Source of the DNA: ANME-2 cluster archaeon
Lineage (GTDB): Archaea > Halobacteriota > Methanosarcinia > Methanosarcinales > Methanocomedenaceae
Assembly (NCBI GenBank): GCA_019429385.1
Contig: JAHYIS010000005.1
Coordinates: forward strand, 1 to 64,000
Reading direction: 5' to 3'
DNA length: 64,000 bases
Shown: positions 1 to 64,000 of the stretch, in pieces
How positions within the stretch are numbered: the first letter of the stretch is position 1
Layout: each line of letters starts with the position of its first letter
Position numbers and translations under genes: made by a program
Notes under the pieces: generated by a model
Databases searched by the model: none
Told to the model about the DNA's origin: nothing
What the model saw: the letters and a program-made list of their open reading frames with translations, nothing else

Positions 1-352
1 CTATATCCTTCCATGCATGGTATTTCGTACATGATGTATGTACCAATACTACTTCATCCGGGGATATTATTTCCATTTTTGTAGGAGAGATGATGCTGTT
101 GACCTGTCCCCTGAGAGACATCCCATAGTATTTCCCAAAATCTTTGAAGGAATTGATCGTAATACCTGAATCTTTCAAAGTCAGGGCATCAAGTCGTCCT
201 TTTTGTTCCATGGCACGTTCAATTGCCTTCAAACCATCTGTACCATATACCTTATAGATTTCATTGATTATTGTCCCGAACATGGCAGCATTATCGTGTC
301 CCATGAAATGAATGAATTCCTGGCAGTTTCCCTCCGTATTTTGGGTACGCAT
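1..352 (-). CDS. Partial CDS, possibly ATC-hydrolase-family protein (N-terminal part)
   Basis: An open frame reads from ATG at 352 down to the left edge of the window without a stop, giving about 117 N-terminal residues starting MRTQNTEGNCQEF. It is soluble, with a helical region followed by a beta-rich end that includes HTSCTKYHAWKDI. That Cys-x-x-Tyr-x-x-Trp-Lys arrangement resembles what I recall of the L-2-amino-thiazoline-4-carboxylic acid hydrolase-like family (PF14196), but the match is weak and the C-terminal half is missing. A TATA-like stretch lies upstream at about 409-418. It is transcribed away from the giant cytochrome gene, so no shared operon is implied. Confidence 0.5.
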   Translation of the reverse strand, partial: MRTQNTEGNCQEFIHFMGHDNAAMFGTIINEIYKVYGTDGLKAIERAMEQKGRLDALTLKDSGITINSFKDFGKYYGMSLRGQVNSIISPTKMEIISPDEVVLVHTSCTKYHAWKDI

Positions 353-534
353 CTATGATTCCTCAAGCATTACAGCAATATATTCAATATATCAATGAAT
401 TATTTAAATTATATATATTAGTCTGGTATAAATGAGATATGCGGATAAACATAATTATTTATCGTTCTATATATGTCGGTTAATAGTGTAAACTGTATTA
501 AATTGTGTGAGGCGTTCTAAAAATTGACCCACAG

Positions 535-544
535 TTATATATAT
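535..544 (+). promoter_or_regulatory. TATA-like promoter element of the giant cytochrome gene
   Basis: TTATATATAT at 535-544 is the best TATA-like box upstream of the cytochrome start at 629. It would give a leader of roughly 60 nt. The 276-bp gap between the divergent genes (353-628) is AT-rich. It also holds a second TATA-like run at about 409-418 that suits the leftward gene. I see no clear operator palindrome here. Confidence 0.45.
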
Positions 545-628
545 GTGCCACGATAAAAACATTATTAATTAATTGTTGACCCCGGGATCGAAGTACTGTC
601 AACGAATTATTGAAAAATGGGTGGCTGT

Positions 629-3600
629 ATGAAAAAAACGCCGAAAAACGGAGTTATTTCTTTACGAAAAAGCATAGGAAAAATACTTTTATTAGTAGTA
701 ATTATATCTCTCTTTTCTTCTATGACTCCCAGCCTGGCTGAAGGTCTGGAAAAACAAACAACCGATTATTCTCTAAAAGGGCTCCATCTTTACAGTTATG
801 ACCTGATATATACATTATTTAATCCTTTGATGGGTACGGCTGGAGAACTGGTCAATATTGCAAATGATTCAACTCCTGCCCCGTCCAATAGTTTCTCTAA
901 TAATAGTACACCAAAAAATACGCCTAATACCACTAATCAAGCAGACCTTATCCAGAACTCTACAAATCAATACTACGATAATAAAGACCAGATAAATACC
1001 ACAAATAGTACTGATAATCCCAACAATCCCCGAATCAAAATCACAGATATTTCCACACCCAAACCAGCACCTATTCAAACTGGAACCAGTACAGTTAATG
1101 AGCAAAAAGTCACATTTTTGAAAAAAAACTATGTGACAGGCAATATCAAAGACCATCAAAACGAGTCAGTATCTGCAGATATTCAGGTGATCAGACCCGA
1201 TGGTCAGGTCAAAATGGAACTTTTAAACAGACCGAATTTCAACGTTGACCTGGAAAACGGCGATACTCTGGTATTTAATGCCAGTAGTAAAGATGTATCT
1301 GCACGGTTTACCATAAAAGGCAATTCAACTGATTCAATCATAACCCTCGACAATTTCGGTAAAATCAAACCCCGGACAACCAGGACTCCTGGGTTCGTTC
1401 CTATGAAATTCGTTGAGGTTCATGCGGATAATACAGACTATGGAACAGTTACTATAACTATTTCGTACGAAGATGAAGACCTTACCGGATTTGATGAGAA
1501 CCAGCTGAACATCTATCATTATACGAACGGAGACTGGAGACCTACCGCATCCACAATAGATAAAACAGCAAAAACAATTACAGCCACCGTGAACGGTTTA
1601 TCATATTTCGCAATTGGCCAGGGCAGCGGGCTGAACATAGTTGCCAGAAGTGATGCCTTAGTAAATCCTGATGATACCATCACTGTGACAGGTGGCGTAT
1701 ATTATGATAACCTGACCATTGTCCCTGCTGCAGATATTACTATTACTATCAAGACCACTGGTATTAATACAGATACGACCACTGATGTATTTGGTAATTT
1801 TAAAACCACTCTTCCATCACCTGCATCAATTGGTACTTATGACGTCCAGATTAATGCCACTTTGGGTGCCATGGAAGCAAATAGTACCAAAAATCTTCAG
1901 GTAACCTCCTCACCCCTGTTCAGGCTGACAGGAACCATCCAGGTCGAAAACGAGGATGTGGCTGCTTCTTATGCGAACGTGACCATTACCAGCACACTTC
2001 CCGCGGGTTCAGTATCCGATAGTTCCCGGTTGACCCTCTCTGGCAAGACATCTATCACAGGTACCAGGATCTATAACCTTTTCACAGATACCAAAGTTGA
2101 TAATGGTGTCAATGCCACCGGTTCATTCAGGTTCTTTGTGGATTCTCTCGCCTCAGGCGAGGTCACTAAGAACTGGGCCACTATATACCTGTATGGAGTC
2201 TCTTATTCGGGTTCAGGTGTTGCTGAAGAAAGTTACGATACGTATCTGGATAGTATGTACAAGGATTCTTCTTCCTATATCAAACCCTGGGACCAGTCGA
2301 CATGGTACTGGAACAATTCCCTGGTTGTGGGAGATATTCTGTATAACACAACACAAACTGTTGATGTGGTTACCCCGAACCCTTCTACTCAGGTCAGGTT
2401 CAACCTGACCGGTGATATGAACATCAATTTCAGTAGTTCAGGCCTGAACAATCCTTCAAATTCCAAATTATTTGTAGATAACGTGCTGCTTCTCTCTTCA
2501 ACTGGTGATCTGGGTACTGAAAATGTGAACATTACTGGTTTCCTGGATGATACCAACGAGCTTGTTATTACTTCAGACGTCAAAGGTGGGGTCGATTATT
2601 CATTGACCACGCAGTTCCATACATACATGAACGCTTCTGTGGTCGATGATGGAATTAACTATTCAGTCACCCTCTCAACTACCAACTACGGAACAGAGGA
2701 CTGGTCATCCCCTGCAATGACCTGTAATGTCCCGGAGGGTGCAATTGATTTTACTATCATTGATGAAGATAATAATAACCTCAATGTCACATCATCCTGC
2801 ACGCTTCCGTCAGACGGCGGGAATGTAGTTATTCCCAACTCAGTGATAGGCAAGATAAAAAGCGGCATTACCAGGACATTCACGCTTTCATACAGCCTGA
2901 AGCAACTGGATATAACAGCTCATCCGTTTGCTGACACTTACATGCCGGGGCAGACTGTTGATATTTATACGGATGTGATGTACAGCGGGTCTGTTGTCAA
3001 TGATGCAACGGTCACAATAACGATAAAAGACCCCCTGGATGTAACACTATTCAACGGTACTGCAACATGGAACGGTAACAATTATTCCATCACGAAAACC
3101 ACCAACGATACCTGGCCAATAGGTATCTATCATGTGAATGTCAGTGCTTTTGGGACCGTTGACGGTGTACTCCGTACCGGCCTGAATAGTACCAGTTTTG
3201 TCGAAAAACGCCTTATATTGTATGTGCAGGCTAATGGTCCCTATCCGCCCCAGCGAAACATCACCATAACCGGCAGGGCATATTACAGCGATGATGGCGC
3301 TGAAGAGGGTAAGACTGTCAACATCTCAGTGAGTGGGCTCAACACTACGGCCACTACAAATGCTACAGGACATTTCCAGGCCGTGATTCCCGGAATGGAT
3401 GCAGGCACTTACCAGGTAACAGCCAATATCACCAACGGATATGGCCTTACCGATTCAGATACTGATACCTTGCTGGTCCTTTCAACCCCATTCTTTATCC
3501 TTATCGATACTGACCTCAGCGAAACATCGGGGCAGTCATTACTGGACCCGAACCATAATTTCATAGTAGAGGTCCCATCCAGCATGGATGTGCTCAGTTC

Positions 3601-6600
3601 GACTGTCACGCTTACCGGTATAACCGAAAAGACGGACGAATTTTACCTCTCGCCTGCTCCCATCTCTATGTATGCTATCGGGACTGTCCAGTTCAATTTT
3701 GTGAACGGGACCTTCATGGTGACCATACCCCCGTACAAAAGTGTTACTGTCAATGATGTTAATATGACCATCACTGCCTACCCGCTGGATACCGGTGTCC
3801 AGGAATCTGTGTTCAATAATTCAATTGACGGTATTGATGTCGGTGAATCACATTATATGGTCCCTGATACACCATCAACACACAGCTGGTCAGAAGATAT
3901 CACTGCAAGAGTTTCACCCGGTATTGCTCATGAAATAAAGATAACGAAACTGGATACCTATACAAAAAATTACGAGTTCATGGCGATGGTGCATGTGAAC
4001 AGGACCGGGTACCTGGACACGCCGTTAAATCCCCGTGCATACATTAGTGGTAATATCATCTACGCCGAACCAGGGGATATGGGGACTTCCTCACATACGA
4101 CCGATATTACTAAATTCATAGAAGCTGGAAGCAATTCGGTCCTCTTTATCAATGACCATAATTCACTTGTAAACTATGTGATCCAGACCAGGGTCAGGGA
4201 TTGGAACTACACACAGGAGACAGTTATTGAAGTTCCCGGCAAATTCGAGATTGAAAACGTATTGTCTGCAACAGCTACTGACCAGAACCTGATGAACCCT
4301 GAGATCAGGCATCCTCTGAAGAAATATGCATCTAACCTGACAGTGTTTGATATCGACAATAATTTGGATATTACTTCTAATTGCACAGTTGCCAATGATG
4401 AATTATTCATACCGACCGAATGTATCGGGCCTATCAATGTGGACGAAACCAGGTTGTTCAATGTATCGTATGATGCCCCAAAACCCGATATTTCACCATC
4501 GGTAAACAAGACAGAATATAATCGCGATGATATTGTGCTCATTTCAGCCAGTATCAATTTTGAAGGGGCACCTGTTCCCGATGCCAATGTATCTGCAGTA
4601 CTATCTAACAGTACACATCCCGAAATCGGGGAGGTTACTCTTACCCATACAGGCAGCGGCGTTTATACTGGTACTTATGTTATCCCCGCAAACACTTCTC
4701 TCGGTGCGTACACGGTCTCAGTGGAAGCCTATAGTGAAACGTTAAATCTCGACAATGAAACAGTAGGATATACGGTAAGAATGCTCAATGCCAGCCTCGA
4801 TGCGGGGGGGCCATATATTGTAGATTCAAATGCCACTGTCTTCGGTTATATCTACAATATGGCTAATGGTAGTCCTATTAACGGTGCGACGGTCAATATT
4901 ACCATCTCAAACTCTTCAGGTATTATCAACCAGACTAACGTTACTACAATTGCCAGTGGTTATTATTCATACAACCGAGCTGTGGAAATGGCAGGAGATT
5001 ATAATGTCAGTGTAGCTGCAATAGATCCTAATGGTATCACCGGTACAGCCAGTGACAGTTTTACAGTCAAATTTGATGTTTCAGTCACAACCAATAGAAC
5101 TTCCTGCAACTCTGGTGACCATATCGAGGTTAACGTTTCAGTCCATGATAGGGGCAGTATTGATGTCAGCACTACCGCAGTAACCGTACTTATTGATATC
5201 CCGGGAACCGGGATAGAGACCCTGTCTATCGGCAACGGCAGGCTGGTCTACTCGGCCGGGTATTATTCAGGCACGTTCACCAACACCACCAATCTTGGTC
5301 AGTATAACATGACCGTTGCTGCCTCTACAGCTATTGCTTCAGGTAATACTACCGGGAGTGTAAGGGTAAGTTCCCTTTTGGTCACAGAATACCTTGATAG
5401 AACCGTATATATTGCAGACGACAATGTAAATGTCCGGGGCAAGGTCTATGACAACGAGGCGGGTGCCAATGCCAGCGGTGCTTCGTATAATATATCTATC
5501 TGGAAGGGAGCGCTGTATATCACTTCAAGCACTGGCAGCACTAATAGTACCGGTGGGTATTCAGTTACATTTCCGGGAATTGCAGCAGGTTCGTACATTG
5601 CTGATATTGATATAATATACGATACTCTTGAGAGTTCCAACACTACTTCTTTTGACATGAAGTATAATATTACGACCACCATCCCAAAATCACTCTATGG
5701 CATTGATGAACAGGTTGATATCAATATCAGTGTATTTGATACCGGGTCTGTTTCAGTCATTGGAGCAGTCCTTACCGCCAATATAACCAATTCAACGGTT
5801 GTTGTGGAGAGCCTGGCCGGCTCCAACATCACTGATAATTCCAACGGTTACTACAATACCTCTTTCACACCTGCCTGGTCTGATGATTTCAATATCTCGG
5901 TCCATGTTGTGAACGGGTCCGTTGCAGGGGACGCTGCCATTGTACCTTTCCGTGCAACAGGATTCTATGTGGATACCACATCAGATTCCCCACGGTACGA
6001 GGTCGGAGATACTGTAACGGTCACAGGTAATCTGTGGGATTCCCAGGATTCGTCCAGGTGGGCTGACGTGACCATTAAGGTTTATGACCCCACTGGCACT
6101 GAGATAGAGACTATCACTCTTTCAGACCAGTACGGTAACTATACCTACAATTTCTCTTTAAATTCCACTGCTTATGCAGGCACCTACTCTGTGCAGGTGA
6201 ATGCCAGCGAGACCGAATCCGGCGGATCACTTACAGCCGTCAACAGTTCGGCTTTCGATGTGGAATATATTACGACCGTTTCCACAAATCACAGTCAATA
6301 CAATACTGATGATGGTGTGGATGTCACCGTGAATGTCAGGAACAGCACGACCCAGGTGGAGGGGGCTTCAGTTAACATCAATGTCACCTATATGGGTCCA
6401 TCTGACTGGTGGGATTTTAGCTGGGAATACAGGGTTAAAATAACAGCAAACAATACCATCGCGGGCACCAAGAATGATTCCTACGTGGTTGTTAAGGGGT
6501 CTGAACTGGCCTCCGTTGGTGTCTCACTCACCAACCTGCCCGTAAACTCGATCAGGATCATCAACCCTTCTATGACAGAAATTGTCAGGTTTGTCGATGA

Positions 6601-9600
6601 CCGGAACTCTGACGGATACCTGGACCCAACCGATGGAATTGTATTCCTGGTCGATCTATCTGCCGGTGAGGAGAAGGATTACTGGCTGTATTATGATTAC
6701 GATATCACCACTGATCCCGGGTACACGCTCCCTGCAAAGCTCAAGCTATACTTTGCAGAGGAGTTTATTATCACAAGTGATGATTATGCCCGTGTTTATT
6801 ACAAACACAGCAACAGGGACGGTACCTTTGGCGGCTATGTCCAGAAAGATGATAATGTCAATAACGACAGGGGAGTTGCTATTGCAGATTTTGATAATGA
6901 CGGGAACTATGATATTGTCGTTGGCGACAGTAACGGCAACCTGTTCCTGCATACATGGACAGATGTGGGTACATTTAGCAAATCAGGTATTTCCCCGGCA
7001 TTTACTTCCAGTTCATATACTATGGATATGACCGCTGCCGATTTTAATGAGGATGGTAACATGGACTTCATCGTCGGCGGTAACAACAGGAACCTGTACC
7101 TGTATACAGGCGACGGTATGGGGAGTTTCACCCAAACCATTATTACCACCACTGCCCCCGGAAATGCGGGAAGGGGTAAGGATGCGGGTGATATAAATGA
7201 AGACGGGCACATGGATTTCATCTATGTAGATAATCCAAACGGTATTGTGTACGGGTATTATGGAACTGGTACCGGTTCATTTGCCGCACCATTGGAACTC
7301 TTCAACTCCCCTGGTACTGACCCCTATGGTCTTGCACTTGGTGATTTTGATAATAACGGTCACCTGGATATCATTGTTAACACCGGTGCAGGTGGCGAAT
7401 ATTATGTATATAGCGGGGACGGTGCAGGTAATTTTATATCCGAAGGTCAGAAGTTCGATACCAATCGCCACGGTGGTATCGATGCGTTTGATTTCAATCA
7501 CGACGGTAACCTTGACGTGGTATATACCACCTACGACACAGAATATACCTATTATGGTGCAGGCAATGGTAATTTCGGGTTCGGTTCAACCAGTCTTGGC
7601 TATACGGGTTACAATATGATGGGTATCAGTGCACCGCCCATGCAGGATATCATATCATCTTCAGTAGATATGAAACAGAACCTCAGCCGTACACCTGTCT
7701 GGAGCGGACCGGCCACTGGTCATGGCGGTGGTAACTATGGTGCCGAAATCAGCCTTTCCAGTGCCGAAACGGGTATTTACCTTGTTGTGGCAAACGTGAA
7801 CAGTCCCTGGCCCGGCGATTCAACATCGACCTTTACGGTACGGGAATTGAGTATTACTTCCAACCTCTATGGCCCCTACAATTTCAACGGCAGTCATAAT
7901 GGTCCGGTGGTACCATTAATCATCTCAGGGACTGTGAGTGATTACGAGTTCAATAATACCATCAAGAACGGCCAGGTCGAGATTTCGATATCGTATCCCA
8001 ACAATTCCCTTGCTACAACCCAGGTAGTGAGCACGGATACATCGGGCCTGTACAATTACGATTTTACATCCAGCTTTAGCAGCACTTCACCTGCCGGTTC
8101 ATACAATGTGAGCATTCAGGTGAACGATTCCGGTATCACAAATAGTGCGGTAAATAATTTCACGGTCTCTACGGTAGAACAGTCCTGGGCACTCCCTGCA
8201 CGCGACTTTAGAATGCCGCTTATGCTCAACAATATCGATTCCCCTTTCTCACAGACCTATAGCAGCAAAGGTTTTGTACTTACTCTTCCGGGTGGTGTTT
8301 CCCAGTCCTCGGTCATTATGAAAGATATAACCGGTGCAAACGTGGGGTATTCAGTGATATGGGATTATGCCAATACCCTCAATGTCACTCTTGATAACTT
8401 CAGTATCGGCATGTTCGAGGGCAGGCTTATCTATGTCTACTTTGACCGGGATAACGGTGCCGCCCCCGATTCGGGCAGTGTCGCACTGGCAAGTGTTCCC
8501 CTGGTCACGGGGACCGTGGAAGGATACTGGATAGATATCACAAAAGACAGTGCCCTGTATCCACCCTCGGGTACTGCCAGGCTCACTGCTAACCTGACCC
8601 TGACCGATAGTTCTCCGCTCGATGGTGCTTTGATCAATTTTACGATCTATTATCCAAACGGTACTCTTGCCTGCGGACCACAGAACAATGTCACTGACCC
8701 TGCCAATATTTCCCAAACAGGTAATTCTGCTGTGTTGAATTATTCAATTCCTGCTTTAAAAGGTCTTTACGGTGTCACAATTAATGCAACATCCCAAAAT
8801 GGCATTCCCAGGACCCAATCCGGCACATTCAATGTTGGCGGCCTGAGTGTTGAAGTGAATACTGACAGGGATATGTACAACACCAGGGAGAATGTTGAGG
8901 TCACGATAAACGTATCAGACATGGGTGTAGCGGTGTCAGGTGCAACGGTGAATATTGGTGTCAATGACGAGAGCGGTCTATTGCCGTATGAGTTCCAGTC
9001 CACTCACATTACCAACTCGAGCGGTATTGCCAGATCCGTCTGGTACATCCCCACCGATGCGGTGCTCGGGAATTATTCCATCCATGTGAATGTCAATACT
9101 GCCAACGATTCGGGTTACAATGATTTTGAAACCTTCAGGGTGGACCGATACGAACTTGGCCTGACGTCCAGCAATAATGCAGTTGGTTTGGGCGGCCCTG
9201 TTGTTATTCGCGGTACCACAATCCATAACGGCAGCAGTGTAGATTCCTATGCCAATATCTCGGTCATGTACCAGTCCGGCTTCATTGACGATGTGATGCC
9301 GCTGGGTGCTACATCAGGTATCAGTACCTGGAACTGGGACTACTCCATGAAGCACAGCGGTGTGAGGTCACATTACCAGGAAGCTTCCGATTCCGGTACA
9401 GCAGGACAGCAGCACTACTTCTTCGATGCCTACAGCGGCTACCCCGTGGGTACGGGCGAGACCATCTCGGCCTGGGTGTACATAGACCCGTTATCCGAAC
9501 CCGTTGACGAGATCATGCTGCAGTTCCATTCCACAGACGGCTGGGGACACCGTGCCTACTGGGGTGCCGACCTTATCCAGTGGGGGACGAACGATACCAG

Positions 9601-12600
9601 TTCACGCCGGCCTAAAGGTGCACTGCCCGCAGCCGGTCAGTGGGCTATGCTCAATGTCACACCTACGGAAATTGGTATTGACGGTATGGTGGTGGACGGC
9701 ATGGCTTTCACCCTGAACGAAAATTCCACGAACACTGCCAGGGTATGGTTCGATGACGTTCATTTCAGTGGTGAGACCATTCATAGTTATCTTGATGTGG
9801 AGAATGTGTCAGCTCCTGGCGGGTCGTATGTACGATACCTTGGAAATGACTATACAGAGACATTTAACGACACCTTTGATACGTTCAATACGACACTCTG
9901 GACCAATACCAGTGATTCTTATCACAACAGTTCCCAGGGGTACATGGTGCTGAATGGGACCGGAGTTAACTGGAATGCCACTTTCTACGGCAACGATAGT
10001 TATGACCGGTCATCCCATCCGGTAATGAAAGCAGACTTCAAGGTCAATGATCTTAATTCCGATCTCCATGTATCTGCCGAAAACACCGCAGCCGGTTCCC
10101 AGTACAGGCGATTCGGAATGCGATTCCAATCAGGTGACATTGTCGGGCAGAGGTACGACCCGGTTGAGGGGTGGGTTACTAAAGTATTGTTCACGCCTGT
10201 TGTTGATACCTGGTATACTGCTGAGATACACTTTTATGATACTTATTCATCCCTGTACGTGTATTCAAGGGATGACAGCAGCCGTCCCAGACCTGACCTT
10301 CCCGATTACGAGTACAATCTCTCTGACTGGAACCCACGGTTCCATTTCTGGGCTTATAATAACCAGTCCTGTATCGATAATGCAAGGGTCGATGTGCAGA
10401 GCACGTATGATACTCTTCCCTGGGTCGGGCAGTATCTTGTTATTTCAAATAGTACCTATCCGGGCCTGGAAAGAACGAATGTGACCGGTGTGCTGGTGGC
10501 GGACCTGAACGTAACGATAGATGCCAGCGGTCCGTATATACCTGGCTCAGGTAATGTTTCCATTACCGGTACCGTCTCGGATAATAGTTCAGGTACTGCA
10601 AGGTCCTCTGATGTGTGGATATATGTAACCTATCCTGATGGTAATACAACGATGTATAATACTACTTCAGACGCTGCAGGGAATTATAGTAACAATTTCA
10701 ATACACCATCAAATACAGGTTTATATTCGGTCCGTGTTACTGCCCGTGATAGTGTCGATATTGCTGGCAGTACGAGCGGCTCATTTACTGTGGGTCTCTA
10801 TACTACGCTATCTGCTGCGGGATCATATATCAATCCCGGTGACGTTTCGGAATTGATACTGGAAATCTCAAACGCTTCATTGGGGGGCAGTCCAATAACC
10901 GGAGCAGATGTCAATATCAACATTACCCGTCCCAACGCTGGTGTTGATGCTTATGCCACACCGTCTGACATTATAGACCACGGTGATGGGACCTACACCC
11001 TTAACTACACGAACACTGGTCTTTACGGCACCTATAGTATCTCGGCAACAGCACTCAGCGGGTCATATTATGGTTTGGCGAATGTGACCTTTACCGTTGA
11101 CGAACTGTATGTTACTTCACAGGTGGGCGGTCCTTATATTGTAGGTGATACGGTATCTGTTCAGGGTCAGGCAGGGTCGCTTTCAAGGGGTCTGGCATTT
11201 GACGGGAATGTTACCATCAACCTTACTTATCCCAATGGTACCGTCATAAGATATTATAATAATAGTACGGTTTCATCAACAACAAGTTTTACCCAATCTG
11301 GCACGTATGGCCATTCAGGATTTACCAGTCCGCAGAATGTCAATGATGGCAACTCTGGCACGTATGCATATACGACAACGTGCAGCGATGATTATATCCA
11401 GGTTACCTGGACAGAGAACAAGACCGTCAGCAGGGTGAGGGCATATTATTACTGGCAGTATTGGCCTACGAATTATAAGATCCAGGTCCTGGATTCGGAT
11501 GGTGTTACCTGGATAGACAAAAAGGCAATCTCAAATTTCATGGCCGCCCCGACGACATATCCATACATCGAAGACAGGATACCGACAACAATGACAAAAG
11601 GTATCAGGATATACTACCTGACGTCATTTTATAGTTCACCCCGGATTTATATCTATGAAATGTGGGCATACGGTCCAGATGAATATTCTGTAGATGAGAT
11701 TCCATTACCGGTTTCAGGTAACTATACAATAAACGTCACAGCCCGGGATCCTTTTGGGGTGACTGGGGTGGCCCCCTCCCTGAATGTTCCGGTCCGGTTC
11801 CTTGTCTCCACTTCCTTTGATAAGGTAAGTTATGACCCCGGCAATACTGTTACGGCTGTTATCCGTGCCTTCAATGGAACGGGGTATGAATCAGGGGCTA
11901 CGGTCTCTTCCCTGCTGGATTATGCACGCAACGGCTCCACCATTGATACTAATGTTACTACCACCAACTCTACCGGTATAGCCAGTGTTACCTATACCCT
12001 TCCCGAAGGATTCACTTCTTATTATGTCAATTCATCATTGAGCAAGGACGGTACCGTGGGGTATGGCTCGAATGCCACATCCACTGCCCATCTTCGTATG
12101 TGGGTAGACCCGGCAGAAGCACTGGTTGGACATTCCTCATGGCCGACAGGAGTTACTCCTGCAGAGTACAGGAACCTCACCATCAATGCTGCATTGTTAA
12201 CATTGGCCGGACATATCATTGATGACCAGACAATTACTGCCAATGTCTATCGTTATGATGGTGCATTGCTGAGCAGTGTTGCTCTAACGGGAACTGATGG
12301 TGCATACTCGGGTGAATATACTATTCCTGACAACGGACCTGAAGGTAGATACTGGATCGAACTACAGGAATATCCAGGAATTAAACACTATTTCAATGTT
12401 GTTGAATGGGGCTGTACCAGGTGCCATATTGATACAATCCCCAATCCGACTAGTTATCATAATGGATATTTTTTACATAGGATAGATGATGTTGTGGTAG
12501 CTGGAACAGACGGCCATATTTATCCATCCAATTTCAGCAAAGAGTATGTGCATGAATCACATCCCTTAAATGGCGGCAGCAGCCAGTGGGGTACATCATG

Positions 12601-15600
12601 TACGTATCACGGTCCGACTGCTGACTGGAACTGTGTAAAATGCCATCCTACCGAAGTGTTACCTTCAGAATGTCCCGACTGCCACAACAGTGCGAACAAC
12701 AAGGGTGCCAGTATCCTTACATCAGAATATGGTGCAGATGTTCATGCCGGTATCAACAGGGATGTGGCACTTGGCAAATCTGCAACTTCAACAGACGGCG
12801 GTGACCCTGCTCTGGCAGTTGATGGTAATGAGTTGACTTCGTGGACTCCTGATAATGTTGCAAGCCAGGTCATTGAGGTCGATATGGCTAGTCTTTACCC
12901 TGTAGATGCTATCCGTCTCGCTATGGCGAACTATAAAGCTACCTATACCATTGAAGGATGGGATAGTACCCAGTGGATAACACTGGTATCCTCTACCACT
13001 TATTCAAACTACGGCAATGATAAGACCTTTACCTTTGCGCAGCAGAATATCAGCAAAGTGAAAGTTACCGCAAGTGCATGGAACAGGGTCCCATCTGGTT
13101 CCCTTTGTTATGGTTCAAATGCGGCAACAGTAACCCAGCAACCACTGATCACATCAATTAATGTCTTCATGCCCAATGACCTGCCCATAACAGCAGCCAA
13201 TCCCACTTCACACGATGCCTGCAAGGTCTGCCATGGCGGCGATATCCCGGCCAATGTCCAGCCCACCATTCCGGAGTGTACCGACTGCCATCCTGAATCC
13301 TCGGGGTCAGGTATGCAGGTCATGCCCTCGAACATGAGCAATGTCGACAGGCAGCTTGAGAATTATGAGGATGTATCAGACATCTCAGTGTATTCTGCTC
13401 CCGGAGTACTGCCATCCACATCCACGTTCACCGCATCGACCGACCAGACCCATGAAGGCAGCAGGTCAGGAAAACTCTATTATTCCATGGCACCGGGTGT
13501 GGGCAGGATAAATGTTGACCGTTCCAACCTTGATTTTACCAATGCCACCAGTATCAGGTTCTGGCTGTATGGCAATCCTGTTGATGATAATACCACCTTC
13601 AGGGTAAGCGTACGGAATAACAAGTCAGGGAAATGGCACTATTATCCCGCACAGAACCTGAACTGGTCTGGCTGGAGCCTGGTGGATATACCCATCACTT
13701 CCCTGAGCGAACTTGATATTCTCTATATCACCCATGCCGATATGCTCAGGATACAATTCGAAAGTAGAAAAGCGGATACCGGTACCATCTATATCGATGA
13801 CCTGCATGTGGAGAGCAAAGGTACCCATACCCAGTACCAGGAAATAAAATGCGGAACATGTCATGGTGTATTGCATGATATTCGACCATCTCCTTCGTGC
13901 AATGAGTGTCACCAGACCCAGACACATGGCAATACGACCGAAACGGTATCCACGTGTGTGGAATGTCATTCTATGGAGAACGGCAGGTTGGTGGTGCGCA
14001 ATATCGACCATGGGAACAATACGACGCTTGTTGAGATACCCATGGACGGTGCAAAGATATCGGATTGCAGCGTGTGCCACAGCATGGCCGAACCGCACGA
14101 TAAGCAGTGGAACTATGTATGTATGGACTGTCACCGTGACAGCGAACACGGTCAGGTAGATGAGACCTATACCGACTATGAAAAAGCATCTACATGCCTG
14201 AAATGCCACAATGACCCGCATGACCTCCAGAACGAACTGACAGCGAAGGGAGGATGCAACGCATGTCATACGCACCGTATCCATGGCCAGAACAGTCTCA
14301 CGTCCACGTATAATGAATCCATCCACCTGGACTGCCTGCGGTGTCATGGCTATCCTGTAAATGATTCTGAGCCTCTTCCCATGGGTCTTGGTCATCCCGG
14401 CGAGATACATATCTCCCAGACCTACGGCCTGACTGCTCCTGAATGCATGTTCTGCCATGAGAATGCCACGAACTCGTATGAATTACATACCGGACTACCT
14501 GTGGATAGGGAAGATACTACGCTGGTCGAATCTATCCAGAATGAGAGTATCTGTATCACCTGCCATGACCCGGTACCATCCTTTAGCAACACCAGCCTGG
14601 AAGCCAGGGATGAGTTGTTGCTTGAACCCCATGCCACCCAGGTGGCAGGTCATGGGAATGTTAGCTGTTTCGTCTGTCACGGGCACAGTCCGGCACAGTT
14701 GACCCTGAATTTCGGTACGGATTGTGTGGGCTGCCATATTAATGCCGCAGTGGCTCCGGTCAATTCCACGAACGGCACCGATATCCCGCCGCCACAGGTA
14801 TTGGGGCACGGGAACACGGAATGTTCACAGTGTCACGGGCATACGAATTCACAGCTTACCTTTGTTGGTTCAACAGCAACGGAATGTATGGAATGCCATG
14901 AGAATGCATCGGCTGAAGTTACATTATTAGAATACATGGACCCCGTATCCAATGGTACTGTACCCTTAAACCAGAACGGTAATGTATGGACAGTCACTCC
15001 TCCGCAGGTTGTGGGTCATGGCAATGTTACCTGTCTCGAGTGTCATACTCATGCTCCCAGCGATTTCAGCAATGTCGAGGATTTCCTGGGTCCCGATTGC
15101 ACGATATGCCACATGAATAACAGCAGGAATGTATCATTGATCAATAATACGATACCGAAGAACAGTAATACAGAAGTGATAGATAGCTCAGGTGAATCTC
15201 TTATTGTCATATCACCTTTCGTGCTGGGTCATGGTAATGCTTCATGTGCTGAATGTCATGGACATACGAATTCCAATCTCACCTTCCTGGGTAGTACGAT
15301 CAGCTCCTGTATTGACTGTCATGAAAATGCTTCAAAGCTGACATTGCTTCTGGAAGATACCATGCCTGCATCCCATACTACGACGATCATCAATGGAACA
15401 TCCAACCCCAAGATAGTCAATCCACCACAGGTGGATGGGCATGGTAATGTGAGTTGCTTTGTATGTCATGACCATGCACCCAGTGATTTTACGAACCAGA
15501 CCTCCTATGAACTTATCGGCGGTAACTGCAGTTCATGCCACAAGAATGCCAGTACGCTAACTCCATTGATCAACTATACCATCCCCACACACCCCAGGAC

Positions 15601-18600
15601 CAACTGGACCAATGAACCAAACAATACACCGCCACTGGTCACACCTCCACAGGTTGTGGGTCATGGCAGGGATAATGAAGTTGATTGTTTTGTCTGCCAC
15701 GGTCATACCAATTCCAGGCTCTCATTCCCTGGTACCTGTACTGAATGCCATGAGAACCAGACCATGTATGATGTACTTAATACCACCTACGGGTACGAAC
15801 CGCCCCAGGTTGCAGGTCATGGTAATGCTTCATGTGACGACTGTCACGGGCATGATACTCCTGACCTCACCTTCAAGGGAACTGCTGATGATGATTGCCT
15901 GGACTGCCATATCAACGCCAGTACTGATAGCATCAATAATACCTGGACTTTGATCAACAATACCATACCTCAATCAGGTAACACGGTTGTTGTAAACAAT
16001 TCAAGCAGTCAATGGGTCGTTAACCCGCCCCAGGTTTTAGGTCACGGTAACACAAGCTGTATCTATTGCCATGGTCATGCTCCGGCAGAATATTACATTG
16101 ATACTGCCACTATCATTGGTACCGACTGCTATAGCTGTCATATCAACGCATCTGCACAACCCATCCCACTGCGCAATAACACCATACCCAACTCGGACCA
16201 GACCAGCTGGACCAATGAACCGAACCAGACCCCTGCCATGGTTATCGCACCCCAGGTACTGGCACACGGTAACGATACGAACCATGATGGTGTGGCTAAT
16301 TCTTCTGACTGTTACGTGTGCCACGGCCATACCAATTCTGAACTTACCTTCAAAAGCGATTGTTACCTTTGTCACAGTGGAAGACAACACGGGTCGTCAG
16401 ATAATCCCATGACAGGCCAAAAAGGATTGCAATGCTGGGCCTGTCATACCCATGATAACATGAACAGGACGTATCTGGGTATTAACTCGCCTGATGACTG
16501 TAACCTTTGTCATCTTAATGTCACACAGGCAAATGTCATAAACGAAACATATTCCCTCTATCCTCCCCAGATATTTGGCCACCAGGACAGGCATAACAGC
16601 TCAGCGTACCTGAACTGCGATTACTGCCATGAGCATATTCCATCTGCTATAAAGAAATTGACTGCCCGTGGCTGGGAGGAATCTGAATGCCGTGACTGTC
16701 ATATTGAAGGCAATAATAAGACGGTAACCTGGACGCCGCCCACACCCATCAATGAAGTACCTGCCGATTGGGGTCATGCCCAGATGCATTGTAAGGATTG
16801 TCACGGTCATACCCCGTCCGGAATGGATTATGTGGGCATTGAACAGTGCGATGATTGTCATGTAACGGTCCATTCTGATATGGACGGTTATGATACCGGG
16901 GACAATTCATCATGGGATGATACCTGTTATACCTGCCACATTGAGGTGAATGGTACCAATAAAACTGATTCCACTCGATTCGATCTAGCACATAATGGAG
17001 ATTCCAACTGTACGGTCTGCCATGTTGAACCGAATGGAACACTTGAACTGATATCAGACTGGAATACCAACTATAAGTGCAAGGTCTGTCATACAGGTTC
17101 AAACCCTGATACAAATAATACTCTTATCGAAAACAGTACCTGGTATGCATCACAGATCGCTGTAAATGCCTCAGATACGCATGGAAATTCCACGTATATG
17201 GTCCAGTGTACGTCCTGCCATAGTTCACACAGGAGAGCAGATACGTCTAATGACTATAACTGTACAACCCTGTGCCATGCGGCTCAGGCAAATACAACCA
17301 CCCTTTGCGAATCCACATGCCATTCTGATGGAGTGACAGAAGTTGTGGAAGATTGCGACTATTGCCATAACAATGCCACGCCGCCAGAACCTACGGTACA
17401 GATTTCAGATATGCACTCCTCCAGTTTCGAGGCGAACAATACCACCAGCCACCATAACTGCACCTGGTGTCATTACAACCTGAACAACTACACGCCTGCC
17501 ATAAAATCCGTGAATGGCACTGATATCCCCATCTACCCGAACATCCACAACATCTATGTTCCCACTACCTGCACTGAATGTCATCCGACACCTATTGCCA
17601 CCCACCCCATCCTGGGAAGTAACTATGATACCATGACCCTGGACAGCTGTCTCGGCTGTCATGGAACATCCCACTCCATTATTCGTGAAGGCGGCGGTCC
17701 TGACTGTCTGTCTTCCACCTGCCACGCAAACAACACCAAACCGGTGAATGTCACCGAATTTGAAGCAGGACCCCACAGCACATTGAACAGTGGTGCTGTC
17801 AACTCCTCGCCTCTATCCCATGAATCGGAGAAAGCTTGCTGGTTGTGTCACGGCAACGGGAGCGAACCCGGCACACATCTCACCAACATGAGCAAGGTAA
17901 AGTCGTGTGACGATGAAACCTATTGCCACGGTAACGCGAGCCTCAGCATCAATGTGATATCACACACTTCTACTGCTGACACCAAATATGTGAGAACCAG
18001 TGCCAGTATCACCTGTGTGTTCTGCCATAATCGTACCGGTGTCTCTGTTTACAACCAGGGTGATACCACGCTTGCCCAATCAGCCAACATGTCCAACATG
18101 CCTGCCGGTGCAAGAGTGACGGCCCATTATATCAAGAACCTTACCAATACCGCAACAGACGAGCATAATATCATTGATACCGTGGGCTGGGCCGGTGGAA
18201 GCCAGGGATGCGTGTACTGTCACCGTACTAATAGCGGTGCAATCTTCAATGCCACCAATATCTCGCAATTGAGCAGCCATGATGCAATGGGTAACAACTG
18301 CTATAGCTGTCATATTGTTGGGACGACCACACTGCATGATATCGGTGTTATCAATGCTTCCCAGGGTGGTCCTGACTGTGTGGGTTGCCATGGAAGCGGT
18401 GCAGCTCTCGAAGATGTGAATACCACTGTCTTCAATTCCAGTATTCATGCCGGTTTGAACAGCGGTGCAGCCAATGTTACACCGGTGAACGAGCTCAGCA
18501 AGGCATGCTGGGCCTGTCACGGCAATGGTTCAGAACCGAGTGGTCATCCAAACCAGACCGTTGGCGGCAGCAACCCAGCCAATGTGACCTATCCACTGAA

Positions 18601-20410
18601 CTGTACAGAGGGTAAATGCCACATTAACGGTACGCAACTGGGTACAACCATTACCGGAACACAGCCTGATATCACTATGGAACATGTTCCACAAATAAAC
18701 GAATCCACAGATATCAGGACACTTTATGCACCGAATTGTACTGATTGTCATGTTAACAGTTTGAGTTCTTATTCAGAACCGGTATGGGGTCTTGCAAACG
18801 AGACCGACCATTCGAATGTCTCGCATTATGGCAGTACTTCCGGCCTGGTCACTCCCACATCTACCTGTGACCTGTGTCATAAAAACAGCACAACCGGATC
18901 GCAGTGGGGTAATGCAACCCAGGTCAGGCATCCGGTCAATAAATCAGCTGGCTTTTGTGATAACTGTCACGATAGCGGTAATTCGTTCCATGCTGAGAAT
19001 CTTTCTAATGCAATTGATATACATACTTTTGGCTTTGATTGGGAGGGTGATGGCATAGACTATGCTGTAAAACAAAGTCAGCAATTCCAGGATAATGAAG
19101 GTTGTTATGCCTGCCACGAAGAAGGAATAATGATGTCAGGTGTCACCGATACCAATACAAAGACCTGTGAAGAATGTCATTATAATAATTCGGCTGGTCC
19201 GTTCAATACTGCAAATATCAATCTGAGAACCGATGTTAATGATACATTGCCCCGTGTATTCAATCATGTCAATGATTCTGGTGCATTCGTGAAAGTATCG
19301 AATATGAGTGAATTCTATAATTCACAGAGTAATATCAGCACTCCATCGACCTGTTATGCTTTCAACAATAATACTGGTGCAGGTACCTGTCATGGTGTAA
19401 GTTATGATAACAGTTCGAACGGGTTCTATGCCTTCAGGAGATTATGGGATACGGAGGATAGTACTATGAAGCCATACAGGTGGACCCAGACTCTTGACCA
19501 TTTACCGAACACTTCTGATTGTCGTATCTGTCACCTTGGTGCCAGTGCTGCAGGTATACTTGTCGAAAGTGCTTTCTGGGGTAACCCGATGAATGTAAGC
19601 AGCACCCAACCGGGTGTTTCAACTCACACGCAATGCACGGCTCTGGCCAGTGATTGCTGGGGTTGCCATGTCGTAGGTGGAGGCCAGCCGGTTGATTTCC
19701 ATGATGCAAATATCACCGCTGGCGGCGGACCTGATTGTATCGGCTGCCATGATGTTGACGGTCCGGTTTCGGCTGATAAGAAACTTAATGTATCGTCTAT
19801 GAATGTGACTTCAGCCATTCACTATGGATTGAATAATGCAACCCTGAATGGTACCAATTACCTGTGTTATGCATGTCATTTAGACGGCCAGCCTCCTGTT
19901 AGCGGTCACCCTATCAATATCAGCCAGACCAAAGAGTGTCCGGATTGTCATACCGGTACTACCATCTACAGTGCTCCGGCTGTGGGGAGGCATATCCCGA
20001 ATGCATCGGCTCCTCAGCAGCATAGTACATCCAATTTGACAACGAATTACGCAGAATGCTGGGATTGTCATAACAACAGCGTTAACAGTAGTGCAACCTT
20101 GTGGCAGAGCAACAGGTCTCTTGTGTCCCATTACGGTACCAATAGCAGCCTGGTCAGGACCAACTCTAATGATTCGATTGATGAGTGCTACAATTGCCAC
20201 TGGAATACCACATACCAATATAAATATGGAAATGCACCACAAACCCAGATGGCATCCCAGATTCAGTGTTACGAATGCCACAATGGCGATTGGAAGTTCG
20301 AGAGAAGATTGCCATTCTTACCAAGGACATGGGTATTCTATGCGACTGAACCAGGAAACCTGCATAATCAAAAGATGGGGACATACTGGGCATGTTCGAC
20401 ATGTCATTAA
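629..20410 (+). CDS. Giant secreted multihaem cytochrome c with adhesin/S-layer-like N-terminal half
   Basis: A 6,593-residue protein if started at ATG 629. An in-frame ATG at 617 exists, but GGGTGG between the two looks like the ribosome site for 629. Residues 1-37 form a signal peptide ending near SLA. Next come an N/T/S-rich spacer, a PGF-pre-PGF-like domain (about 166-336), many Ig-like or transthyretin-like domains, DUF2341 (about 1925-2030), five FG-GAP repeats (about 2080-2310), jelly-roll and LamG-like modules (about 2894-3260) and a discoidin-like module (about 3552-3690). The first CxxCH is at C3929 and the last, CSTCH, is the final five residues. I count 67 CxxCH plus CX3CH (2), CX4CH (2), CX5CH (1) and one possible CX11CH. 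A second discoidin-like and a second jelly-roll module interrupt the haem region. N-x-S/T sequons are dense throughout. No C-terminal membrane anchor follows. Family knowledge: ANME and Methanoperedens-type archaea encode very large S-layer-associated cytochromes for extracellular electron transfer. A role in carrying electrons across the S-layer is inferred. Confidence 0.93.
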   Translation: MKKTPKNGVISLRKSIGKILLLVVIISLFSSMTPSLAEGLEKQTTDYSLKGLHLYSYDLIYTLFNPLMGTAGELVNIANDSTPAPSNSFSNNSTPKNTPNTTNQADLIQNSTNQYYDNKDQINTTNSTDNPNNPRIKITDISTPKPAPIQTGTSTVNEQKVTFLKKNYVTGNIKDHQNESVSADIQVIRPDGQVKMELLNRPNFNVDLENGDTLVFNASSKDVSARFTIKGNSTDSIITLDNFGKIKPRTTRTPGFVPMKFVEVHADNTDYGTVTITISYEDEDLTGFDENQLNIYHYTNGDWRPTASTIDKTAKTITATVNGLSYFAIGQGSGLNIVARSDALVNPDDTITVTGGVYYDNLTIVPAADITITIKTTGINTDTTTDVFGNFKTTLPSPASIGTYDVQINATLGAMEANSTKNLQVTSSPLFRLTGTIQVENEDVAASYANVTITSTLPAGSVSDSSRLTLSGKTSITGTRIYNLFTDTKVDNGVNATGSFRFFVDSLASGEVTKNWATIYLYGVSYSGSGVAEESYDTYLDSMYKDSSSYIKPWDQSTWYWNNSLVVGDILYNTTQTVDVVTPNPSTQVRFNLTGDMNINFSSSGLNNPSNSKLFVDNVLLLSSTGDLGTENVNITGFLDDTNELVITSDVKGGVDYSLTTQFHTYMNASVVDDGINYSVTLSTTNYGTEDWSSPAMTCNVPEGAIDFTIIDEDNNNLNVTSSCTLPSDGGNVVIPNSVIGKIKSGITRTFTLSYSLKQLDITAHPFADTYMPGQTVDIYTDVMYSGSVVNDATVTITIKDPLDVTLFNGTATWNGNNYSITKTTNDTWPIGIYHVNVSAFGTVDGVLRTGLNSTSFVEKRLILYVQANGPYPPQRNITITGRAYYSDDGAEEGKTVNISVSGLNTTATTNATGHFQAVIPGMDAGTYQVTANITNGYGLTDSDTDTLLVLSTPFFILIDTDLSETSGQSLLDPNHNFIVEVPSSMDVLSSTVTLTGITEKTDEFYLSPAPISMYAIGTVQFNFVNGTFMVTIPPYKSVTVNDVNMTITAYPLDTGVQESVFNNSIDGIDVGESHYMVPDTPSTHSWSEDITARVSPGIAHEIKITKLDTYTKNYEFMAMVHVNRTGYLDTPLNPRAYISGNIIYAEPGDMGTSSHTTDITKFIEAGSNSVLFINDHNSLVNYVIQTRVRDWNYTQETVIEVPGKFEIENVLSATATDQNLMNPEIRHPLKKYASNLTVFDIDNNLDITSNCTVANDELFIPTECIGPINVDETRLFNVSYDAPKPDISPSVNKTEYNRDDIVLISASINFEGAPVPDANVSAVLSNSTHPEIGEVTLTHTGSGVYTGTYVIPANTSLGAYTVSVEAYSETLNLDNETVGYTVRMLNASLDAGGPYIVDSNATVFGYIYNMANGSPINGATVNITISNSSGIINQTNVTTIASGYYSYNRAVEMAGDYNVSVAAIDPNGITGTASDSFTVKFDVSVTTNRTSCNSGDHIEVNVSVHDRGSIDVSTTAVTVLIDIPGTGIETLSIGNGRLVYSAGYYSGTFTNTTNLGQYNMTVAASTAIASGNTTGSVRVSSLLVTEYLDRTVYIADDNVNVRGKVYDNEAGANASGASYNISIWKGALYITSSTGSTNSTGGYSVTFPGIAAGSYIADIDIIYDTLESSNTTSFDMKYNITTTIPKSLYGIDEQVDINISVFDTGSVSVIGAVLTANITNSTVVVESLAGSNITDNSNGYYNTSFTPAWSDDFNISVHVVNGSVAGDAAIVPFRATGFYVDTTSDSPRYEVGDTVTVTGNLWDSQDSSRWADVTIKVYDPTGTEIETITLSDQYGNYTYNFSLNSTAYAGTYSVQVNASETESGGSLTAVNSSAFDVEYITTVSTNHSQYNTDDGVDVTVNVRNSTTQVEGASVNINVTYMGPSDWWDFSWEYRVKITANNTIAGTKNDSYVVVKGSELASVGVSLTNLPVNSIRIINPSMTEIVRFVDDRNSDGYLDPTDGIVFLVDLSAGEEKDYWLYYDYDITTDPGYTLPAKLKLYFAEEFIITSDDYARVYYKHSNRDGTFGGYVQKDDNVNNDRGVAIADFDNDGNYDIVVGDSNGNLFLHTWTDVGTFSKSGISPAFTSSSYTMDMTAADFNEDGNMDFIVGGNNRNLYLYTGDGMGSFTQTIITTTAPGNAGRGKDAGDINEDGHMDFIYVDNPNGIVYGYYGTGTGSFAAPLELFNSPGTDPYGLALGDFDNNGHLDIIVNTGAGGEYYVYSGDGAGNFISEGQKFDTNRHGGIDAFDFNHDGNLDVVYTTYDTEYTYYGAGNGNFGFGSTSLGYTGYNMMGISAPPMQDIISSSVDMKQNLSRTPVWSGPATGHGGGNYGAEISLSSAETGIYLVVANVNSPWPGDSTSTFTVRELSITSNLYGPYNFNGSHNGPVVPLIISGTVSDYEFNNTIKNGQVEISISYPNNSLATTQVVSTDTSGLYNYDFTSSFSSTSPAGSYNVSIQVNDSGITNSAVNNFTVSTVEQSWALPARDFRMPLMLNNIDSPFSQTYSSKGFVLTLPGGVSQSSVIMKDITGANVGYSVIWDYANTLNVTLDNFSIGMFEGRLIYVYFDRDNGAAPDSGSVALASVPLVTGTVEGYWIDITKDSALYPPSGTARLTANLTLTDSSPLDGALINFTIYYPNGTLACGPQNNVTDPANISQTGNSAVLNYSIPALKGLYGVTINATSQNGIPRTQSGTFNVGGLSVEVNTDRDMYNTRENVEVTINVSDMGVAVSGATVNIGVNDESGLLPYEFQSTHITNSSGIARSVWYIPTDAVLGNYSIHVNVNTANDSGYNDFETFRVDRYELGLTSSNNAVGLGGPVVIRGTTIHNGSSVDSYANISVMYQSGFIDDVMPLGATSGISTWNWDYSMKHSGVRSHYQEASDSGTAGQQHYFFDAYSGYPVGTGETISAWVYIDPLSEPVDEIMLQFHSTDGWGHRAYWGADLIQWGTNDTSSRRPKGALPAAGQWAMLNVTPTEIGIDGMVVDGMAFTLNENSTNTARVWFDDVHFSGETIHSYLDVENVSAPGGSYVRYLGNDYTETFNDTFDTFNTTLWTNTSDSYHNSSQGYMVLNGTGVNWNATFYGNDSYDRSSHPVMKADFKVNDLNSDLHVSAENTAAGSQYRRFGMRFQSGDIVGQRYDPVEGWVTKVLFTPVVDTWYTAEIHFYDTYSSLYVYSRDDSSRPRPDLPDYEYNLSDWNPRFHFWAYNNQSCIDNARVDVQSTYDTLPWVGQYLVISNSTYPGLERTNVTGVLVADLNVTIDASGPYIPGSGNVSITGTVSDNSSGTARSSDVWIYVTYPDGNTTMYNTTSDAAGNYSNNFNTPSNTGLYSVRVTARDSVDIAGSTSGSFTVGLYTTLSAAGSYINPGDVSELILEISNASLGGSPITGADVNINITRPNAGVDAYATPSDIIDHGDGTYTLNYTNTGLYGTYSISATALSGSYYGLANVTFTVDELYVTSQVGGPYIVGDTVSVQGQAGSLSRGLAFDGNVTINLTYPNGTVIRYYNNSTVSSTTSFTQSGTYGHSGFTSPQNVNDGNSGTYAYTTTCSDDYIQVTWTENKTVSRVRAYYYWQYWPTNYKIQVLDSDGVTWIDKKAISNFMAAPTTYPYIEDRIPTTMTKGIRIYYLTSFYSSPRIYIYEMWAYGPDEYSVDEIPLPVSGNYTINVTARDPFGVTGVAPSLNVPVRFLVSTSFDKVSYDPGNTVTAVIRAFNGTGYESGATVSSLLDYARNGSTIDTNVTTTNSTGIASVTYTLPEGFTSYYVNSSLSKDGTVGYGSNATSTAHLRMWVDPAEALVGHSSWPTGVTPAEYRNLTINAALLTLAGHIIDDQTITANVYRYDGALLSSVALTGTDGAYSGEYTIPDNGPEGRYWIELQEYPGIKHYFNVVEWGCTRCHIDTIPNPTSYHNGYFLHRIDDVVVAGTDGHIYPSNFSKEYVHESHPLNGGSSQWGTSCTYHGPTADWNCVKCHPTEVLPSECPDCHNSANNKGASILTSEYGADVHAGINRDVALGKSATSTDGGDPALAVDGNELTSWTPDNVASQVIEVDMASLYPVDAIRLAMANYKATYTIEGWDSTQWITLVSSTTYSNYGNDKTFTFAQQNISKVKVTASAWNRVPSGSLCYGSNAATVTQQPLITSINVFMPNDLPITAANPTSHDACKVCHGGDIPANVQPTIPECTDCHPESSGSGMQVMPSNMSNVDRQLENYEDVSDISVYSAPGVLPSTSTFTASTDQTHEGSRSGKLYYSMAPGVGRINVDRSNLDFTNATSIRFWLYGNPVDDNTTFRVSVRNNKSGKWHYYPAQNLNWSGWSLVDIPITSLSELDILYITHADMLRIQFESRKADTGTIYIDDLHVESKGTHTQYQEIKCGTCHGVLHDIRPSPSCNECHQTQTHGNTTETVSTCVECHSMENGRLVVRNIDHGNNTTLVEIPMDGAKISDCSVCHSMAEPHDKQWNYVCMDCHRDSEHGQVDETYTDYEKASTCLKCHNDPHDLQNELTAKGGCNACHTHRIHGQNSLTSTYNESIHLDCLRCHGYPVNDSEPLPMGLGHPGEIHISQTYGLTAPECMFCHENATNSYELHTGLPVDREDTTLVESIQNESICITCHDPVPSFSNTSLEARDELLLEPHATQVAGHGNVSCFVCHGHSPAQLTLNFGTDCVGCHINAAVAPVNSTNGTDIPPPQVLGHGNTECSQCHGHTNSQLTFVGSTATECMECHENASAEVTLLEYMDPVSNGTVPLNQNGNVWTVTPPQVVGHGNVTCLECHTHAPSDFSNVEDFLGPDCTICHMNNSRNVSLINNTIPKNSNTEVIDSSGESLIVISPFVLGHGNASCAECHGHTNSNLTFLGSTISSCIDCHENASKLTLLLEDTMPASHTTTIINGTSNPKIVNPPQVDGHGNVSCFVCHDHAPSDFTNQTSYELIGGNCSSCHKNASTLTPLINYTIPTHPRTNWTNEPNNTPPLVTPPQVVGHGRDNEVDCFVCHGHTNSRLSFPGTCTECHENQTMYDVLNTTYGYEPPQVAGHGNASCDDCHGHDTPDLTFKGTADDDCLDCHINASTDSINNTWTLINNTIPQSGNTVVVNNSSSQWVVNPPQVLGHGNTSCIYCHGHAPAEYYIDTATIIGTDCYSCHINASAQPIPLRNNTIPNSDQTSWTNEPNQTPAMVIAPQVLAHGNDTNHDGVANSSDCYVCHGHTNSELTFKSDCYLCHSGRQHGSSDNPMTGQKGLQCWACHTHDNMNRTYLGINSPDDCNLCHLNVTQANVINETYSLYPPQIFGHQDRHNSSAYLNCDYCHEHIPSAIKKLTARGWEESECRDCHIEGNNKTVTWTPPTPINEVPADWGHAQMHCKDCHGHTPSGMDYVGIEQCDDCHVTVHSDMDGYDTGDNSSWDDTCYTCHIEVNGTNKTDSTRFDLAHNGDSNCTVCHVEPNGTLELISDWNTNYKCKVCHTGSNPDTNNTLIENSTWYASQIAVNASDTHGNSTYMVQCTSCHSSHRRADTSNDYNCTTLCHAAQANTTTLCESTCHSDGVTEVVEDCDYCHNNATPPEPTVQISDMHSSSFEANNTTSHHNCTWCHYNLNNYTPAIKSVNGTDIPIYPNIHNIYVPTTCTECHPTPIATHPILGSNYDTMTLDSCLGCHGTSHSIIREGGGPDCLSSTCHANNTKPVNVTEFEAGPHSTLNSGAVNSSPLSHESEKACWLCHGNGSEPGTHLTNMSKVKSCDDETYCHGNASLSINVISHTSTADTKYVRTSASITCVFCHNRTGVSVYNQGDTTLAQSANMSNMPAGARVTAHYIKNLTNTATDEHNIIDTVGWAGGSQGCVYCHRTNSGAIFNATNISQLSSHDAMGNNCYSCHIVGTTTLHDIGVINASQGGPDCVGCHGSGAALEDVNTTVFNSSIHAGLNSGAANVTPVNELSKACWACHGNGSEPSGHPNQTVGGSNPANVTYPLNCTEGKCHINGTQLGTTITGTQPDITMEHVPQINESTDIRTLYAPNCTDCHVNSLSSYSEPVWGLANETDHSNVSHYGSTSGLVTPTSTCDLCHKNSTTGSQWGNATQVRHPVNKSAGFCDNCHDSGNSFHAENLSNAIDIHTFGFDWEGDGIDYAVKQSQQFQDNEGCYACHEEGIMMSGVTDTNTKTCEECHYNNSAGPFNTANINLRTDVNDTLPRVFNHVNDSGAFVKVSNMSEFYNSQSNISTPSTCYAFNNNTGAGTCHGVSYDNSSNGFYAFRRLWDTEDSTMKPYRWTQTLDHLPNTSDCRICHLGASAAGILVESAFWGNPMNVSSTQPGVSTHTQCTALASDCWGCHVVGGGQPVDFHDANITAGGGPDCIGCHDVDGPVSADKKLNVSSMNVTSAIHYGLNNATLNGTNYLCYACHLDGQPPVSGHPINISQTKECPDCHTGTTIYSAPAVGRHIPNASAPQQHSTSNLTTNYAECWDCHNNSVNSSATLWQSNRSLVSHYGTNSSLVRTNSNDSIDECYNCHWNTTYQYKYGNAPQTQMASQIQCYECHNGDWKFERRLPFLPRTWVFYATEPGNLHNQKMGTYWACSTCH
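6865..7570 (+). repeat. Five FG-GAP/VCBS beta-propeller repeats within the giant cytochrome
   Basis: Five consecutive units of about 46 residues each carry an aspartate-rich calcium-loop core: ADFDNDGNYDIVVG, ADFNEDGNMDFIVG, GDINEDGHMDFIYV, GDFDNNGHLDIIVN and FDFNHDGNLDVVY. This is the FG-GAP/VCBS signature found in integrin-like propellers and adhesins. A full propeller normally has seven blades, so either two divergent blades flank the visible ones or this is a partial propeller. The block directly follows a DUF2341 domain beginning near WWDFSWEYRVKI. Confidence 0.8.
14639..16380 (+). repeat. Array of alternating di-haem repeats in the giant cytochrome
   Basis: About nine to ten units of roughly 55-75 residues start with QVxGHGNxxCxxCHxH and end with CxxCHxNAS. 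Two flavours alternate: one with HTNSxLTF after the first haem, the other with HAPSDF or HAPAEY. Each unit carries two CxxCH motifs plus extra His residues (the GHG and CHGH positions) that could act as distal haem ligands. The alternation suggests growth by duplication of a four-haem block. A more degenerate unit follows at about 16570-16710. Confidence 0.85.
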
Positions 20411-20424
20411 GGTAATAGGACAGC

Positions 20425-21366
20425 TCACAACAGATAATGTTGCTTTCCCCTATGGAGGGTCTCTATCAAAGAGGTGGCAAAAATGTCATCCTCTTCCAAC
20501 TCCTGCCCAATATAACCCAACTTCCTGAGCACCGGAACAAATGCCATAGCAGACTCAATATACTCTCTGGGAAGCGCAGCACAGTACCGTGGAGATATCT
20601 TGTAGACCTCCCTGATAAAATCCTCGTCCACCACCTCAACCATTTCAGCAACCAAACGGGCCGCTTTCCCTGGTTCGTTCCGTATCAGGTTTGAAGCATC
20701 CTCATGCAGCCTCAGGAAATCCTGCACCAGCCCGGCCCGCCCTTCAAGCAATTCCCGGGATACAATAATGCCATAACTGGGGTTCCATGGCCAGAGCATT
20801 GACGGCGGGACTAACACCTTTGCATCACAGGTACGCCCTGCTGCTACCGACAACGGTGGTGTACCGATGGCGGCAACAATATCACCATCTGCAAGTGCAT
20901 CAGGAATGAAATCAGCCCATGAGTAGTTCTGCACCTCTATTGTACCGGCCAGGTTGTGAACGGCTAACAGGTCCCTTAGTATTACATCATGGATAGAACC
21001 GGATGGGGGACAGCCAATGTTCCCTCCCTTAAATTGTCCAAGGACCGCTGCGATATTACCACCCGATTCATCAAGCGTTCTGCTGCCAGGTAGACCTATC
21101 ATCACGGTACCCTCAACATGACCACCACCCACACATAGTATAGATACACCCCTGTCAATACCTATCATCACCGGGGGCAATCCGATATAACCGATATCGA
21201 CCTCGCATTTTGACAGGGCATCCACGATAGCAGGACCGCCCCCGAACATCTTCCATTCCACGGCAAGTCCCAGTTCTTTCTCAAGCCATCTGGTTCCCAT
21301 TAATACGAAAGACGTATGGTAGAAGGTAGAAAGGTGCCCGATACGCACGATCTTATTATTGTCCAT
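20425..21366 (-). CDS. Solute-binding-protein-like protein (NMT1/SsuA type) without signal peptide
   Basis: A 313-residue protein with the two-lobed periplasmic-binding fold of the NMT1/THI5/SsuA group. It begins VRIGHLSTFYHTSFVLMG, has WLEKELGLAVEWKMFGGG, and a hinge region around IGCPPSGSIHDVILRDLL. Such proteins normally deliver substrate to an ABC importer. This one starts at the mature domain with no signal peptide or lipobox, and no permease or ATPase gene is adjacent, so it may act in the cytoplasm as a binding protein or as an enzyme on the same fold. It converges on the cytochrome gene with only 14 bp between stops. The ligand cannot be told from the sequence. Confidence 0.75.
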   Translation of the reverse strand: MDNNKIVRIGHLSTFYHTSFVLMGTRWLEKELGLAVEWKMFGGGPAIVDALSKCEVDIGYIGLPPVMIGIDRGVSILCVGGGHVEGTVMIGLPGSRTLDESGGNIAAVLGQFKGGNIGCPPSGSIHDVILRDLLAVHNLAGTIEVQNYSWADFIPDALADGDIVAAIGTPPLSVAAGRTCDAKVLVPPSMLWPWNPSYGIIVSRELLEGRAGLVQDFLRLHEDASNLIRNEPGKAARLVAEMVEVVDEDFIREVYKISPRYCAALPREYIESAMAFVPVLRKLGYIGQELEEDDIFATSLIETLHRGKQHYLL

Positions 21367-21632
21367 ACATGACCATCAACTTCAATGGAGTAAATAATAC
21401 ATTAAAGTAATCTCAGAATTACATTTGCAGCCTAATATAGTATAAAACGAACTAAAATGAGAATGCGATAAAACAAAAATCCAGGTTGATATTTAATAGC
21501 CATAGACCGAATGCAGGGGATTTGAATCGTTTATTGTCTAATAACTTGCGTATGGTTTCGTAATTGCCAACACTAACCTTTCCCGTTGATAGCCATTTCT
21601 GTTCTATTGTACCAGAAATATCCCACCAGATA

Positions 21633-22250
21633 TTAACTTCGCAATTTTACACTCAGTTGTGCAACCCGTTTTCCTAATGCCCTGGCAATGACCATATCAT
21701 TCTCTGTTGGTGGCTTGTCTGACATGGGACCTGCCACAGTAGAAGGACCATAAGGGCTGCCACCGTCCCTGGTGGTCATCAGTACCTGTTCAGAATAGGG
21801 TACTCCCGAGATGAGCATGCCGTGGTGTATCATAGGTATCCACATGGTCAAAATCGTGGTCTCCTGTCCTCCGTGCATGGTAGCGCTTCCCGTAAAACAA
21901 CCGCCTACCTTGCCGATGAGACCTCCTTCCATCCAGATCCCCGAGGTCTGGTCCCAGAAATCCTTCAACGAAGAGGCCATATTGCCGAACCTGGTGGGAG
22001 ATCCGAAGATTGCACCATCTGCTTCTTTCAGGTCAGAGGTCTTGACCAGGGGGTAGGTTTTTTCCAGGTGTTCTTTCATTTTGGCCCAGCGTTCATCCCG
22101 CTGGATAACCTCCTGTGGGGCAAGTTCCGCGGTCCTTCTCAACTCTGCCCTGCAGCCTTCCACGCTCCTGACGCCCTCTGCAATAGCCTCGGCCATTTGC
22201 ATGGTGTTTCCGTACCGGGAATAGAATATAATGAATATCTTTATCGTCAT
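21633..22250 (-). CDS. wrbA: WrbA-family NAD(P)H:quinone oxidoreductase (flavodoxin-like)
   Basis: A 205-residue protein with a complete flavodoxin-like fold. The N-terminal FMN phosphate loop is YSRYGNTMQMAEAI, GSPTRFGNMASSLKDFWDQT forms the second FMN-binding loop, and GSATMHGGQETT the third. These are characteristic WrbA segments. The family reduces quinones by two electrons, avoiding semiquinone radicals. GGTGG sits just upstream of the ATG as a ribosome site. It lies 36 bp downstream of the OGG1-type glycosylase gene on the same strand, so the two are probably co-transcribed and fit an oxidative-stress theme. The length matches the family. Confidence 0.9.
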   Translation of the reverse strand: MTIKIFIIFYSRYGNTMQMAEAIAEGVRSVEGCRAELRRTAELAPQEVIQRDERWAKMKEHLEKTYPLVKTSDLKEADGAIFGSPTRFGNMASSLKDFWDQTSGIWMEGGLIGKVGGCFTGSATMHGGQETTILTMWIPMIHHGMLISGVPYSEQVLMTTRDGGSPYGPSTVAGPMSDKPPTENDMVIARALGKRVAQLSVKLRS

Positions 22251-22286
22251 ACCACCAGCTCCAAGTAATATACTTCAGGGTAGTAG

Positions 22287-23138
22287 TTATAATTTTCCAC
22301 AATGTACCGGTAACGAACTGTCAGAAGATATCCTGGAATAGTATAGGTACTGCTGTGCGTATCCGGCATAAGGTCCGAAATACGAACGGGCAAATTCACT
22401 AATTGCGTTCTGCGCCCTGTTTTTTGGGCCTGCCAGATACCTGCCATAATGCTCCTGCATCACAGAAAGGATATGGGTATCAGCAGGAAAGGCTTCCAGT
22501 TTATCATACGCGAACAGCAGTACACAGTCCGCGATCTTGGGTCCAATCCCCCTTACCTTCATCAACAGCCTTTTTGCTTCATCGTACTCCAGTTCAAAGG
22601 GCACTTCCAGGTCAAGCTCACCTCTTTCCACGAGCTTTGCCACCTCAAGGATGTTCCCTGCTCTGAAACCCAGTTTGGTTTGCCTTAACAATTGTTCGGT
22701 GGTCTGTGACAGGATTTCGGGATCAGGAAATGAATAATGTCCGCCCAGGTCTTCACCATACTGAATGCACAGGTTGGATATTGAATCCTTGATGTTTGGT
22801 ATGGACTTGCAGCTTGAGGCCAAATATGAGATGAGGCACTCCCAGGGTTGTTGCCGTATAAGGTGCAGTCCTCTATATTGTTTGACAAGCCTGTCCATCA
22901 CGGCATCCCTGTTAATGGTGTCATAAATCTTCTGCATGTCATCATCCAGCCGGAAATACTCACATATCCTGTCCCTGCTAAGACCTGTCTGCACTTCCAG
23001 CACACCCTCAACCTGACGTGTGCGTATGACATGGCCGCAGACCACACCCTCCCACCATTCCCCGGTACGCTTCCACCTGAATACCTGGCCGCAATCCAGC
23101 GTATAATCGAGATTGAAGTCACTGTTGACAATATACAT
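22287..23138 (-). CDS. ogg: OGG1-type 8-oxoguanine DNA glycosylase/AP lyase
   Basis: A 283-residue member of the helix-hairpin-helix glycosylase superfamily. The N-terminal domain has LDCGQVFRWKR, typical of OGG1 proteins. The HhH-GPD core reads VRGIGPKIADCVLLFAYDKL followed by AFPADTHI. By family comparison K201 is the Schiff-base lysine and D220 the catalytic aspartate. It would excise 8-oxoguanine from DNA and nick the abasic site. The gene is probably first in a two-gene unit with wrbA. The 181-bp upstream gap is very AT-rich and shared with the divergent two-CW gene. Confidence 0.9.
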   Translation of the reverse strand: MYIVNSDFNLDYTLDCGQVFRWKRTGEWWEGVVCGHVIRTRQVEGVLEVQTGLSRDRICEYFRLDDDMQKIYDTINRDAVMDRLVKQYRGLHLIRQQPWECLISYLASSCKSIPNIKDSISNLCIQYGEDLGGHYSFPDPEILSQTTEQLLRQTKLGFRAGNILEVAKLVERGELDLEVPFELEYDEAKRLLMKVRGIGPKIADCVLLFAYDKLEAFPADTHILSVMQEHYGRYLAGPKNRAQNAISEFARSYFGPYAGYAQQYLYYSRISSDSSLPVHCGKL

Positions 23139-23319
23139 AGTGAAAATGGTATTTGGCTTTATTAACGGTAAATGTGACGTTTGTACATCAGGCTAAATAT
23201 ATTTTTGTGTGTTTTATATTTCGATAAATATATATGTGTTTACATATTTACTTAATTAACAGGGTAAACTGGTGTAGTATCAGCCACATTTGGCTCCAAC
23301 CCTGAGAAGGTGAAAAACG

Positions 23320-23535
23320 ATGGAAAAAAACAAACAAACCAATTGCTGGGAGTTTAAGAATTGTCCTGAGCACCGAAAGAACTCGTGCCCCGCATTTTCC
23401 CATAGCGAAGGGAAAAAATACTGGCTCACAACCGGAACCTGGTGCGGTGGAGTTAAGCAAAAAGACATGAAAACCAAGATCCACACGTGCCGTGAATGTG
23501 ATTTTTACATAATGAGAGGAGGCATTCCAGCATAA
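23320..23535 (+). CDS. Two-CW domain small cysteine-rich protein
   Basis: A 71-residue protein with the pattern NCWEFKNC, then NSCPAF, TGTWCGG and CRECDFY. This is the small two-CW domain found alone or fused to signalling proteins in bacteria and archaea. The conserved cysteines suggest a metal or Fe-S site, though the function is unknown. A strong ribosome site (AGGTGA) lies 8 nt before the ATG. A TATA-like ATAAATATATATG is about 85-95 nt upstream. After the stop, a 219-bp AT-rich gap with T-tracts (about 23676-23694) probably ends transcription. Confidence 0.8.
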   Translation: MEKNKQTNCWEFKNCPEHRKNSCPAFSHSEGKKYWLTTGTWCGGVKQKDMKTKIHTCRECDFYIMRGGIPA

Positions 23536-23754
23536 TTCATGAGATGCATCATCCCAGGAGAGATTGCTGGATGCATGCTTTATATTATGTTTTAATGGAA
23601 ATCTCGAAAAAGCATATCCACTAGTATTGAACTATGCTGGATTCAGGTCATTTATCCAGCACACTTGATTTGTTTAAACTTTTTTGTATTTTCCCCATTG
23701 TGTATAGTCCTATAGACTAAAATATACATATTATCAGGTCAAACACAGTTCCGG

Positions 23755-24924
23755 ATGAATCCGAGCACAACCCAGTTCATTAAAGCCAGGTTTCAGGAAC
23801 ATTACCGTAAGGACCCGGTCCTGTCCCCGCCAGATCTGGAACATCGGGAATGGGGGTTCCTGATGTTCGACCCTGCATCGGGCATGCGCAGGCACAAGGC
23901 TTTCAGTAGCACCGGTGAGATGCAGGAATATATCAGTTCAATGGTTCCTGCCCATGTGTACCATTCTGCTGCATATTATAAGCATCCATCAGCCGGGACC
24001 ATGGCAGAAAAAACATGGCTGGGTGCAGACCTTATATTTGACATTGATGCTGACCACCTGCCTGTGAAAACTGATTCGTTCAGGGAAATGCTTGAATATG
24101 CAAAACAGGAAATCATTAAACTCATTGGTTTTCTGCGGGATGATTTTGGATTCAGGGAAGACAGTCTCCATATCGCCTTCTCGGGTGGCCGGGGGTACCA
24201 TGTCCATGTACTTGACCCCAGGGTAATGACACTGGACAGTGCCCAGCGCCGGGAGATCGTGGATTACTTAAGCGGCACCGGTCTGGATATTGACCATCTC
24301 TTCAGAAAAAAATACGTTGTAGGTGACGATAAAAAATCAAAGACCCTGGAGTTTCCGTCCCAATCACAGGGTGGCTGGGGCAGACTGGTGAACCGTGCGC
24401 TGATACATCACATGCAAGTGCTGACCAGTGATGAAAATGCACAACAGAAACTCATGGAATTTAACAATATCGGAAAGAAAAAAGCCCTTAAGATCATAGA
24501 AACACTCAATAGTTCGGAACATCTTGAACGACTGAAGAACGGCAAGTTTGACGCGTTAAGTACAATCCCTGCAGAATTCTGGGATGATGCCCTGCATAAG
24601 ATAGTAGGGAATATCCAGGCGTATATCGACGAGCCCGTGACCGCAGACATAAAACGCCTTATCAGGGCAGCCTCATCCCTGCACGGCAAATCAGGTATGA
24701 AGGTCGTAACGCTTACCGTGGATGAGTTACACCGGTTCGAACCCCTGGTGGATGCAGTGGTTTTCGGAGATAATGAGATAAAGATAAATGTTACCAGGCC
24801 CACTACAGTTGAGATTATGGATGAACAGTATACATTGGAACAAGGAAATCATGTGCTGCCCGAATATGCAGCCATTTATTTACTGTGCAGGGGCGGCGCA
24901 GAGTATACCGGGGGGATAACGTGA
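23755..24924 (+). CDS. priS: DNA primase small (catalytic) subunit PriS
   Basis: A 389-residue archaeo-eukaryotic primase catalytic subunit that makes RNA primers for replication with PriL, which is not in this window. The metal-binding DxD motif is at D96/D98 in FDIDADHL, and the nucleotide-binding SGGRGYHVHV at residues 143-152. Length and motif spacing match archaeal PriS. A TATA-like AATATACATATTA lies 22-34 bp upstream of the ATG and no Shine-Dalgarno is visible, so the message is probably leaderless. It starts an informational operon, its TGA overlapping the GTG start of the GINS gene. Confidence 0.95.
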   Translation: MNPSTTQFIKARFQEHYRKDPVLSPPDLEHREWGFLMFDPASGMRRHKAFSSTGEMQEYISSMVPAHVYHSAAYYKHPSAGTMAEKTWLGADLIFDIDADHLPVKTDSFREMLEYAKQEIIKLIGFLRDDFGFREDSLHIAFSGGRGYHVHVLDPRVMTLDSAQRREIVDYLSGTGLDIDHLFRKKYVVGDDKKSKTLEFPSQSQGGWGRLVNRALIHHMQVLTSDENAQQKLMEFNNIGKKKALKIIETLNSSEHLERLKNGKFDALSTIPAEFWDDALHKIVGNIQAYIDEPVTADIKRLIRAASSLHGKSGMKVVTLTVDELHRFEPLVDAVVFGDNEIKINVTRPTTVEIMDEQYTLEQGNHVLPEYAAIYLLCRGGAEYTGGIT

Positions 24925-25826
24925 AATACGAAGACCTTACCCGCATCATGGAAGAAGAAAAAAAGAACGCTCTGTCCAAGATATTGCCTGGATTCTATTC
25001 AACGGTAAATGAGTACATCAAGGAACTGGAAACAGCTGACCGGAATATTTATAAAAGACACTCAGAAGAAGCCGTGCTTATCCAATACGAGATGAAGAAC
25101 GCCCTTGCCACCATTGATAAAATATTCAAGAAACGTACCCGAAAGATAATTAATATCGCCTCAGCAAGGGCTTTTTCAAAAACACCGGAAAATACCACCC
25201 ACGATATTGAGCATATGACCCCCCAGGAACAGGAGGTCTACCACCAGATGCGCAATGCAATTATGAAATATAAGAAAGCAAGTATTGACCCGATACTGGG
25301 AAATGATGATAGAACGGTGTCCGATATTGCTCCACGCACCCGGAATGGTGGCGTAAATTCCCCTGTATCTGATACTGACATTCCACAGGCCAGTGAAATA
25401 AACGATCCTACTGCTTCATGTCAAAATGCAGACATTCCCGAACCTGGGGAGATTGAAGTGAACGCCACTGTTATACCTGATGAAGATGTAAGGTTGCCAG
25501 AGGTTCCGGTAAATACTGGAATTGCATTGGAAGAGATAGGGAAAATGGAAGTGCCTGAACCACTTATCCCCAACTATCCCCTTCCTGCCCAGGATGAAGC
25601 ACCTGAAGGATACAAAGAACCAGGAAATCAGGAATCTGTAGAATTGGGCAAAAATGATATAAATAAAGAATACATTGTTGTGCGATTACTGAAGGACATC
25701 CCAGAATTTATGGGCGCTGATGGAAATAGATACAATCCCGGTGCCGACGACGTGGCTGTTTTACCGAAAGTAAATGCAAGAGCCCTCATAAAGCGTAAAG
25801 TCGCTGTCCAGATAGAAAGTCCCTGA
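24921..25826 (+). CDS. GINS complex subunit (Gins51/Gins15 type)
   Basis: A GTG start at 24921 overlaps the priS stop (GTGA) and has GGGGGGAT just upstream. It gives a 301-residue protein beginning [13 protein letters not shown]. The N-terminal ~125 residues form the helical A domain. A long low-complexity acidic, proline-rich linker (about 125-240) follows, then the small beta B domain near the C-terminus, with [16 protein letters not shown] and [13 protein letters not shown]. The A-then-B order is that of Sld5/Psf1-like Gins51. GINS links the MCM helicase to the replisome. Adjacency to priS is a known archaeal arrangement. The linker is longer than in many homologues. Confidence 0.88.
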
Positions 25827-25863
25827 CAATTTACATATAATATTAACAAAGGATGAACTGCGT

Positions 25864-26142
25864 ATGAAGATGCCAACTAAATTCAGGACACATTGCCCTT
25901 TTTGCAGGACCCATACTATCCACACCGTGGAGAGGGTCAAGAAAGGAAAAGCATCGTCCATGACACGAATCACCAGACAGAAACACAGACAGACAGGAAT
26001 AGGTAATTCCGGAAAATTCTCAAAAGTGCCTGGCGGGGACAAACCCACCAAGAAAGTAGCACTGAGATATAGATGTAATGTCTGCAAGAAAGCTTACCAG
26101 AAAAAGTGTTTCAGAGCAGGAAAGTTCGAACTGAAGGATTAA
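25864..26142 (+). CDS. rpl44e: 50S ribosomal protein L44e
   Basis: A 92-residue basic protein with the L44e zinc ribbon: CPFC at residues 11-14 and [12 protein letters not shown] near the C-terminus, with a lysine/arginine-rich middle. It binds 23S rRNA near the E site of the large subunit. GGATGA precedes the start. It lies 37 bp after the GINS gene and 14 bp before rps27e, the usual archaeal rpl44e-rps27e-aIF2a order. Confidence 0.96.
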
Positions 26143-26156
26143 GGAGTGAAGATTGA

Positions 26157-26336
26157 ATGCTGCAAGAACCTAAAAGCAGATTTCTCAAGGTCAAATGTAA
26201 TGACTGTGAGAACGAACAGGTGATTTTTGGTAGTGCCAGTAGCAAGGTAGTATGCCAGGTATGCGGGCGCACACTGTCAGAATCCACAGGCGGAAAATCC
26301 ATTATTAAAACGCAAATTCTCGAAGTGCTTGAATAA
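26157..26336 (+). CDS. rps27e: 30S ribosomal protein S27e
   Basis: A 59-residue protein starting [14 protein letters not shown]. It has one zinc ribbon of the type C-N-D-C ... C-Q-V-C-G, and ends TQILEVLE, all typical of archaeal S27e. GGAGTGA lies 8 nt upstream of the ATG, starting in the spacer after the rpl44e stop. It sits between rpl44e and aIF2-alpha, which supports co-translation in the ribosomal operon. Confidence 0.95.
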
Positions 26337-26351
26337 TTATCGGTGCAAAAT

Positions 26352-27149
26352 ATGGAACGTAAAGGCTGGCCAGAACCTGATGAACTAGTTGTCTGTAGCG
26401 TAATGCAGGTAAAGGATTTTGGTGCATTCACTCAACTGGACGAATACGGGCAAAAAGAAGGCCTTATCCATATTTCCGAAGTGGCTTCCGGATGGGTCAA
26501 ATATATCAGGGACCATGTGAGGGAAGGGCAGAAGATCGTCTGCAAGGTCGTAAATGTAGACCCGGAGAGGCAGCACATTGACCTGTCATTAAAAGATGTT
26601 AACGAACACCAGCGCAGGCAAAAGATCCAGGACTGGAAGAACGAGCAGAAGGCTGAAAAGTGGATACAGTACGTTGCCGAGGTCAATAATATCAGCCCCG
26701 AAGACCTGGAAAAACTTGTCGACCTGCTCTATGGTGCGTTTGACAGCGTGTGGGATGCTTTTGATGAGGCAATGCGGGACGGACCCGAGCCACTCATTGA
26801 AGCAGGAGTGGACGAAAAGTATGCCCGGACCATCAGCAAGATCGGTACCGATAATATCAAGATACCACATGTGGAAATATCCGGGTATGTTGATCTGACA
26901 TGCCCGCTTCCTGACGGAGTGGACGTCATCAATAAATCCTTACTTGCTGCTGCCAAAATTAAAACTCCCCAGGACGTTACCGTGGATGTCAGTTACGTTG
27001 GAGCACCAAGATACAGGATACATGTTATTGCTCCGGATTATAAGAAAGCTGAGAGCGTACTGAAATCGTCAGCCGATGCTGCAATTACCGTTGTAAAAAA
27101 ATCAAAAGGTACTGGCCTGTTCAACAGGCACAATGAAGCAAAAGCTTAG
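26352..27149 (+). CDS. Translation initiation factor aIF2 subunit alpha
   Basis: A 265-residue protein from ATG 26352. GGTG 7 nt upstream fits a ribosome site for this ATG better than a start codon at 26343. It has an N-terminal S1-type OB fold (VMQVKDFGAFTQL and EGLIHISEV, residues about 8-80), a helical middle domain and a C-terminal alpha/beta domain (TVDVSYVGAPRYRIHVIAP). aIF2-alpha forms part of the heterotrimer that carries initiator Met-tRNA to the small subunit. Gene order S27e, aIF2-alpha, Nop10 and PAC2 is classic for archaea. Confidence 0.95.
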   Translation: MERKGWPEPDELVVCSVMQVKDFGAFTQLDEYGQKEGLIHISEVASGWVKYIRDHVREGQKIVCKVVNVDPERQHIDLSLKDVNEHQRRQKIQDWKNEQKAEKWIQYVAEVNNISPEDLEKLVDLLYGAFDSVWDAFDEAMRDGPEPLIEAGVDEKYARTISKIGTDNIKIPHVEISGYVDLTCPLPDGVDVINKSLLAAAKIKTPQDVTVDVSYVGAPRYRIHVIAPDYKKAESVLKSSADAAITVVKKSKGTGLFNRHNEAKA

Positions 27150-27156
27150 GTGTGGT

Positions 27157-27315
27157 ATGGGACAGCATATCAATAAATGTGCATTATGTAATAATTATAC
27201 ATTAAAAGACAGCTGCCCTCTTTGCGGTGGCTCAGTGATCAATCCAAGACCTGCAAGGTTCTCGCTTGAGGACAGGTACGGGAAATACAGGCGCCTGTTA
27301 AAGACCCAAACGTAA
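27157..27315 (+). CDS. nop10: H/ACA ribonucleoprotein protein Nop10
   Basis: A 52-residue protein from ATG 27157. AGGTG at 27148-27152 overlaps the aIF2-alpha stop and sets this start; an earlier in-frame ATG inside aIF2-alpha is disfavoured. The zinc ribbon uses C8, C11, C20 and C23, followed by the Nop10 signature PRPARFSLEDRYGKYRRLL. It is a core protein of archaeal H/ACA guide RNPs that make pseudouridine in rRNA. The genes on both sides are translation or proteostasis factors. Confidence 0.95.
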   Translation: MGQHINKCALCNNYTLKDSCPLCGGSVINPRPARFSLEDRYGKYRRLLKTQT

Positions 27316-27330
27316 GAGAATTTGATGTGC

Positions 27331-28098
27331 ATGAAAGAAACTGTTGTTAAAATACTCAAAACAGTTGAACTTAAAGACCCCATCATGATAGAAGGGTTGC
27401 CGGGTGTGGGCCATGTGGGGAAACTGGTTGCTGAACATATGGTGGAAGAGTTGGATGTTGAGAAAGTAGTTGAGATATATTCACCGCATTTTCCACCCCA
27501 GGTGCTCGTTCAAGATGATTTTACCGTCCACCTGGTCAAGAACGAGATATATGCATGCAAGTCTGAGGACAAGAAGGATATGCTCATTGTTGTGGGTGAC
27601 CACCAGAGCGCTACCAATGAAGGACATTACGAGATCAGCAGCATAATACTGGACATTGCTGAAGAATACGGTGTGACACGAATATATACTCTTGGCGGTT
27701 ATGTGACAGGACAACTTGATGAAAAACGTACGGTCCTGGGTGCCGTAAATAATATTGACCTGGTCGAGGAAATGAAAGGACATGGCGTGGAGTTCAGGAA
27801 GAATGAACCGGCCGGGGGTATTGTAGGCGTATCCGGCCTGCTGCTGGGTATGGGTGGACTCAGGAATATGGATGCAGTTTGTCTTATGGGCACCACTTCA
27901 GGTTATCTTGTTGACCCAAAGAGCGCCCAGGCAGTCCTGGAAGTCATGAGCAGCGTCCTTGACCTTAAAATAGGTGCCCAGGCTCTTGAAGAGCGGGCAA
28001 AGGACATGGAACGTATCATCGCCAAGATCGTAGAAATGGAACAGATGCAGGTCCAGACTGAAATGGGTACCGATGATGACCTGAGATATATAGGATAA
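27331..28098 (+). CDS. PAC2 family protein (proteasome assembly chaperone-like)
   Basis: A 255-residue PAC2-family protein. ATG 27331 (MKETVVKIL) is preferred because it matches the usual family start; ATG 27325 is also in frame. It has the conserved IEGLPGVGHVGKLVAEH near the N-terminus, EIYSPHFPPQV, and GGIVGVSGLLLGMG in the second half, with a helical C-terminal extension. PAC2 proteins are structural relatives of eukaryotic proteasome assembly chaperones, and many archaea encode one next to nop10. It is the last gene of the operon that begins with priS. Confidence 0.88.
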   Translation: MKETVVKILKTVELKDPIMIEGLPGVGHVGKLVAEHMVEELDVEKVVEIYSPHFPPQVLVQDDFTVHLVKNEIYACKSEDKKDMLIVVGDHQSATNEGHYEISSIILDIAEEYGVTRIYTLGGYVTGQLDEKRTVLGAVNNIDLVEEMKGHGVEFRKNEPAGGIVGVSGLLLGMGGLRNMDAVCLMGTTSGYLVDPKSAQAVLEVMSSVLDLKIGAQALEERAKDMERIIAKIVEMEQMQVQTEMGTDDDLRYIG

Positions 28099-28105
28099 AA
28101 AAGAT

Positions 28106-28483
28106 TCAATAACCTTCCAGCAGTTCTGTTACCTGCCCGGTAAGATTATTCATTTCCAACAAGAGCGGACCAAGAGCTACATTTTCATTTGCTTACACTA
28201 ATAGCACTGCTTTTGGACCTGCATCCACGATTATGAACTTGCTGTGTTTACATTCAATCATAACACGGTCTGCACTACTATCACTGACCTTTCCAATCAA
28301 AATATCTGCCGCACTGTGCATTGCAGAACTCATAGCGGCCAGTGTTTTTGGATTAATTCTGTGACCAACAGATGAAGTCAGGGTAATACCGTCGCGGGTT
28401 GTAATAACTGCTGCTTCTATACCCTTTCTTATCGTGAACCTGTCGAGTAGTTCCACCAGTTCAGTCAAAATGTCACCTGTCAT
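28106..28483 (-). pseudogene. Roadblock/LC7 protein interrupted by an in-frame TAA
   Basis: The frame from ATG 28483 encodes a roadblock/LC7 domain: ELLDRFTIRKGIEAAVITTRDG, then MSSAMHSAADILIGKV and KFIIVDAGPKAVLLV. It stops at TAA 28195-28193 after 96 residues. In the same frame immediately after that stop comes ANENVALGPLLLEMNN...ELLEGY and a TGA at 28108-28106. That is exactly the C-terminal helix expected of this family, usually preceded by a serine. A single C-to-A change (TCA to TAA) would explain it. The protein may be truncated and inactive, or the shortened form may still fold. Roadblock proteins normally regulate small GTPases such as MglA; none is nearby. Confidence 0.8.
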
Positions 28484-28570
28484 TTTTGCACATTCATCTG
28501 TTTTTCAAGTCTGTGGCTTTTTAGCCTCCTGTTCTCTGGATTTCACGTTACAGGACTGATCCCCTATACT

Positions 28571-28605
28571 AAAAAGTGGATGCAGCCGAGAATGCATCCG
28601 TTTTT
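28571..28605 (-). terminator. Probable bidirectional hairpin/T-tract terminator
   Basis: GGATGCA (28578-28584) and TGCATCC (28593-28599) form a perfect 7-bp stem with an 8-nt loop. T5 follows on both strands (28601-28605 on plus; 28575-28571 read on minus). It lies just after the stop of the minus-strand gene at 28617-28907, so it probably ends that transcript. Archaea mainly need the T-tract; the hairpin may add strength. Confidence 0.55.
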
Positions 28606-28616
28606 CTATATTCCAT

Positions 28617-28907
28617 TCAACCTGCCATGGTAAGGTATTCAGCCATATATTCAGCCATATGGTTGAATATATCATTCTTATCAAGATTTGTAAGGCAGGA
28701 GATTTTCTCAGCCAGATCGATGGTATTGAGGTTATGGGTTCTGTTTAACTCCAGTACCACAAACATTGCCATGGTGATCTTTTGTTCTTGCCTGTCTAAA
28801 AGCCTGAAATAATTACGTAGTCTGTTGACTACGTAATTCTTACCCTCTACTGACTTGGTAATGTCATACTGCTTGACTATTTCGAATATCTTTTCAGTAT
28901 GATCCAT
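28617..28907 (-). CDS. Small conserved-looking helical protein, unknown function
   Basis: A 96-residue, all-helical, soluble protein with no motif I can assign. AAGGTGAT lies 6 nt before the ATG and is a strong ribosome site, so the gene is probably real. Its C-terminal half (FVVLELNRTHNLNTIDLAEK then ISCLTNLDKNDIFNHM) aligns by eye with the middle of the unknown gene at 39883-40320 (VVFEINAGVDVPYLEVLRK then VICLTGLSEAKVEAML). That suggests two members of one undescribed family. It starts 6 bp after the stop of the DUF5667 gene upstream, so the two are likely co-transcribed. Confidence 0.65.
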   Translation of the reverse strand: MDHTEKIFEIVKQYDITKSVEGKNYVVNRLRNYFRLLDRQEQKITMAMFVVLELNRTHNLNTIDLAEKISCLTNLDKNDIFNHMAEYMAEYLTMAG

Positions 28908-28913
28908 TATCCA

Positions 28914-29888
28914 TCACCTTGTATTCCTGCCATTTGAACCTTTTTGGTTGTCTGCCTTGCCACCTTTCGATTTATCTATACTCGTGTTTAACGCATCAAC
29001 CTGATCTTTCATGGAACCTTTTTGTGGTTTCTCAAGTTTGTGGCTGAACTTCTCCTGAACCATCAGGCTACCATTCAGTGCATCCGTGAGTCCTTCCACG
29101 TTCTTGCCCTGTGCCTTCTTCTGCTGCACCATATATTGCAAAACATTCTGGTGTTTTGATATCTTGCCATTGGCTTTCACCAGGGATGTGTCGTTAACAT
29201 CTGAGCCATTGACTGTGCCACCGATGTTATCCATCATTTTCTTGTAATGTCCAAGAGCAATAGCTGCTCCATTGTCATTCCCTTTATTCATCTCGGCCCG
29301 GGCTTCAGCAATTCTGTGCCGTGCCCTTGAAACCTGTAATCCAAGACGCTCTGAAGAGTTATAGGTAAAGGTTTCATTTATGTTCCCGAAGGCTATCTTG
29401 AGTCCATACAATGCATGTTCAGGCCCAACTGCACCTTCAAATGGTGAAATGTCATCAGTTTCATCGTCGACTTCTTCCCCATCAGAAAAAATGTCGTCTG
29501 CTAATTCATCAGTGACATTATCGCCTGCACCTTCTTCGGCCTCATTATCGCCTGCGACATCTTCGGTCTCATTATCGCCTGTGACATCTTCGGTCTCATT
29601 ATCGCCTGCGACATCTTCGGTCTCATTATCGCCTGCGACATCTTCGGTCTCATTATCGCCTGCGACATCTTCGGTCTCATTATCGCCTGCGACATCTTCG
29701 GTCTCATTATCGCCTGTGACATCTTCGGTCTCATTATCGCCTGTGACATCTTCGGTCTCATTATCGCCTGCGACATCTTCGGTTTCGTTACCATCTGCTA
29801 CACCATCATCCATGTCTGCCATTGCACTACCGAACGTCAGTGCAAGACTAAGACACAGCAATAATACAATTGTTATTTTTTTAATCAT
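28914..29888 (-). CDS. Secreted DUF5667-type protein with acidic tandem repeat
   Basis: A 324-residue exported protein with a clear signal peptide (MIKKITIVLLLCLSLALTFG, then SAMA). The mature N-terminus is a run of nine-residue acidic repeats, (A/T)GDNETEDV, eight perfect plus degenerate copies at both ends. Then a DUF5667-like helical domain begins at VGPEHALYGLKIAFGNI and continues through SRARHRIAEARAEMNKGN. The C-terminus is basic. DUF5667 is common in secreted archaeal and bacterial proteins; its function is unknown. Each acidic repeat contains NET, a possible N-glycosylation sequon. TATA-like TTATATAAA (minus strand, near 29952-29960) lies about 65 bp upstream. Confidence 0.8.
   Translation of the reverse strand: MIKKITIVLLLCLSLALTFGSAMADMDDGVADGNETEDVAGDNETEDVTGDNETEDVTGDNETEDVAGDNETEDVAGDNETEDVAGDNETEDVAGDNETEDVTGDNETEDVAGDNEAEEGAGDNVTDELADDIFSDGEEVDDETDDISPFEGAVGPEHALYGLKIAFGNINETFTYNSSERLGLQVSRARHRIAEARAEMNKGNDNGAAIALGHYKKMMDNIGGTVNGSDVNDTSLVKANGKISKHQNVLQYMVQQKKAQGKNVEGLTDALNGSLMVQEKFSHKLEKPQKGSMKDQVDALNTSIDKSKGGKADNQKGSNGRNTR
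29510..29797 (-). repeat. 27-bp in-frame tandem repeat (about 10-11 units)
   Basis: Units of 27 bp encode (A/T)GDNETEDV. The central eight units are almost identical in DNA, differing mainly at one base that switches Ala (GCA-type) and Thr (ACA-type) codons, which points to recent slippage or unequal recombination. Outer units are degenerate. Because 27 is a multiple of three and no stop occurs, the other frames stay open across the array. Confidence 0.9.
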
Positions 29889-30102
29889 TTTTCTTCACCT
29901 CTGCATGAACACAATATCATCTTTTTTGTGCTAGATAAATGATTGACGCGTTTTTATATAAACATTGCCACTGTCTTAAAAGTATTTAATTGTTCGGATT
30001 AGAACTGAATGTTCCTAATCCGTTCAAAATCGTCCAGAACGTTGAAATAAGCCCATATACATATTATATGCGATATTATATATTCATTGCATAATATAAT
30101 TA

Positions 30103-30660
30103 TCAGTAGGTGTAATACTCGCTACTGTGGTTCTTAAGTTTCCTGCCCTCCTTCAGTCCCAACTTTAACAATGTTTCATTCAATGGAATCATCTCTTCCT
30201 TGATGCGGGCGTGAAGAGCGAGCTCAAGGGATACAGGTTTGACTATCCCAGTCAGACCTACAATGGTACCAAGGGCTGTGACATTCGCAGCAAATGCTGC
30301 ACCTGCCTGTGATGCCATACTGGTGAAAGGTACACGGTAATGCCTGATGGGGGGAGGGTGTACAACCCTGGTTGAATCTACCAGCAGTATCCCATCTTCC
30401 TTCAAATGGGATAGATAACTATTGCAGGATTCCTGATTCATTGTCAGCAGCAGATCCAGCTTTGACGGCAGAGGATAATCTATAGGTTTATCACTCATCA
30501 CCAGGCTTGACCTGCTGGCACCGCCCCTCGCCTCGGGTCCATAACTGCTGGTCATGGTCACATACTTTCCGTCATTGACCGCTGCATGTGCCAGCAACAC
30601 ACCAGCCAGTATGAGACCCTGGCCGCCTGACCCGGAGAGACAGATTTCGTACCGCTTCAA
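30103..30660 (-). CDS. korC: 2-oxoacid:ferredoxin oxidoreductase subunit gamma (KorC)
   Basis: A 185-residue gamma subunit starting LSGSGGQGLILAGVLLAHAA, the conserved GxGGQG loop of the family. YGPEARGGASRSSLVMSD follows, the usual substrate/CoA-side motif. With KorA, KorB and KorD it oxidatively decarboxylates a 2-oxoacid to acyl-CoA, reducing ferredoxin, or runs in reverse to make 2-oxoglutarate. Its ATG overlaps the korB stop by 4 bp. The D-A-B-C order and the separate small ferredoxin subunit fit the archaeal 2-oxoglutarate enzyme, but substrate is inferred. Confidence 0.9.
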   Translation of the reverse strand: MKRYEICLSGSGGQGLILAGVLLAHAAVNDGKYVTMTSSYGPEARGGASRSSLVMSDKPIDYPLPSKLDLLLTMNQESCNSYLSHLKEDGILLVDSTRVVHPPPIRHYRVPFTSMASQAGAAFAANVTALGTIVGLTGIVKPVSLELALHARIKEEMIPLNETLLKLGLKEGRKLKNHSSEYYTY

Positions 30661-31490
30661 GGCACATCACCACCTGCTTTTTTAACAATCTCCCTGTAAC
30701 GGTCCGTGTATTCCGTATCTTCCCTGTTGACCAGCACACCCACAGGGAACTGGTCACCCACTTCATCAGGTGGAATTTTATTAAATGCCGGGTAGGATAC
30801 TGAATTATCTTTGAACCATTGCATCATTTCCATAGGCGTCCCCAGTTTGTTTCGCCTCCCATACTGGACCGGGCACTGTGCCATGGCCTCCACAACACTA
30901 AAACCCTTATGATTAAGAGCTCTCAGCATCATGGCATCCAGCATCTTGGCATGGAAGGTGGTGCCCCTGGCTATAAAAGAGGCACCGCATGCCTCTACGA
31001 GTTTACAGATATCAAATGGATTTTCGATACTGCCATATTGCGCGGTACTGGCTTTTCGTGCCATTGGGGTTGTGGGGGAGTATTGTCCCCCGGTCATACC
31101 GTATATATTGTTGTTAATGATAATGGAAGTGATGTCAATGTTGCGACGGCAGGCATGTATCAGGTGATTGCCGCCGATGGCTGTGGCATCCCCGTCGCCC
31201 ATTACCGTTATTACTCTCAGTTTGGGATTTGCCAGTTTTATCCCGGTGGCAAATGTCAATGCCCGTCCGTGGGTTGTGTGCAGGGTATTGAAGTCCAGGT
31301 AGGTGCTCATCCGTCCAGAGCAGCCAATTCCGCTGACAAGTACGATCTCATCCTTGGTAAGGTCAGTCTTCTCGATAGCCCTGACCAGTGCCCCCATTAC
31401 AATACCTATGCCGCATCCCGGGCACCATACATGCGGGAATTTCTTATCCGGACGGAGGTATTTGTAAATAGCCTCGGTAGTATGCATCAT
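30657..31490 (-). CDS. korB: 2-oxoacid:ferredoxin oxidoreductase subunit beta (KorB)
   Basis: A 277-residue thiamine-pyrophosphate-binding beta subunit. CPGCGIGIVMGAL near residue 23 supplies conserved cysteines. The TPP/Mg motif is GDGDATAIGGNHLIHACRRN followed by NNNIYGMTGGQYSPTTP. The active enzyme needs KorA for the pyrimidine side of the cofactor. Start and stop overlap korA and korC by 4 bp each, indicating translational coupling. Confidence 0.93.
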   Translation of the reverse strand: MMHTTEAIYKYLRPDKKFPHVWCPGCGIGIVMGALVRAIEKTDLTKDEIVLVSGIGCSGRMSTYLDFNTLHTTHGRALTFATGIKLANPKLRVITVMGDGDATAIGGNHLIHACRRNIDITSIIINNNIYGMTGGQYSPTTPMARKASTAQYGSIENPFDICKLVEACGASFIARGTTFHAKMLDAMMLRALNHKGFSVVEAMAQCPVQYGRRNKLGTPMEMMQWFKDNSVSYPAFNKIPPDEVGDQFPVGVLVNREDTEYTDRYREIVKKAGGDVP

Positions 31491-32617
31491 GATAACACTT
31501 CCTGCATTTTCGAAAAGATCTGGTCTGGTGTTACCAGTTCACCGTCAATCCTTGTGACACGCACCGCCTTATTGGGACATGACTTCAGTACTTCACCATA
31601 GACCTGTCCCAGGTTCATCTCAGGTACCACGAACGTTTTCACTCTACCGGCAATATTTTCAAGATGGAACCTGGGGAAAGGCCACATGGTAATAGGTCTT
31701 AGCATCCCGGCTTTCATTCCCTCTTCTCGCGCCTGGTTCACTGCCTCACGTGCCGACCTGGCAACACTTCCATACGCTACAACACAGATGTCTGCATCCT
31801 CCAGGAGATACTCTTCAATATCTATGATGTCGTGCAGGTTATTCTTGATCTTGTTCGTGATGCTTTTCAGACATTGTTCAACCTCGTCATGGACCAGGGT
31901 AGGAAAACCGGACCTGTCATGGACCATACCGGTCACATGGTAACGATATCCCTGTCCAAATGGGATCAATGGCGTGATCTCCCCGCCAGACAGGATCTCG
32001 TAGGGATGATACCATTCAGGAGGGACCGTGGGTTTTGCCCGGTCTATCACCTCAAAAGGAGGAGGAATCTCGATGTTCTCCCACATGTGGCCTATTATAC
32101 CGTCAATCAGCACTATGACCGGGGTCCGATATTTCTCTGCAAGGTTGAAGGCACGGATTGTCAGGGTATAGCATTCCAGTACAGACTTTGGGCACAGCAC
32201 AATGATGGGGTGGTCTCCATGGGTACCCCAGCGACTCTGCATGACATCACCCTGGCTGGGCCGGGTTGGCATTCCGGTACTGGGTCCCCCCCTCATTACA
32301 TTGACAACCACGCAGGGAACTTCTGCCATGGATGCGAAACCGATGTTCTCCTGCATGAGCGAGAAGCCAGGACCGCTGGTGGCCGTCATGGATTTTACTC
32401 CTGCCAATGAAGCACCTATGATGGCACCCATGCTGGATATTTCGTCTTCCATCTGGATGAAGGTACCGTTCAATTTAGGTAGTTCGGTTGACAGATATTC
32501 GGCAATTTCAGTACTGGGTGTGATAGGGTATCCTGCAAAGAACCGCATTCCTGCCGCAAGCGCACCCATGGCACATGCCTCGTTCCCCTGCAACAATACC
32601 TCATTTCTTTTATTCAT
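31487..32617 (-). CDS. korA: 2-oxoacid:ferredoxin oxidoreductase subunit alpha (KorA)
   Basis: A 376-residue alpha subunit. The N-terminus has LQGNEACAMGALAAGMRFFA and GYPITPSTEIAEYL, characteristic of KorA/VorB/PorA proteins. SGPGFSLMQENIGFASMAE and RGGPSTGMPTRPSQGD follow, with a C-terminal transketolase-like domain (VVAYGSVARSAREAVNQA). It pairs with KorB to bind TPP. The first 8 bp overlap the end of korD. Its family includes 2-oxoglutarate and 2-oxoisovalerate enzymes; gene order favours 2-oxoglutarate. Confidence 0.93.
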   Translation of the reverse strand: MNKRNEVLLQGNEACAMGALAAGMRFFAGYPITPSTEIAEYLSTELPKLNGTFIQMEDEISSMGAIIGASLAGVKSMTATSGPGFSLMQENIGFASMAEVPCVVVNVMRGGPSTGMPTRPSQGDVMQSRWGTHGDHPIIVLCPKSVLECYTLTIRAFNLAEKYRTPVIVLIDGIIGHMWENIEIPPPFEVIDRAKPTVPPEWYHPYEILSGGEITPLIPFGQGYRYHVTGMVHDRSGFPTLVHDEVEQCLKSITNKIKNNLHDIIDIEEYLLEDADICVVAYGSVARSAREAVNQAREEGMKAGMLRPITMWPFPRFHLENIAGRVKTFVVPEMNLGQVYGEVLKSCPNKAVRVTRIDGELVTPDQIFSKMQEVLS

Positions 32618-32843
32618 GCTCTCCCTCCTCTTTCACTTCATGTTTCTCCCTTAACGTTATAGCATAGTCGGGGCAGTGGGCATCACACATACCGCACAGG
32701 ATACAATCCTCGGGCCTGGCTGCATAAGGATAACCGTCCGGGCCCTTTTCAAGTACCTTCCTGGGACAGATGGCTGTGCAGATACCGCACTGCTTGCACC
32801 AGCTTGAGAAAATGTGTATGGGTTCTTCCTTTATTGAATTCAT
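32610..32843 (-). CDS. korD: 2-oxoacid:ferredoxin oxidoreductase delta subunit, 2[4Fe-4S] ferredoxin (KorD)
   Basis: A 77-residue polyferredoxin-type subunit with two classical [4Fe-4S] motifs: CKQCGICTAICP and CILCGMCDAHCP. It passes electrons from the KorAB TPP site to free ferredoxin. It is the first gene of korDABC; the 94-bp gap upstream (32844-32937) contains a TTAAATACTAAAAAA-type promoter stretch on the minus strand near 32900. Confidence 0.92.
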   Translation of the reverse strand: MNSIKEEPIHIFSSWCKQCGICTAICPRKVLEKGPDGYPYAARPEDCILCGMCDAHCPDYAITLREKHEVKEEGEHE

Positions 32844-32937
32844 GTGGAATGCCGCCGATTGATTGGATTATCATATCGTTGAATACTAGTATACTGTGTT
32901 TTTTAGTATTTAACAGTAAATAATGTGAACTCGCAGC

Positions 32938-33801
32938 TTAAATAACAAGCCAGGTGCCTGCAATGACAATGATGATTCCCAGCAGGAGTTGAATGGTTAC
33001 TTTTTCCCCGAGGAATCTTACTGCCAGTAAACTGGAGAAAAGAGGCGTTATCGAACCGAGTGACGTAGCCTGGGCAGTGCCGATATTCGTTAGACTGATA
33101 AAGAACATATAACTGCCCAGCCCCATCCCGAATATCCCACCAAGGGCAAGAATGGCCGAAGACCGTTTATCCAGATTGAAAGCAGCAGCCGGACCTTTGT
33201 CCAGAGAAAAGAGCACAAACATGGCCACCACGGGAATGGGCAGGCTGATAAAAGCCCCCCAGAGAGGGTCAACATAATAAAGACCGGTCCGGCTGGCAAT
33301 GATGGAGAATGCATAACAAATGGCGGCCACAAGAGTGAACAGCATTCCCATCCGGGGATTTTTCTCGCTACCTGAAGCCTTCTCCCTGCTTAGTACCACT
33401 ATACCCAGGACAATAAGGACGGTCCCCATCACCACTCCGGGGCCGATGGCCTCTTTCAAGAGCAGCCAGCTGAGCACCATAGTAAAGAGGGGGAAGGTGA
33501 AGATCAGGGGCAGGACCCTGGATACGGAAGCATATTCCAGTCCACGGAAATACAGGTATCCGCCCAGAAGAAGCCGCAGCAGTCCACCCAGAGAAAGAAA
33601 AAAGAAAGCTATCAAGGGCATAGAATAATCTGACGTGTGAAGAAGTGTGTTTAGCAGGAACATGAACACCATGGCAAATGTTGTCCTGACAAGGATCGCC
33701 GGCATGGCTTTTACGTCCCTGAGCCCTATCTTGTACATAATTGCGGCTATGGACCAGAACACAGCAGCCAGTATGGCTGTTATCTCACCGATACCTATCA
33801 T
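32938..33801 (-). CDS. EamA/DMT-superfamily permease
   Basis: A 287-residue membrane protein from ATG 33801, with ten predicted transmembrane helices in two EamA halves. The repeats begin at MIGIGEITAILAAVFWSIAA and at RMGMLFTLVAAICYAFSIIA. I chose 33801 over the in-frame ATG at 33846 because a TATA box (TTTATATCC, minus strand, 33827-33835) lies about 26 bp upstream. That makes the mRNA leaderless at 33801 and puts the longer N-terminus inside the promoter. DMT permeases move metabolites or drugs; the substrate is unknown. It diverges from the flavodiiron gene. Confidence 0.85.
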   Translation of the reverse strand: MIGIGEITAILAAVFWSIAAIMYKIGLRDVKAMPAILVRTTFAMVFMFLLNTLLHTSDYSMPLIAFFFLSLGGLLRLLLGGYLYFRGLEYASVSRVLPLIFTFPLFTMVLSWLLLKEAIGPGVVMGTVLIVLGIVVLSREKASGSEKNPRMGMLFTLVAAICYAFSIIASRTGLYYVDPLWGAFISLPIPVVAMFVLFSLDKGPAAAFNLDKRSSAILALGGIFGMGLGSYMFFISLTNIGTAQATSLGSITPLFSSLLAVRFLGEKVTIQLLLGIIIVIAGTWLVI

Positions 33802-33962
33802 ATGGTACCGTGATACTCTGGAGAGGATATAAATGTTACAGGGCATCGAATCTTTTTAAGGACTCTACACGTTAGGACTATAAAGGAAAAATGACAAGTA
33901 TAATATCGCAGTTTTATTCCATTCTGGCATGAAATGTGTTACAACATCAAGGAAGTGGGACT

Positions 33963-35147
33963 ATGATAGAAATAAAAGAGAACATATTCTGGACAGGCAT
34001 CAAGGACTGGGAAATTAAGACATTCCACGGTGAGGAGTTATCCACGCACCGCGGCAGTACGTATAACAGCTATCTGATAAAGGACGAAAAGAACGTACTT
34101 GTGGACACGGTCTGGACCCCGTTCAAGGAAGAATACGTAGCCAGGCTTGATGCAGAGTTCGGGCTTGATAACATCGATGCCGTTGTTGTGAACCATTCCG
34201 AATCCGACCATTCGGGAAGCCTGACGCATCTCATGGCGCAGATACCGGATGTTCCTATATACTGTACAAAGAACGGGCATGACATGATCCACCGCCATCA
34301 TCACAAGGACTGGAAGTTCATTGAGGTGAAAACTGGTGACACCTTAAAAACAGGCAAATACGAGCTTGTCTTTGTGGAAGCTCCGATGCTGCACTGGCCT
34401 GACAGCATGTTCACCTATGTCAATGGCGCCAAACTCCTGCTTCCCAATGATGCTTTCGGGCAGCATTATGCCACGTCTGCCATGTATAACGATGAGGTAG
34501 ACCAGTGCGAACTGTTCCAGGAAGCCATCAAGTATTTTGCCAATATCCTGACCCCGTTCAGTTCCCTGGTAAAAAAGAAGATAGACGAGTTCAAGGCAAT
34601 GAACGTTCCTGTAGATATGATAGCACCGAGCCATGGCGTGATATGGCGCAAGGACGCGCTGGACATTGTGGGGAAGTATTACGAATGGGCTGATGCGTAC
34701 CAGGAGGACTTTGTTGTCATTGTCTATGATACCATGTGGAACGGGACAAAATCCATGGCCGAGGCTATCGCTTCCGGTCTGAGGGAGAGCGGTGTGCATT
34801 GCAAGTTGTTCCACCTGGCAAAAAGCGATAAGAACGATGTGATAACAGAGATATTCAAATCAAAAGGTGTCTTGATCGGCTCTCCTACAGTAAACAAAAG
34901 GGTGCTCTCAGATGTGGGTGCTTTGATGGAAACGCTCAGAGGCTTGCGGTTCAAGAAGAAAGCAGGGGCAGCATTTGGCGGATATGGCTGGAGCGGGGAG
35001 TCTGTTGGTGTCATAGAAGAAGGGCTAAAGAATGCCGGTATCGAGGTTGTTGTCCCCGGGATCAAGTTTCGGTATGATCCGACCGTTGATGAACTGGGAG
35101 AATGCAAACAGTTCGGGAAGCAATTCGCTGCGCATCTGAAGAAGTGA
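33963..35147 (+). CDS. fprA: Flavodiiron protein, F420H2 oxidase type (FprA)
   Basis: A 394-residue A-type flavoprotein from ATG 33963, preceded by GGAAGTGGGA. The N-terminal metallo-beta-lactamase domain has the diiron ligands in HSESDHSG (H78, E80, D82, H83). The C-terminal flavodoxin domain has VYDTMWNGTKSMAEAIASGL and GSPTVNKRVLSDV for FMN. In methanogenic archaea FprA reduces O2 to water with F420H2, and related enzymes reduce NO. The remaining 133 bp to the tRNA gene hold no convincing gene. Confidence 0.93.
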   Translation: MIEIKENIFWTGIKDWEIKTFHGEELSTHRGSTYNSYLIKDEKNVLVDTVWTPFKEEYVARLDAEFGLDNIDAVVVNHSESDHSGSLTHLMAQIPDVPIYCTKNGHDMIHRHHHKDWKFIEVKTGDTLKTGKYELVFVEAPMLHWPDSMFTYVNGAKLLLPNDAFGQHYATSAMYNDEVDQCELFQEAIKYFANILTPFSSLVKKKIDEFKAMNVPVDMIAPSHGVIWRKDALDIVGKYYEWADAYQEDFVVIVYDTMWNGTKSMAEAIASGLRESGVHCKLFHLAKSDKNDVITEIFKSKGVLIGSPTVNKRVLSDVGALMETLRGLRFKKKAGAAFGGYGWSGESVGVIEEGLKNAGIEVVVPGIKFRYDPTVDELGECKQFGKQFAAHLKK

Positions 35148-35280
35148 TCGTAGAAATCCGAACAGGCAAGCTGGTGACCTGAATTTCAGGCCGGATGAGT
35201 TTCCTGTGGCACATCTTATGGATAGTATCGCTTCCAATAGCTATGCACAAGAGATAAAAGAATACTAACGAGATTTTACG

Positions 35281-35352
35281 TGGACCCGGCGGGATTCGAA
35301 CCCGCGGCCTTCACGTTGCGAACGTGACGATCTACCCCTGATCTACGAGCCC
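35281..35352 (-). tRNA. tRNA-Ala (anticodon CGC)
   Basis: Read on the minus strand, the 72-nt gene starts GGGCTCG and ends CGGGTCC-A. The acceptor stem includes the G3:U70 pair that identifies alanine tRNA. The anticodon stem TCACG/CGTGA closes the loop TTCGCAA, giving anticodon CGC (reads GCG). The T loop is TTCGAAT. CCA is not encoded and there is no intron. Confidence 0.97.
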
Positions 35353-35419
35353 AAAAAGAACTGTGGGGCACAGATGCCCCGGTGATATAGGTAAATTATT
35401 GTTTTCCCATTGAACGAGC

Positions 35420-35686
35420 TTACAGACGTCCCAGTTCCATAACTGAAACACTCTCTACTTCATCCACTGCCGCAAAAGCTTCTTCCACCTGCTCGGTGCC
35501 GCCTTCGATATCTCCCACAACCACCAGGGCGATAATGGCTTTCAGGCCGAAAGCTATGGGTTCTTCCGAAAAGGTACGAAGTGTCGCTCCTTTGGGTACG
35601 ACCGCTTCCAGTCTTGCCTTCAATGCTTCCAGGTCGGTCTCCACGCCCGCAGGCATAATCTTGATCTTAGCTGCTACATCACCCAT
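35420..35686 (-). CDS. Translation elongation factor EF-1 beta
   Basis: An 88-residue protein of the archaeal EF-1-beta family, the guanine-nucleotide exchange factor for EF-1-alpha. It begins VAAKIKIMPAGVETDLEAL and has PIAFGLKAIIALVVVGD and EEAFAAVDEVESVSVMEL, the conserved ferredoxin-like core. The length is typical. It lies 9 bp downstream of a small zinc-ribbon gene that accompanies it in many archaea. Confidence 0.95.
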   Translation of the reverse strand: MGDVAAKIKIMPAGVETDLEALKARLEAVVPKGATLRTFSEEPIAFGLKAIIALVVVGDIEGGTEQVEEAFAAVDEVESVSVMELGRL

Positions 35687-35695
35687 ATTTTCGCC

Positions 35696-35863
35696 TCAGG
35701 GTCCCTGGAATTCGCATTTCGGACAGGTATAGGGGTTGGTCTGGTGCCGGCACATTACGCACCTGCCGAGTTCTCTTCCGCATGAGGGGCAGGGGAATCG
35801 GACGTATCCTTTTTCTATGAGTTTGACTCCGCATGATATACAGTATTCTGCTTTTTGTGTCAT
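35696..35863 (-). CDS. HVO_2753-type small zinc-finger protein
   Basis: A 55-residue protein starting [12 protein letters not shown] with four CxxC pairs (C8/C11, C25/C28, C35/C38, C47/C50), ending CEFQGP. It resembles the archaeal zinc-ribbon family typified by HVO_2753, thought to bind RNA and nearly always encoded beside EF-1-beta, as here. AAGGAG lies 9 nt before the ATG. It is short and easily missed in annotation. Confidence 0.88.
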
Positions 35864-35913
35864 CTTGTATTCTCCTTCTTTCGAGGTTTCGGTATTAGTA
35901 TGATTATTCGGAC

Positions 35914-36558
35914 TTAAATCTTGTTCTCTCCGAGAATCTGGGTGCCAGCGTTGACGTCACCCTCCATGGCAGCCAGTACACGCTCGGGATACCTGCCGTT
36001 GACCACCATGCAGTCCATCCTGTATCGCACCAGGTAGGCAGGTAATCCCCGGTCCACGCAGGTCTCCTCACCATCCAGGTCACCGGCGTAGATCTGTCGC
36101 ACCAGTTCCCCCCCCAGGTAGATGCCGTCCACGTCAGTTGCCTTTACCAGCCGTGCCCCTGTTTTCCGGGCGACCCATGCCGATATGGTATCCGAGGTCA
36201 CGTCCCAGGAATGCGCCAGTCCGCTGTCGTCCTGCAGCAGCAGCCTGTATGGCAGAAAGATGTTTACGCCTGGCTCTGGCGGGTCCAGGGTGGTGGTGAG
36301 CGGGCAGCCTGACCGGTCAGCAAGGAAGTAGGCATATTGTTCCATGGCCAGTACTGCCATCCAGTGTGCGGCATCCTCGCCGGTGCCTGATGTCTGCTGG
36401 AATGTCCTGACGGTGTCGGCAAATATACCGCCTCCGGGTACGATGAGGACCGGTATGTGCTTTTGCCTGGCCCGGTCATTTATCTGCCTGATGAGGTGGG
36501 GCGCGCAGTCTTTCAGGCTGCCGCCGAGTTTTATCACTGCTCCGGGGGTATCGGTCAT
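35914..36558 (-). CDS. mfnE: Amino-acid-kinase-family protein, MfnE-like (methanofuran biosynthesis)
   Basis: A 214-residue small member of the amino acid kinase fold: [10 protein letters not shown] at the N-terminus, [12 protein letters not shown], and [16 protein letters not shown] for the ATP/substrate lid. In methanogens this short form is MfnE, which phosphorylates [5-(aminomethyl)furan-3-yl]methyl phosphate on the way to methanofuran, the C1 carrier. The assignment is from size and motifs. TATATAA (minus strand, 36584-36590) about 28 bp upstream of the ATG suggests a leaderless mRNA. A G-rich quadruplex-like block lies between the two. Confidence 0.82.
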
Positions 36559-36743
36559 TATCAGGGTTATGGGTGGGCTGGGTTATATATTCTGTTTTTT
36601 TGGATTTTTGGGGGGAATGGGTTGAGGTTGGGTGGGGATTCGTAAGGTATATGTTTCAGTTAATAAAAGGAATAAGAGGCAGAGTGCCTGGGAAGATATT
36701 TCTCCTTTGGAAGGTTTGATGGGAGATTTTCTTTGGGCCATAA

Positions 36744-37667
36744 TCAACGACGATATTCACCAATATATTCCTTAACAGCTCGTTTTGAAGAGAACCATTT
36801 TTTCCCCAATTTTACAGCATCGAGAGCTCCTTGCCTCGCCCTTAAACTCAGATATTCCTGAGAATAGGGAGTTTCATGAGCAAGTTCCTTTAAAGGTATC
36901 AATTCCTCCTCCTCCCCAAAAATAGAAAGTAACAGGGTAAAACTTTCATCAATGGCTTTCGCTATGAAATTTGCAAAAGGACCCGGATTTCCAGCATCGG
37001 CAGCTTTTAAGTATCGATAATATTTCGTTCTATCCTCAGTTTTGATGACGATGGGAGAATACCCAAGACCAATTAAATACAGGTTCGTCAACAACCGGGC
37101 GACTCTCCCATTCCCATCAATGAAAGGATGGATCTCCACGAATCTGTGATGCAGGAATGCAGAGGTTTCAATAGGATTCTTTTCGCTTTTCTCGATGTTT
37201 TCAATAAGTACATCCATTAATTGTACAACTTTTGACCAGTCGGAAGGTGTTTTTTTCGCACCGGTTATTCTCACGTTCTTTGTCCGGTATCTACCTGCTT
37301 CTTCCAATATACCTGCAGTGACTATTTCATGAATTTTCTGTATGGTAATGTGGTCAATCTTTTTCTTTTTTCCCACTATCTTTTCGATATAATCAAATGC
37401 TTTGGCGTTATTGGTGGTCTCAAGATGTTCCCCTAATGACTTTCCACCAACGGTAATCCCCTCTTCGAGAACCAGTTTCGTCTCAGAGAGGGTCAGTGTA
37501 TTCCCTTCAATAGCATTTGAATGATATGTGTGTAGCAATCGCATCTCTTCATTGAGCTTTTTGAGAGAATCACCAGGAAGCGGTCGAATTGAATCCAGTT
37601 TTTTTTTCTTTTCAAGTATTCTCGAAAGTAGCTTTTCATGAATTACGCATGTATCGGTATCTGGCAT
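36744..37667 (-). CDS. Fic-domain protein with N-terminal inhibitory helix and C-terminal winged helix
   Basis: A 307-residue Fic protein. The catalytic loop is HPFIDGNGR (H180-R188), which matches the active consensus for AMP transfer. Upstream, SNAIEGN (S50-N56) fits the (S/T)xxxE(G/N) inhibitory motif with E54, marking a class II, self-inhibited Fic. The C-terminal ~65 residues look like a winged helix (YSQEYLSLRARQGALDAVKL). This architecture is widespread in bacteria and archaea; the target protein is unknown. The start faces a divergent promoter region with two palindromes that could be its own operator. Confidence 0.9.
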   Translation of the reverse strand: MPDTDTCVIHEKLLSRILEKKKKLDSIRPLPGDSLKKLNEEMRLLHTYHSNAIEGNTLTLSETKLVLEEGITVGGKSLGEHLETTNNAKAFDYIEKIVGKKKKIDHITIQKIHEIVTAGILEEAGRYRTKNVRITGAKKTPSDWSKVVQLMDVLIENIEKSEKNPIETSAFLHHRFVEIHPFIDGNGRVARLLTNLYLIGLGYSPIVIKTEDRTKYYRYLKAADAGNPGPFANFIAKAIDESFTLLLSIFGEEEELIPLKELAHETPYSQEYLSLRARQGALDAVKLGKKWFSSKRAVKEYIGEYRR

Positions 37668-37679
37668 AATTAATTATAT

Positions 37680-37701
37680 CCGATATATACCTACATATCG
37701 G
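37680..37701. promoter_or_regulatory. Operator-like palindrome IR1 (CCGATAT-N8-ATATCGG)
   Basis: A perfect 7-bp inverted repeat with an 8-nt spacer, 13 bp upstream of the Fic start codon and about 100 bp upstream of the cysteine desulfurase start. It shares the half-site CCGATA/TATCGG with IR2 at 37724-37741. A further TATCGG occurs at 37652-37657 in the Fic coding start. Arrangement between divergent genes suggests a repressor site. Confidence 0.6.
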
Positions 37702-37723
37702 TATCGCTTAAATGTTAAAAATT

Positions 37724-37741
37724 CCGATACATTATTATCGG
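37724..37741. promoter_or_regulatory. Operator-like palindrome IR2 (CCGATA-N6-TATCGG)
   Basis: A perfect 6-bp inverted repeat with a 6-nt spacer, using the same half-site as IR1 and placed 44 bp from it centre to centre (about four helical turns). A TATA-like ACTATATTT follows at 37759-37767 for the rightward gene. Confidence 0.6.
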
Positions 37742-37798
37742 CATTCCAGGCAAAATTGCGCAACTATATTTCTCATGAAAACCCTTTACCATTCACCA

Positions 37799-38980
37799 AT
37801 GTTCGACCCCGCAGACATCAGAAAAGACTTCCCTGTCCTGAAAGAATATGTATACCTCGACAGCGCAGCCACCACCCAGACCCCGCGCCAGGTCGTGGAG
37901 GCCATGTGCGATTATTTCTACAAGTACGCAGCCAACCACGGCCGAGGTGCACACCGCCTTGCCAGGGAGACCACTAACCATTACGAGGATGCCCGGGAGG
38001 CAGTAGCCGGATTCCTGGGCGGGGAATACGAACATACCATATTCACCCGCAACACAACCGAGAGCATCAACATGGTGGCGCTGGGACTGGACTGGGAAGC
38101 AGGCGACCATGTGGTCACCACCCTCGTGGAGCACCATTCGAATCTGCTGCCCTGGCTCAGGTTAAAGGAAAAAGGTGTGGAAGTAACAGTCGTGGCACCC
38201 GACCCCAGGGGAACGGTCGACCCCCGTGACATTGACCGTGCCATCACTGACAGGACGAAACTGGTAGCAGTCACCCATGTTTCAAACGTATTCGGCTCTC
38301 ACATGGATGTAAAAGAAATAACACGTATCGCTCACCGCAACGGCTGCATGTCGCTGGTGGATGCAGCCCAGAGCGTGGGGCACATGCCCTTTGATGTAGC
38401 GGACATTGATTGTGATTTTCTGGCAGTTCCCGGCCACAAGGGTATGCTGGGACCGCAGGGAACAGGCGTGCTGTACCTGAAGGACACCGATTCCATCAGA
38501 CCCACGTACCTGGGTGGCGGCACAGTATATGCCGTGACTGAAGACGGGTACAAACTGGAGAAAGCGCCTGGCCGGTTCGAGGCAGGAACGCCCAACATCC
38601 CGGGTGTTATCGGACTGGGCAGGGGCGTGGAGTATGTAAAAGCACTGGGGGTTGGGGATATCCAGCGGCACGAGGAACAGCTGGCCAGGGATGCAGCCAG
38701 GCGGCTGTCTGAGATCGACAAGGTGGAAGTATATGGACCATCTGATAGGGCTGCCGTAGTGCCGTTCAACGTGGTGGGATTGAACCCCCATGACGTAGCC
38801 ATGATACTGGATGAAACGAAAAAGATATGCGTGCGCAGCGGGCATCATTGTGCCATTCCAAGCATCACCCTGCTCAAGGTGGAAGGTACGGTCAGGGCAT
38901 CCTTTGGTGCATACAACCTGCCCGGAGAAGTGGACCTGCTGGTGGATACCGTGGAACAGATAGCAACCACCCTGACATGA
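37799..38980 (+). CDS. Cysteine desulfurase (SufS/CsdA type, PLP-dependent)
   Basis: A 393-residue aminotransferase class V enzyme. ATG 37799 (MFDPADIRKDFPVL) is chosen over in-frame ATGs at 37775 and 37712 because it matches the usual family start; 37712 would also place coding sequence over the operator. The PLP lysine is K214 in PGHKGMLGPQGTG. The persulfide cysteine is C351 in RSGHHCAIP, and the N-terminal YLDSAATTQTP is conserved. It takes sulfur from cysteine for Fe-S cluster or tRNA thiolation pathways. SufBC genes are not adjacent. Its stop overlaps the ribosome site of the next gene. Confidence 0.92.
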   Translation: MFDPADIRKDFPVLKEYVYLDSAATTQTPRQVVEAMCDYFYKYAANHGRGAHRLARETTNHYEDAREAVAGFLGGEYEHTIFTRNTTESINMVALGLDWEAGDHVVTTLVEHHSNLLPWLRLKEKGVEVTVVAPDPRGTVDPRDIDRAITDRTKLVAVTHVSNVFGSHMDVKEITRIAHRNGCMSLVDAAQSVGHMPFDVADIDCDFLAVPGHKGMLGPQGTGVLYLKDTDSIRPTYLGGGTVYAVTEDGYKLEKAPGRFEAGTPNIPGVIGLGRGVEYVKALGVGDIQRHEEQLARDAARRLSEIDKVEVYGPSDRAAVVPFNVVGLNPHDVAMILDETKKICVRSGHHCAIPSITLLKVEGTVRASFGAYNLPGEVDLLVDTVEQIATTLT

Positions 38981-38991
38981 GAGGTGAACGC

Positions 38992-39747
38992 ATGAATGTC
39001 ACATTGCTGGGAACCGGTGTAGCAATACCCCAAAAGGACAGGGTCCAGTCAGGGCTGGTAGTGGAAGCCGGAGCACATAACGGAAACAGTCCCGTGTTAT
39101 TTGACTGCGGCTGCGGGGTGCTGCAGCGTATATGTGAAAGCGGGTATAAGCATACCGATATCACCAATGTGTTCCTGTCCCACCTGCACCTGGACCACTG
39201 CGGTGATGTGCTGGCACTGCTCAAGGCTAACTGGCTCTGTGAAGTCACTACGATGGACCTGTGGGGTCCTGTCGGAACCGTTGAGTGGATGAACGGCCTG
39301 CTGGCAGTCTATCCGTACATGCAGGATAAGGTGGATATCACGATAACTGAACTTATTCCTGGCACGGTCGTTACGGCACAGGGACTGGAAGTGGAGTGTG
39401 TACGCACGGTCCATGCCCTGCCTTCGCTGGGTTTCAAAGTAACATCAAGCAGTAAAACCATACTGTATTCAGGTGACACCGAACCGGTAGATGAAATCGT
39501 AAAAGCATCCGACGGCATTGACCTGCTCATTCATGAGTGCTCATTTCCGGATACCTTTGATGTTACCAACCACACTACCCCGGGCAAGCTGGCAAAAATG
39601 CTCAGGGGAACTTCACCGGGGCGGATAGTGCTTACCCATCTGTATCCACAGACCATTGGGTTTGAAGCCGGCATGGTGAAGGTGTTAGCAGAAGCATGCG
39701 GGTGTCCTGTTGAGATAGGATACGACTTTCAGGCTATAGAAATATGA
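38992..39747 (+). CDS. Metallo-beta-lactamase-fold hydrolase (RNase Z-like)
   Basis: A 251-residue MBL-fold protein from ATG 38992, with GAGGTGA starting at the desulfurase stop. The zinc motif is HLHLDH (H64-H69); further ligands are likely in VRTVHALPSLGFKV, YSGDT and LTHLYPQ. It has the compact layout of RNase Z-like/PhnP-like hydrolases but no clear exosite arm, so the substrate (RNA, cyclic phosphate or other ester) is open. Coupling to the cysteine desulfurase suggests a shared pathway or only shared expression. Confidence 0.82.
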   Translation: MNVTLLGTGVAIPQKDRVQSGLVVEAGAHNGNSPVLFDCGCGVLQRICESGYKHTDITNVFLSHLHLDHCGDVLALLKANWLCEVTTMDLWGPVGTVEWMNGLLAVYPYMQDKVDITITELIPGTVVTAQGLEVECVRTVHALPSLGFKVTSSSKTILYSGDTEPVDEIVKASDGIDLLIHECSFPDTFDVTNHTTPGKLAKMLRGTSPGRIVLTHLYPQTIGFEAGMVKVLAEACGCPVEIGYDFQAIEI

Positions 39748-39882
39748 AATAAATGTATAGTACCATCTGTTGTTATGGTTCTCAACTCCTGGAGAAATAG
39801 ATAACGTTAGAGGAAATTCATTTTTCATCCCAATGCATGTAAAATCGTTATGTTTATATTTAACAAGATTCGTTTTGCTGAT

Positions 39883-40320
39883 ATGCAACTTCAAGGGAGA
39901 TTCAAGCAGCTCACTGAAAGTAAAGTAAATCGTATTAATGACTTGGTTTTCAAGTATCAGAAACTCAAAAAGAAAATAGGGAAAAATGCAGTTCTGGACA
40001 AATTAAAAATGAATATCCGGCACATACCATCCGAAGAAGAGCAGGTTTTTCGGGCGGCAGAAGTTGTTTTTGAGATTAATGCCGGCGTGGATGTCCCGTA
40101 TCTGGAAGTACTCAGAAAGGTCATCTGTCTGACCGGCCTTTCTGAAGCAAAAGTCGAAGCGATGTTACAGGATGCCCTTGAAAAACTTGATCTTGAGACG
40201 GGAATAATGAGCGATGATGAGATGAAAACAGCAGTGTGCATCAAAAAAGACGATGTTTTGGATATATATTGTGATGTACTATTAAAAAGGCGCTTTAATA
40301 AACGTATGACCGAGAAATAA
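39883..40320 (+). CDS. Unknown helical protein, possible relative of the 28617-28907 gene
   Basis: A 145-residue soluble, mostly helical, basic-then-acidic protein. ATG 39883 (MQLQGRFKQLTES) is preferred over the in-frame ATG at 39850, because a TATA box (TTTATATTTA, 39851-39860) lies about 25 bp upstream and would make the mRNA leaderless there. The middle part resembles the small protein encoded at 28617-28907 (VVFEIN/VVLELN and VICLTGLSE/ISCLTNLDK). No known domain recognised. It is followed after 13 bp by the next gene, so the pair is probably an operon. Confidence 0.6.
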   Translation: MQLQGRFKQLTESKVNRINDLVFKYQKLKKKIGKNAVLDKLKMNIRHIPSEEEQVFRAAEVVFEINAGVDVPYLEVLRKVICLTGLSEAKVEAMLQDALEKLDLETGIMSDDEMKTAVCIKKDDVLDIYCDVLLKRRFNKRMTEK

Positions 40321-40333
40321 ATAGTAAAGAACG

Positions 40334-40942
40334 ATGACTATTATGGGAAAATCAATGATTACCGAAAAGATACGAATATCACCCTATTTGCACAGGGAAA
40401 TAACCAATCTTGTTGAGGATGGAGATTTTGCTTCCATTTCAGATTTCGTTAATATAGCAGTTTCCAGTTTCTTATCCAGAAACTTTGATTTGAATGAAAC
40501 AGAGGTTAAACCGTCTTTCGAGACACCTTTACTGTTATTATATCTGGCATTGATCGATAAAGGCGTAATCACAAAAAAAGATATGAGTGAGCTTGTAGAA
40601 AAAGTAAGAAATGACGACCTGGATAATTCGATTCTTGATGAATTTTTCAGTGGTATAGCAGAAGATTTTGTTGAATTCAATTTCTATGATATGCTGGATA
40701 ATGCAAAACAGATGGAAAAAGAAAAATCCTATGATATTGCTGAGAAAATATATCTGGATGTTATAGAAATGTTCCCTGAAGATTTCGAACCTGATTTCAG
40801 TCTGGGATGTCTTTATGTAAAAACAGGTAAAAAGAACGAAGGCCGCAACCATCTTGAAATTGCGCTCCAAAAGGCAAGAGATATGGAAGAAGAAGAGGAT
40901 ATAATTGAAATGATATCTTCAGAAATAAAGAAGATAAAATAG
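40334..40942 (+). CDS. Unknown protein with RHH-like N-terminus and TPR-like C-terminus
   Basis: A 202-residue protein. Residues about 8-50 (EKIRISPYLHREITNLVEDG, FASISDFVNIAVSSFL) look like a ribbon-helix-helix DNA-binding domain. The rest is helical and acidic; NAKQMEKEKSYDIAEKIYLD and FSLGCLYVKTGKKNEGRNHL fit a TPR-like pair. In-frame ATGs at 40343 and 40355 are alternative starts. A regulator whose TPR part senses a partner protein is one reading; the function is not known. It sits 13 bp after the preceding gene. Confidence 0.6.
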   Translation: MTIMGKSMITEKIRISPYLHREITNLVEDGDFASISDFVNIAVSSFLSRNFDLNETEVKPSFETPLLLLYLALIDKGVITKKDMSELVEKVRNDDLDNSILDEFFSGIAEDFVEFNFYDMLDNAKQMEKEKSYDIAEKIYLDVIEMFPEDFEPDFSLGCLYVKTGKKNEGRNHLEIALQKARDMEEEEDIIEMISSEIKKIK

Positions 40943-41037
40943 GATTTTCTCATTATGGATACTACTCCCTTCGAGTAGGCAAACAAGTTCCGTATGATAA
41001 CATATATATCCCATTCCTACCATGGTATGCACCTAGT

Positions 41038-42126
41038 ATGAAAGCAGTACTAGGACTTGAAGACGGCACAGTTGTTCAGGGTGCTGGTTTTGGTGCCGCT
41101 GGAGCTGCTGTTTGCGGGGAACTCGTTTTTTCAACTCAATATACCGGATACGAAGAGGCTCTTACCGACCCTTCCTATGCGGGTCAGATACTGATGTTCA
41201 CCTACCCCCTCATTGGCAATTACGGCGTGAGCGGCAAAACCTTCCAGTCAGACGGCATGAAAGCAGAAGCACTGGTGGTCAGGGAAGCGTGCGACCATCC
41301 GTCGCACCACCTGTCCGGACGCTCAATTTTTGATTTTGCACGGGATGAAGGCAGGCCCGGTATCGCTGGTGTGGATACCAGGATGCTCACCATCAAAACA
41401 CGGGAAACCGGCGCTATGCGGGCATGCCTGCTCACAGACAGCGATGACGGCGAGGAAGCGGTGCGCCTGGCAAGACAGCATCCGAAGATATCGGACCAGC
41501 ACAACCTGATAGATAAGGTGACCTGCCCCGCTCCCTATCACATCGAAGCAACCGGGAAGGACAAACCCCATTTCGTGGTCATCGACCTTGGGATAAAGAC
41601 CAATATGTTAACGAGCCTCAAGCAGCGTGGTGTGGGCATCACTGTGGTACCTGCAAGCACTCCCCTTGATTATATTATTGAACTCAAACCCGACGCCCTC
41701 TTTGTATCAAACGGCCCCGGAGACCCCGAGAAGGCCACCAATGCCATTGACGTTGTGAAAAACATGATGGGACAGGTCCCCATCTACGGCATCTGCTTCG
41801 GTAACCAGATCATATCCCTGGCACTGGGAGCCAGTACCTATAAACTGAAGTTCGGGCACCGGGGGGCTAACCAGCCGGTAAAGGACCTGCAAACAGGTAC
41901 CGTGTACATCACCTCCCAGAACCACGGATTTGCAGTGGATGCCGGCTCACTGGCTGGGGCAGAGGCCCATGTCACCCACATCAATGTCAATGACAGGACC
42001 GTGGAGGGTATCGCCCACAACGACCTGGATATCATGAGCGTGCAGTTCCATCCCGAGGCCAGTCCCGGGCCCTGGGACACTGAAAAATGGTTCTTTGATA
42101 CTATTGTGAAACGGGTGATGAAATAA
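41038..42126 (+). CDS. carA: Carbamoyl-phosphate synthase small subunit (glutaminase)
   Basis: A 362-residue class I glutamine amidotransferase subunit. The N-terminal domain starts KAVLGLEDGTVVQGAGFG. The glutaminase nucleophile is C253 in YGICFGNQI, a variant of GICLGHQ that I recall in other methanogen-type CarA proteins. The catalytic His/Glu are in VQFHPEASPGP. It feeds ammonia to CarB for carbamoyl phosphate in arginine and pyrimidine synthesis. ACATATATAT at about 40999-41008 is a likely TATA box. The stop overlaps the carB start by one base (TAATG). Confidence 0.96.
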   Translation: MKAVLGLEDGTVVQGAGFGAAGAAVCGELVFSTQYTGYEEALTDPSYAGQILMFTYPLIGNYGVSGKTFQSDGMKAEALVVREACDHPSHHLSGRSIFDFARDEGRPGIAGVDTRMLTIKTRETGAMRACLLTDSDDGEEAVRLARQHPKISDQHNLIDKVTCPAPYHIEATGKDKPHFVVIDLGIKTNMLTSLKQRGVGITVVPASTPLDYIIELKPDALFVSNGPGDPEKATNAIDVVKNMMGQVPIYGICFGNQIISLALGASTYKLKFGHRGANQPVKDLQTGTVYITSQNHGFAVDAGSLAGAEAHVTHINVNDRTVEGIAHNDLDIMSVQFHPEASPGPWDTEKWFFDTIVKRVMK

Positions 42127-45100
42127 TGCCCAGAGATCGGGATATCAGGAAAGTATTGCTGATAGGCAGCGGTCCCATCATGATAGGACAGGGGGCAGAA
42201 TTCGATTTCAGCGGCAGCCAGGCATGCCGGTCGCTCCGTGAAGAAGGTATCAGCGTGGTACTTATCAATTCCAATCCTGCCACTATCATGACCGACCCGG
42301 AAATGGCGGATGCCGTGTACATTGAACCCCTCAAACCCGAGATAGTGGAGCGTATTATCGAGAAAGAGCGCCCTGATGGGGTTATTGCGGGACTGGGAGG
42401 CCAGACCGGATTGAACCTTGTCAGTGAACTGGCAGACCGGGGCGTACTTGAGAAATACCAGGTAAAACTCTACGGCACACCCCTGAAAGCCATCCAGGAT
42501 ACCGAAGACCGGGACCTGTTCAAGCAGGCCATGCAGCGCATCGGCGAACCCGTCCCCCGCAGCAAGGCCGTGAACACCATCGATGATGCGGTTGCACTTA
42601 TCGATGAACTGGGCCTCCCCCTGGTCATCAGGCCGGCATACACACTGGGCGGGGCAGGCGGCGGTATCGCCAGGACAAAGGAAGAGCTTATCTCTATCAC
42701 CGAACTGGGTCTCAAGCGCAGCCGTATCCACCAGGTGCTTATCGAAGAGGGCGTGCTGGGCTGGAAAGAGTTCGAGTACGAAGTTATGCGTGATGCCAGT
42801 GACACCTGTATCGTGATATGCAACATGGAGAACATCGACCCTATGGGCATCCATACCGGGGACAGCATCGTGGTCACACCCAGCCAGACCCTCTCGGACC
42901 AGGACCACCAGATGCTGCGCAGCGCCAGTATCAATATTATCCGGAGCCTTGGTATCGAAGGCGGATGTAATATCCAGTACGCAGTAAAGGACGGGGAATA
43001 CCGAATAGTGGAGGTCAATCCCAGGGTGAGCCGCTCATCGGCACTTGCCAGCAAAGCCACCGGATACCCGATAGCCAGGGTGACAGCCAAGATAGCTATC
43101 GGCATGACCCTTGACGAGATACCGAACGATGTCACCAAAAAGATACCTGCTTCCTTTGAACCTACCGTGGACTATGTTGTGGTCAAGATACCCAGGTGGC
43201 CCTTCGACAAGTTCGTGACCGCGGACAAGACCCTGACCACTGCCATGAAGAGCACGGGCGAGGTCATGGCTATCGGGCGCACCATTGAAGAAGCCATGAA
43301 GAAGGCCATCCGCAGTCTTGATGTGGATATGTATTTCGGGTTCAGGGAGTGGAGCCATGATGAGGTCATTGACCTGCTGACCACCCCCACCCATGAGCGG
43401 TTATTTGCCATGTACCATGCCCTGAAAACGACCTTTATCATTGATGAGATATCAAAAATCACCTCTATCGACCCCTTCTTCCTGCAAAAGATCCAGAACA
43501 TCATCAGGATGGAAGCTACCCTGCGCTCAGAGTTGACCCGGGATACCCTTCGCAGTGCCAAGAGAATGGGCTTCACCGATGAAGAGATCGGGAAGCTCAC
43601 TGGCAAGACACGGGAAGAGATCAACGATATGCGCCGTACGATGGGAATTACAGCCACGTACAAGATGGTGGATACCTGTGCCGCCGAGTTCGCGGCCGAG
43701 ACCCCGTATTACTATTCATGCTATGAAGAGATGTGCGAGGATGAGCCTTCGGACAACAGGAAAGTGCTGATACTTGGTGCGGGACCTATCCGCATCGGGC
43801 AGGGTATTGAGTTCGATTACTGCACCGTTCATGCCGTGACCGCTCTGCGGGAAGAGGGTATCGAAACCCATATCATCAACAATAACCCGGAAACCGTATC
43901 AACCGATTACGATACTTCTGATAAATTATTTTTCGAACCACTGACCCTTGAGGATGTGATGAATGTTATCGAACGGGAACGACCCTGGGGTGTGATGGTG
44001 CAGTTCGGAGGCCAGACCTCGGTGAACCTGGCAATACCCCTGCAAAGTGAACTGCAGCGCAGGACCGACCTGGATACCATTATCCTGGGCACATCACCTG
44101 ACGACATGGATCTGGCTGAGAACAGGGAACTGTTCAATAAAATGCTCCAGAAGATGGGGATACCCCAGCCGGAAGCAGGTTATGCTTCATCAGAGGCCGA
44201 GGCCCGGGAAGTTGCAGCACGTATCGGATATCCGGTACTGGTACGTCCCTCGTACGTGCTGGGCGGCAGGGCCATGGAGATAGTGTATGATGAGGACGAC
44301 CTGAACCGCTATATGCACGAAGCGGTACGGGTCTCACCCAAGCATCCGGTACTTATCGATGATTTCCTTGAGAACTCGATCGAAATTGATGTGGATGCAG
44401 TGTGCGATGGTGAGGACGTGATCATTGGCGCTATCATGGAGCACATCGAGGAGGCAGGGATACACAGCGGGGATTCGGCCTGTGTGATACCGCCCCAGTC
44501 ACTGGGAAAATACGTGCTGGATACGGTCAGGGATTATGTCAGGCGCATCGCACTCGGGCTGCGGGTGAAAGGTATCCTGAACATCCAGATGGCTTACAAG
44601 GACAGGGTGGTGTATGTGCTGGAAGCGAACCCCCGCAGCAGCCGTACCATTCCCTTCGTGTCCAAGGCAGTGGGCCTGCCGATGGCTAAGATCGCAGCCA
44701 AGGCCATGATGGGCATATCGCTCAAGGAACAGGGATTCGTGACCGAACCTGTGCCTAAAAATGTCTCTGTAAAAGAAGTGTTGCTCCCCTTTGACAAACT
44801 GCCGGGAGCCGACCCCCTCTTAAGTCCTGAGATGCGCAGTACCGGGGAGGTCATGGGCGTGGATTATAGTTTCGGGCTGGCTTTCTTCAAGGCAGAACTG
44901 GCAGCTGATAACGCACTGCCAATGCAGGGTAAGGTGTTCATGTCCATCAGGGACCCGGATAAGCCTGCGCTGATGCAGGTGGCCAGGAAGATGGTCGATG
45001 CAGGACTTGAGTTGATCGCAACCAGCGGCACCGCACAGTACCTGGCAAGGAAAAGTATCGATGTAACGGCAATAAAGAAAGTTCATGAAGGAAGTCCCAA

Positions 45101-45326
45101 TATCATAGAACTCATGCGTACCGGTGATGTGGGTCTGGTCATTAACACACCCACCGGCAAGATGACACGCAAGGATGGACGGCGGATACGCAGGGCTGCT
45201 GTGGACTACGGAATACCATATATCACCACCATACAGGCAGCAATGGCAGCGGCCGATGCCATTGAGGCAATGAAGAGGGGCAAACTTTCCATTAAGAGTA
45301 TCGGTGAGTACCATTCCGAGATGTGA
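42126..45326 (+). CDS. carB: Carbamoyl-phosphate synthase large subunit
   Basis: A 1,066-residue subunit with the full two-fold layout: two homologous synthetase halves, each with a pre-ATP-grasp Rossmann part (LLIGSGPIMIGQGAEFDFSG and LILGAGPIRIGQGIEFDYCT) and an ATP-grasp domain (RPAYTLGGAGGG, RPSYVLGGRAMEI). An oligomerisation domain lies between, and a C-terminal MGS-like allosteric domain contains ATSGTAQYLARK and NTPTGKMTRKDG. Length and motifs are canonical; no frameshift. Translationally coupled to carA. Confidence 0.97.
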   Translation: MPRDRDIRKVLLIGSGPIMIGQGAEFDFSGSQACRSLREEGISVVLINSNPATIMTDPEMADAVYIEPLKPEIVERIIEKERPDGVIAGLGGQTGLNLVSELADRGVLEKYQVKLYGTPLKAIQDTEDRDLFKQAMQRIGEPVPRSKAVNTIDDAVALIDELGLPLVIRPAYTLGGAGGGIARTKEELISITELGLKRSRIHQVLIEEGVLGWKEFEYEVMRDASDTCIVICNMENIDPMGIHTGDSIVVTPSQTLSDQDHQMLRSASINIIRSLGIEGGCNIQYAVKDGEYRIVEVNPRVSRSSALASKATGYPIARVTAKIAIGMTLDEIPNDVTKKIPASFEPTVDYVVVKIPRWPFDKFVTADKTLTTAMKSTGEVMAIGRTIEEAMKKAIRSLDVDMYFGFREWSHDEVIDLLTTPTHERLFAMYHALKTTFIIDEISKITSIDPFFLQKIQNIIRMEATLRSELTRDTLRSAKRMGFTDEEIGKLTGKTREEINDMRRTMGITATYKMVDTCAAEFAAETPYYYSCYEEMCEDEPSDNRKVLILGAGPIRIGQGIEFDYCTVHAVTALREEGIETHIINNNPETVSTDYDTSDKLFFEPLTLEDVMNVIERERPWGVMVQFGGQTSVNLAIPLQSELQRRTDLDTIILGTSPDDMDLAENRELFNKMLQKMGIPQPEAGYASSEAEAREVAARIGYPVLVRPSYVLGGRAMEIVYDEDDLNRYMHEAVRVSPKHPVLIDDFLENSIEIDVDAVCDGEDVIIGAIMEHIEEAGIHSGDSACVIPPQSLGKYVLDTVRDYVRRIALGLRVKGILNIQMAYKDRVVYVLEANPRSSRTIPFVSKAVGLPMAKIAAKAMMGISLKEQGFVTEPVPKNVSVKEVLLPFDKLPGADPLLSPEMRSTGEVMGVDYSFGLAFFKAELAADNALPMQGKVFMSIRDPDKPALMQVARKMVDAGLELIATSGTAQYLARKSIDVTAIKKVHEGSPNIIELMRTGDVGLVINTPTGKMTRKDGRRIRRAAVDYGIPYITTIQAAMAAADAIEAMKRGKLSIKSIGEYHSEM

Positions 45327-45330
45327 AAAT

Positions 45331-45864
45331 ATGAAAATACTGGCATTGATAGGCAGCCCCAGGAAAGAGGGGAACACTGACATTCTGGTAGATTCAGTGC
45401 TGGGCGGTGCAAAGGCTGCCGGGCACCAGGGCGAAAAACATTACCTGTACGACCTCGACCTGCTGCCGTGCATTGATTGCCGCAACTGCAAGAACGGTGA
45501 TAAAGTATGTACCAGGGACGACGACATGAAGTATATCTACCCGAAGATAGAGGGTGCGGACGTGATACTGTTCGGAACGCCCCTGTACTGGTACGGGCCG
45601 TCGGGTCCCATGAAACTGCTCATGGACAGGCTGCTGCCCTATAGCGAGACCGACATGCTGAAGGGTAAACGTGCGGTGCTGGTCATTCCTTCTGCCGAAG
45701 GAGCTGGTGCCTGTGAGGCAGTTGTCAGGATGTTCAAGCTTTCTTTTGATTACCTGGGAATTGATATCACTGATGTATTGTTACCAATGGCTTATGAGAG
45801 AGAGGAGATTTCAGGAAATACAGAGGAACTGGAACGGGCCAGAAGAGTTGGAGCATTGCTGTAG
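45331..45864 (+). CDS. Iron-sulfur flavoprotein (Isf-like NADPH-dependent FMN reductase family)
   Basis: A 177-residue flavodoxin-like protein from ATG 45331, 4 bp after carB with GAGATGTGA upstream. GSPRKEGNTDILVDSVLGGA is the FMN phosphate loop; FGTPLYWYGPSGPMKLLMDR is the second loop. The compact cysteine motif C47-x2-C50-x2-C53-x6-C60 is the [4Fe-4S] ligand pattern of archaeal Isf, which passes electrons from ferredoxin and has been linked to O2/H2O2 reduction. It ends 14 bp from the convergent ATPase gene. Confidence 0.85.
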   Translation: MKILALIGSPRKEGNTDILVDSVLGGAKAAGHQGEKHYLYDLDLLPCIDCRNCKNGDKVCTRDDDMKYIYPKIEGADVILFGTPLYWYGPSGPMKLLMDRLLPYSETDMLKGKRAVLVIPSAEGAGACEAVVRMFKLSFDYLGIDITDVLLPMAYEREEISGNTEELERARRVGALL

Positions 45865-45878
45865 CTATAGAATATCAA

Positions 45879-47204
45879 CTATATTATTGACATAAACAAC
45901 CATACTGGAATGAACCAGACCTCGACGCCATTGAACACTTCCATTCTAAGTTCATTCTTTGTGACTATGATGCCTCTGGTTAATTTAAACTTCTTGCAGA
46001 ATTTTAGAACTGATCTGATGTCGCTCTGGCCTATAGAATTCTGGTATTTTACCTCTACAGGCATTGGTGTATTTTCAATGGAAACTATAAAGTCCACCTC
46101 TTCAACATCACGCCAGTAACTAACGTTTTCAAACTTCCTGATCAGATGGGTGAATACACAATTTTCCACCTGTACCGGTTCATCAACAGATGTGGAAATG
46201 GCATTCCTGAGCCCTGTATCTATCATATATACCTTCTTTTCTTTTTGCATGACCGCTTTTGATGAATAAGAGAAATAATTTACCATGAAAACAAGGTACG
46301 TTTCCTCAAGATACCTGACATACCTGATCACAGTTTCCACATCAATACCAAGAGCAGATGAAATTTTCCGGAAGCTGAACCTGTTACCGATATTCTGTGC
46401 AAGAAATACCGCAATACTCTCGAGAGCCCTTACATCCCTGACAGGATACATTTTTAAAATATCTTTGTAGATTGTGTCGTAGAAATACTGTTTCAATATT
46501 TCTCTGGATTTTCCAGCATCCTCATTAATAGTCCTCGGATAGCCGCCGGAGTAAAGATATTCCTTGAATAAGAGAATCAACTTATTATTGAATGGAAGGA
46601 CAGCATTATAAGCATCTTCAAAGTTTTTGTAAGAAAAGGCTGTCTTTTCCATTCGTATAGTATCCCTGGCCTGTATAAATTCACGATACGAAAATGGATA
46701 TATCAAAAACCTTAAATTGCGTCCGGTAAGAGCCGCAGATTCATCTTTTATGGCAAGCGAACTTGAACCGGATACAATGAACTTTATATTCGCATACTGA
46801 TCAAAGTATTTTTTCAGCCACATCTCCCACCCTTTGAAATACTGGACCTCATCTATGAAGACATATATTTTCTGGTCTTTTACCTCTCGAAGGATGATGT
46901 CCTGGTATGATTCAAACAGTCGGATAAATAAATCGTCTCCCATATCCAGGGTTATTTCCGGATCATCAAGCGATATATACATGATATGCTTCGGGCTGAT
47001 ACCGCTTTGCAGGAGTGAATGTATAAGCTGGTAAATTATGGTTGTTTTTCCCGACCTTCGGGGACCTATGAGAGTAAGTATCTCCCGGTCATATATGAAT
47101 TGTTCAATTTCACCTGTTTTTTCACGTGGAATTGTATCCCGATATTCCAATGGTATATCACCGGTTGTCCACCAGTTGTTAACCTGGAATAGGTATTCTT
47201 TCAT
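45879..47204 (-). CDS. DUF4143-type AAA ATPase (archaeal ATPase family)
   Basis: A 441-residue protein with an N-terminal P-loop domain (Walker A GPRRSGKTTII; Walker B YVFIDEVQYFKGW; sensor-like FIVSGSSSLAI). It also has a winged-helix segment and a C-terminal DUF4143 domain with restriction-nuclease-like features (VDFIVSIENTPMPVEVKYQ). Such proteins are numerous in archaea and often lineage-expanded; their role is unknown. A second member lies at 51254-52618. The upstream gap (47205-47352) has a small inverted repeat, TTGTC-N10-GACAA, at 47270-47289. Confidence 0.88.
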   Translation of the reverse strand: MKEYLFQVNNWWTTGDIPLEYRDTIPREKTGEIEQFIYDREILTLIGPRRSGKTTIIYQLIHSLLQSGISPKHIMYISLDDPEITLDMGDDLFIRLFESYQDIILREVKDQKIYVFIDEVQYFKGWEMWLKKYFDQYANIKFIVSGSSSLAIKDESAALTGRNLRFLIYPFSYREFIQARDTIRMEKTAFSYKNFEDAYNAVLPFNNKLILLFKEYLYSGGYPRTINEDAGKSREILKQYFYDTIYKDILKMYPVRDVRALESIAVFLAQNIGNRFSFRKISSALGIDVETVIRYVRYLEETYLVFMVNYFSYSSKAVMQKEKKVYMIDTGLRNAISTSVDEPVQVENCVFTHLIRKFENVSYWRDVEEVDFIVSIENTPMPVEVKYQNSIGQSDIRSVLKFCKKFKLTRGIIVTKNELRMEVFNGVEVWFIPVWLFMSII

Positions 47205-47352
47205 AGGTATCCGTTTTGAGGTGATTGTTTATTAAATTGTCGGTTTAATCCAACGATTTTTCTCATTTATTGTCGTTTTTATATGACAATATACCAATTA
47301 CAGCCTGCACATTACATTTATTAATTGTTACTGAGCATAAATAACCCATGCC

Positions 47353-48579
47353 TCATACCAGAAAAACATAGTACACTGCACAATTGATCACGGTCAGGGG
47401 TATCCCGATCTTGACAAAGTCCATGAATCTAATAGTATGACCGTATTTTTCGGCATTATGTATGATTATCACATTACTGGCAGCACCCAGAATGGTCAGA
47501 TTTCCTGCTATAGTACTTCCTGCAGCTAATGCCATCAATTGTGGAACACCTGCGTCAGCCAGGGTCAGGATGGGCAGGTAAAGTGCCACCAGCGGCACAT
47601 TTGAAATGAACTGGCTCAGGATGATACTGACAGCAAGTATCATCGGGGTTGAAGCTGCATCCAGCGGGACCCTGTCTAACTGGTACTGGAAAAAACCCGT
47701 ATTCCACACACTCTGCATCAGTATGAACATTGATATGAAAAATATCAGGGTATGCCAGTCAATACGGGATAGTATCTTCAATCGTTGTGTGTGGGCCATG
47801 ATGGGAATGGCTGCAATAAGGCTCATGTATGCCAGATCAAGGGTAAAGCTGGCATGGAACATTATCAGACCGATTTTCAAGAAGATAAGTGATACCAGCA
47901 TTAAGAGAGACAACCTGGAAAGAAATGCCAGGCGGTAATCTCGTATTGGTTCTTCGGAATGGTTCAGCGCACCGCTTGTAAAACTCTGCCTGAAGCTCAG
48001 TTTTAATACTACAAAAGCCAGCAAAATATTGATTAGAGTGGGTAAGAACAGGTATCGTAAAAAAGTAACGAACAAATCGATAATGTTCCCATCAAGGGCT
48101 ATCAGGAGATTCTGGGGATTGCCTATAGGGCTCATGACACTACCTGTCGTTATGGAAAATGCAAGAGCGAGCAGCAGCAGTTTTGGGGAGATACCGTGTT
48201 TTCCTGCAAGGTGCAGCATCACCGGAGTACCGATAATGGCAAGGGTGTCGTTCATGATAAGAGCAGATGCAAAACCCATGACCACCATGATGGTAAATAC
48301 CAGCATATCCATGGACTTTGCTCTCCTGAATATTCGATAGGTGAGGTGACCCAGGTACCCGCTGTCTTCCAGGGACTGCCCGATGACGAAAACACCGAAC
48401 AGGAACAGTAGTACGTCCAGGTTCACCGACCGTGCGGATTCTATGGGAGATATCTGCCCGGTTACCACAACACCTGCTGCACCCAGGGTCATTACCTGCC
48501 AGATAGGTAGCCGAACTTTTCCTATCTTCCTTACAGCGATGAGGATAAAGACCAGGAAAAGAATGAATATCGCAAGCAC
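47353..48579 (-). CDS. ArsB/NhaD/CitM-superfamily membrane transporter
   Basis: A 408-residue protein with about 11-12 transmembrane helices and the ion-transporter fold. Repeated re-entrant segments read MNDTLAIIGTPVMLHLAGK with SPIGNPQNLLIAL, and FISNVPLVALYLPIL with STIAGNLTILGAASNVI. These match the ArsB/NhaD/SLC13-like group, which moves arsenite, Na+/H+ or dicarboxylates. No ars genes are adjacent, so substrate is open. It begins with GTG. Confidence 0.82.
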   Translation of the reverse strand: MLAIFILFLVFILIAVRKIGKVRLPIWQVMTLGAAGVVVTGQISPIESARSVNLDVLLFLFGVFVIGQSLEDSGYLGHLTYRIFRRAKSMDMLVFTIMVVMGFASALIMNDTLAIIGTPVMLHLAGKHGISPKLLLLALAFSITTGSVMSPIGNPQNLLIALDGNIIDLFVTFLRYLFLPTLINILLAFVVLKLSFRQSFTSGALNHSEEPIRDYRLAFLSRLSLLMLVSLIFLKIGLIMFHASFTLDLAYMSLIAAIPIMAHTQRLKILSRIDWHTLIFFISMFILMQSVWNTGFFQYQLDRVPLDAASTPMILAVSIILSQFISNVPLVALYLPILTLADAGVPQLMALAAGSTIAGNLTILGAASNVIIIHNAEKYGHTIRFMDFVKIGIPLTVINCAVYYVFLV

Positions 48580-48678
48580 AGACCTGATATAAGGTCATAC
48601 GGATTATATTAACCATCTCATCGTTACCGCAGAAAAATCCCTAAATACTTGCGGACGAAATGAATTATGGAGATTACT

Positions 48679-49068
48679 ATGCCATTAGCCAGATTCATAC
48701 CACAACAAAAACGCATGTCTACCACGGTAGGCGGAATGCTCATACTGGTCAGCGAGACCATGTTCCTGTTCTCATTGCTGAATTTCGTACTGGTGACCCG
48801 GATACAATACTACAACCCTGGTGATGCATACATGCGCCAGTTATTTCCCAGTTACCTGCTGTTCCTGGGAATCCTGGCTGCCGGGGCACTGCTGGTAATG
48901 ATATTCGTGTATGTGTTCATATTACCCAGCAAGATGGTATTCTCGCAACAACAGGCAATAAAGGATGAGCGCAGCCCTACCCATAACCTGCTCATGGAAG
49001 TGCACAGGGAACTGGGTGAACTGAGGGACGAAATGGCCAGTCTTCGACAGTTGATAGATAAGGTTTAA
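48679..49068 (+). CDS. Small two-TM membrane protein with C-terminal coiled coil
   Basis: A 129-residue protein from ATG 48679. GGAG 9 nt upstream favours it over the in-frame ATG at 48667. Two hydrophobic helices (GGMLILVSETMFLFSLLNFV and LLFLGILAAGALLVMIFVYV) are joined by a polar loop, and a heptad-like tail (EVHRELGELRDEMASLRQL) follows. No family recognised. It is divergent from the transporter gene and followed by tRNA-Arg. Confidence 0.65.
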   Translation: MPLARFIPQQKRMSTTVGGMLILVSETMFLFSLLNFVLVTRIQYYNPGDAYMRQLFPSYLLFLGILAAGALLVMIFVYVFILPSKMVFSQQQAIKDERSPTHNLLMEVHRELGELRDEMASLRQLIDKV

Positions 49069-49121
49069 GATAATTGGATTGTATATGAAGGTCGCTCACA
49101 TAATGCATTTGGGCGAGCAGT

Positions 49122-49193
49122 GTCCCGATAGGGTAGCGGATATCCTTGAAGCCTGCGGAGTTTCAGACCCGGGTTCGAGTCCCGGTCGGGACG
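49122..49193 (+). tRNA. tRNA-Arg (anticodon GCG)
   Basis: A 72-nt tRNA. Acceptor stem GTCCCGA/TCGGGAC with discriminator G; anticodon stem GAAGC/GTTTC around loop CTGCGGA, giving GCG (reads CGC and CGU). T stem CCGGG/CCCGG with loop TTCGAGT. CCA is not encoded and there is no intron. Confidence 0.95.
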
Positions 49194-49215
49194 TCTTTCC
49201 TTTAGACCTTGATCA

Positions 49216-49710
49216 TCAGAGCAGGAATTTCTCGAACCGCTCTTTGGGAGCCTTGCATATAGGACACATGTGCGGAGGCTCGGCCCTTGCGGCCAGGTAG
49301 CCACATACCGTACAACGCCAGACTGAGATATCTTTATCACTTTCTGCCACTGTCATGTCCACGTCCTCACCTTTGCCGAGTATCTTCTCCACAGGCCGCC
49401 TCTCGGGTATGGGGAGGTGGGGTCTTGTGCCGCGTATCCAATTTTCGTCTACGTATAACGTGCAGTAGCAGCATCCGAATTCCTCAAGGTCCGGGTCCCG
49501 GTAGTCACAGGGGCAGATAATATCCATATCCTTGGCAAGGGTACCTGAGGCAAGCCGGCAGGGACATGAGCGGTATCCATACCGTTTTTCGTTCTCGACC
49601 AGGCCAATGAGCAGGTCTTCGAGTATGACCGTATCAGATTGCATAGTATACCCGCCTTCATCTGCCAGCTGCTTTAATTCTGCGTATAACGCTTCTGTCT
49701 CTTCGTTCAT
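49216..49710 (-). CDS. Ferredoxin:disulfide reductase (FTR catalytic domain fused to rubredoxin)
   Basis: A 164-residue two-domain protein. Residues 1-112 are an FTR catalytic (beta) domain with C49-P-C51, C66-P-C68 and C81-Y-C83 supplying the [4Fe-4S] ligands and redox disulfide. A tyrosine replaces the usual His in the last CxC. Residues about 130-164 form a rubredoxin-like domain (CTVCGY and CPICKAP). As I recall, methanosarcinal archaea have this fusion as a ferredoxin-driven disulfide reductase. Its start overlaps the glutaredoxin stop by 4 bp, naming a likely redox partner. Confidence 0.9.
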   Translation of the reverse strand: MNEETEALYAELKQLADEGGYTMQSDTVILEDLLIGLVENEKRYGYRSCPCRLASGTLAKDMDIICPCDYRDPDLEEFGCCYCTLYVDENWIRGTRPHLPIPERRPVEKILGKGEDVDMTVAESDKDISVWRCTVCGYLAARAEPPHMCPICKAPKERFEKFLL

Positions 49711-49955
49711 AGTCCCAGCGCCCTGTCTACTTTCTCTTTATCATACCCAACTATTACTTTGCCGTTTATCACTGCAGTGGGAAAACTGATAGATGGATTC
49801 AGTTCCATGACCTTCATGAGGACCTTTTCCCGCTCGCTTCCAGATAATGTATCTACATCAATATAATCGAATTCAAAGCCGTTGTCCCTGAGATACTTTT
49901 TCAGGCCTTTGCAGTATACGCATGTGCTTAGTGTGTAAAGCATGATAGTGGTCAT
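49707..49955 (-). CDS. Glutaredoxin-like/NrdH-type redoxin
   Basis: An 82-residue thioredoxin-fold protein with redox motif C12-V-Y-C15 and cis-proline region ISFPTAVINGKVIVGYD, as in NrdH-like glutaredoxins. It would take electrons from the disulfide reductase encoded immediately downstream (4-bp overlap) and reduce target proteins such as ribonucleotide reductase. The 64-bp upstream gap is unremarkable. Confidence 0.9.
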   Translation of the reverse strand: MTTIMLYTLSTCVYCKGLKKYLRDNGFEFDYIDVDTLSGSEREKVLMKVMELNPSISFPTAVINGKVIVGYDKEKVDRALGL

Positions 49956-50019
49956 GGTTTGTGGAATCCCCCTGTGATGTTAACCTTGTTCCTGCTTTGA
50001 GTTAGACGTCATTACCTAT

Positions 50020-50760
50020 TTATTTTACTACCGGTGATGCATCCTCATCAAATGGATTGGTCCTCATGGCAAGAGAGAACAGGTACGGGTAATTACCTTT
50101 CAGGTGTTGCATGTAATCCAGCCAGGAGTCGCCCAATATGGTATATGCCCGCTTGATATCGCCGCCCAAATGTGCACGGTCGCTATCTGGTAATTGTGTA
50201 ACGTCTTTCCTGCTGGCCAGTTCTTCTGTAAGATGAAATACTGCACGGAGCAGATCGGTAAAAATTTCATGTTCCAGCAGCACAGGATTTTCCAGTAACC
50301 TTACCATGAAGTCCCTCTTGAACAAAAGGAACCGGCGTAGTTCTTCCAGGTCGATCTTTTGCATATCCACGCCGAATTCATAATTCCTCAGGTGTTTATC
50401 TGCACGGGAAAAATCCTGGTCTGACCAATCAGCAGTTATGATGAGACCTTCCCTAATCTCGTCCAGCCCCGGGTCATTGTCAGAAAGCACTGTGAGCAAT
50501 CTTGTTCCGACCTCGCTGAAGAAAGCCCCGATTACCATGTTCAGTTTTTCCAGCCTAAAATGTTTTTCCTTCCTGTCAAGTAACTGGTGTATTATCAGGG
50601 TGACCAGCAGAACTTCGATAGGAACGAAGGCGATGTCTCCTATCAGGTATATGAAGATATGGTGGACATCATGGAAGATCAAATAATGTACGAAGTACCA
50701 TAATGCTGATAACAGGACCAATGCCATACCGAACAGGATTTGCCATTTTATGTGTTTCAT
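50020..50760 (-). CDS. Conserved-looking membrane protein with two N-terminal TM helices
   Basis: A 246-residue protein from ATG 50760, with GGTGAA upstream; an in-frame TTG lies seven codons earlier. Two TM helices (WQILFGMALVLLSALWYFVH and IYLIGDIAFVPIEVLLVTLI) precede a helical cytoplasmic domain of about 180 residues, with RKEKHFRLEKLNMVIGAFFS and LFKRDFMVRLLENPVLLEHE. I do not recognise a named family. A membrane-anchored scaffold or sensor is possible, but nothing shows the function. Confidence 0.7.
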   Translation of the reverse strand: MKHIKWQILFGMALVLLSALWYFVHYLIFHDVHHIFIYLIGDIAFVPIEVLLVTLIIHQLLDRKEKHFRLEKLNMVIGAFFSEVGTRLLTVLSDNDPGLDEIREGLIITADWSDQDFSRADKHLRNYEFGVDMQKIDLEELRRFLLFKRDFMVRLLENPVLLEHEIFTDLLRAVFHLTEELASRKDVTQLPDSDRAHLGGDIKRAYTILGDSWLDYMQHLKGNYPYLFSLAMRTNPFDEDASPVVK

Positions 50761-51253
50761 AGACTTATGTTCACCAATCAATCAACCTAACAGTAAAATT
50801 CATCAAATTTCATCCAAGTTAATCAATGATACATAAGGATAAAACTAATACATTAAAAAGTGACTTAATTGCCATACTTCAGCCATAACTTCATGATTTT
50901 TATATATTTAATAACAAAAATCCACAATGGTTTAATGATATTTACTATATCTTTCAATTTTATTTGATATTGTCTTGGCCTTTTTCTAATATAAAAACCT
51001 CTTTTAAATAAGAAATTAAAGATTAAATGAAATAAATGTTTCTTATACACTATCTGAAAAGATACTCTTAATTAGAACATTATTATCAACTTCGGCTCCA
51101 AGATAAGCAGCCTGCTATGTGATATCACATCAGCATGTAACCATATACTGCCCTTTCCACTAAATATTAGAAATCTCATGAGTACATTTCCCATAAATTT
51201 GATGCAAATACACACCGCAACATTTACATATATGTTACATACTATATTTGCAT
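50761..51253. other. 493-bp AT-rich intergenic region
   Basis: A divergent gap between the membrane-protein gene and the second DUF4143 ATPase. It is strongly AT-rich with runs of A and T. The one 61-codon frame inside it (minus strand, 50865-51050) lacks a ribosome site and looks like low-complexity chance coding. It contains the 14-bp palindrome at 51117-51130 and a TATA-like TTACATATATG near 51225-51235 for the rightward gene. No RNA gene is evident. Confidence 0.6.
51117..51130. promoter_or_regulatory. Perfect 14-bp palindrome ATGTGATATCACAT
   Basis: A perfect palindrome 124 bp upstream of the DUF4143 ATPase start. Its core TGTGATATCACA is nearly the same as the core of the 54927-54940 palindrome upstream of nikR (TGTGATATTACA). 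It could be a shared operator, or coincidence in AT-rich DNA. Confidence 0.35.
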
Positions 51254-52618
51254 ATGGACAAAGGATTCATAATAACCTACATAAAAAAAAGGAACTACTG
51301 GTGGCAGACAGGCAGCATTAACCCTGCTGATAAAGGAATCCAAAGACCCGATTATCTTGAGGATATCACGAAAATAGAACGCTTGGAAAGAATCACATGC
51401 CTGACCGGCATCAGGCGGTCCGGCAAGACCACCATACTTTTCCAGTATATAGATTACCTTCTTAAGAATTCAGATGCTCAAAGAATCGTTTATGTGAAGA
51501 TGGACGACATCCTGGGAAAAATAGATAGTATCCACGATATCCTGGATATATACCACGAACTGACAGGAATAGACCCTGCGAGGGAAACCGTGTATTTTCT
51601 GCTGGATGAAATACATGCCCAGAAAGACTGGCAATTGCAATTAAAATATTACATAGACGCACATGCAAAATGCCGTTTTCTGATATCGGGGTCATCCAAG
51701 ACACTGCTATATCTGGATTCGTCAGAAAGCCTGGCAGGCAGGATAAGCTTTATCGATGTATTTCCCCTGACATTCAGGGAATTCCTGAGGTTCAATGACA
51801 CTCTGCCTGACATTCCTGTACATCGCTCTCCCATTGATTCCTTCAATGACATTGAAAAAGTATACCACAGCATCATCGAACACAGACATGAGATATTGCA
51901 TGTGCTGGGGCAGTATTTCGACACCGGTGGATACCCGGAATGGTTCAAGATAAAAGATATGGACATGTGGTACAGAACGATAGTTGAAGATTATTTTGCG
52001 CTTATCCTGTTCAAGGATATTGTGAGCGTATTCAGGGTAAAGGACCCCATATTACTTGACAGGCTTGTGCGGGATATTGCAGTGCTGTCCACAAATCGAT
52101 TCACCTATAAAGGACTCTCAGAACGCCTGGGTGTGGACAGGGAAACCCTGAAACTTTACCTTTATTATCTCCAGAGTTCAATGATGGTATTTGTAGCAGA
52201 TGTATATACGCCGTCTCAAAAGGCAGTTGAGAAACGGCCAAAGAAACTCTATTTCTGGGAAGAAGGGCTTAGAAGAGCTTTGACCCTGGACAAAGATGAT
52301 GGAATAACCGCTGAGAATATTGTTGCATGGCATTTGATCAAAAAGGGAAGCAAATCAAAACCGGCTTTTAAACCCTTTTACTGGAAAAATAAATATGAAG
52401 TGGATTTTATTTATGATGATTCCAGGACTGTAATCCCCATAGAAGTGAAATACCAAAAGCAGCCATCAACCTCCAAAATAAAGGGATTGATGGAATTCAT
52501 AGATGTAAATGGGTTGAATAGGGGGATTGTGGTGACAAGGGATGCTTTTAAAATAGAAGAATTGGATGGCTGCAGGGTATTGTTTATCCCATTATGGCTG
52601 TTCTTGCTGTCAATGTGA
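51254..52618 (+). CDS. DUF4143-type AAA ATPase, second copy
   Basis: A 454-residue paralogue of the 45879-47204 protein. Walker A GIRRSGKTTILFQ, Walker B VYFLLDEIHAQKDW, FLISGSSKTLLYL, a winged-helix segment (FTYKGLSERLGVDRETLKLY), and C-terminal DUF4143 with EVDFIYDDSRTVIPIEVKYQ. ATG 51254 is chosen because a TATA-like box about 20-28 bp upstream suggests a leaderless mRNA. Both copies end in a similar IPLWLF/IPVWLF tail. Function unknown. Confidence 0.88.
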   Translation: MDKGFIITYIKKRNYWWQTGSINPADKGIQRPDYLEDITKIERLERITCLTGIRRSGKTTILFQYIDYLLKNSDAQRIVYVKMDDILGKIDSIHDILDIYHELTGIDPARETVYFLLDEIHAQKDWQLQLKYYIDAHAKCRFLISGSSKTLLYLDSSESLAGRISFIDVFPLTFREFLRFNDTLPDIPVHRSPIDSFNDIEKVYHSIIEHRHEILHVLGQYFDTGGYPEWFKIKDMDMWYRTIVEDYFALILFKDIVSVFRVKDPILLDRLVRDIAVLSTNRFTYKGLSERLGVDRETLKLYLYYLQSSMMVFVADVYTPSQKAVEKRPKKLYFWEEGLRRALTLDKDDGITAENIVAWHLIKKGSKSKPAFKPFYWKNKYEVDFIYDDSRTVIPIEVKYQKQPSTSKIKGLMEFIDVNGLNRGIVVTRDAFKIEELDGCRVLFIPLWLFLLSM

Positions 52619-52638
52619 ATATATGATTATTCAGGTGC

Positions 52639-53712
52639 TCATCTACCTGAATTACACTTCACCCCGCTCTCATCAAAGCACCTGTTACATGAAGTACACT
52701 CTGCCTCCATAGCCCCTTCCCTGAACTTCACAACAATATCAGGCTCCCTGATAAGCGGCCTGCTCAACGACACCATATCAGCATAACCCCCCTCAAGCAT
52801 TTCCTCCATCAAAGCCCGCGACCTCATACCCCCAACGAGCATAACAGGAATACCTACACCCTGCTTTATCATCCGGGCATAATCCCTGAAATACGCCTCC
52901 CTGCCAGGCACATTTATTCCCCGCCTGGACATCACCTCGCCGGCCTCGGAAATCCCGCCGCTCACCTCGATGGCGCACACTCCTGCCTTCTCCAGCGCGC
53001 CGGCAATCTCAACACACTCAGGCGCATCCAACCCCTTATCCCCAAAACCATCCGTGGCATTCATCTTCACCATTATCGGAAAGTCCTCGCCCACCAGCTC
53101 CCGGGCGCGCCTGATGATCTCTGCAATGATGCGCGTCCTGTTCTCCACTGACCCGCCCCACTTATCAGTACGCTTATTTGTGTAAGGTGAGATGAAACTG
53201 CTGAGCAAAAAGCCGTGTGCAACATGCAGCTGCACCGCATCGAAACTGGCGGCTTGCGCCCTGCAGACCGACCGGGCAAAATCCTCGATAGTCGCCAGTA
53301 TCTGCTTTTCGGTCATGGCCCGGGGCATCTTTCCTGACGAAGTATCTTTTACTGCCGAAGGGGCCATGGTCTGTGGATACTCTGGCGTGACCAGAGCCTG
53401 CCTCCCACCGTGCACGACCTGGAGTGCTATCTTACTTCCGTATTTATGCACTCGCTCCGTGATTTTGGAGTACGGTCCGATGAACCGGTCATCATAGATA
53501 CCTTGCTGGCGCTGGCTGCTCTTACCTGCCGGGTCCACATAGGAATACCCTGAAATAATGAGACCTACCTCGTACTTTGCCAGTTCCTCGTACATGTCGC
53601 CTATGGCTGGTGTGGGTGTACCGTCCTCCTCTGCCAGCCATTCATGAGTAGCTGAACGAACGAATCTGTTCGGAATGTGGAGTCCATTAATGTCTATGGG
53701 TTCAAAGAGCAT
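52639..53712 (-). CDS. Old-yellow-enzyme family NADH:flavin oxidoreductase
   Basis: A 357-residue TIM-barrel flavoenzyme. LHIPNRFVRSATHEW is the N-terminal FMN region, and QLHVAHGFLLSSFISPYTNK the catalytic HxxH region. WGGSVENRTRI follows, and VGGMRSRALMEEMLEGG binds the FMN phosphate. The C-terminus has CTSCNRCFDESGVKC, a cysteine cluster like the [4Fe-4S] site of 2,4-dienoyl-CoA reductase relatives, but without the extra NAD/FAD domains. It reduces activated C=C bonds in this family; the substrate is unknown. Confidence 0.9.
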   Translation of the reverse strand: MLFEPIDINGLHIPNRFVRSATHEWLAEEDGTPTPAIGDMYEELAKYEVGLIISGYSYVDPAGKSSQRQQGIYDDRFIGPYSKITERVHKYGSKIALQVVHGGRQALVTPEYPQTMAPSAVKDTSSGKMPRAMTEKQILATIEDFARSVCRAQAASFDAVQLHVAHGFLLSSFISPYTNKRTDKWGGSVENRTRIIAEIIRRARELVGEDFPIMVKMNATDGFGDKGLDAPECVEIAGALEKAGVCAIEVSGGISEAGEVMSRRGINVPGREAYFRDYARMIKQGVGIPVMLVGGMRSRALMEEMLEGGYADMVSLSRPLIREPDIVVKFREGAMEAECTSCNRCFDESGVKCNSGR

Positions 53713-53777
53713 GAAAAATCATCCTTAATTATTACATCCTTATATTCATCATATTCATTAACAGTAAGCATCGAACT

Positions 53778-53828
53778 ATATCAATATGATGATATACATT
53801 ATCCTTTATAGTATCATCATACTGATAT
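53778..53828. promoter_or_regulatory. Long AT-rich inverted repeat (17-bp arms, 17-nt spacer)
   Basis: ATATCAATATGATGATA (53778-53794) and TATCATCATACTGATAT (53812-53828) are complementary with one mismatch. Each arm itself contains TATCA and TGATA half-sites, so the whole has four. It lies 66-116 bp upstream of the OYE-family gene and 44 bp after the PDGLE protein stop. It may be a double operator for the OYE gene or a terminator hairpin for the nickel operon. Confidence 0.5.
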
Positions 53829-53871
53829 GTTCAAGCGTGTCCTTTTAATAAAAATAGCAGTCAGGGGACCT

Positions 53872-54189
53872 TTAAGTCCCCTGTTTCCTGCCAAGTACTT
53901 TACCAAGACCAAGGGATATCCCCAGCATTAATAAAGTACCAGCCATGATAGCTCCGACCTCACCCAGCTTGCCCATCCCCTCAATGGAATAGTCAGGCAG
54001 GGGTGCCTCATATTCGATTGGCATCCGCTCACCGATGATCTCCTCAGCATGTTCCTCACTACCTCCACCCACCAGATTGATAAGGTTCTTATCCAGGCCA
54101 TCGGGATTGCTGGATGCCAGGAACGGGGCCAGCACTGAAATGATGATCGCTATCACTGCTCCGGCTATGATAATCCCATTTTTGCTCAC
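53872..54189 (-). CDS. PDGLE-domain protein (CbiN/NikN-like ECF transporter component)
   Basis: A 105-residue membrane protein with two TM helices flanking an extracytoplasmic loop. The PDGLE signature ([17 protein letters not shown]) and [20 protein letters not shown] are both typical of the family. It is the small partner of nickel/cobalt CbiM-type S components. It overlaps the upstream cbiM by 4 bp. No T component or ATPase follows, so it probably shares those of the neighbouring fusion operon. Confidence 0.88.
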
Positions 54190-54836
54190 GCTGCCACCCC
54201 TACCCCCGGCACTGATCGTTCAGATACTACATCAGGTCTGACCGCCATTATCCTGTTCAAAGCAATGGCTGTGATGGCTCCTTCACCGACCACTCCGATA
54301 ACTGCATGATAAAGCCCCATGAATAGCAGACCTTCCCTCAAAGGAAAGATACCAGCAAGAGACATCTGTACAGTACAGACCAGTGCCGCAATAACTATCG
54401 ATAGCCATCCGGCAGCGAAAGAAGCTGCTGTCATCCCGATGCTATTTTTAAGGGTGTTATATGAATAGAATCCGATAAAACCTCCAACAACCCCCATATT
54501 GACAATATTAGCCCCCATTGCTGTTATGCCCCCATCTGCAAACACAACGCCCTGCACCACCAGTACCAGTGTAAGCAGCAGCACCGCGGCAAAAGGACTG
54601 CCAAGTATAATTGCTGCCAGGGCTGCACCCATCATGTGTCCGCTGGTGCCCCATGGTATGGGTATGTTCATTGCCTGTATGGCAAATATACCGGCAGCCA
54701 GGGCCGCCAGCATGGGTACTTTCATTTCGTCCAAATCTTTCCGCGCCCATTCAAGGGACTTTACTATAAAGACCAGGGCAATCAGCCAGTATATGATTGT
54801 CTGGCCCAGTGGTATTAAACCGTCTCCAATATGCAT
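54186..54836 (-). CDS. cbiM: CbiM/NikM-type ECF substrate-binding membrane protein
   Basis: A 216-residue S component with about six to seven TM helices. It begins [12 protein letters not shown]; the free N-terminal Met-His inserts into the protein and binds Ni2+ or Co2+ in this family, which fixes the start. [20 protein letters not shown] holds further conserved histidine. A NikR-type box lies 28-55 bp upstream, so nickel is the likely substrate. It is translationally coupled to the PDGLE gene. Confidence 0.92.
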
Positions 54837-54863
54837 ACAACTCGTCCTCCTATAATAATATTA

Positions 54864-54891
54864 GTGCTATTATTTAATTAACTAGTAACAC
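54864..54891. promoter_or_regulatory. NikR-type operator GTGCTAT-N14-GTAACAC
   Basis: The half-sites GTGCTAT (54864-54870) and GTAACAC (54885-54891) are 14 bp apart, matching the spacing of the GTGTTAC-N14-GTAACAC NikR consensus I recall. The spacer itself reads as a TATA-like TTAATTAAATA on the minus strand, so nickel-bound NikR would block the cbiM promoter. The same site type is at 58258-58285. Confidence 0.75.
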
Positions 54892-54926
54892 TAAATTATA
54901 CATTACCATTTATATATAAGTATTTT

Positions 54927-54940
54927 GTGTGATATTACAC
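54927..54940. promoter_or_regulatory. Near-perfect palindrome GTGTGATATTACAC at the nikR promoter
   Basis: A 14-bp palindrome with one asymmetric position, lying 8-21 bp after a TATA-like TATATATAA (54911-54919). It therefore overlaps the likely nikR transcription start and could mediate autoregulation or control by another factor. Its core resembles the palindrome at 51117-51130. Confidence 0.4.
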
Positions 54941-55025
54941 CTACATCGTATCAGTTATTCAATGAAAAATTTCATGTACAAAGAAATAGTTTTACAATTA
55001 GCAATTTAATGGAGATTATTTTACA

Positions 55026-55445
55026 ATGGATACAGAATTATCACGGATAGGAGTTTCACTTCCTGAAAACTTACTTGAGAAATTCGATATTATTATACAA
55101 AACCGTGGATATTCTTCCAGGTCAGAAGGCATTAGGGACGCCATCCGGGGATATATCAGGTATTACGACTGGATGAGTAGCATTGAAGGTGACAGGGCCG
55201 CCACCATAACCCTGGCATACAACCATCATCAAAAAGGCATAGAAGACACGCTGAACAATATACAGCACAAGTACCTCGACATTATCCGCTCCTCAGTTCA
55301 TATCCACATGGAAAATGACACTTGTGTGGAAGTGATCATCCTGAAAGGTGAGGCAGGAAAGATTCGGGAGATATATGAAAATATTGTAAAGAACAAAGGT
55401 ATACAGCACGTCAAACTTGATACCATCAATCCACAGGAGATATAG
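55026..55445 (+). CDS. nikR: Nickel-responsive regulator NikR
   Basis: A 139-residue regulator. The N-terminal ribbon-helix-helix domain (LSRIGVSLPENLLEKFDIII, YSSRSEGIRDAIRGYI) binds DNA; the C-terminal ACT-like domain binds nickel. By alignment to E. coli NikR spacing, the square-planar ligands are H81, H92, H94 and C100 (VHIHMENDTC). It lies between two nickel transporter operons whose promoters both carry NikR-type boxes, so it most likely represses both when nickel is plentiful. Confidence 0.94.
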   Translation: MDTELSRIGVSLPENLLEKFDIIIQNRGYSSRSEGIRDAIRGYIRYYDWMSSIEGDRAATITLAYNHHQKGIEDTLNNIQHKYLDIIRSSVHIHMENDTCVEVIILKGEAGKIREIYENIVKNKGIQHVKLDTINPQEI

Positions 55446-55485
55446 CTATAGGAGATATAAGTTCAGGAAATACTGGGCTTTTTAC

Positions 55486-56292
55486 TCAAATCCAGAACTG
55501 CACCAGTCCTATCAGGATAATCGTGGTTGAAAACGTCAGATAATCCCTTACTCCCACATTCTGCGTACCCACACACACCTGTGAATCTGCCGAATATGCC
55601 CGGCAGAGCATAGAGTAGTACGTGCGCTCACCCTGCTCATACGAACGGAGGAACAGGGAACTAATTGAATTTCCAATCTGTTCAAGTATCCACCGCTTGG
55701 GCACGTTTTTATTCCATATATCAAAACACCTGGTCTTCTGGGCAGTCCTGATGCGCCTAAGCATGCCCCAGAAGACGAACAGGTAGCGGACCATCATACT
55801 GAACAGTAGTGTCAGTTCAGCGGGCAGCCCCAGCCGGCGGGCACTGGCTACCATATCCCGCATCTGGGTGGTGGAAGACAGCAACACCACTGCAGTGACA
55901 CATACCATAAACTTGGCGAAAAGCACACTGCCAAACAGCAGCCCCTCTGCGGTTACGGAGATGCCCGGCCCCAAGTTGTAGAGCACACTAAATTCAGTTA
56001 TGAAAGGCTGCCTGATAAAGGGCTGAAGTACTGATATGCCCAGTCCGAATGGAAGTGCAAGTGCTATCCTTGCGGCCACATAGACCGGATTCAACCTTGC
56101 AACTATAATTAGAGCCACCAGGTATAACCACATGACACCCAGCCGTTCAATGGTGATAATATCAAGTCTGGGTAGGCCGACTGCATAGATTATGACGACC
56201 AGGGTCATCAACATTTTGACACGCCCGTCCATATTGTGCAACAGGCTTTCCTTGTATGATTCCCGCTCAATATCGTAAAGGGTGATGTACAT
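55486..56292 (-). CDS. cbiQ: CbiQ/NikQ-type ECF transmembrane (T) component
   Basis: A 268-residue membrane protein with about five to six TM helices. Two coupling-helix motifs that contact the ATPase are visible: ASARRLGLPAELTLLFSMM, and RSYEQGERTYYSMLCRAYS with the conserved E-x-x-x-x-Y...R-A arrangement. It starts 2 bp after the stop of the CbiM-PDGLE-CbiO fusion, so it is co-translated with it. It is the only T component in the island and may serve both CbiM proteins. Confidence 0.92.
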   Translation of the reverse strand: MYITLYDIERESYKESLLHNMDGRVKMLMTLVVIIYAVGLPRLDIITIERLGVMWLYLVALIIVARLNPVYVAARIALALPFGLGISVLQPFIRQPFITEFSVLYNLGPGISVTAEGLLFGSVLFAKFMVCVTAVVLLSSTTQMRDMVASARRLGLPAELTLLFSMMVRYLFVFWGMLRRIRTAQKTRCFDIWNKNVPKRWILEQIGNSISSLFLRSYEQGERTYYSMLCRAYSADSQVCVGTQNVGVRDYLTFSTTIILIGLVQFWI

Positions 56293-56294
56293 GC

Positions 56295-58202
56295 CTAATT
56301 TCGCCTGCCTGCAGCCCTTAATATCTCATCCCTGGCCCCGTCCACGGTCAGTTCCACTGCCACGTCCAGTTCGGCTTCCTTTAACTTCTCCATCAACTGG
56401 GCCACCACAGGCAGCCGCAGGTGCGTCTTTGCTATCAGGTCAGTCCTGCCGAATATCTCCATAGGCGTTCCCTCACCAATAATCATCCCACCTGACATAA
56501 CGCATACCCGCTGTGCAAATTCTGGTACCAGGTCCACTTCATGAGTGGCAATTATCATAGTGATTCCCAGATTCTTGTTCATTTCCATTATCAGTCGCAT
56601 CAGCCGCCCAGCCGCCCCGGGGTCAAGGCCGTTGGTGGGCTCATCAAGTACCAGTACCTCGGGTTTCATGGCAAGTATCCCGGCAATGGCCACTCGCTTC
56701 TTCTCGCCGCCGCTCAAGTGGTGGGGAGCCCGGTCCTCGTAACCGGTCAGCCGTACCATTTCAAGCGCCCGCTTTACCCTACGCTCCACCACATCAGGAG
56801 ACAGCCCCAGATTCATGGGGCCGAAGGCCACGTCCTGAGCCACTGTGGGTGAGAATATCTGGTCATCCGGGTCCTGGAACACCACACCTACGGTCCTGCG
56901 CACGTCCTTGATATTGGACCGGGTTATGGGCTGTCCTTTTACAAGCACCTGGCCTGATGTGGATTTGAGGATGCCGTTCAGGTGCTTGAACAGTGTGGAC
57001 TTGCCTGCACCGTTGGCACCTAGCAGAACTACACGCTCACCTGGCTTTACAGAAAAATTGATGCCGTCAAGGGCTGTGGTTGTCCCACTGCGGTAGATAT
57101 GTGTCAGGTCCCTGGTCTCAACGATATAGGGTGTTCCCCAGTCACGCTCTTCAGATACCCAGCCGTTGCCGTTACCATTACCATTGTCATTACCGTTACT
57201 GTCACTGCTATTGTTACTATTACTGTCCTTATCATCATCCATACTGGTATCACCTGCACCGCTGCCGGGTGTAACCATACGATTTTTTCCTGCAAATTTT
57301 ATGAACAACATGCCCAGCACCAGCACCAGTATAGTACCTGCAACAATGGAAAACACTTCACCCACCCTGCCGAGTCCTGGTATGGAATAATCCGGCATAG
57401 GGGCACTGTATTGCATTGAAGCGTCCAGGGTGGCCTCCATCTTTTCTTCTCCCATGAGTATGACCATTGCCCTTTCGAGCCCGTCAGGGTTGGTGGATGC
57501 AATGTAGGGTGCTGCCACCGCCAATACCAGTACTACGGCCGCCACTGCAACCAGTGTATTTCTCGAAATGGGTTTTCGCTGCTCGAGATTCATGATATCA
57601 GGCCGGGAGCTCAGGATAAATTTCACCACCAGTGCTGTGATGAAACCTTCGCCGATAAGCCCGCTGACCGCGTGGAAGGTGCCCATGACCACCAGGGCTT
57701 CCACCAGCGGGAACGCACCTGCCAGATAGAGCTGCACGGTGGCAGTGAGCGCTGATAGCACCAGTCCCAGCCACGCTCCAGCAAATGATGCGCTGACCGT
57801 ACCCAGCCTGCCTTCAAGCCAGCGATAGGTGTAATAACCTGACCAGCAGCTCACCAGTCCCATATTGAAAATATTGGCGCCCAGTGTGGTTAAGCCGCCA
57901 TCGTAGAACACGAATGCCTGGACTACCAGCACAAGAGTGAGAAGCAGCAATCCCGCGTACGGGGACCCAAGTATGATGGCTGCCAGCACCGCACCTACCA
58001 TGTGGCCGCTCGTACCCATGCCGATGGGAAGGTTAACGGCCTGGATGGCAAATATCCCGGCTGCCAGTACAGCCAGCAGCGGCGTCTTCATCTCGTCCAT
58101 TTCCTGCCTGGCCCAGCGCAGGGACAGGTAAACCGGTGGAAGGATGAGAAGCCAGTATACGATATACTGGGGAAAAGGTATCAGTCCGTCTAGTATGTGC
58201 AA
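56295..58202 (-). CDS. CbiM-PDGLE-CbiO fusion: S component, PDGLE domain and ATPase in one protein
   Basis: A single uninterrupted frame of 635 residues. Residues 1-205 are a CbiM/NikM S component starting MHILDGLIPFPQ. About 215-305 is a PDGLE domain (ASTNPDGLERAM, MPDYSIPGLGRVGEVF). About 315-347 is an Asn/Gly/Ser/Asp-rich linker. About 355-635 is a CbiO-type ABC ATPase (Walker A GANGAGKST, signature LSGGEKKRVAIAG, Walker B VLVLDEPTNGLD). These parts are usually three genes. The start is TTG: it is needed to keep the metal-binding Met-His N-terminus, and GGAG lies 9-10 nt upstream. The linker DNA (about 57165-57240) is a degenerate triplet/hexamer repeat. A NikR-type box precedes it. Confidence 0.92.
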   Translation of the reverse strand: MHILDGLIPFPQYIVYWLLILPPVYLSLRWARQEMDEMKTPLLAVLAAGIFAIQAVNLPIGMGTSGHMVGAVLAAIILGSPYAGLLLLTLVLVVQAFVFYDGGLTTLGANIFNMGLVSCWSGYYTYRWLEGRLGTVSASFAGAWLGLVLSALTATVQLYLAGAFPLVEALVVMGTFHAVSGLIGEGFITALVVKFILSSRPDIMNLEQRKPISRNTLVAVAAVVLVLAVAAPYIASTNPDGLERAMVILMGEEKMEATLDASMQYSAPMPDYSIPGLGRVGEVFSIVAGTILVLVLGMLFIKFAGKNRMVTPGSGAGDTSMDDDKDSNSNNSSDSNGNDNGNGNGNGWVSEERDWGTPYIVETRDLTHIYRSGTTTALDGINFSVKPGERVVLLGANGAGKSTLFKHLNGILKSTSGQVLVKGQPITRSNIKDVRRTVGVVFQDPDDQIFSPTVAQDVAFGPMNLGLSPDVVERRVKRALEMVRLTGYEDRAPHHLSGGEKKRVAIAGILAMKPEVLVLDEPTNGLDPGAAGRLMRLIMEMNKNLGITMIIATHEVDLVPEFAQRVCVMSGGMIIGEGTPMEIFGRTDLIAKTHLRLPVVAQLMEKLKEAELDVAVELTVDGARDEILRAAGRRN

Positions 58203-58257
58203 ATGCCATTTCTCCTGTGAGGTTTATATTATACTTTTATAATAAAGGTTATAATTT

Positions 58258-58285
58258 GTGCTACGCGAATGTAGATTTGTAACAC
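58258..58285. promoter_or_regulatory. NikR-type operator GTGCTAC-N14-GTAACAC
   Basis: Half-sites GTGCTAC (58258-58264) and GTAACAC (58279-58285) with a 14-bp spacer, one base from a perfect inverted repeat. It lies 56 bp upstream of the fusion start, just upstream of TATA-like TTATTATAAAAG and TATAATATAA stretches (58223-58246, minus strand). Together with the 54864 site it defines a local consensus GTGCTAY-N14-GTAACAC. Confidence 0.8.
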
Positions 58286-58405
58286 TGTTAATGATTGACA
58301 ATGATAGATTTGCCTTTATAATAAGATTTTGGTAGGCAAAATATCATCGAACGTATTTAGCAAACAAGAACATGATACCTACATTATATACAAGAAACAA
58401 CAAAA

Positions 58406-60406
58406 ATGATTGCTGTGACTGATACACTGGTAATATTAACCGATTTCGTTTTAATCTTTGGATTGTCGGTCGGGATCGTGTTCTTATTTCATAAATTGAA
58501 TATCGTTCCCATTGTAGGATACCTCATTTCCGGTGTATTGATAGGACCTTCTGTAATGGGACTGGTAAAAGACCAATTACTGATAAAGACTTTTGCAGAG
58601 GTCGGAGTTATTTTACTCTTATTCACTATTGGTATTGAGTTTTCACTAAAAGAGCTCATACGATTGAAGAAATTAGTTATCCTGGGTGGAGGGCTGCAGG
58701 TCATCCTGACAACGGCTGTCATAACCGTTATTGCAATGATGTTCGGGCAGTCCGCAGGATTATCAATATTCCTGGGTTTTCTGGTTGCTTTGAGCAGCAC
58801 TGCCATTGTACTGAAGATCCTTTCTGAGAGAGGTGAAGTTGAAAGTCCGTATGGCAAGGTTTCGATATGTATTTTGATCTTTCAGGACCTGAGCATTATT
58901 TTTATGGTCCTCCTGGTGCCCCTGCTTGCCAGTAATACAGGCCTGTCTTTGGCTTCTATGCTCGTTTCAATTCTTAAAACGATATCTATCGTAGCACTAT
59001 TACTGATATCCGGACGGTTCCTGATACCGGCCACATTATACCAGATCGTAAAAACCAGAAACAGGGAACTTTTTCTTCTTACCATGGTTTTGATCAGCCT
59101 GGGTATGGCCCTGCTGACATCCATGGCAGGTCTTTCCCTCGCTATAGGCGCATTCCTGGTCGGACTGATACTGTCAGAATCCGAGTTCTCGAATCAGGCA
59201 CTGAGCGAGATATTGCCCCTCAGGGATGTATTCAGCAGCCTTTTCTTTATCTCGATTGGTATGCTCCTCGACATGGGTTTTGTACTCGACCATGCATCAA
59301 TTATTGTACTGGTAATTATCTCAGTTATAACCATCAAGTTCCTGTTAAGCCTGATAACAACGGCATTATTAGGATATCCCTTCCACACCGCAATCCTGGT
59401 CGGACTATCCCTTGCCCAGATCGGTGAGTTCTCTTTTGTGCTTTCCTTGATAGGCATCCAATCGGGCTTGCTTGATATTGATATTTACCAGATATTCCTT
59501 GCCTCTGCTATCATCACTATGATGTTCACACCCTTTATTATCCAGGCCGGTCCCGGGATTGAGAAAAACATTCCACAATTAAGGCTACCGTCCTTAGCCA
59601 TGTTTGGCAACCATATTGAAAAGGAACCCATCAGGACGTCACTTGAGAATCATGTGGTCATTGCAGGTTACGGTATGAACGGACGGAACCTGTCAAAGGT
59701 CCTGTCTGCAACAAATATCCCCTTTATTGTGCTTGAGATGAACCCTGAAACAGTTGTATCTGAAAAAAGGAAGGGGTTGCCGATATGTTATGGTGATGCT
59801 TCCAAAGAGGAGGTACTGAAACATACCAATATTTCAAAAGCGAAGATACTGGTCGTGGCCATATCTGATGCAGCCCATACCCGCATGATGGTCAGGACTG
59901 CACGAAAACTGAATCCCGGTATCTATATCATTACCCGCATACGATATCTCAGTGAACTGGAAGAACTGTACAAACTGGGTGCAAATGAAGTTATCCCTGA
60001 AGAGTTCGAGACTTCCATTGAGATATTTTCCCGGGTGCTGTCGCGGTACCTTATCCCGAGAGATGAGATACAGAAGAATGTGGAAAATGTACGCAAGCAC
60101 GGATATGAGATGTTCAGGGACATCTACCATAAACCCAGGGATATCAGTGACCTGAAACAACACCTGATAGATATTGAGATTGAAACGTTTAGGGTCAAAG
60201 GCGGGTCTTTGGCTGCCGGCAAGACACTTGCAGAACTGGAACTCAGGAAGAAGTACGGATTTACTGCGCTTGCCATCCAGAGAGGAGAGGAAATAGTGAA
60301 CAATCCACATGGGGAAAACAGGCTCTTTGAGAACGATGTGGTCATCCTGATGGGGCATAAGGGTTGTATTGCGAAAATCACCCCTCTTTTTACAGAGAAC
60401 TCCTGA
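58406..60406 (+). CDS. Kef-type CPA2 cation:proton antiporter with RCK domains
   Basis: A 666-residue protein. About residues 1-390 form the 12-TM Na+/H+ exchanger-like domain (GYLISGVLIGPSVMGLVKD, LFTIGIEFSLKEL, LSSTAIVLKILSERGEV). About 415-535 is an RCK-N/TrkA-N domain (VVIAGYGMNGRNLSKVL, CYGDASKEEVLK), and about 575-660 is a TrkA-C domain. It would exchange K+ or Na+ for protons under nucleotide control. A TATA-like TTATATAC lies only 15-22 bp upstream of the ATG, so the mRNA is leaderless or nearly so. Divergent from the nickel operon. Confidence 0.92.
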   Translation: MIAVTDTLVILTDFVLIFGLSVGIVFLFHKLNIVPIVGYLISGVLIGPSVMGLVKDQLLIKTFAEVGVILLLFTIGIEFSLKELIRLKKLVILGGGLQVILTTAVITVIAMMFGQSAGLSIFLGFLVALSSTAIVLKILSERGEVESPYGKVSICILIFQDLSIIFMVLLVPLLASNTGLSLASMLVSILKTISIVALLLISGRFLIPATLYQIVKTRNRELFLLTMVLISLGMALLTSMAGLSLAIGAFLVGLILSESEFSNQALSEILPLRDVFSSLFFISIGMLLDMGFVLDHASIIVLVIISVITIKFLLSLITTALLGYPFHTAILVGLSLAQIGEFSFVLSLIGIQSGLLDIDIYQIFLASAIITMMFTPFIIQAGPGIEKNIPQLRLPSLAMFGNHIEKEPIRTSLENHVVIAGYGMNGRNLSKVLSATNIPFIVLEMNPETVVSEKRKGLPICYGDASKEEVLKHTNISKAKILVVAISDAAHTRMMVRTARKLNPGIYIITRIRYLSELEELYKLGANEVIPEEFETSIEIFSRVLSRYLIPRDEIQKNVENVRKHGYEMFRDIYHKPRDISDLKQHLIDIEIETFRVKGGSLAAGKTLAELELRKKYGFTALAIQRGEEIVNNPHGENRLFENDVVILMGHKGCIAKITPLFTENS

Positions 60407-60436
60407 AAACATGTATTTCAGTCCGGTATTTTATCC

Positions 60437-60720
60437 GATCAACGCTCAAATTTCCCTATCATTTCTCCCTGTGCCAGGATGTGTCCTTTCATTGCCGATT
60501 CAAGCTGTGATCTGGTAACGCCGCTCTTCAGGTTCAGACTGGTGTCCAGGGCATATATCTTGAAGAAATACCTGTGGGGTTTTCCCGGTGGCGGGCACGG
60601 GCCGCCGTACCCTATCTTGCCAAAGTTGTTCTTTCTCTGAAGCGAGCCGTCATCCAGAGTATTATTCTTGGCCACGCCTGATGGAAGTCCATTCCTGCTG
60701 TCAGGAATATTATAGTAGCA
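60437..60720 (-). pseudogene. Truncated PEBP (YbhB/YbcL-like) gene copy
   Basis: The frame ending at 60439 encodes only the last ~90 residues of a PEBP protein (YNIPDSRNGLPSGVAKN, GPCPPPGKPHRYFFKIYALD). It is homologous to the C-terminal half of the full gene at 61898-62548. The N-terminal half with lipobox and DPDAP motif is missing. The first 119 bp (60437-60555) are identical to 61896-62014, and similarity decays toward 60720. A translated short product from an upstream ATG at 60738 is possible, but the ligand site would be incomplete. Confidence 0.85.
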
Positions 60721-60932
60721 GTAATTATTAGACAGCATCTATATACAGTGAAAAAAGGGTAAAATATGGGTTGAAAGACACAGAAATATTTTCCAAATGT
60801 ATGAAATTATGCGCTAAAATGTTCGGGAACTTTGGCTTTTTCTGACCCCGCCCACCAGTACCATCCACTGCCGGATCCAGAACTTTATTTATACCGGGCC
60901 CACACCTCCGGGCTAATGGTAAAAGCACACTA

Positions 60933-61442
60933 TTACAGGTCATTACTGTTCAAAATGTAATCCGCATTTGAGATTATTACTTTATCTTTGTCTTCTATTT
61001 CATCAATCAATGCTTCCACTTCTTTGGTTGTGAGGATGTCAGTTACTATCAAAGACTTAAGAAGCATGCTCAGATCAATGAATTTAATATCATAATGGTC
61101 ACAGACTTTCTTGGCAGCCGTATCATTTGTAACAAAAACGCTATCCCGGTGTTTGCAAATGGATATGCATTCCAATTCACCAGGTCCCAACATTCGCCGT
61201 TCATCATGCAGTTTTTCTAAAAAACCTACTTCTTCTTGTCTAAGTAGTGTGACTTCGAATATATGGGAATCTGTTATATGATCAACGAACTCATATCCGC
61301 AATCCTTTGCCTTGAAAAGTTCATTATTGACTGAGGTTGGAATTGAAAAGTCTACTCCAGGGAATAATTTTTCCAAAAGGTCAAGCCGTTTTATCTTGCC
61401 AAATGTGCTGAGAACATCAGTATCAAAGACTAACGATGTCAT
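60933..61442 (-). CDS. PIN-domain protein, putative toxin
   Basis: A 169-residue PIN-like protein. Acidic residues expected for the nuclease site occur at LVFDTDVLSTFGKI (D7/D9), GPGELECISI (E), and VTNDTAAKKVCDHY (D). It fits the larger DUF3368-like group. It overlaps the upstream UPF0175-type gene by 4 bp, the usual antitoxin-toxin order. It would cleave RNA when free of antitoxin. The pair lies between two PEBP copies. Confidence 0.8.
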   Translation of the reverse strand: MTSLVFDTDVLSTFGKIKRLDLLEKLFPGVDFSIPTSVNNELFKAKDCGYEFVDHITDSHIFEVTLLRQEEVGFLEKLHDERRMLGPGELECISICKHRDSVFVTNDTAAKKVCDHYDIKFIDLSMLLKSLIVTDILTTKEVEALIDEIEDKDKVIISNADYILNSNDL

Positions 61443-61765
61443 TTTCTCAACTTATTAATCAGTTCAACGCCTTTGTCAAGCTCTTTTTTGCTTCTTGAGC
61501 CCACCTCTCGGCGAATGCCCCGACTTACAAGAATGTCTTTGAATTCGATGGTTGATACACCCACCATTTCAGCAGCTTTACCTATGGATATTTCACCTTC
61601 TTTGTAAAGTGCTATCACTGCTGAGGTTTTCAGTTCAGGTCTGACATTTAATAAAGTCCTGAATGCATCTTTTATTGCTTCATTGAGATTCGCATAATGT
61701 CCATCCCTGACCAATGCCTTCATTTCCATTTCAATTGTTGCAGGCAATACAATCATTTCGGGCAT
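61439..61765 (-). CDS. UPF0175-family putative antitoxin
   Basis: A 108-residue protein from ATG 61765, with GTGAT upstream; a GTG at 61774 is an alternative. An RHH-like N-terminal part (MIVLPATIEMEMKALVRDGH) is followed by a helix-turn-helix (EISIGKAAEMVGVSTIEFKD, then ILVSRGI), as in UPF0175 proteins paired with PIN toxins. It probably neutralises the PIN protein and represses the operon. Confidence 0.8.
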   Translation of the reverse strand: MPEMIVLPATIEMEMKALVRDGHYANLNEAIKDAFRTLLNVRPELKTSAVIALYKEGEISIGKAAEMVGVSTIEFKDILVSRGIRREVGSRSKKELDKGVELINKLRK

Positions 61766-61895
61766 TTTTATCACTGTTCCATATTTGGTCTTCTGTATTA
61801 TATATCATTGCATGTATGGGTTTTAGCATTGTAATTACAGTGCATTGGTAATATAACAGTTCTTTTTACTGGGAATTCCTGAATTCACTAATGCT

Positions 61896-62014
61896 GATCA
61901 ACGCTCAAATTTCCCTATCATTTCTCCCTGTGCCAGGATGTGTCCTTTCATTGCCGATTCAAGCTGTGATCTGGTAACGCCGCTCTTCAGGTTCAGACTG
62001 GTGTCCAGGGCATA
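61896..62014. repeat. 119-bp direct repeat shared with 60437-60555
   Basis: The last 119 bp of the full PEBP gene are identical to 60437-60555 in the same orientation; beyond this, identity falls away toward the 5' side of the genes. The two copies flank the PIN/UPF0175 pair. The sharp end at GATCAACGCTC, just past the stop codon, marks a duplication or conversion boundary. Confidence 0.9.
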
Positions 62015-62548
62015 CACCTTAAAGAAATACCTGTGGGGTTTTCCCGGTGGCGGGCAGGGTCCGTTATATCCTGTCCTGCCAAAGTCGTTCTTTCCCTGCA
62101 GGCTGCCATCGTCCAGGGTAGTGTTCCCGGGCATCGCAGCAGGCAGTCCCGTGCTATCGGCAGGTATGTTGTAGATGACCCAGTGGACAAAGGTCCTGCC
62201 CGGTGCGTCAGGGTCGTCCATTATGAGGGCGATGGACCTGGTACCTTCCGGGAGCCCTTCCCATGAAAGGGCTGGTGAGCGGTCATCTCCATCACAGGTA
62301 TAATCAACTGGCATGGTACTGCCATTTTCAAAAGCATCCGAAAATATTGAAATTTGTTTCATTATAGCCTCCTCCTCTTTTTGGGTCCATTGTTCGGCAG
62401 GGTTTTCCTTTTCGGTTGGATTGCTGTCTCCCACTATAGTCATATTATTGACCGGAATCTCATCTCCTGCCATCTTCCTATCACCTGGCTGGTCGGATAT
62501 GCATCCGGAAAGTGACACCAATAGTGCTATGACTAAGAATACCCTCAA
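61898..62548 (-). CDS. PEBP-family lipoprotein (YbhB/YbcL-like)
   Basis: An exported protein of about 216 residues. The signal peptide ends in lipobox LSGC, so it is probably lipid-anchored. The PEBP core has SPALSWEGLPEGTRSIALIM, DDPDAPGRTFVHWVIYNIPA and GPCPPPGKPHRYFFKVYALD, the conserved anion/ligand site. I favour TTG 62548 because GGAGG lies 8 nt upstream; the in-frame TTG at 62554 is only 2 nt from it. The function of archaeal PEBPs is unknown. It is the only intact one of three PEBP sequences nearby. Confidence 0.88.
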   Translation of the reverse strand: MRVFLVIALLVSLSGCISDQPGDRKMAGDEIPVNNMTIVGDSNPTEKENPAEQWTQKEEEAIMKQISIFSDAFENGSTMPVDYTCDGDDRSPALSWEGLPEGTRSIALIMDDPDAPGRTFVHWVIYNIPADSTGLPAAMPGNTTLDDGSLQGKNDFGRTGYNGPCPPPGKPHRYFFKVYALDTSLNLKSGVTRSQLESAMKGHILAQGEMIGKFER

Positions 62549-62639
62549 GGTCAAAACCTCCCATCAATAGGTATTACTATTTTCATATTAAGGCTTATTG
62601 TTAAAAATGATGTCTGACTTAATTATAATTGAAAAACAA

Positions 62640-63038
62640 TCATTTCCATTTTCGTTTTAAGCCTTTGATGTCATCAAAATCAGTGTCCTGTGAATAGATC
62701 ATTTCTGCACCAGCTATTAAGGCAGTTGAAGCATGTATGGCATCTCTTGGCAAGATCCGGTATTCTCTGATAAGTTCAAGTGATTTCCATATCACGCTAT
62801 CATCTACGTCTATAAAACGCATGTTCGGCAATGTAAGGAAAGCTTCAAGATTTTGTATAGCTATATCGATTCCCTTGACCTTGTTGATCTTATAAAATAC
62901 TTCATCAAATGTAAGATATGACGTACAGGCCGGCATCTCTTCATTCTGTATACGTTCCAGCACTTGTCTTGACCAATCCCCGATATCAGTATCATCAAGG
63001 ATGGCGTAGATTATAAGGTTAGAATCTAAATAATTCAC
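62640..63038 (-). CDS. vapC: VapC-like PIN-domain toxin
   Basis: A 132-residue PIN domain of classical VapC size. MNYLDSNLIIYAILDD gives the first catalytic Asp (D5), TFDEVFYK a Glu, and LPRDAIHASTALIAGAEMIY with SQDTDFDDIKGL the later Asp residues. It overlaps the upstream AbrB-type antitoxin gene by 4 bp. VapC toxins cut tRNA or rRNA. Confidence 0.9.
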   Translation of the reverse strand: MNYLDSNLIIYAILDDTDIGDWSRQVLERIQNEEMPACTSYLTFDEVFYKINKVKGIDIAIQNLEAFLTLPNMRFIDVDDSVIWKSLELIREYRILPRDAIHASTALIAGAEMIYSQDTDFDDIKGLKRKWK

Positions 63039-63277
63039 CCTATCCTCTCTTCCAGTTCTTCATCATATGCTTCATGGGGATGAAGTTTTAGCTTCCCCAT
63101 ACCTTTAGCTGTTTCCCTGAAAATTGATATAGCATCGATTGGCGGGTTTTCAATTTCCAGTTTGTTATCTTTTAACTTGAATAACACCCTGGACCCTGGA
63201 TAGATGTTCAGAGCATGCCTGAATTCCTGGGGAATCACTACCTGGCCTTTTGGACCCACTTTTTTTATGGCTTCCAT
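63035..63277 (-). CDS. vapB: AbrB/VapB-type antitoxin
   Basis: An 80-residue protein from ATG 63277 (in-frame ATG 63286 also possible). The N-terminal SpoVT/AbrB swapped-hairpin domain reads IKKVGPKGQVVIPQEFRHAL and SRVLFKLKDNKLEI. The acidic, helical C-terminus (YDEELEERIG) would wrap the toxin. It forms a VapBC pair with the next gene and probably autoregulates the operon. Confidence 0.88.
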   Translation of the reverse strand: MEAIKKVGPKGQVVIPQEFRHALNIYPGSRVLFKLKDNKLEIENPPIDAISIFRETAKGMGKLKLHPHEAYDEELEERIG

Positions 63278-63344
63278 GTACAACAACCATAGTTTGTTTA
63301 GTATAACTTGTATTTATACCTGCGTGCTCATCAAAAGTTTAATC

Positions 63345-63425
63345 ACGGCATCCACCTGCCCCACAGCTGTCCCGATATACTTTTCATGGGGGTCTCGAGC
63401 TGTGATTTGGTGGCACCGTTGTTAA
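63345..63425 (-). pseudogene. Decayed PEBP C-terminal remnant
   Basis: The minus strand reads LNNGATKSQLETPMKSISGQ, which aligns with the PEBP C-terminal segment around SGVTRSQLESAMKGHILAQG, then runs into a stop. The copy is short and diverged. It is the third PEBP-derived sequence in this 3-kb patch. The rest of the 257-bp gap (63278-63534) shows no gene. Confidence 0.6.
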
Positions 63426-63534
63426 GCTAAATGGGGAGAGCATATTTATCAAATATGCTTTTCACAAGAAAATCCTCTCTACGGTCGGATTACCTTGAGT
63501 ACAAAAAGTTATACGTTATGTACTGAAATAAACT

Positions 63535-63999
63535 CTAGAGAATGACACCCACCATTAACCCAACAATGATCGCGATCGTAAAACTGAGCAAAGTCCCGAT
63601 CAGGATATATTCGCCAACATCGCGCGATTCATTGTACCTGAATATTGATTTTGCAGCCACCAGTAGACCGATTGCCTGATATTGTTCCAACAGGACAAGG
63701 GTCAGAATAAGAAAACGTTCCAGCCTGCCTATCCACCGTCCGGCATTTTCCAGGCTCTTTTCTTTGATGTGTACCGGTTCTTTATCGATAATTGCCATTC
63801 TCCATTTTTCGGTCAACTTACTGATCAACACGCTCCCGGGCCATATCACAATAATGTACGCTGCAATGATCACCCATATCTTTGTGCCGGGAAGGAATAC
63901 CTGCCCTATCACTGCCATATCTTCAGGTCCCGGATGTATTATCCAGACCCAGGTGGCCAGGATGACCGTGAAATGCCCGAACTGGTCCAGTAAAAATGA
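63535..63999 (-). CDS. DUF3307-family membrane protein (C-terminal part)
   Basis: The frame is open to the right edge (SFLLDQFGHFTVILATWVWI), so the gene starts outside the window. About 155 residues are visible, with hydrophobic helices (TKIWVIIAAYIIVIWPGSVL, RFLILTLVLLEQYQAIGLLV, GTLLSFTIAIIVGLMVG). The LLDQFGHF segment resembles the DUF3307 core. Its role is unknown; in other genomes DUF3307 proteins often occur with SatD-type regulators. Confidence 0.7.
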   Translation of the reverse strand, partial: SFLLDQFGHFTVILATWVWIIHPGPEDMAVIGQVFLPGTKIWVIIAAYIIVIWPGSVLISKLTEKWRMAIIDKEPVHIKEKSLENAGRWIGRLERFLILTLVLLEQYQAIGLLVAAKSIFRYNESRDVGEYILIGTLLSFTIAIIVGLMVGVIL

Positions 64000-64000
64000 C

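Follow-up and report, generated by a model that had tools for sequence, protein, structure and literature searches.

Near one end of a 64,000-nucleotide stretch of DNA from an ANME-2 cluster archaeon (contig JAHYIS010000005.1, positions 1 to 64,000; hereafter the window), a single frame appears to encode both a long adhesin-like part and a multihaem cytochrome. Is this one gene, and if so, what might a chain that carries binding-type modules along with dozens of haem sites do outside the cell?

One frame across the junction

The initial annotation described an uninterrupted frame of about 19.8 kb from position 629, with a signal peptide. ORF reading recovers exactly this, a single frame of 6,597 aa with zero internal stops (Table 1), for which the probability by chance is about 1e-154 at the local composition. 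The mass of the protein without haem is about 714 kDa. Translation likely begins at the ATG at position 629 (residue 5), which is closely preceded by GGGTGGC, and the signal sequence follows directly. The part before the first CxxCH makes up 59.6% of the chain, about 3,930 residues.

Table 1. Features of the giant cytochrome gene and its upstream neighbour, with positions in the window.
Feature	Position	Strand	Residues	Basis or remark
Divergent upstream gene	2..352	-		Kept beside the orthologue in G006, 72% aa identity; neighbourhood comparison
Giant adhesin-cytochrome ORF, 6,597 aa	617..20410	+		Frame; likely start ATG 629
Signal sequence, ...KSIGKILLLVVIISLFSSMTPSLA	629..739	+	5-41	Most hydrophobic segment; equivalent in G006 orthologue
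Ig-like/MG2 beta-sandwich scaffold	1304..6460	+	about 230-1948	Pfam; collinear Methanoperedens homologues, 31-33% identity
FG-GAP repeats, predicted beta-propeller	6875..7696	+	about 2087-2360	PF13517, E=7e-36, six stretches
MG2 domain	8855..9130	+	2747-2838	PF01835, E=1.6e-11
MG2 domain	10553..10789	+	3313-3391	PF01835, E=6e-8
Discoidin (F5/8 type C) domain 1	11336..11611	+	about 3574-3665	PF22633, E=0.0014 on tile; alignment
MG2 directly before first haem motif	12182..12379	+	3856-3921	PF01835, E=7e-7, slightly under curated cut-off
Junction haem domain, CxxCH 1-3	12413..12685	+	3933-4023	Motif scan, alignments
Discoidin domain 2, between CxxCH 3 and 4	12785..13090	+	4057-4158	PF00754, E=8e-10
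CBM11/CIA30-like domain, between CxxCH 5 and 6	13322..13705	+	4236-4363	PF03425, E=9e-5, under curated cut-off
Eight tandem di-haem modules, 52-76 aa each	14633..16252	+	4673-5212	Repeat consensus
C-terminal haem region, ends ...YWACSTCH*, without anchor	16814..20407	+	5400-6597	Orthologue, paralogues end alike
Six variant motifs, in order Cx3CH, Cx3CH, Cx4CH, Cx5CH, Cx4CH, Cx11CH	17261..19393	+	5549-6259	Motif scan, orthologue

A gene of this size could be an assembly artefact, an adhesin gene wrongly joined to a cytochrome gene near 12.4 kb, and the fragmented assembly, with 70 contigs and several cytochrome paralogues at contig ends, gives some reason to ask. The junction, however, lies inside single contigs of four genomes of the same genus (G000, G006, G004 and G007) and of two Methanoperedens genomes (G029, which is MnB_21, and G059), the latter at 37-48% identity and with the same order as the giant cytochrome between about residue 230 and at least about residue 5000. 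In G004 (B4-08) residues 1095-4337, and in G007 (B4-03) residues 2861-4241, fall within a single contig. In G006 (CSMAG_1931) the gene is split between two contigs, the first of which reaches residue 4959; an exact in-frame overlap of 139 bp between the contig ends gives an orthologue of 6,955 aa, 68% identical, whose C-terminal join rests on that overlap. No 30-mer is repeated within the gene and the longest exact match to the fetched paralogues from its own genome is 35 bp, which makes a misjoin through repeats unlikely. Along the gene GC3 varies, with no step at 12.4 kb. The three other genomes of the genus and the homologues from another family exclude a join at this place, and we give the artefact a negligible chance. 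The same genomes bear out the proposal that binding-type modules and a multihaem region are united in a single conserved chain.

Contigs C24 and C38 of G000 (L029, L030) begin with cytochrome frames of 1,174 and 1,209 aa; since both match the query alike, they represent either a recent duplication or an assembly duplicate.

The divergent gene upstream is conserved beside the G006 orthologue, while the region downstream of that orthologue is not syntenic with the window, where the neighbour is a convergent gene for an NMT1/SsuA-type binding protein. There is no adjacent CcmF2, and no cytochrome c assembly (PF01578) gene lies beside the giant cytochrome, unlike its paralogues on contigs C43 (L026:11350-12024) and C22 (L063:365-2651), which both adjoin such genes. 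Elsewhere in the window, a frame of 635 aa at 56295-58202 (-) combines CbiM, a PDGLE domain and an ECF/CbiO-type ATPase, with CbiQ adjoining, and is by its domains a fused cobalt/nickel transporter. Two AAA_14/DUF4143 ATPases, at 45879-47204 (-) and 51248-52618 (+), bracket a few kb that include a tRNA-Arg gene and are possibly mobile or recently duplicated.

Binding-type modules and the haem region

The protein had been described as an Ig/propeller/discoidin part followed by a haem part. Pfam matches support all of these domains, including two F5/8C stretches in the long segments for discoidin domain 1, but not a clean boundary, as discoidin domain 2 and the CBM11-like domain lie between CxxCH motifs. 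These two domains account for motif gaps of 183 and 191 residues. The CBM11-like domain is also found in the MnB_21 homologue, which lacks discoidin domain 2 and has the haem motifs on either side of it drawn together; discoidin domain 2 is therefore an insertion into a haem domain. The MG2 and Ig domains are generic, and a ligand-binding role for the modules is read from domain content. N-glycosylation sequons are at least twice as frequent as expected in both halves (140 against 66+/-7, and 116 against 44+/-6). This excess fits a surface glycoprotein, and the chain is probably glycosylated; it is also acidic (pI 4.3 and 5.3).

The haem region, the last 2,665 residues, holds exactly 67 CxxCH motifs, the first at residue 3933 and the last at residue 6593, where 2,000 shuffles of the same region gave a mean of 0.5 and a maximum of 4. 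There are also six variant motifs (two Cx3CH, two Cx4CH, one Cx5CH and one Cx11CH), which take up nearly all of the remaining cysteines, and the earlier count of 67 plus variants is thus confirmed. As the variants are kept in the G006 orthologue, up to 73 haems might be carried; Cx4CH in particular is supported as haem-binding, since one CxxCH of the giant cytochrome is Cx4CH in G006. The motif count, the signal sequence and above-cut-off matches to PF14522, PF22113, PF02085 and PF14537 identify a multihaem c-type cytochrome, and the genome also has genes for cytochrome c assembly. Each module of the di-haem core has two CxxCH and four invariant histidines (consensus PPQVxGHGNxxCxxCHGH...CxxCHxNAS). 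With 164 histidines in the region for at most 73 haems, this would fit bis-His ligation. AlphaFold2 gave pLDDT values of 25 and 28 for haem segments 4404-5420 and 5400-6597.

There are 39.8 residues per CxxCH, or 36.5 when the variants are counted. Chain lengths in solved-structure entries are 333 residues for MtrA (6r2q_A) and 669 for MtrF, corresponding to 33 and 67 residues per haem at ten haems each. The filament core of OmcZ has eight haems in 258 residues, or 32 residues per haem (PMC9473688). The initial annotation regarded the haem density as low, unlike that of nanowire cytochromes; this does not hold, the values being in the range of OmcZ and MtrA, and comparison with OmcZ, MtrA and MtrF also leads us to reject the argument that a low density speaks against conduction.

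The G006 orthologue has retained each of the 67 haem-attachment sites and each of the six variants. Residues 4501-5750 are 85-92% identical between the two proteins, against mostly 44-82% for the N-terminal half, and the G006 protein carries two additional inserted stretches, of about 190 and 170 aa. With dN/dS of 0.07-0.09 in the haem core and 0.07-0.13 across the haem region after residue 4400, the haem core is under purifying selection. Synonymous divergence is about 0.7-1.5 after residue 4400 and about 1.0-1.4 in residues 161-1240 and 2081-2360, and high or saturated over most of residues 1241-2080 and 2361-4190. Tentatively, exchange with more distant copies, and not relaxed constraint alone, may lie behind some of the binding modules, with saturation limiting what can be drawn from these values.

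Relatives and a mosaic origin

Among 150 genomes of the order, strong matches to the junction region come from four genomes of the organism's own genus and three of one genus in another family, including MnB_21; other genera of its own family have none. In a species-level genome collection we found five loci: three in the same genus, one in MnB_21 and one in the uncultured archaeon LFW-280_3_2. A viral or Borg origin was rejected, as no relative appears in viral contigs. In the LFW-280_3_2 homologue (L046:8468-8470; also G079:C87 and L113), an in-frame stop separates a haem-free frame of 1,977 aa from one of 3,461 aa with 52 CxxCH, and the locus may be two separate genes, one disrupted gene or an error in the sequence. 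On contig C24 of G059 (L111/L112), a homologue of 5,323 aa with 36 CxxCH is directly followed by a protein of 1,270 aa with 27 CxxCH; their C-terminal ends are similar, which suggests a tandem duplication.

The MnB_21 homologue (L047) has 5,442 aa and 52 CxxCH and is collinear with the giant cytochrome from residue about 230 to about 4990, through the Ig/MG2 scaffold, the junction haem domain, the CBM11-like domain and the first haem block. The same genome encodes a protein of 5,615 aa with exactly 113 CxxCH (contig C49; L041, L073). 'Ca. M. manganireducens' was reported to have MHC/S-layer proteins with 113 haems, a record count, and with 52 haems, both highly expressed during Mn-dependent AOM (PMC7082337); because the isolate name and both haem counts agree, L047 is very probably the published 52-haem protein. 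It differs from the giant cytochrome in having an S-layer domain, a C-terminal membrane helix and a CcmF-like neighbour, and in lacking an FG-GAP match and the second discoidin domain. The FG-GAP region falls in an alignment gap, with no aligned counterpart in the Methanoperedens homologues.

The N-terminal part is common to the giant cytochrome and L047, after which the haem region of the former differs and ends in ACSTCH. This ending recurs in the C22 paralogue and in one G006 protein, while the C43 paralogue (72% identical over residues 4292-5768) and the G059 homologue have a beta-domain-like tail instead. By these alignments the giant cytochrome is a mosaic: an MHC-B-type protein shares its N-terminal half, and its C-terminal half is of another kind, without an anchor. 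The Methanoperedens family also has a stand-alone protein of 564 aa with 12 CxxCH (L082:1096-2787, L084:1099-2790), homologous to residues about 3790-4035, and this protein could be the ancestor of the fusion.

The 67 motifs place the protein among the large ANME MHCs, which have 20-80 haem sites (PMC9012536). As in MHC type B of that classification, here represented by a 2,156-aa protein of G012/G010 that shares 57% identity with the MnB_21 protein over the C-terminal half, a haem-free N-terminal part precedes the haem region. In contrast to MHC-B, the giant cytochrome has no S-layer domain, C-terminal helix or adjacent CcmF-like gene, the haem-free part is rich in Ig/MG2 domains and longer by a factor of about eight, and Pfam finds no peptidase M6, an M6-peptidase-like part being a feature of MHC-B. 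Type C proteins likewise have no S-layer domain and no C-terminal helix, and their large haem-free N-terminal region has been proposed to bind carbohydrate or a partner (PMC9012536). The likeness to published type C proteins is one of architecture, and no beta-helix/pectin-lyase-type family was found in the giant cytochrome by Pfam (E<=0.1 on long segments, 0.01 on tiles). In ANME-3, a protein that combines type B with type C features in a comparable way has been described, and in ANME-2c one with 86 haems (PMC9012536).

Among bacterial systems, OmcZ of Geobacter sulfurreducens is also a secreted multihaem cytochrome made with Ig domains and of similar haem density, although it has eight haems and its Ig domains are C-terminal and removed, whereas the Ig part here is N-terminal. 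A single-sequence search of solved structures gave no match to OmcZ or OmcS; in a separate search, MtrF was the best solved-structure hit (E=5e-7). Profiles for MtrF/MtrC domains II/IV (PF22113) and cytochrome c7 (PF14522) match across much of this region, although MtrF and MtrC are bacterial outer-membrane decahaem proteins about one tenth of the size of the giant cytochrome.

Location and possible functions

The initial annotation envisaged a protein that could span or extend beyond the S-layer. Spanning of the S-layer, or integration into it, is not sustained, as the S-layer domain PF07752 has no Pfam match in the giant cytochrome, and whole-chain hydrophobicity reveals no segment after the signal sequence comparable to it, nor a membrane helix at the C-terminus. 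Since PF07752 is absent here although it has 11 matches elsewhere in the genome, we reject the reading of the protein as an S-layer conduit. A separate S-layer cytochrome, with at least 41 CxxCH and PF07752, is encoded on contig C18. Contig C13 has a cytochrome b gene followed by a gene with 10 CxxCH, the order described for ANME-2a/2b (PMC9012536); in G049 the cytochrome b gene has no adjoining 10-CxxCH gene. On the strength of this pair, the ANME-2 host is probably a member of the Methanocomedenaceae.

We favor, at a probability of roughly 0.55, a secreted giant multihaem cytochrome that relays electrons outside the S-layer while being held by its binding modules to the matrix or to a partner. 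The first 3,900 residues would form a long, probably N-glycosylated Ig-like chain carrying glycan- or protein-binding modules (the FG-GAP propeller, the discoidin domains and the CBM11-like domain), and the C-terminal 2,665 residues would hold 67-73 haems around a core of eight self-contained di-haem modules. Electrons would leave the cell through smaller cytochromes and the separate S-layer cytochromes and pass to this haem array, which the modules would tether to the consortium matrix, to the archaeon's own surface or to a partner, one chain thus performing both attachment and relay. The upstream parts that this proposal expects are present in the genome, namely the C13 cytochrome b and 10-CxxCH genes, the C18 cytochrome and the cytochrome c assembly genes. 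Binding to a partner cell is plausible, but binding to the organism's own glycan matrix fits equally well. Against this reading, no anchor was found that would fix the protein to the archaeon itself.

Three other functions could be served by the same chain. It may be a precursor, with a protease splitting the Ig/adhesin part from the haem part after export and the haem part working alone or polymerizing, by analogy with OmcZ, which is made with tandem Ig domains that it loses to OzpA before filament assembly (PMC9473688). The very different rates at which the two halves diverge would agree with this, but the discoidin and CBM11-like domains sit between haem motifs within the cytochrome half, so that one cleavage could not part binding from haem functions, and the junction is conserved across two families; we consider a precursor unlikely. 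Somewhat less probable again is a protein that is mainly an electron capacitor or a redox-active matrix glycoprotein, rather than a directed wire to a partner, and whose modules bind the archaeon's own polysaccharide matrix. The lack of a membrane or S-layer anchor is in keeping with such a role, as are the acidic, sequon-rich chain with its glycan-type modules and the ANME-2c transcript levels, in which large ANME cytochromes are below some small ones (PMC9012536). Against it, the regularity and strong conservation of the haem core are what a defined path would be expected to show, and the MnB_21 homologue was reported as highly expressed (PMC7082337). We think it improbable that the variable N-terminal half is mainly a mechanical stalk, a spacer extending the haem array outward with binding modules secondary: Ig-like repeats do make up most of that half, and the insertions in the G006 orthologue would suit a spacer, but there are several distinct domains of ligand-binding type, some of them inserted inside the haem region.

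Earlier papers already describe giant ANME cytochromes, fusions of these with carbohydrate-type modules and the idea of partner binding (PMC9012536, PMC5244752). As far as the literature searched shows, the very long Ig/propeller/discoidin half and the binding modules inside the haem region are new, as are the regular di-haem array and the lineage-specific propeller and discoidin modules. A more speculative extension of the tethered-relay reading, which we hold only tentatively, is that the protein is a single-chain recognizer of partner or matrix and a conductor, whose recognition half evolves by insertion and exchange of modules while the haem half stays fixed; the syntrophic ANME-2 would have added the FG-GAP and discoidin modules that the metal- or nitrate-reducing Methanoperedens relatives lack.

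For the electrical contact of ANME archaea with partner bacteria or minerals, attachment and electron transfer are usually treated separately. A single chain with both functions would be a concrete molecule to seek in consortia. Because its haem core and binding half change at unequal rates, and sister lineages differ in whether they carry the discoidin and propeller modules, the idea of partner recognition can be tested across genomes with known partners.
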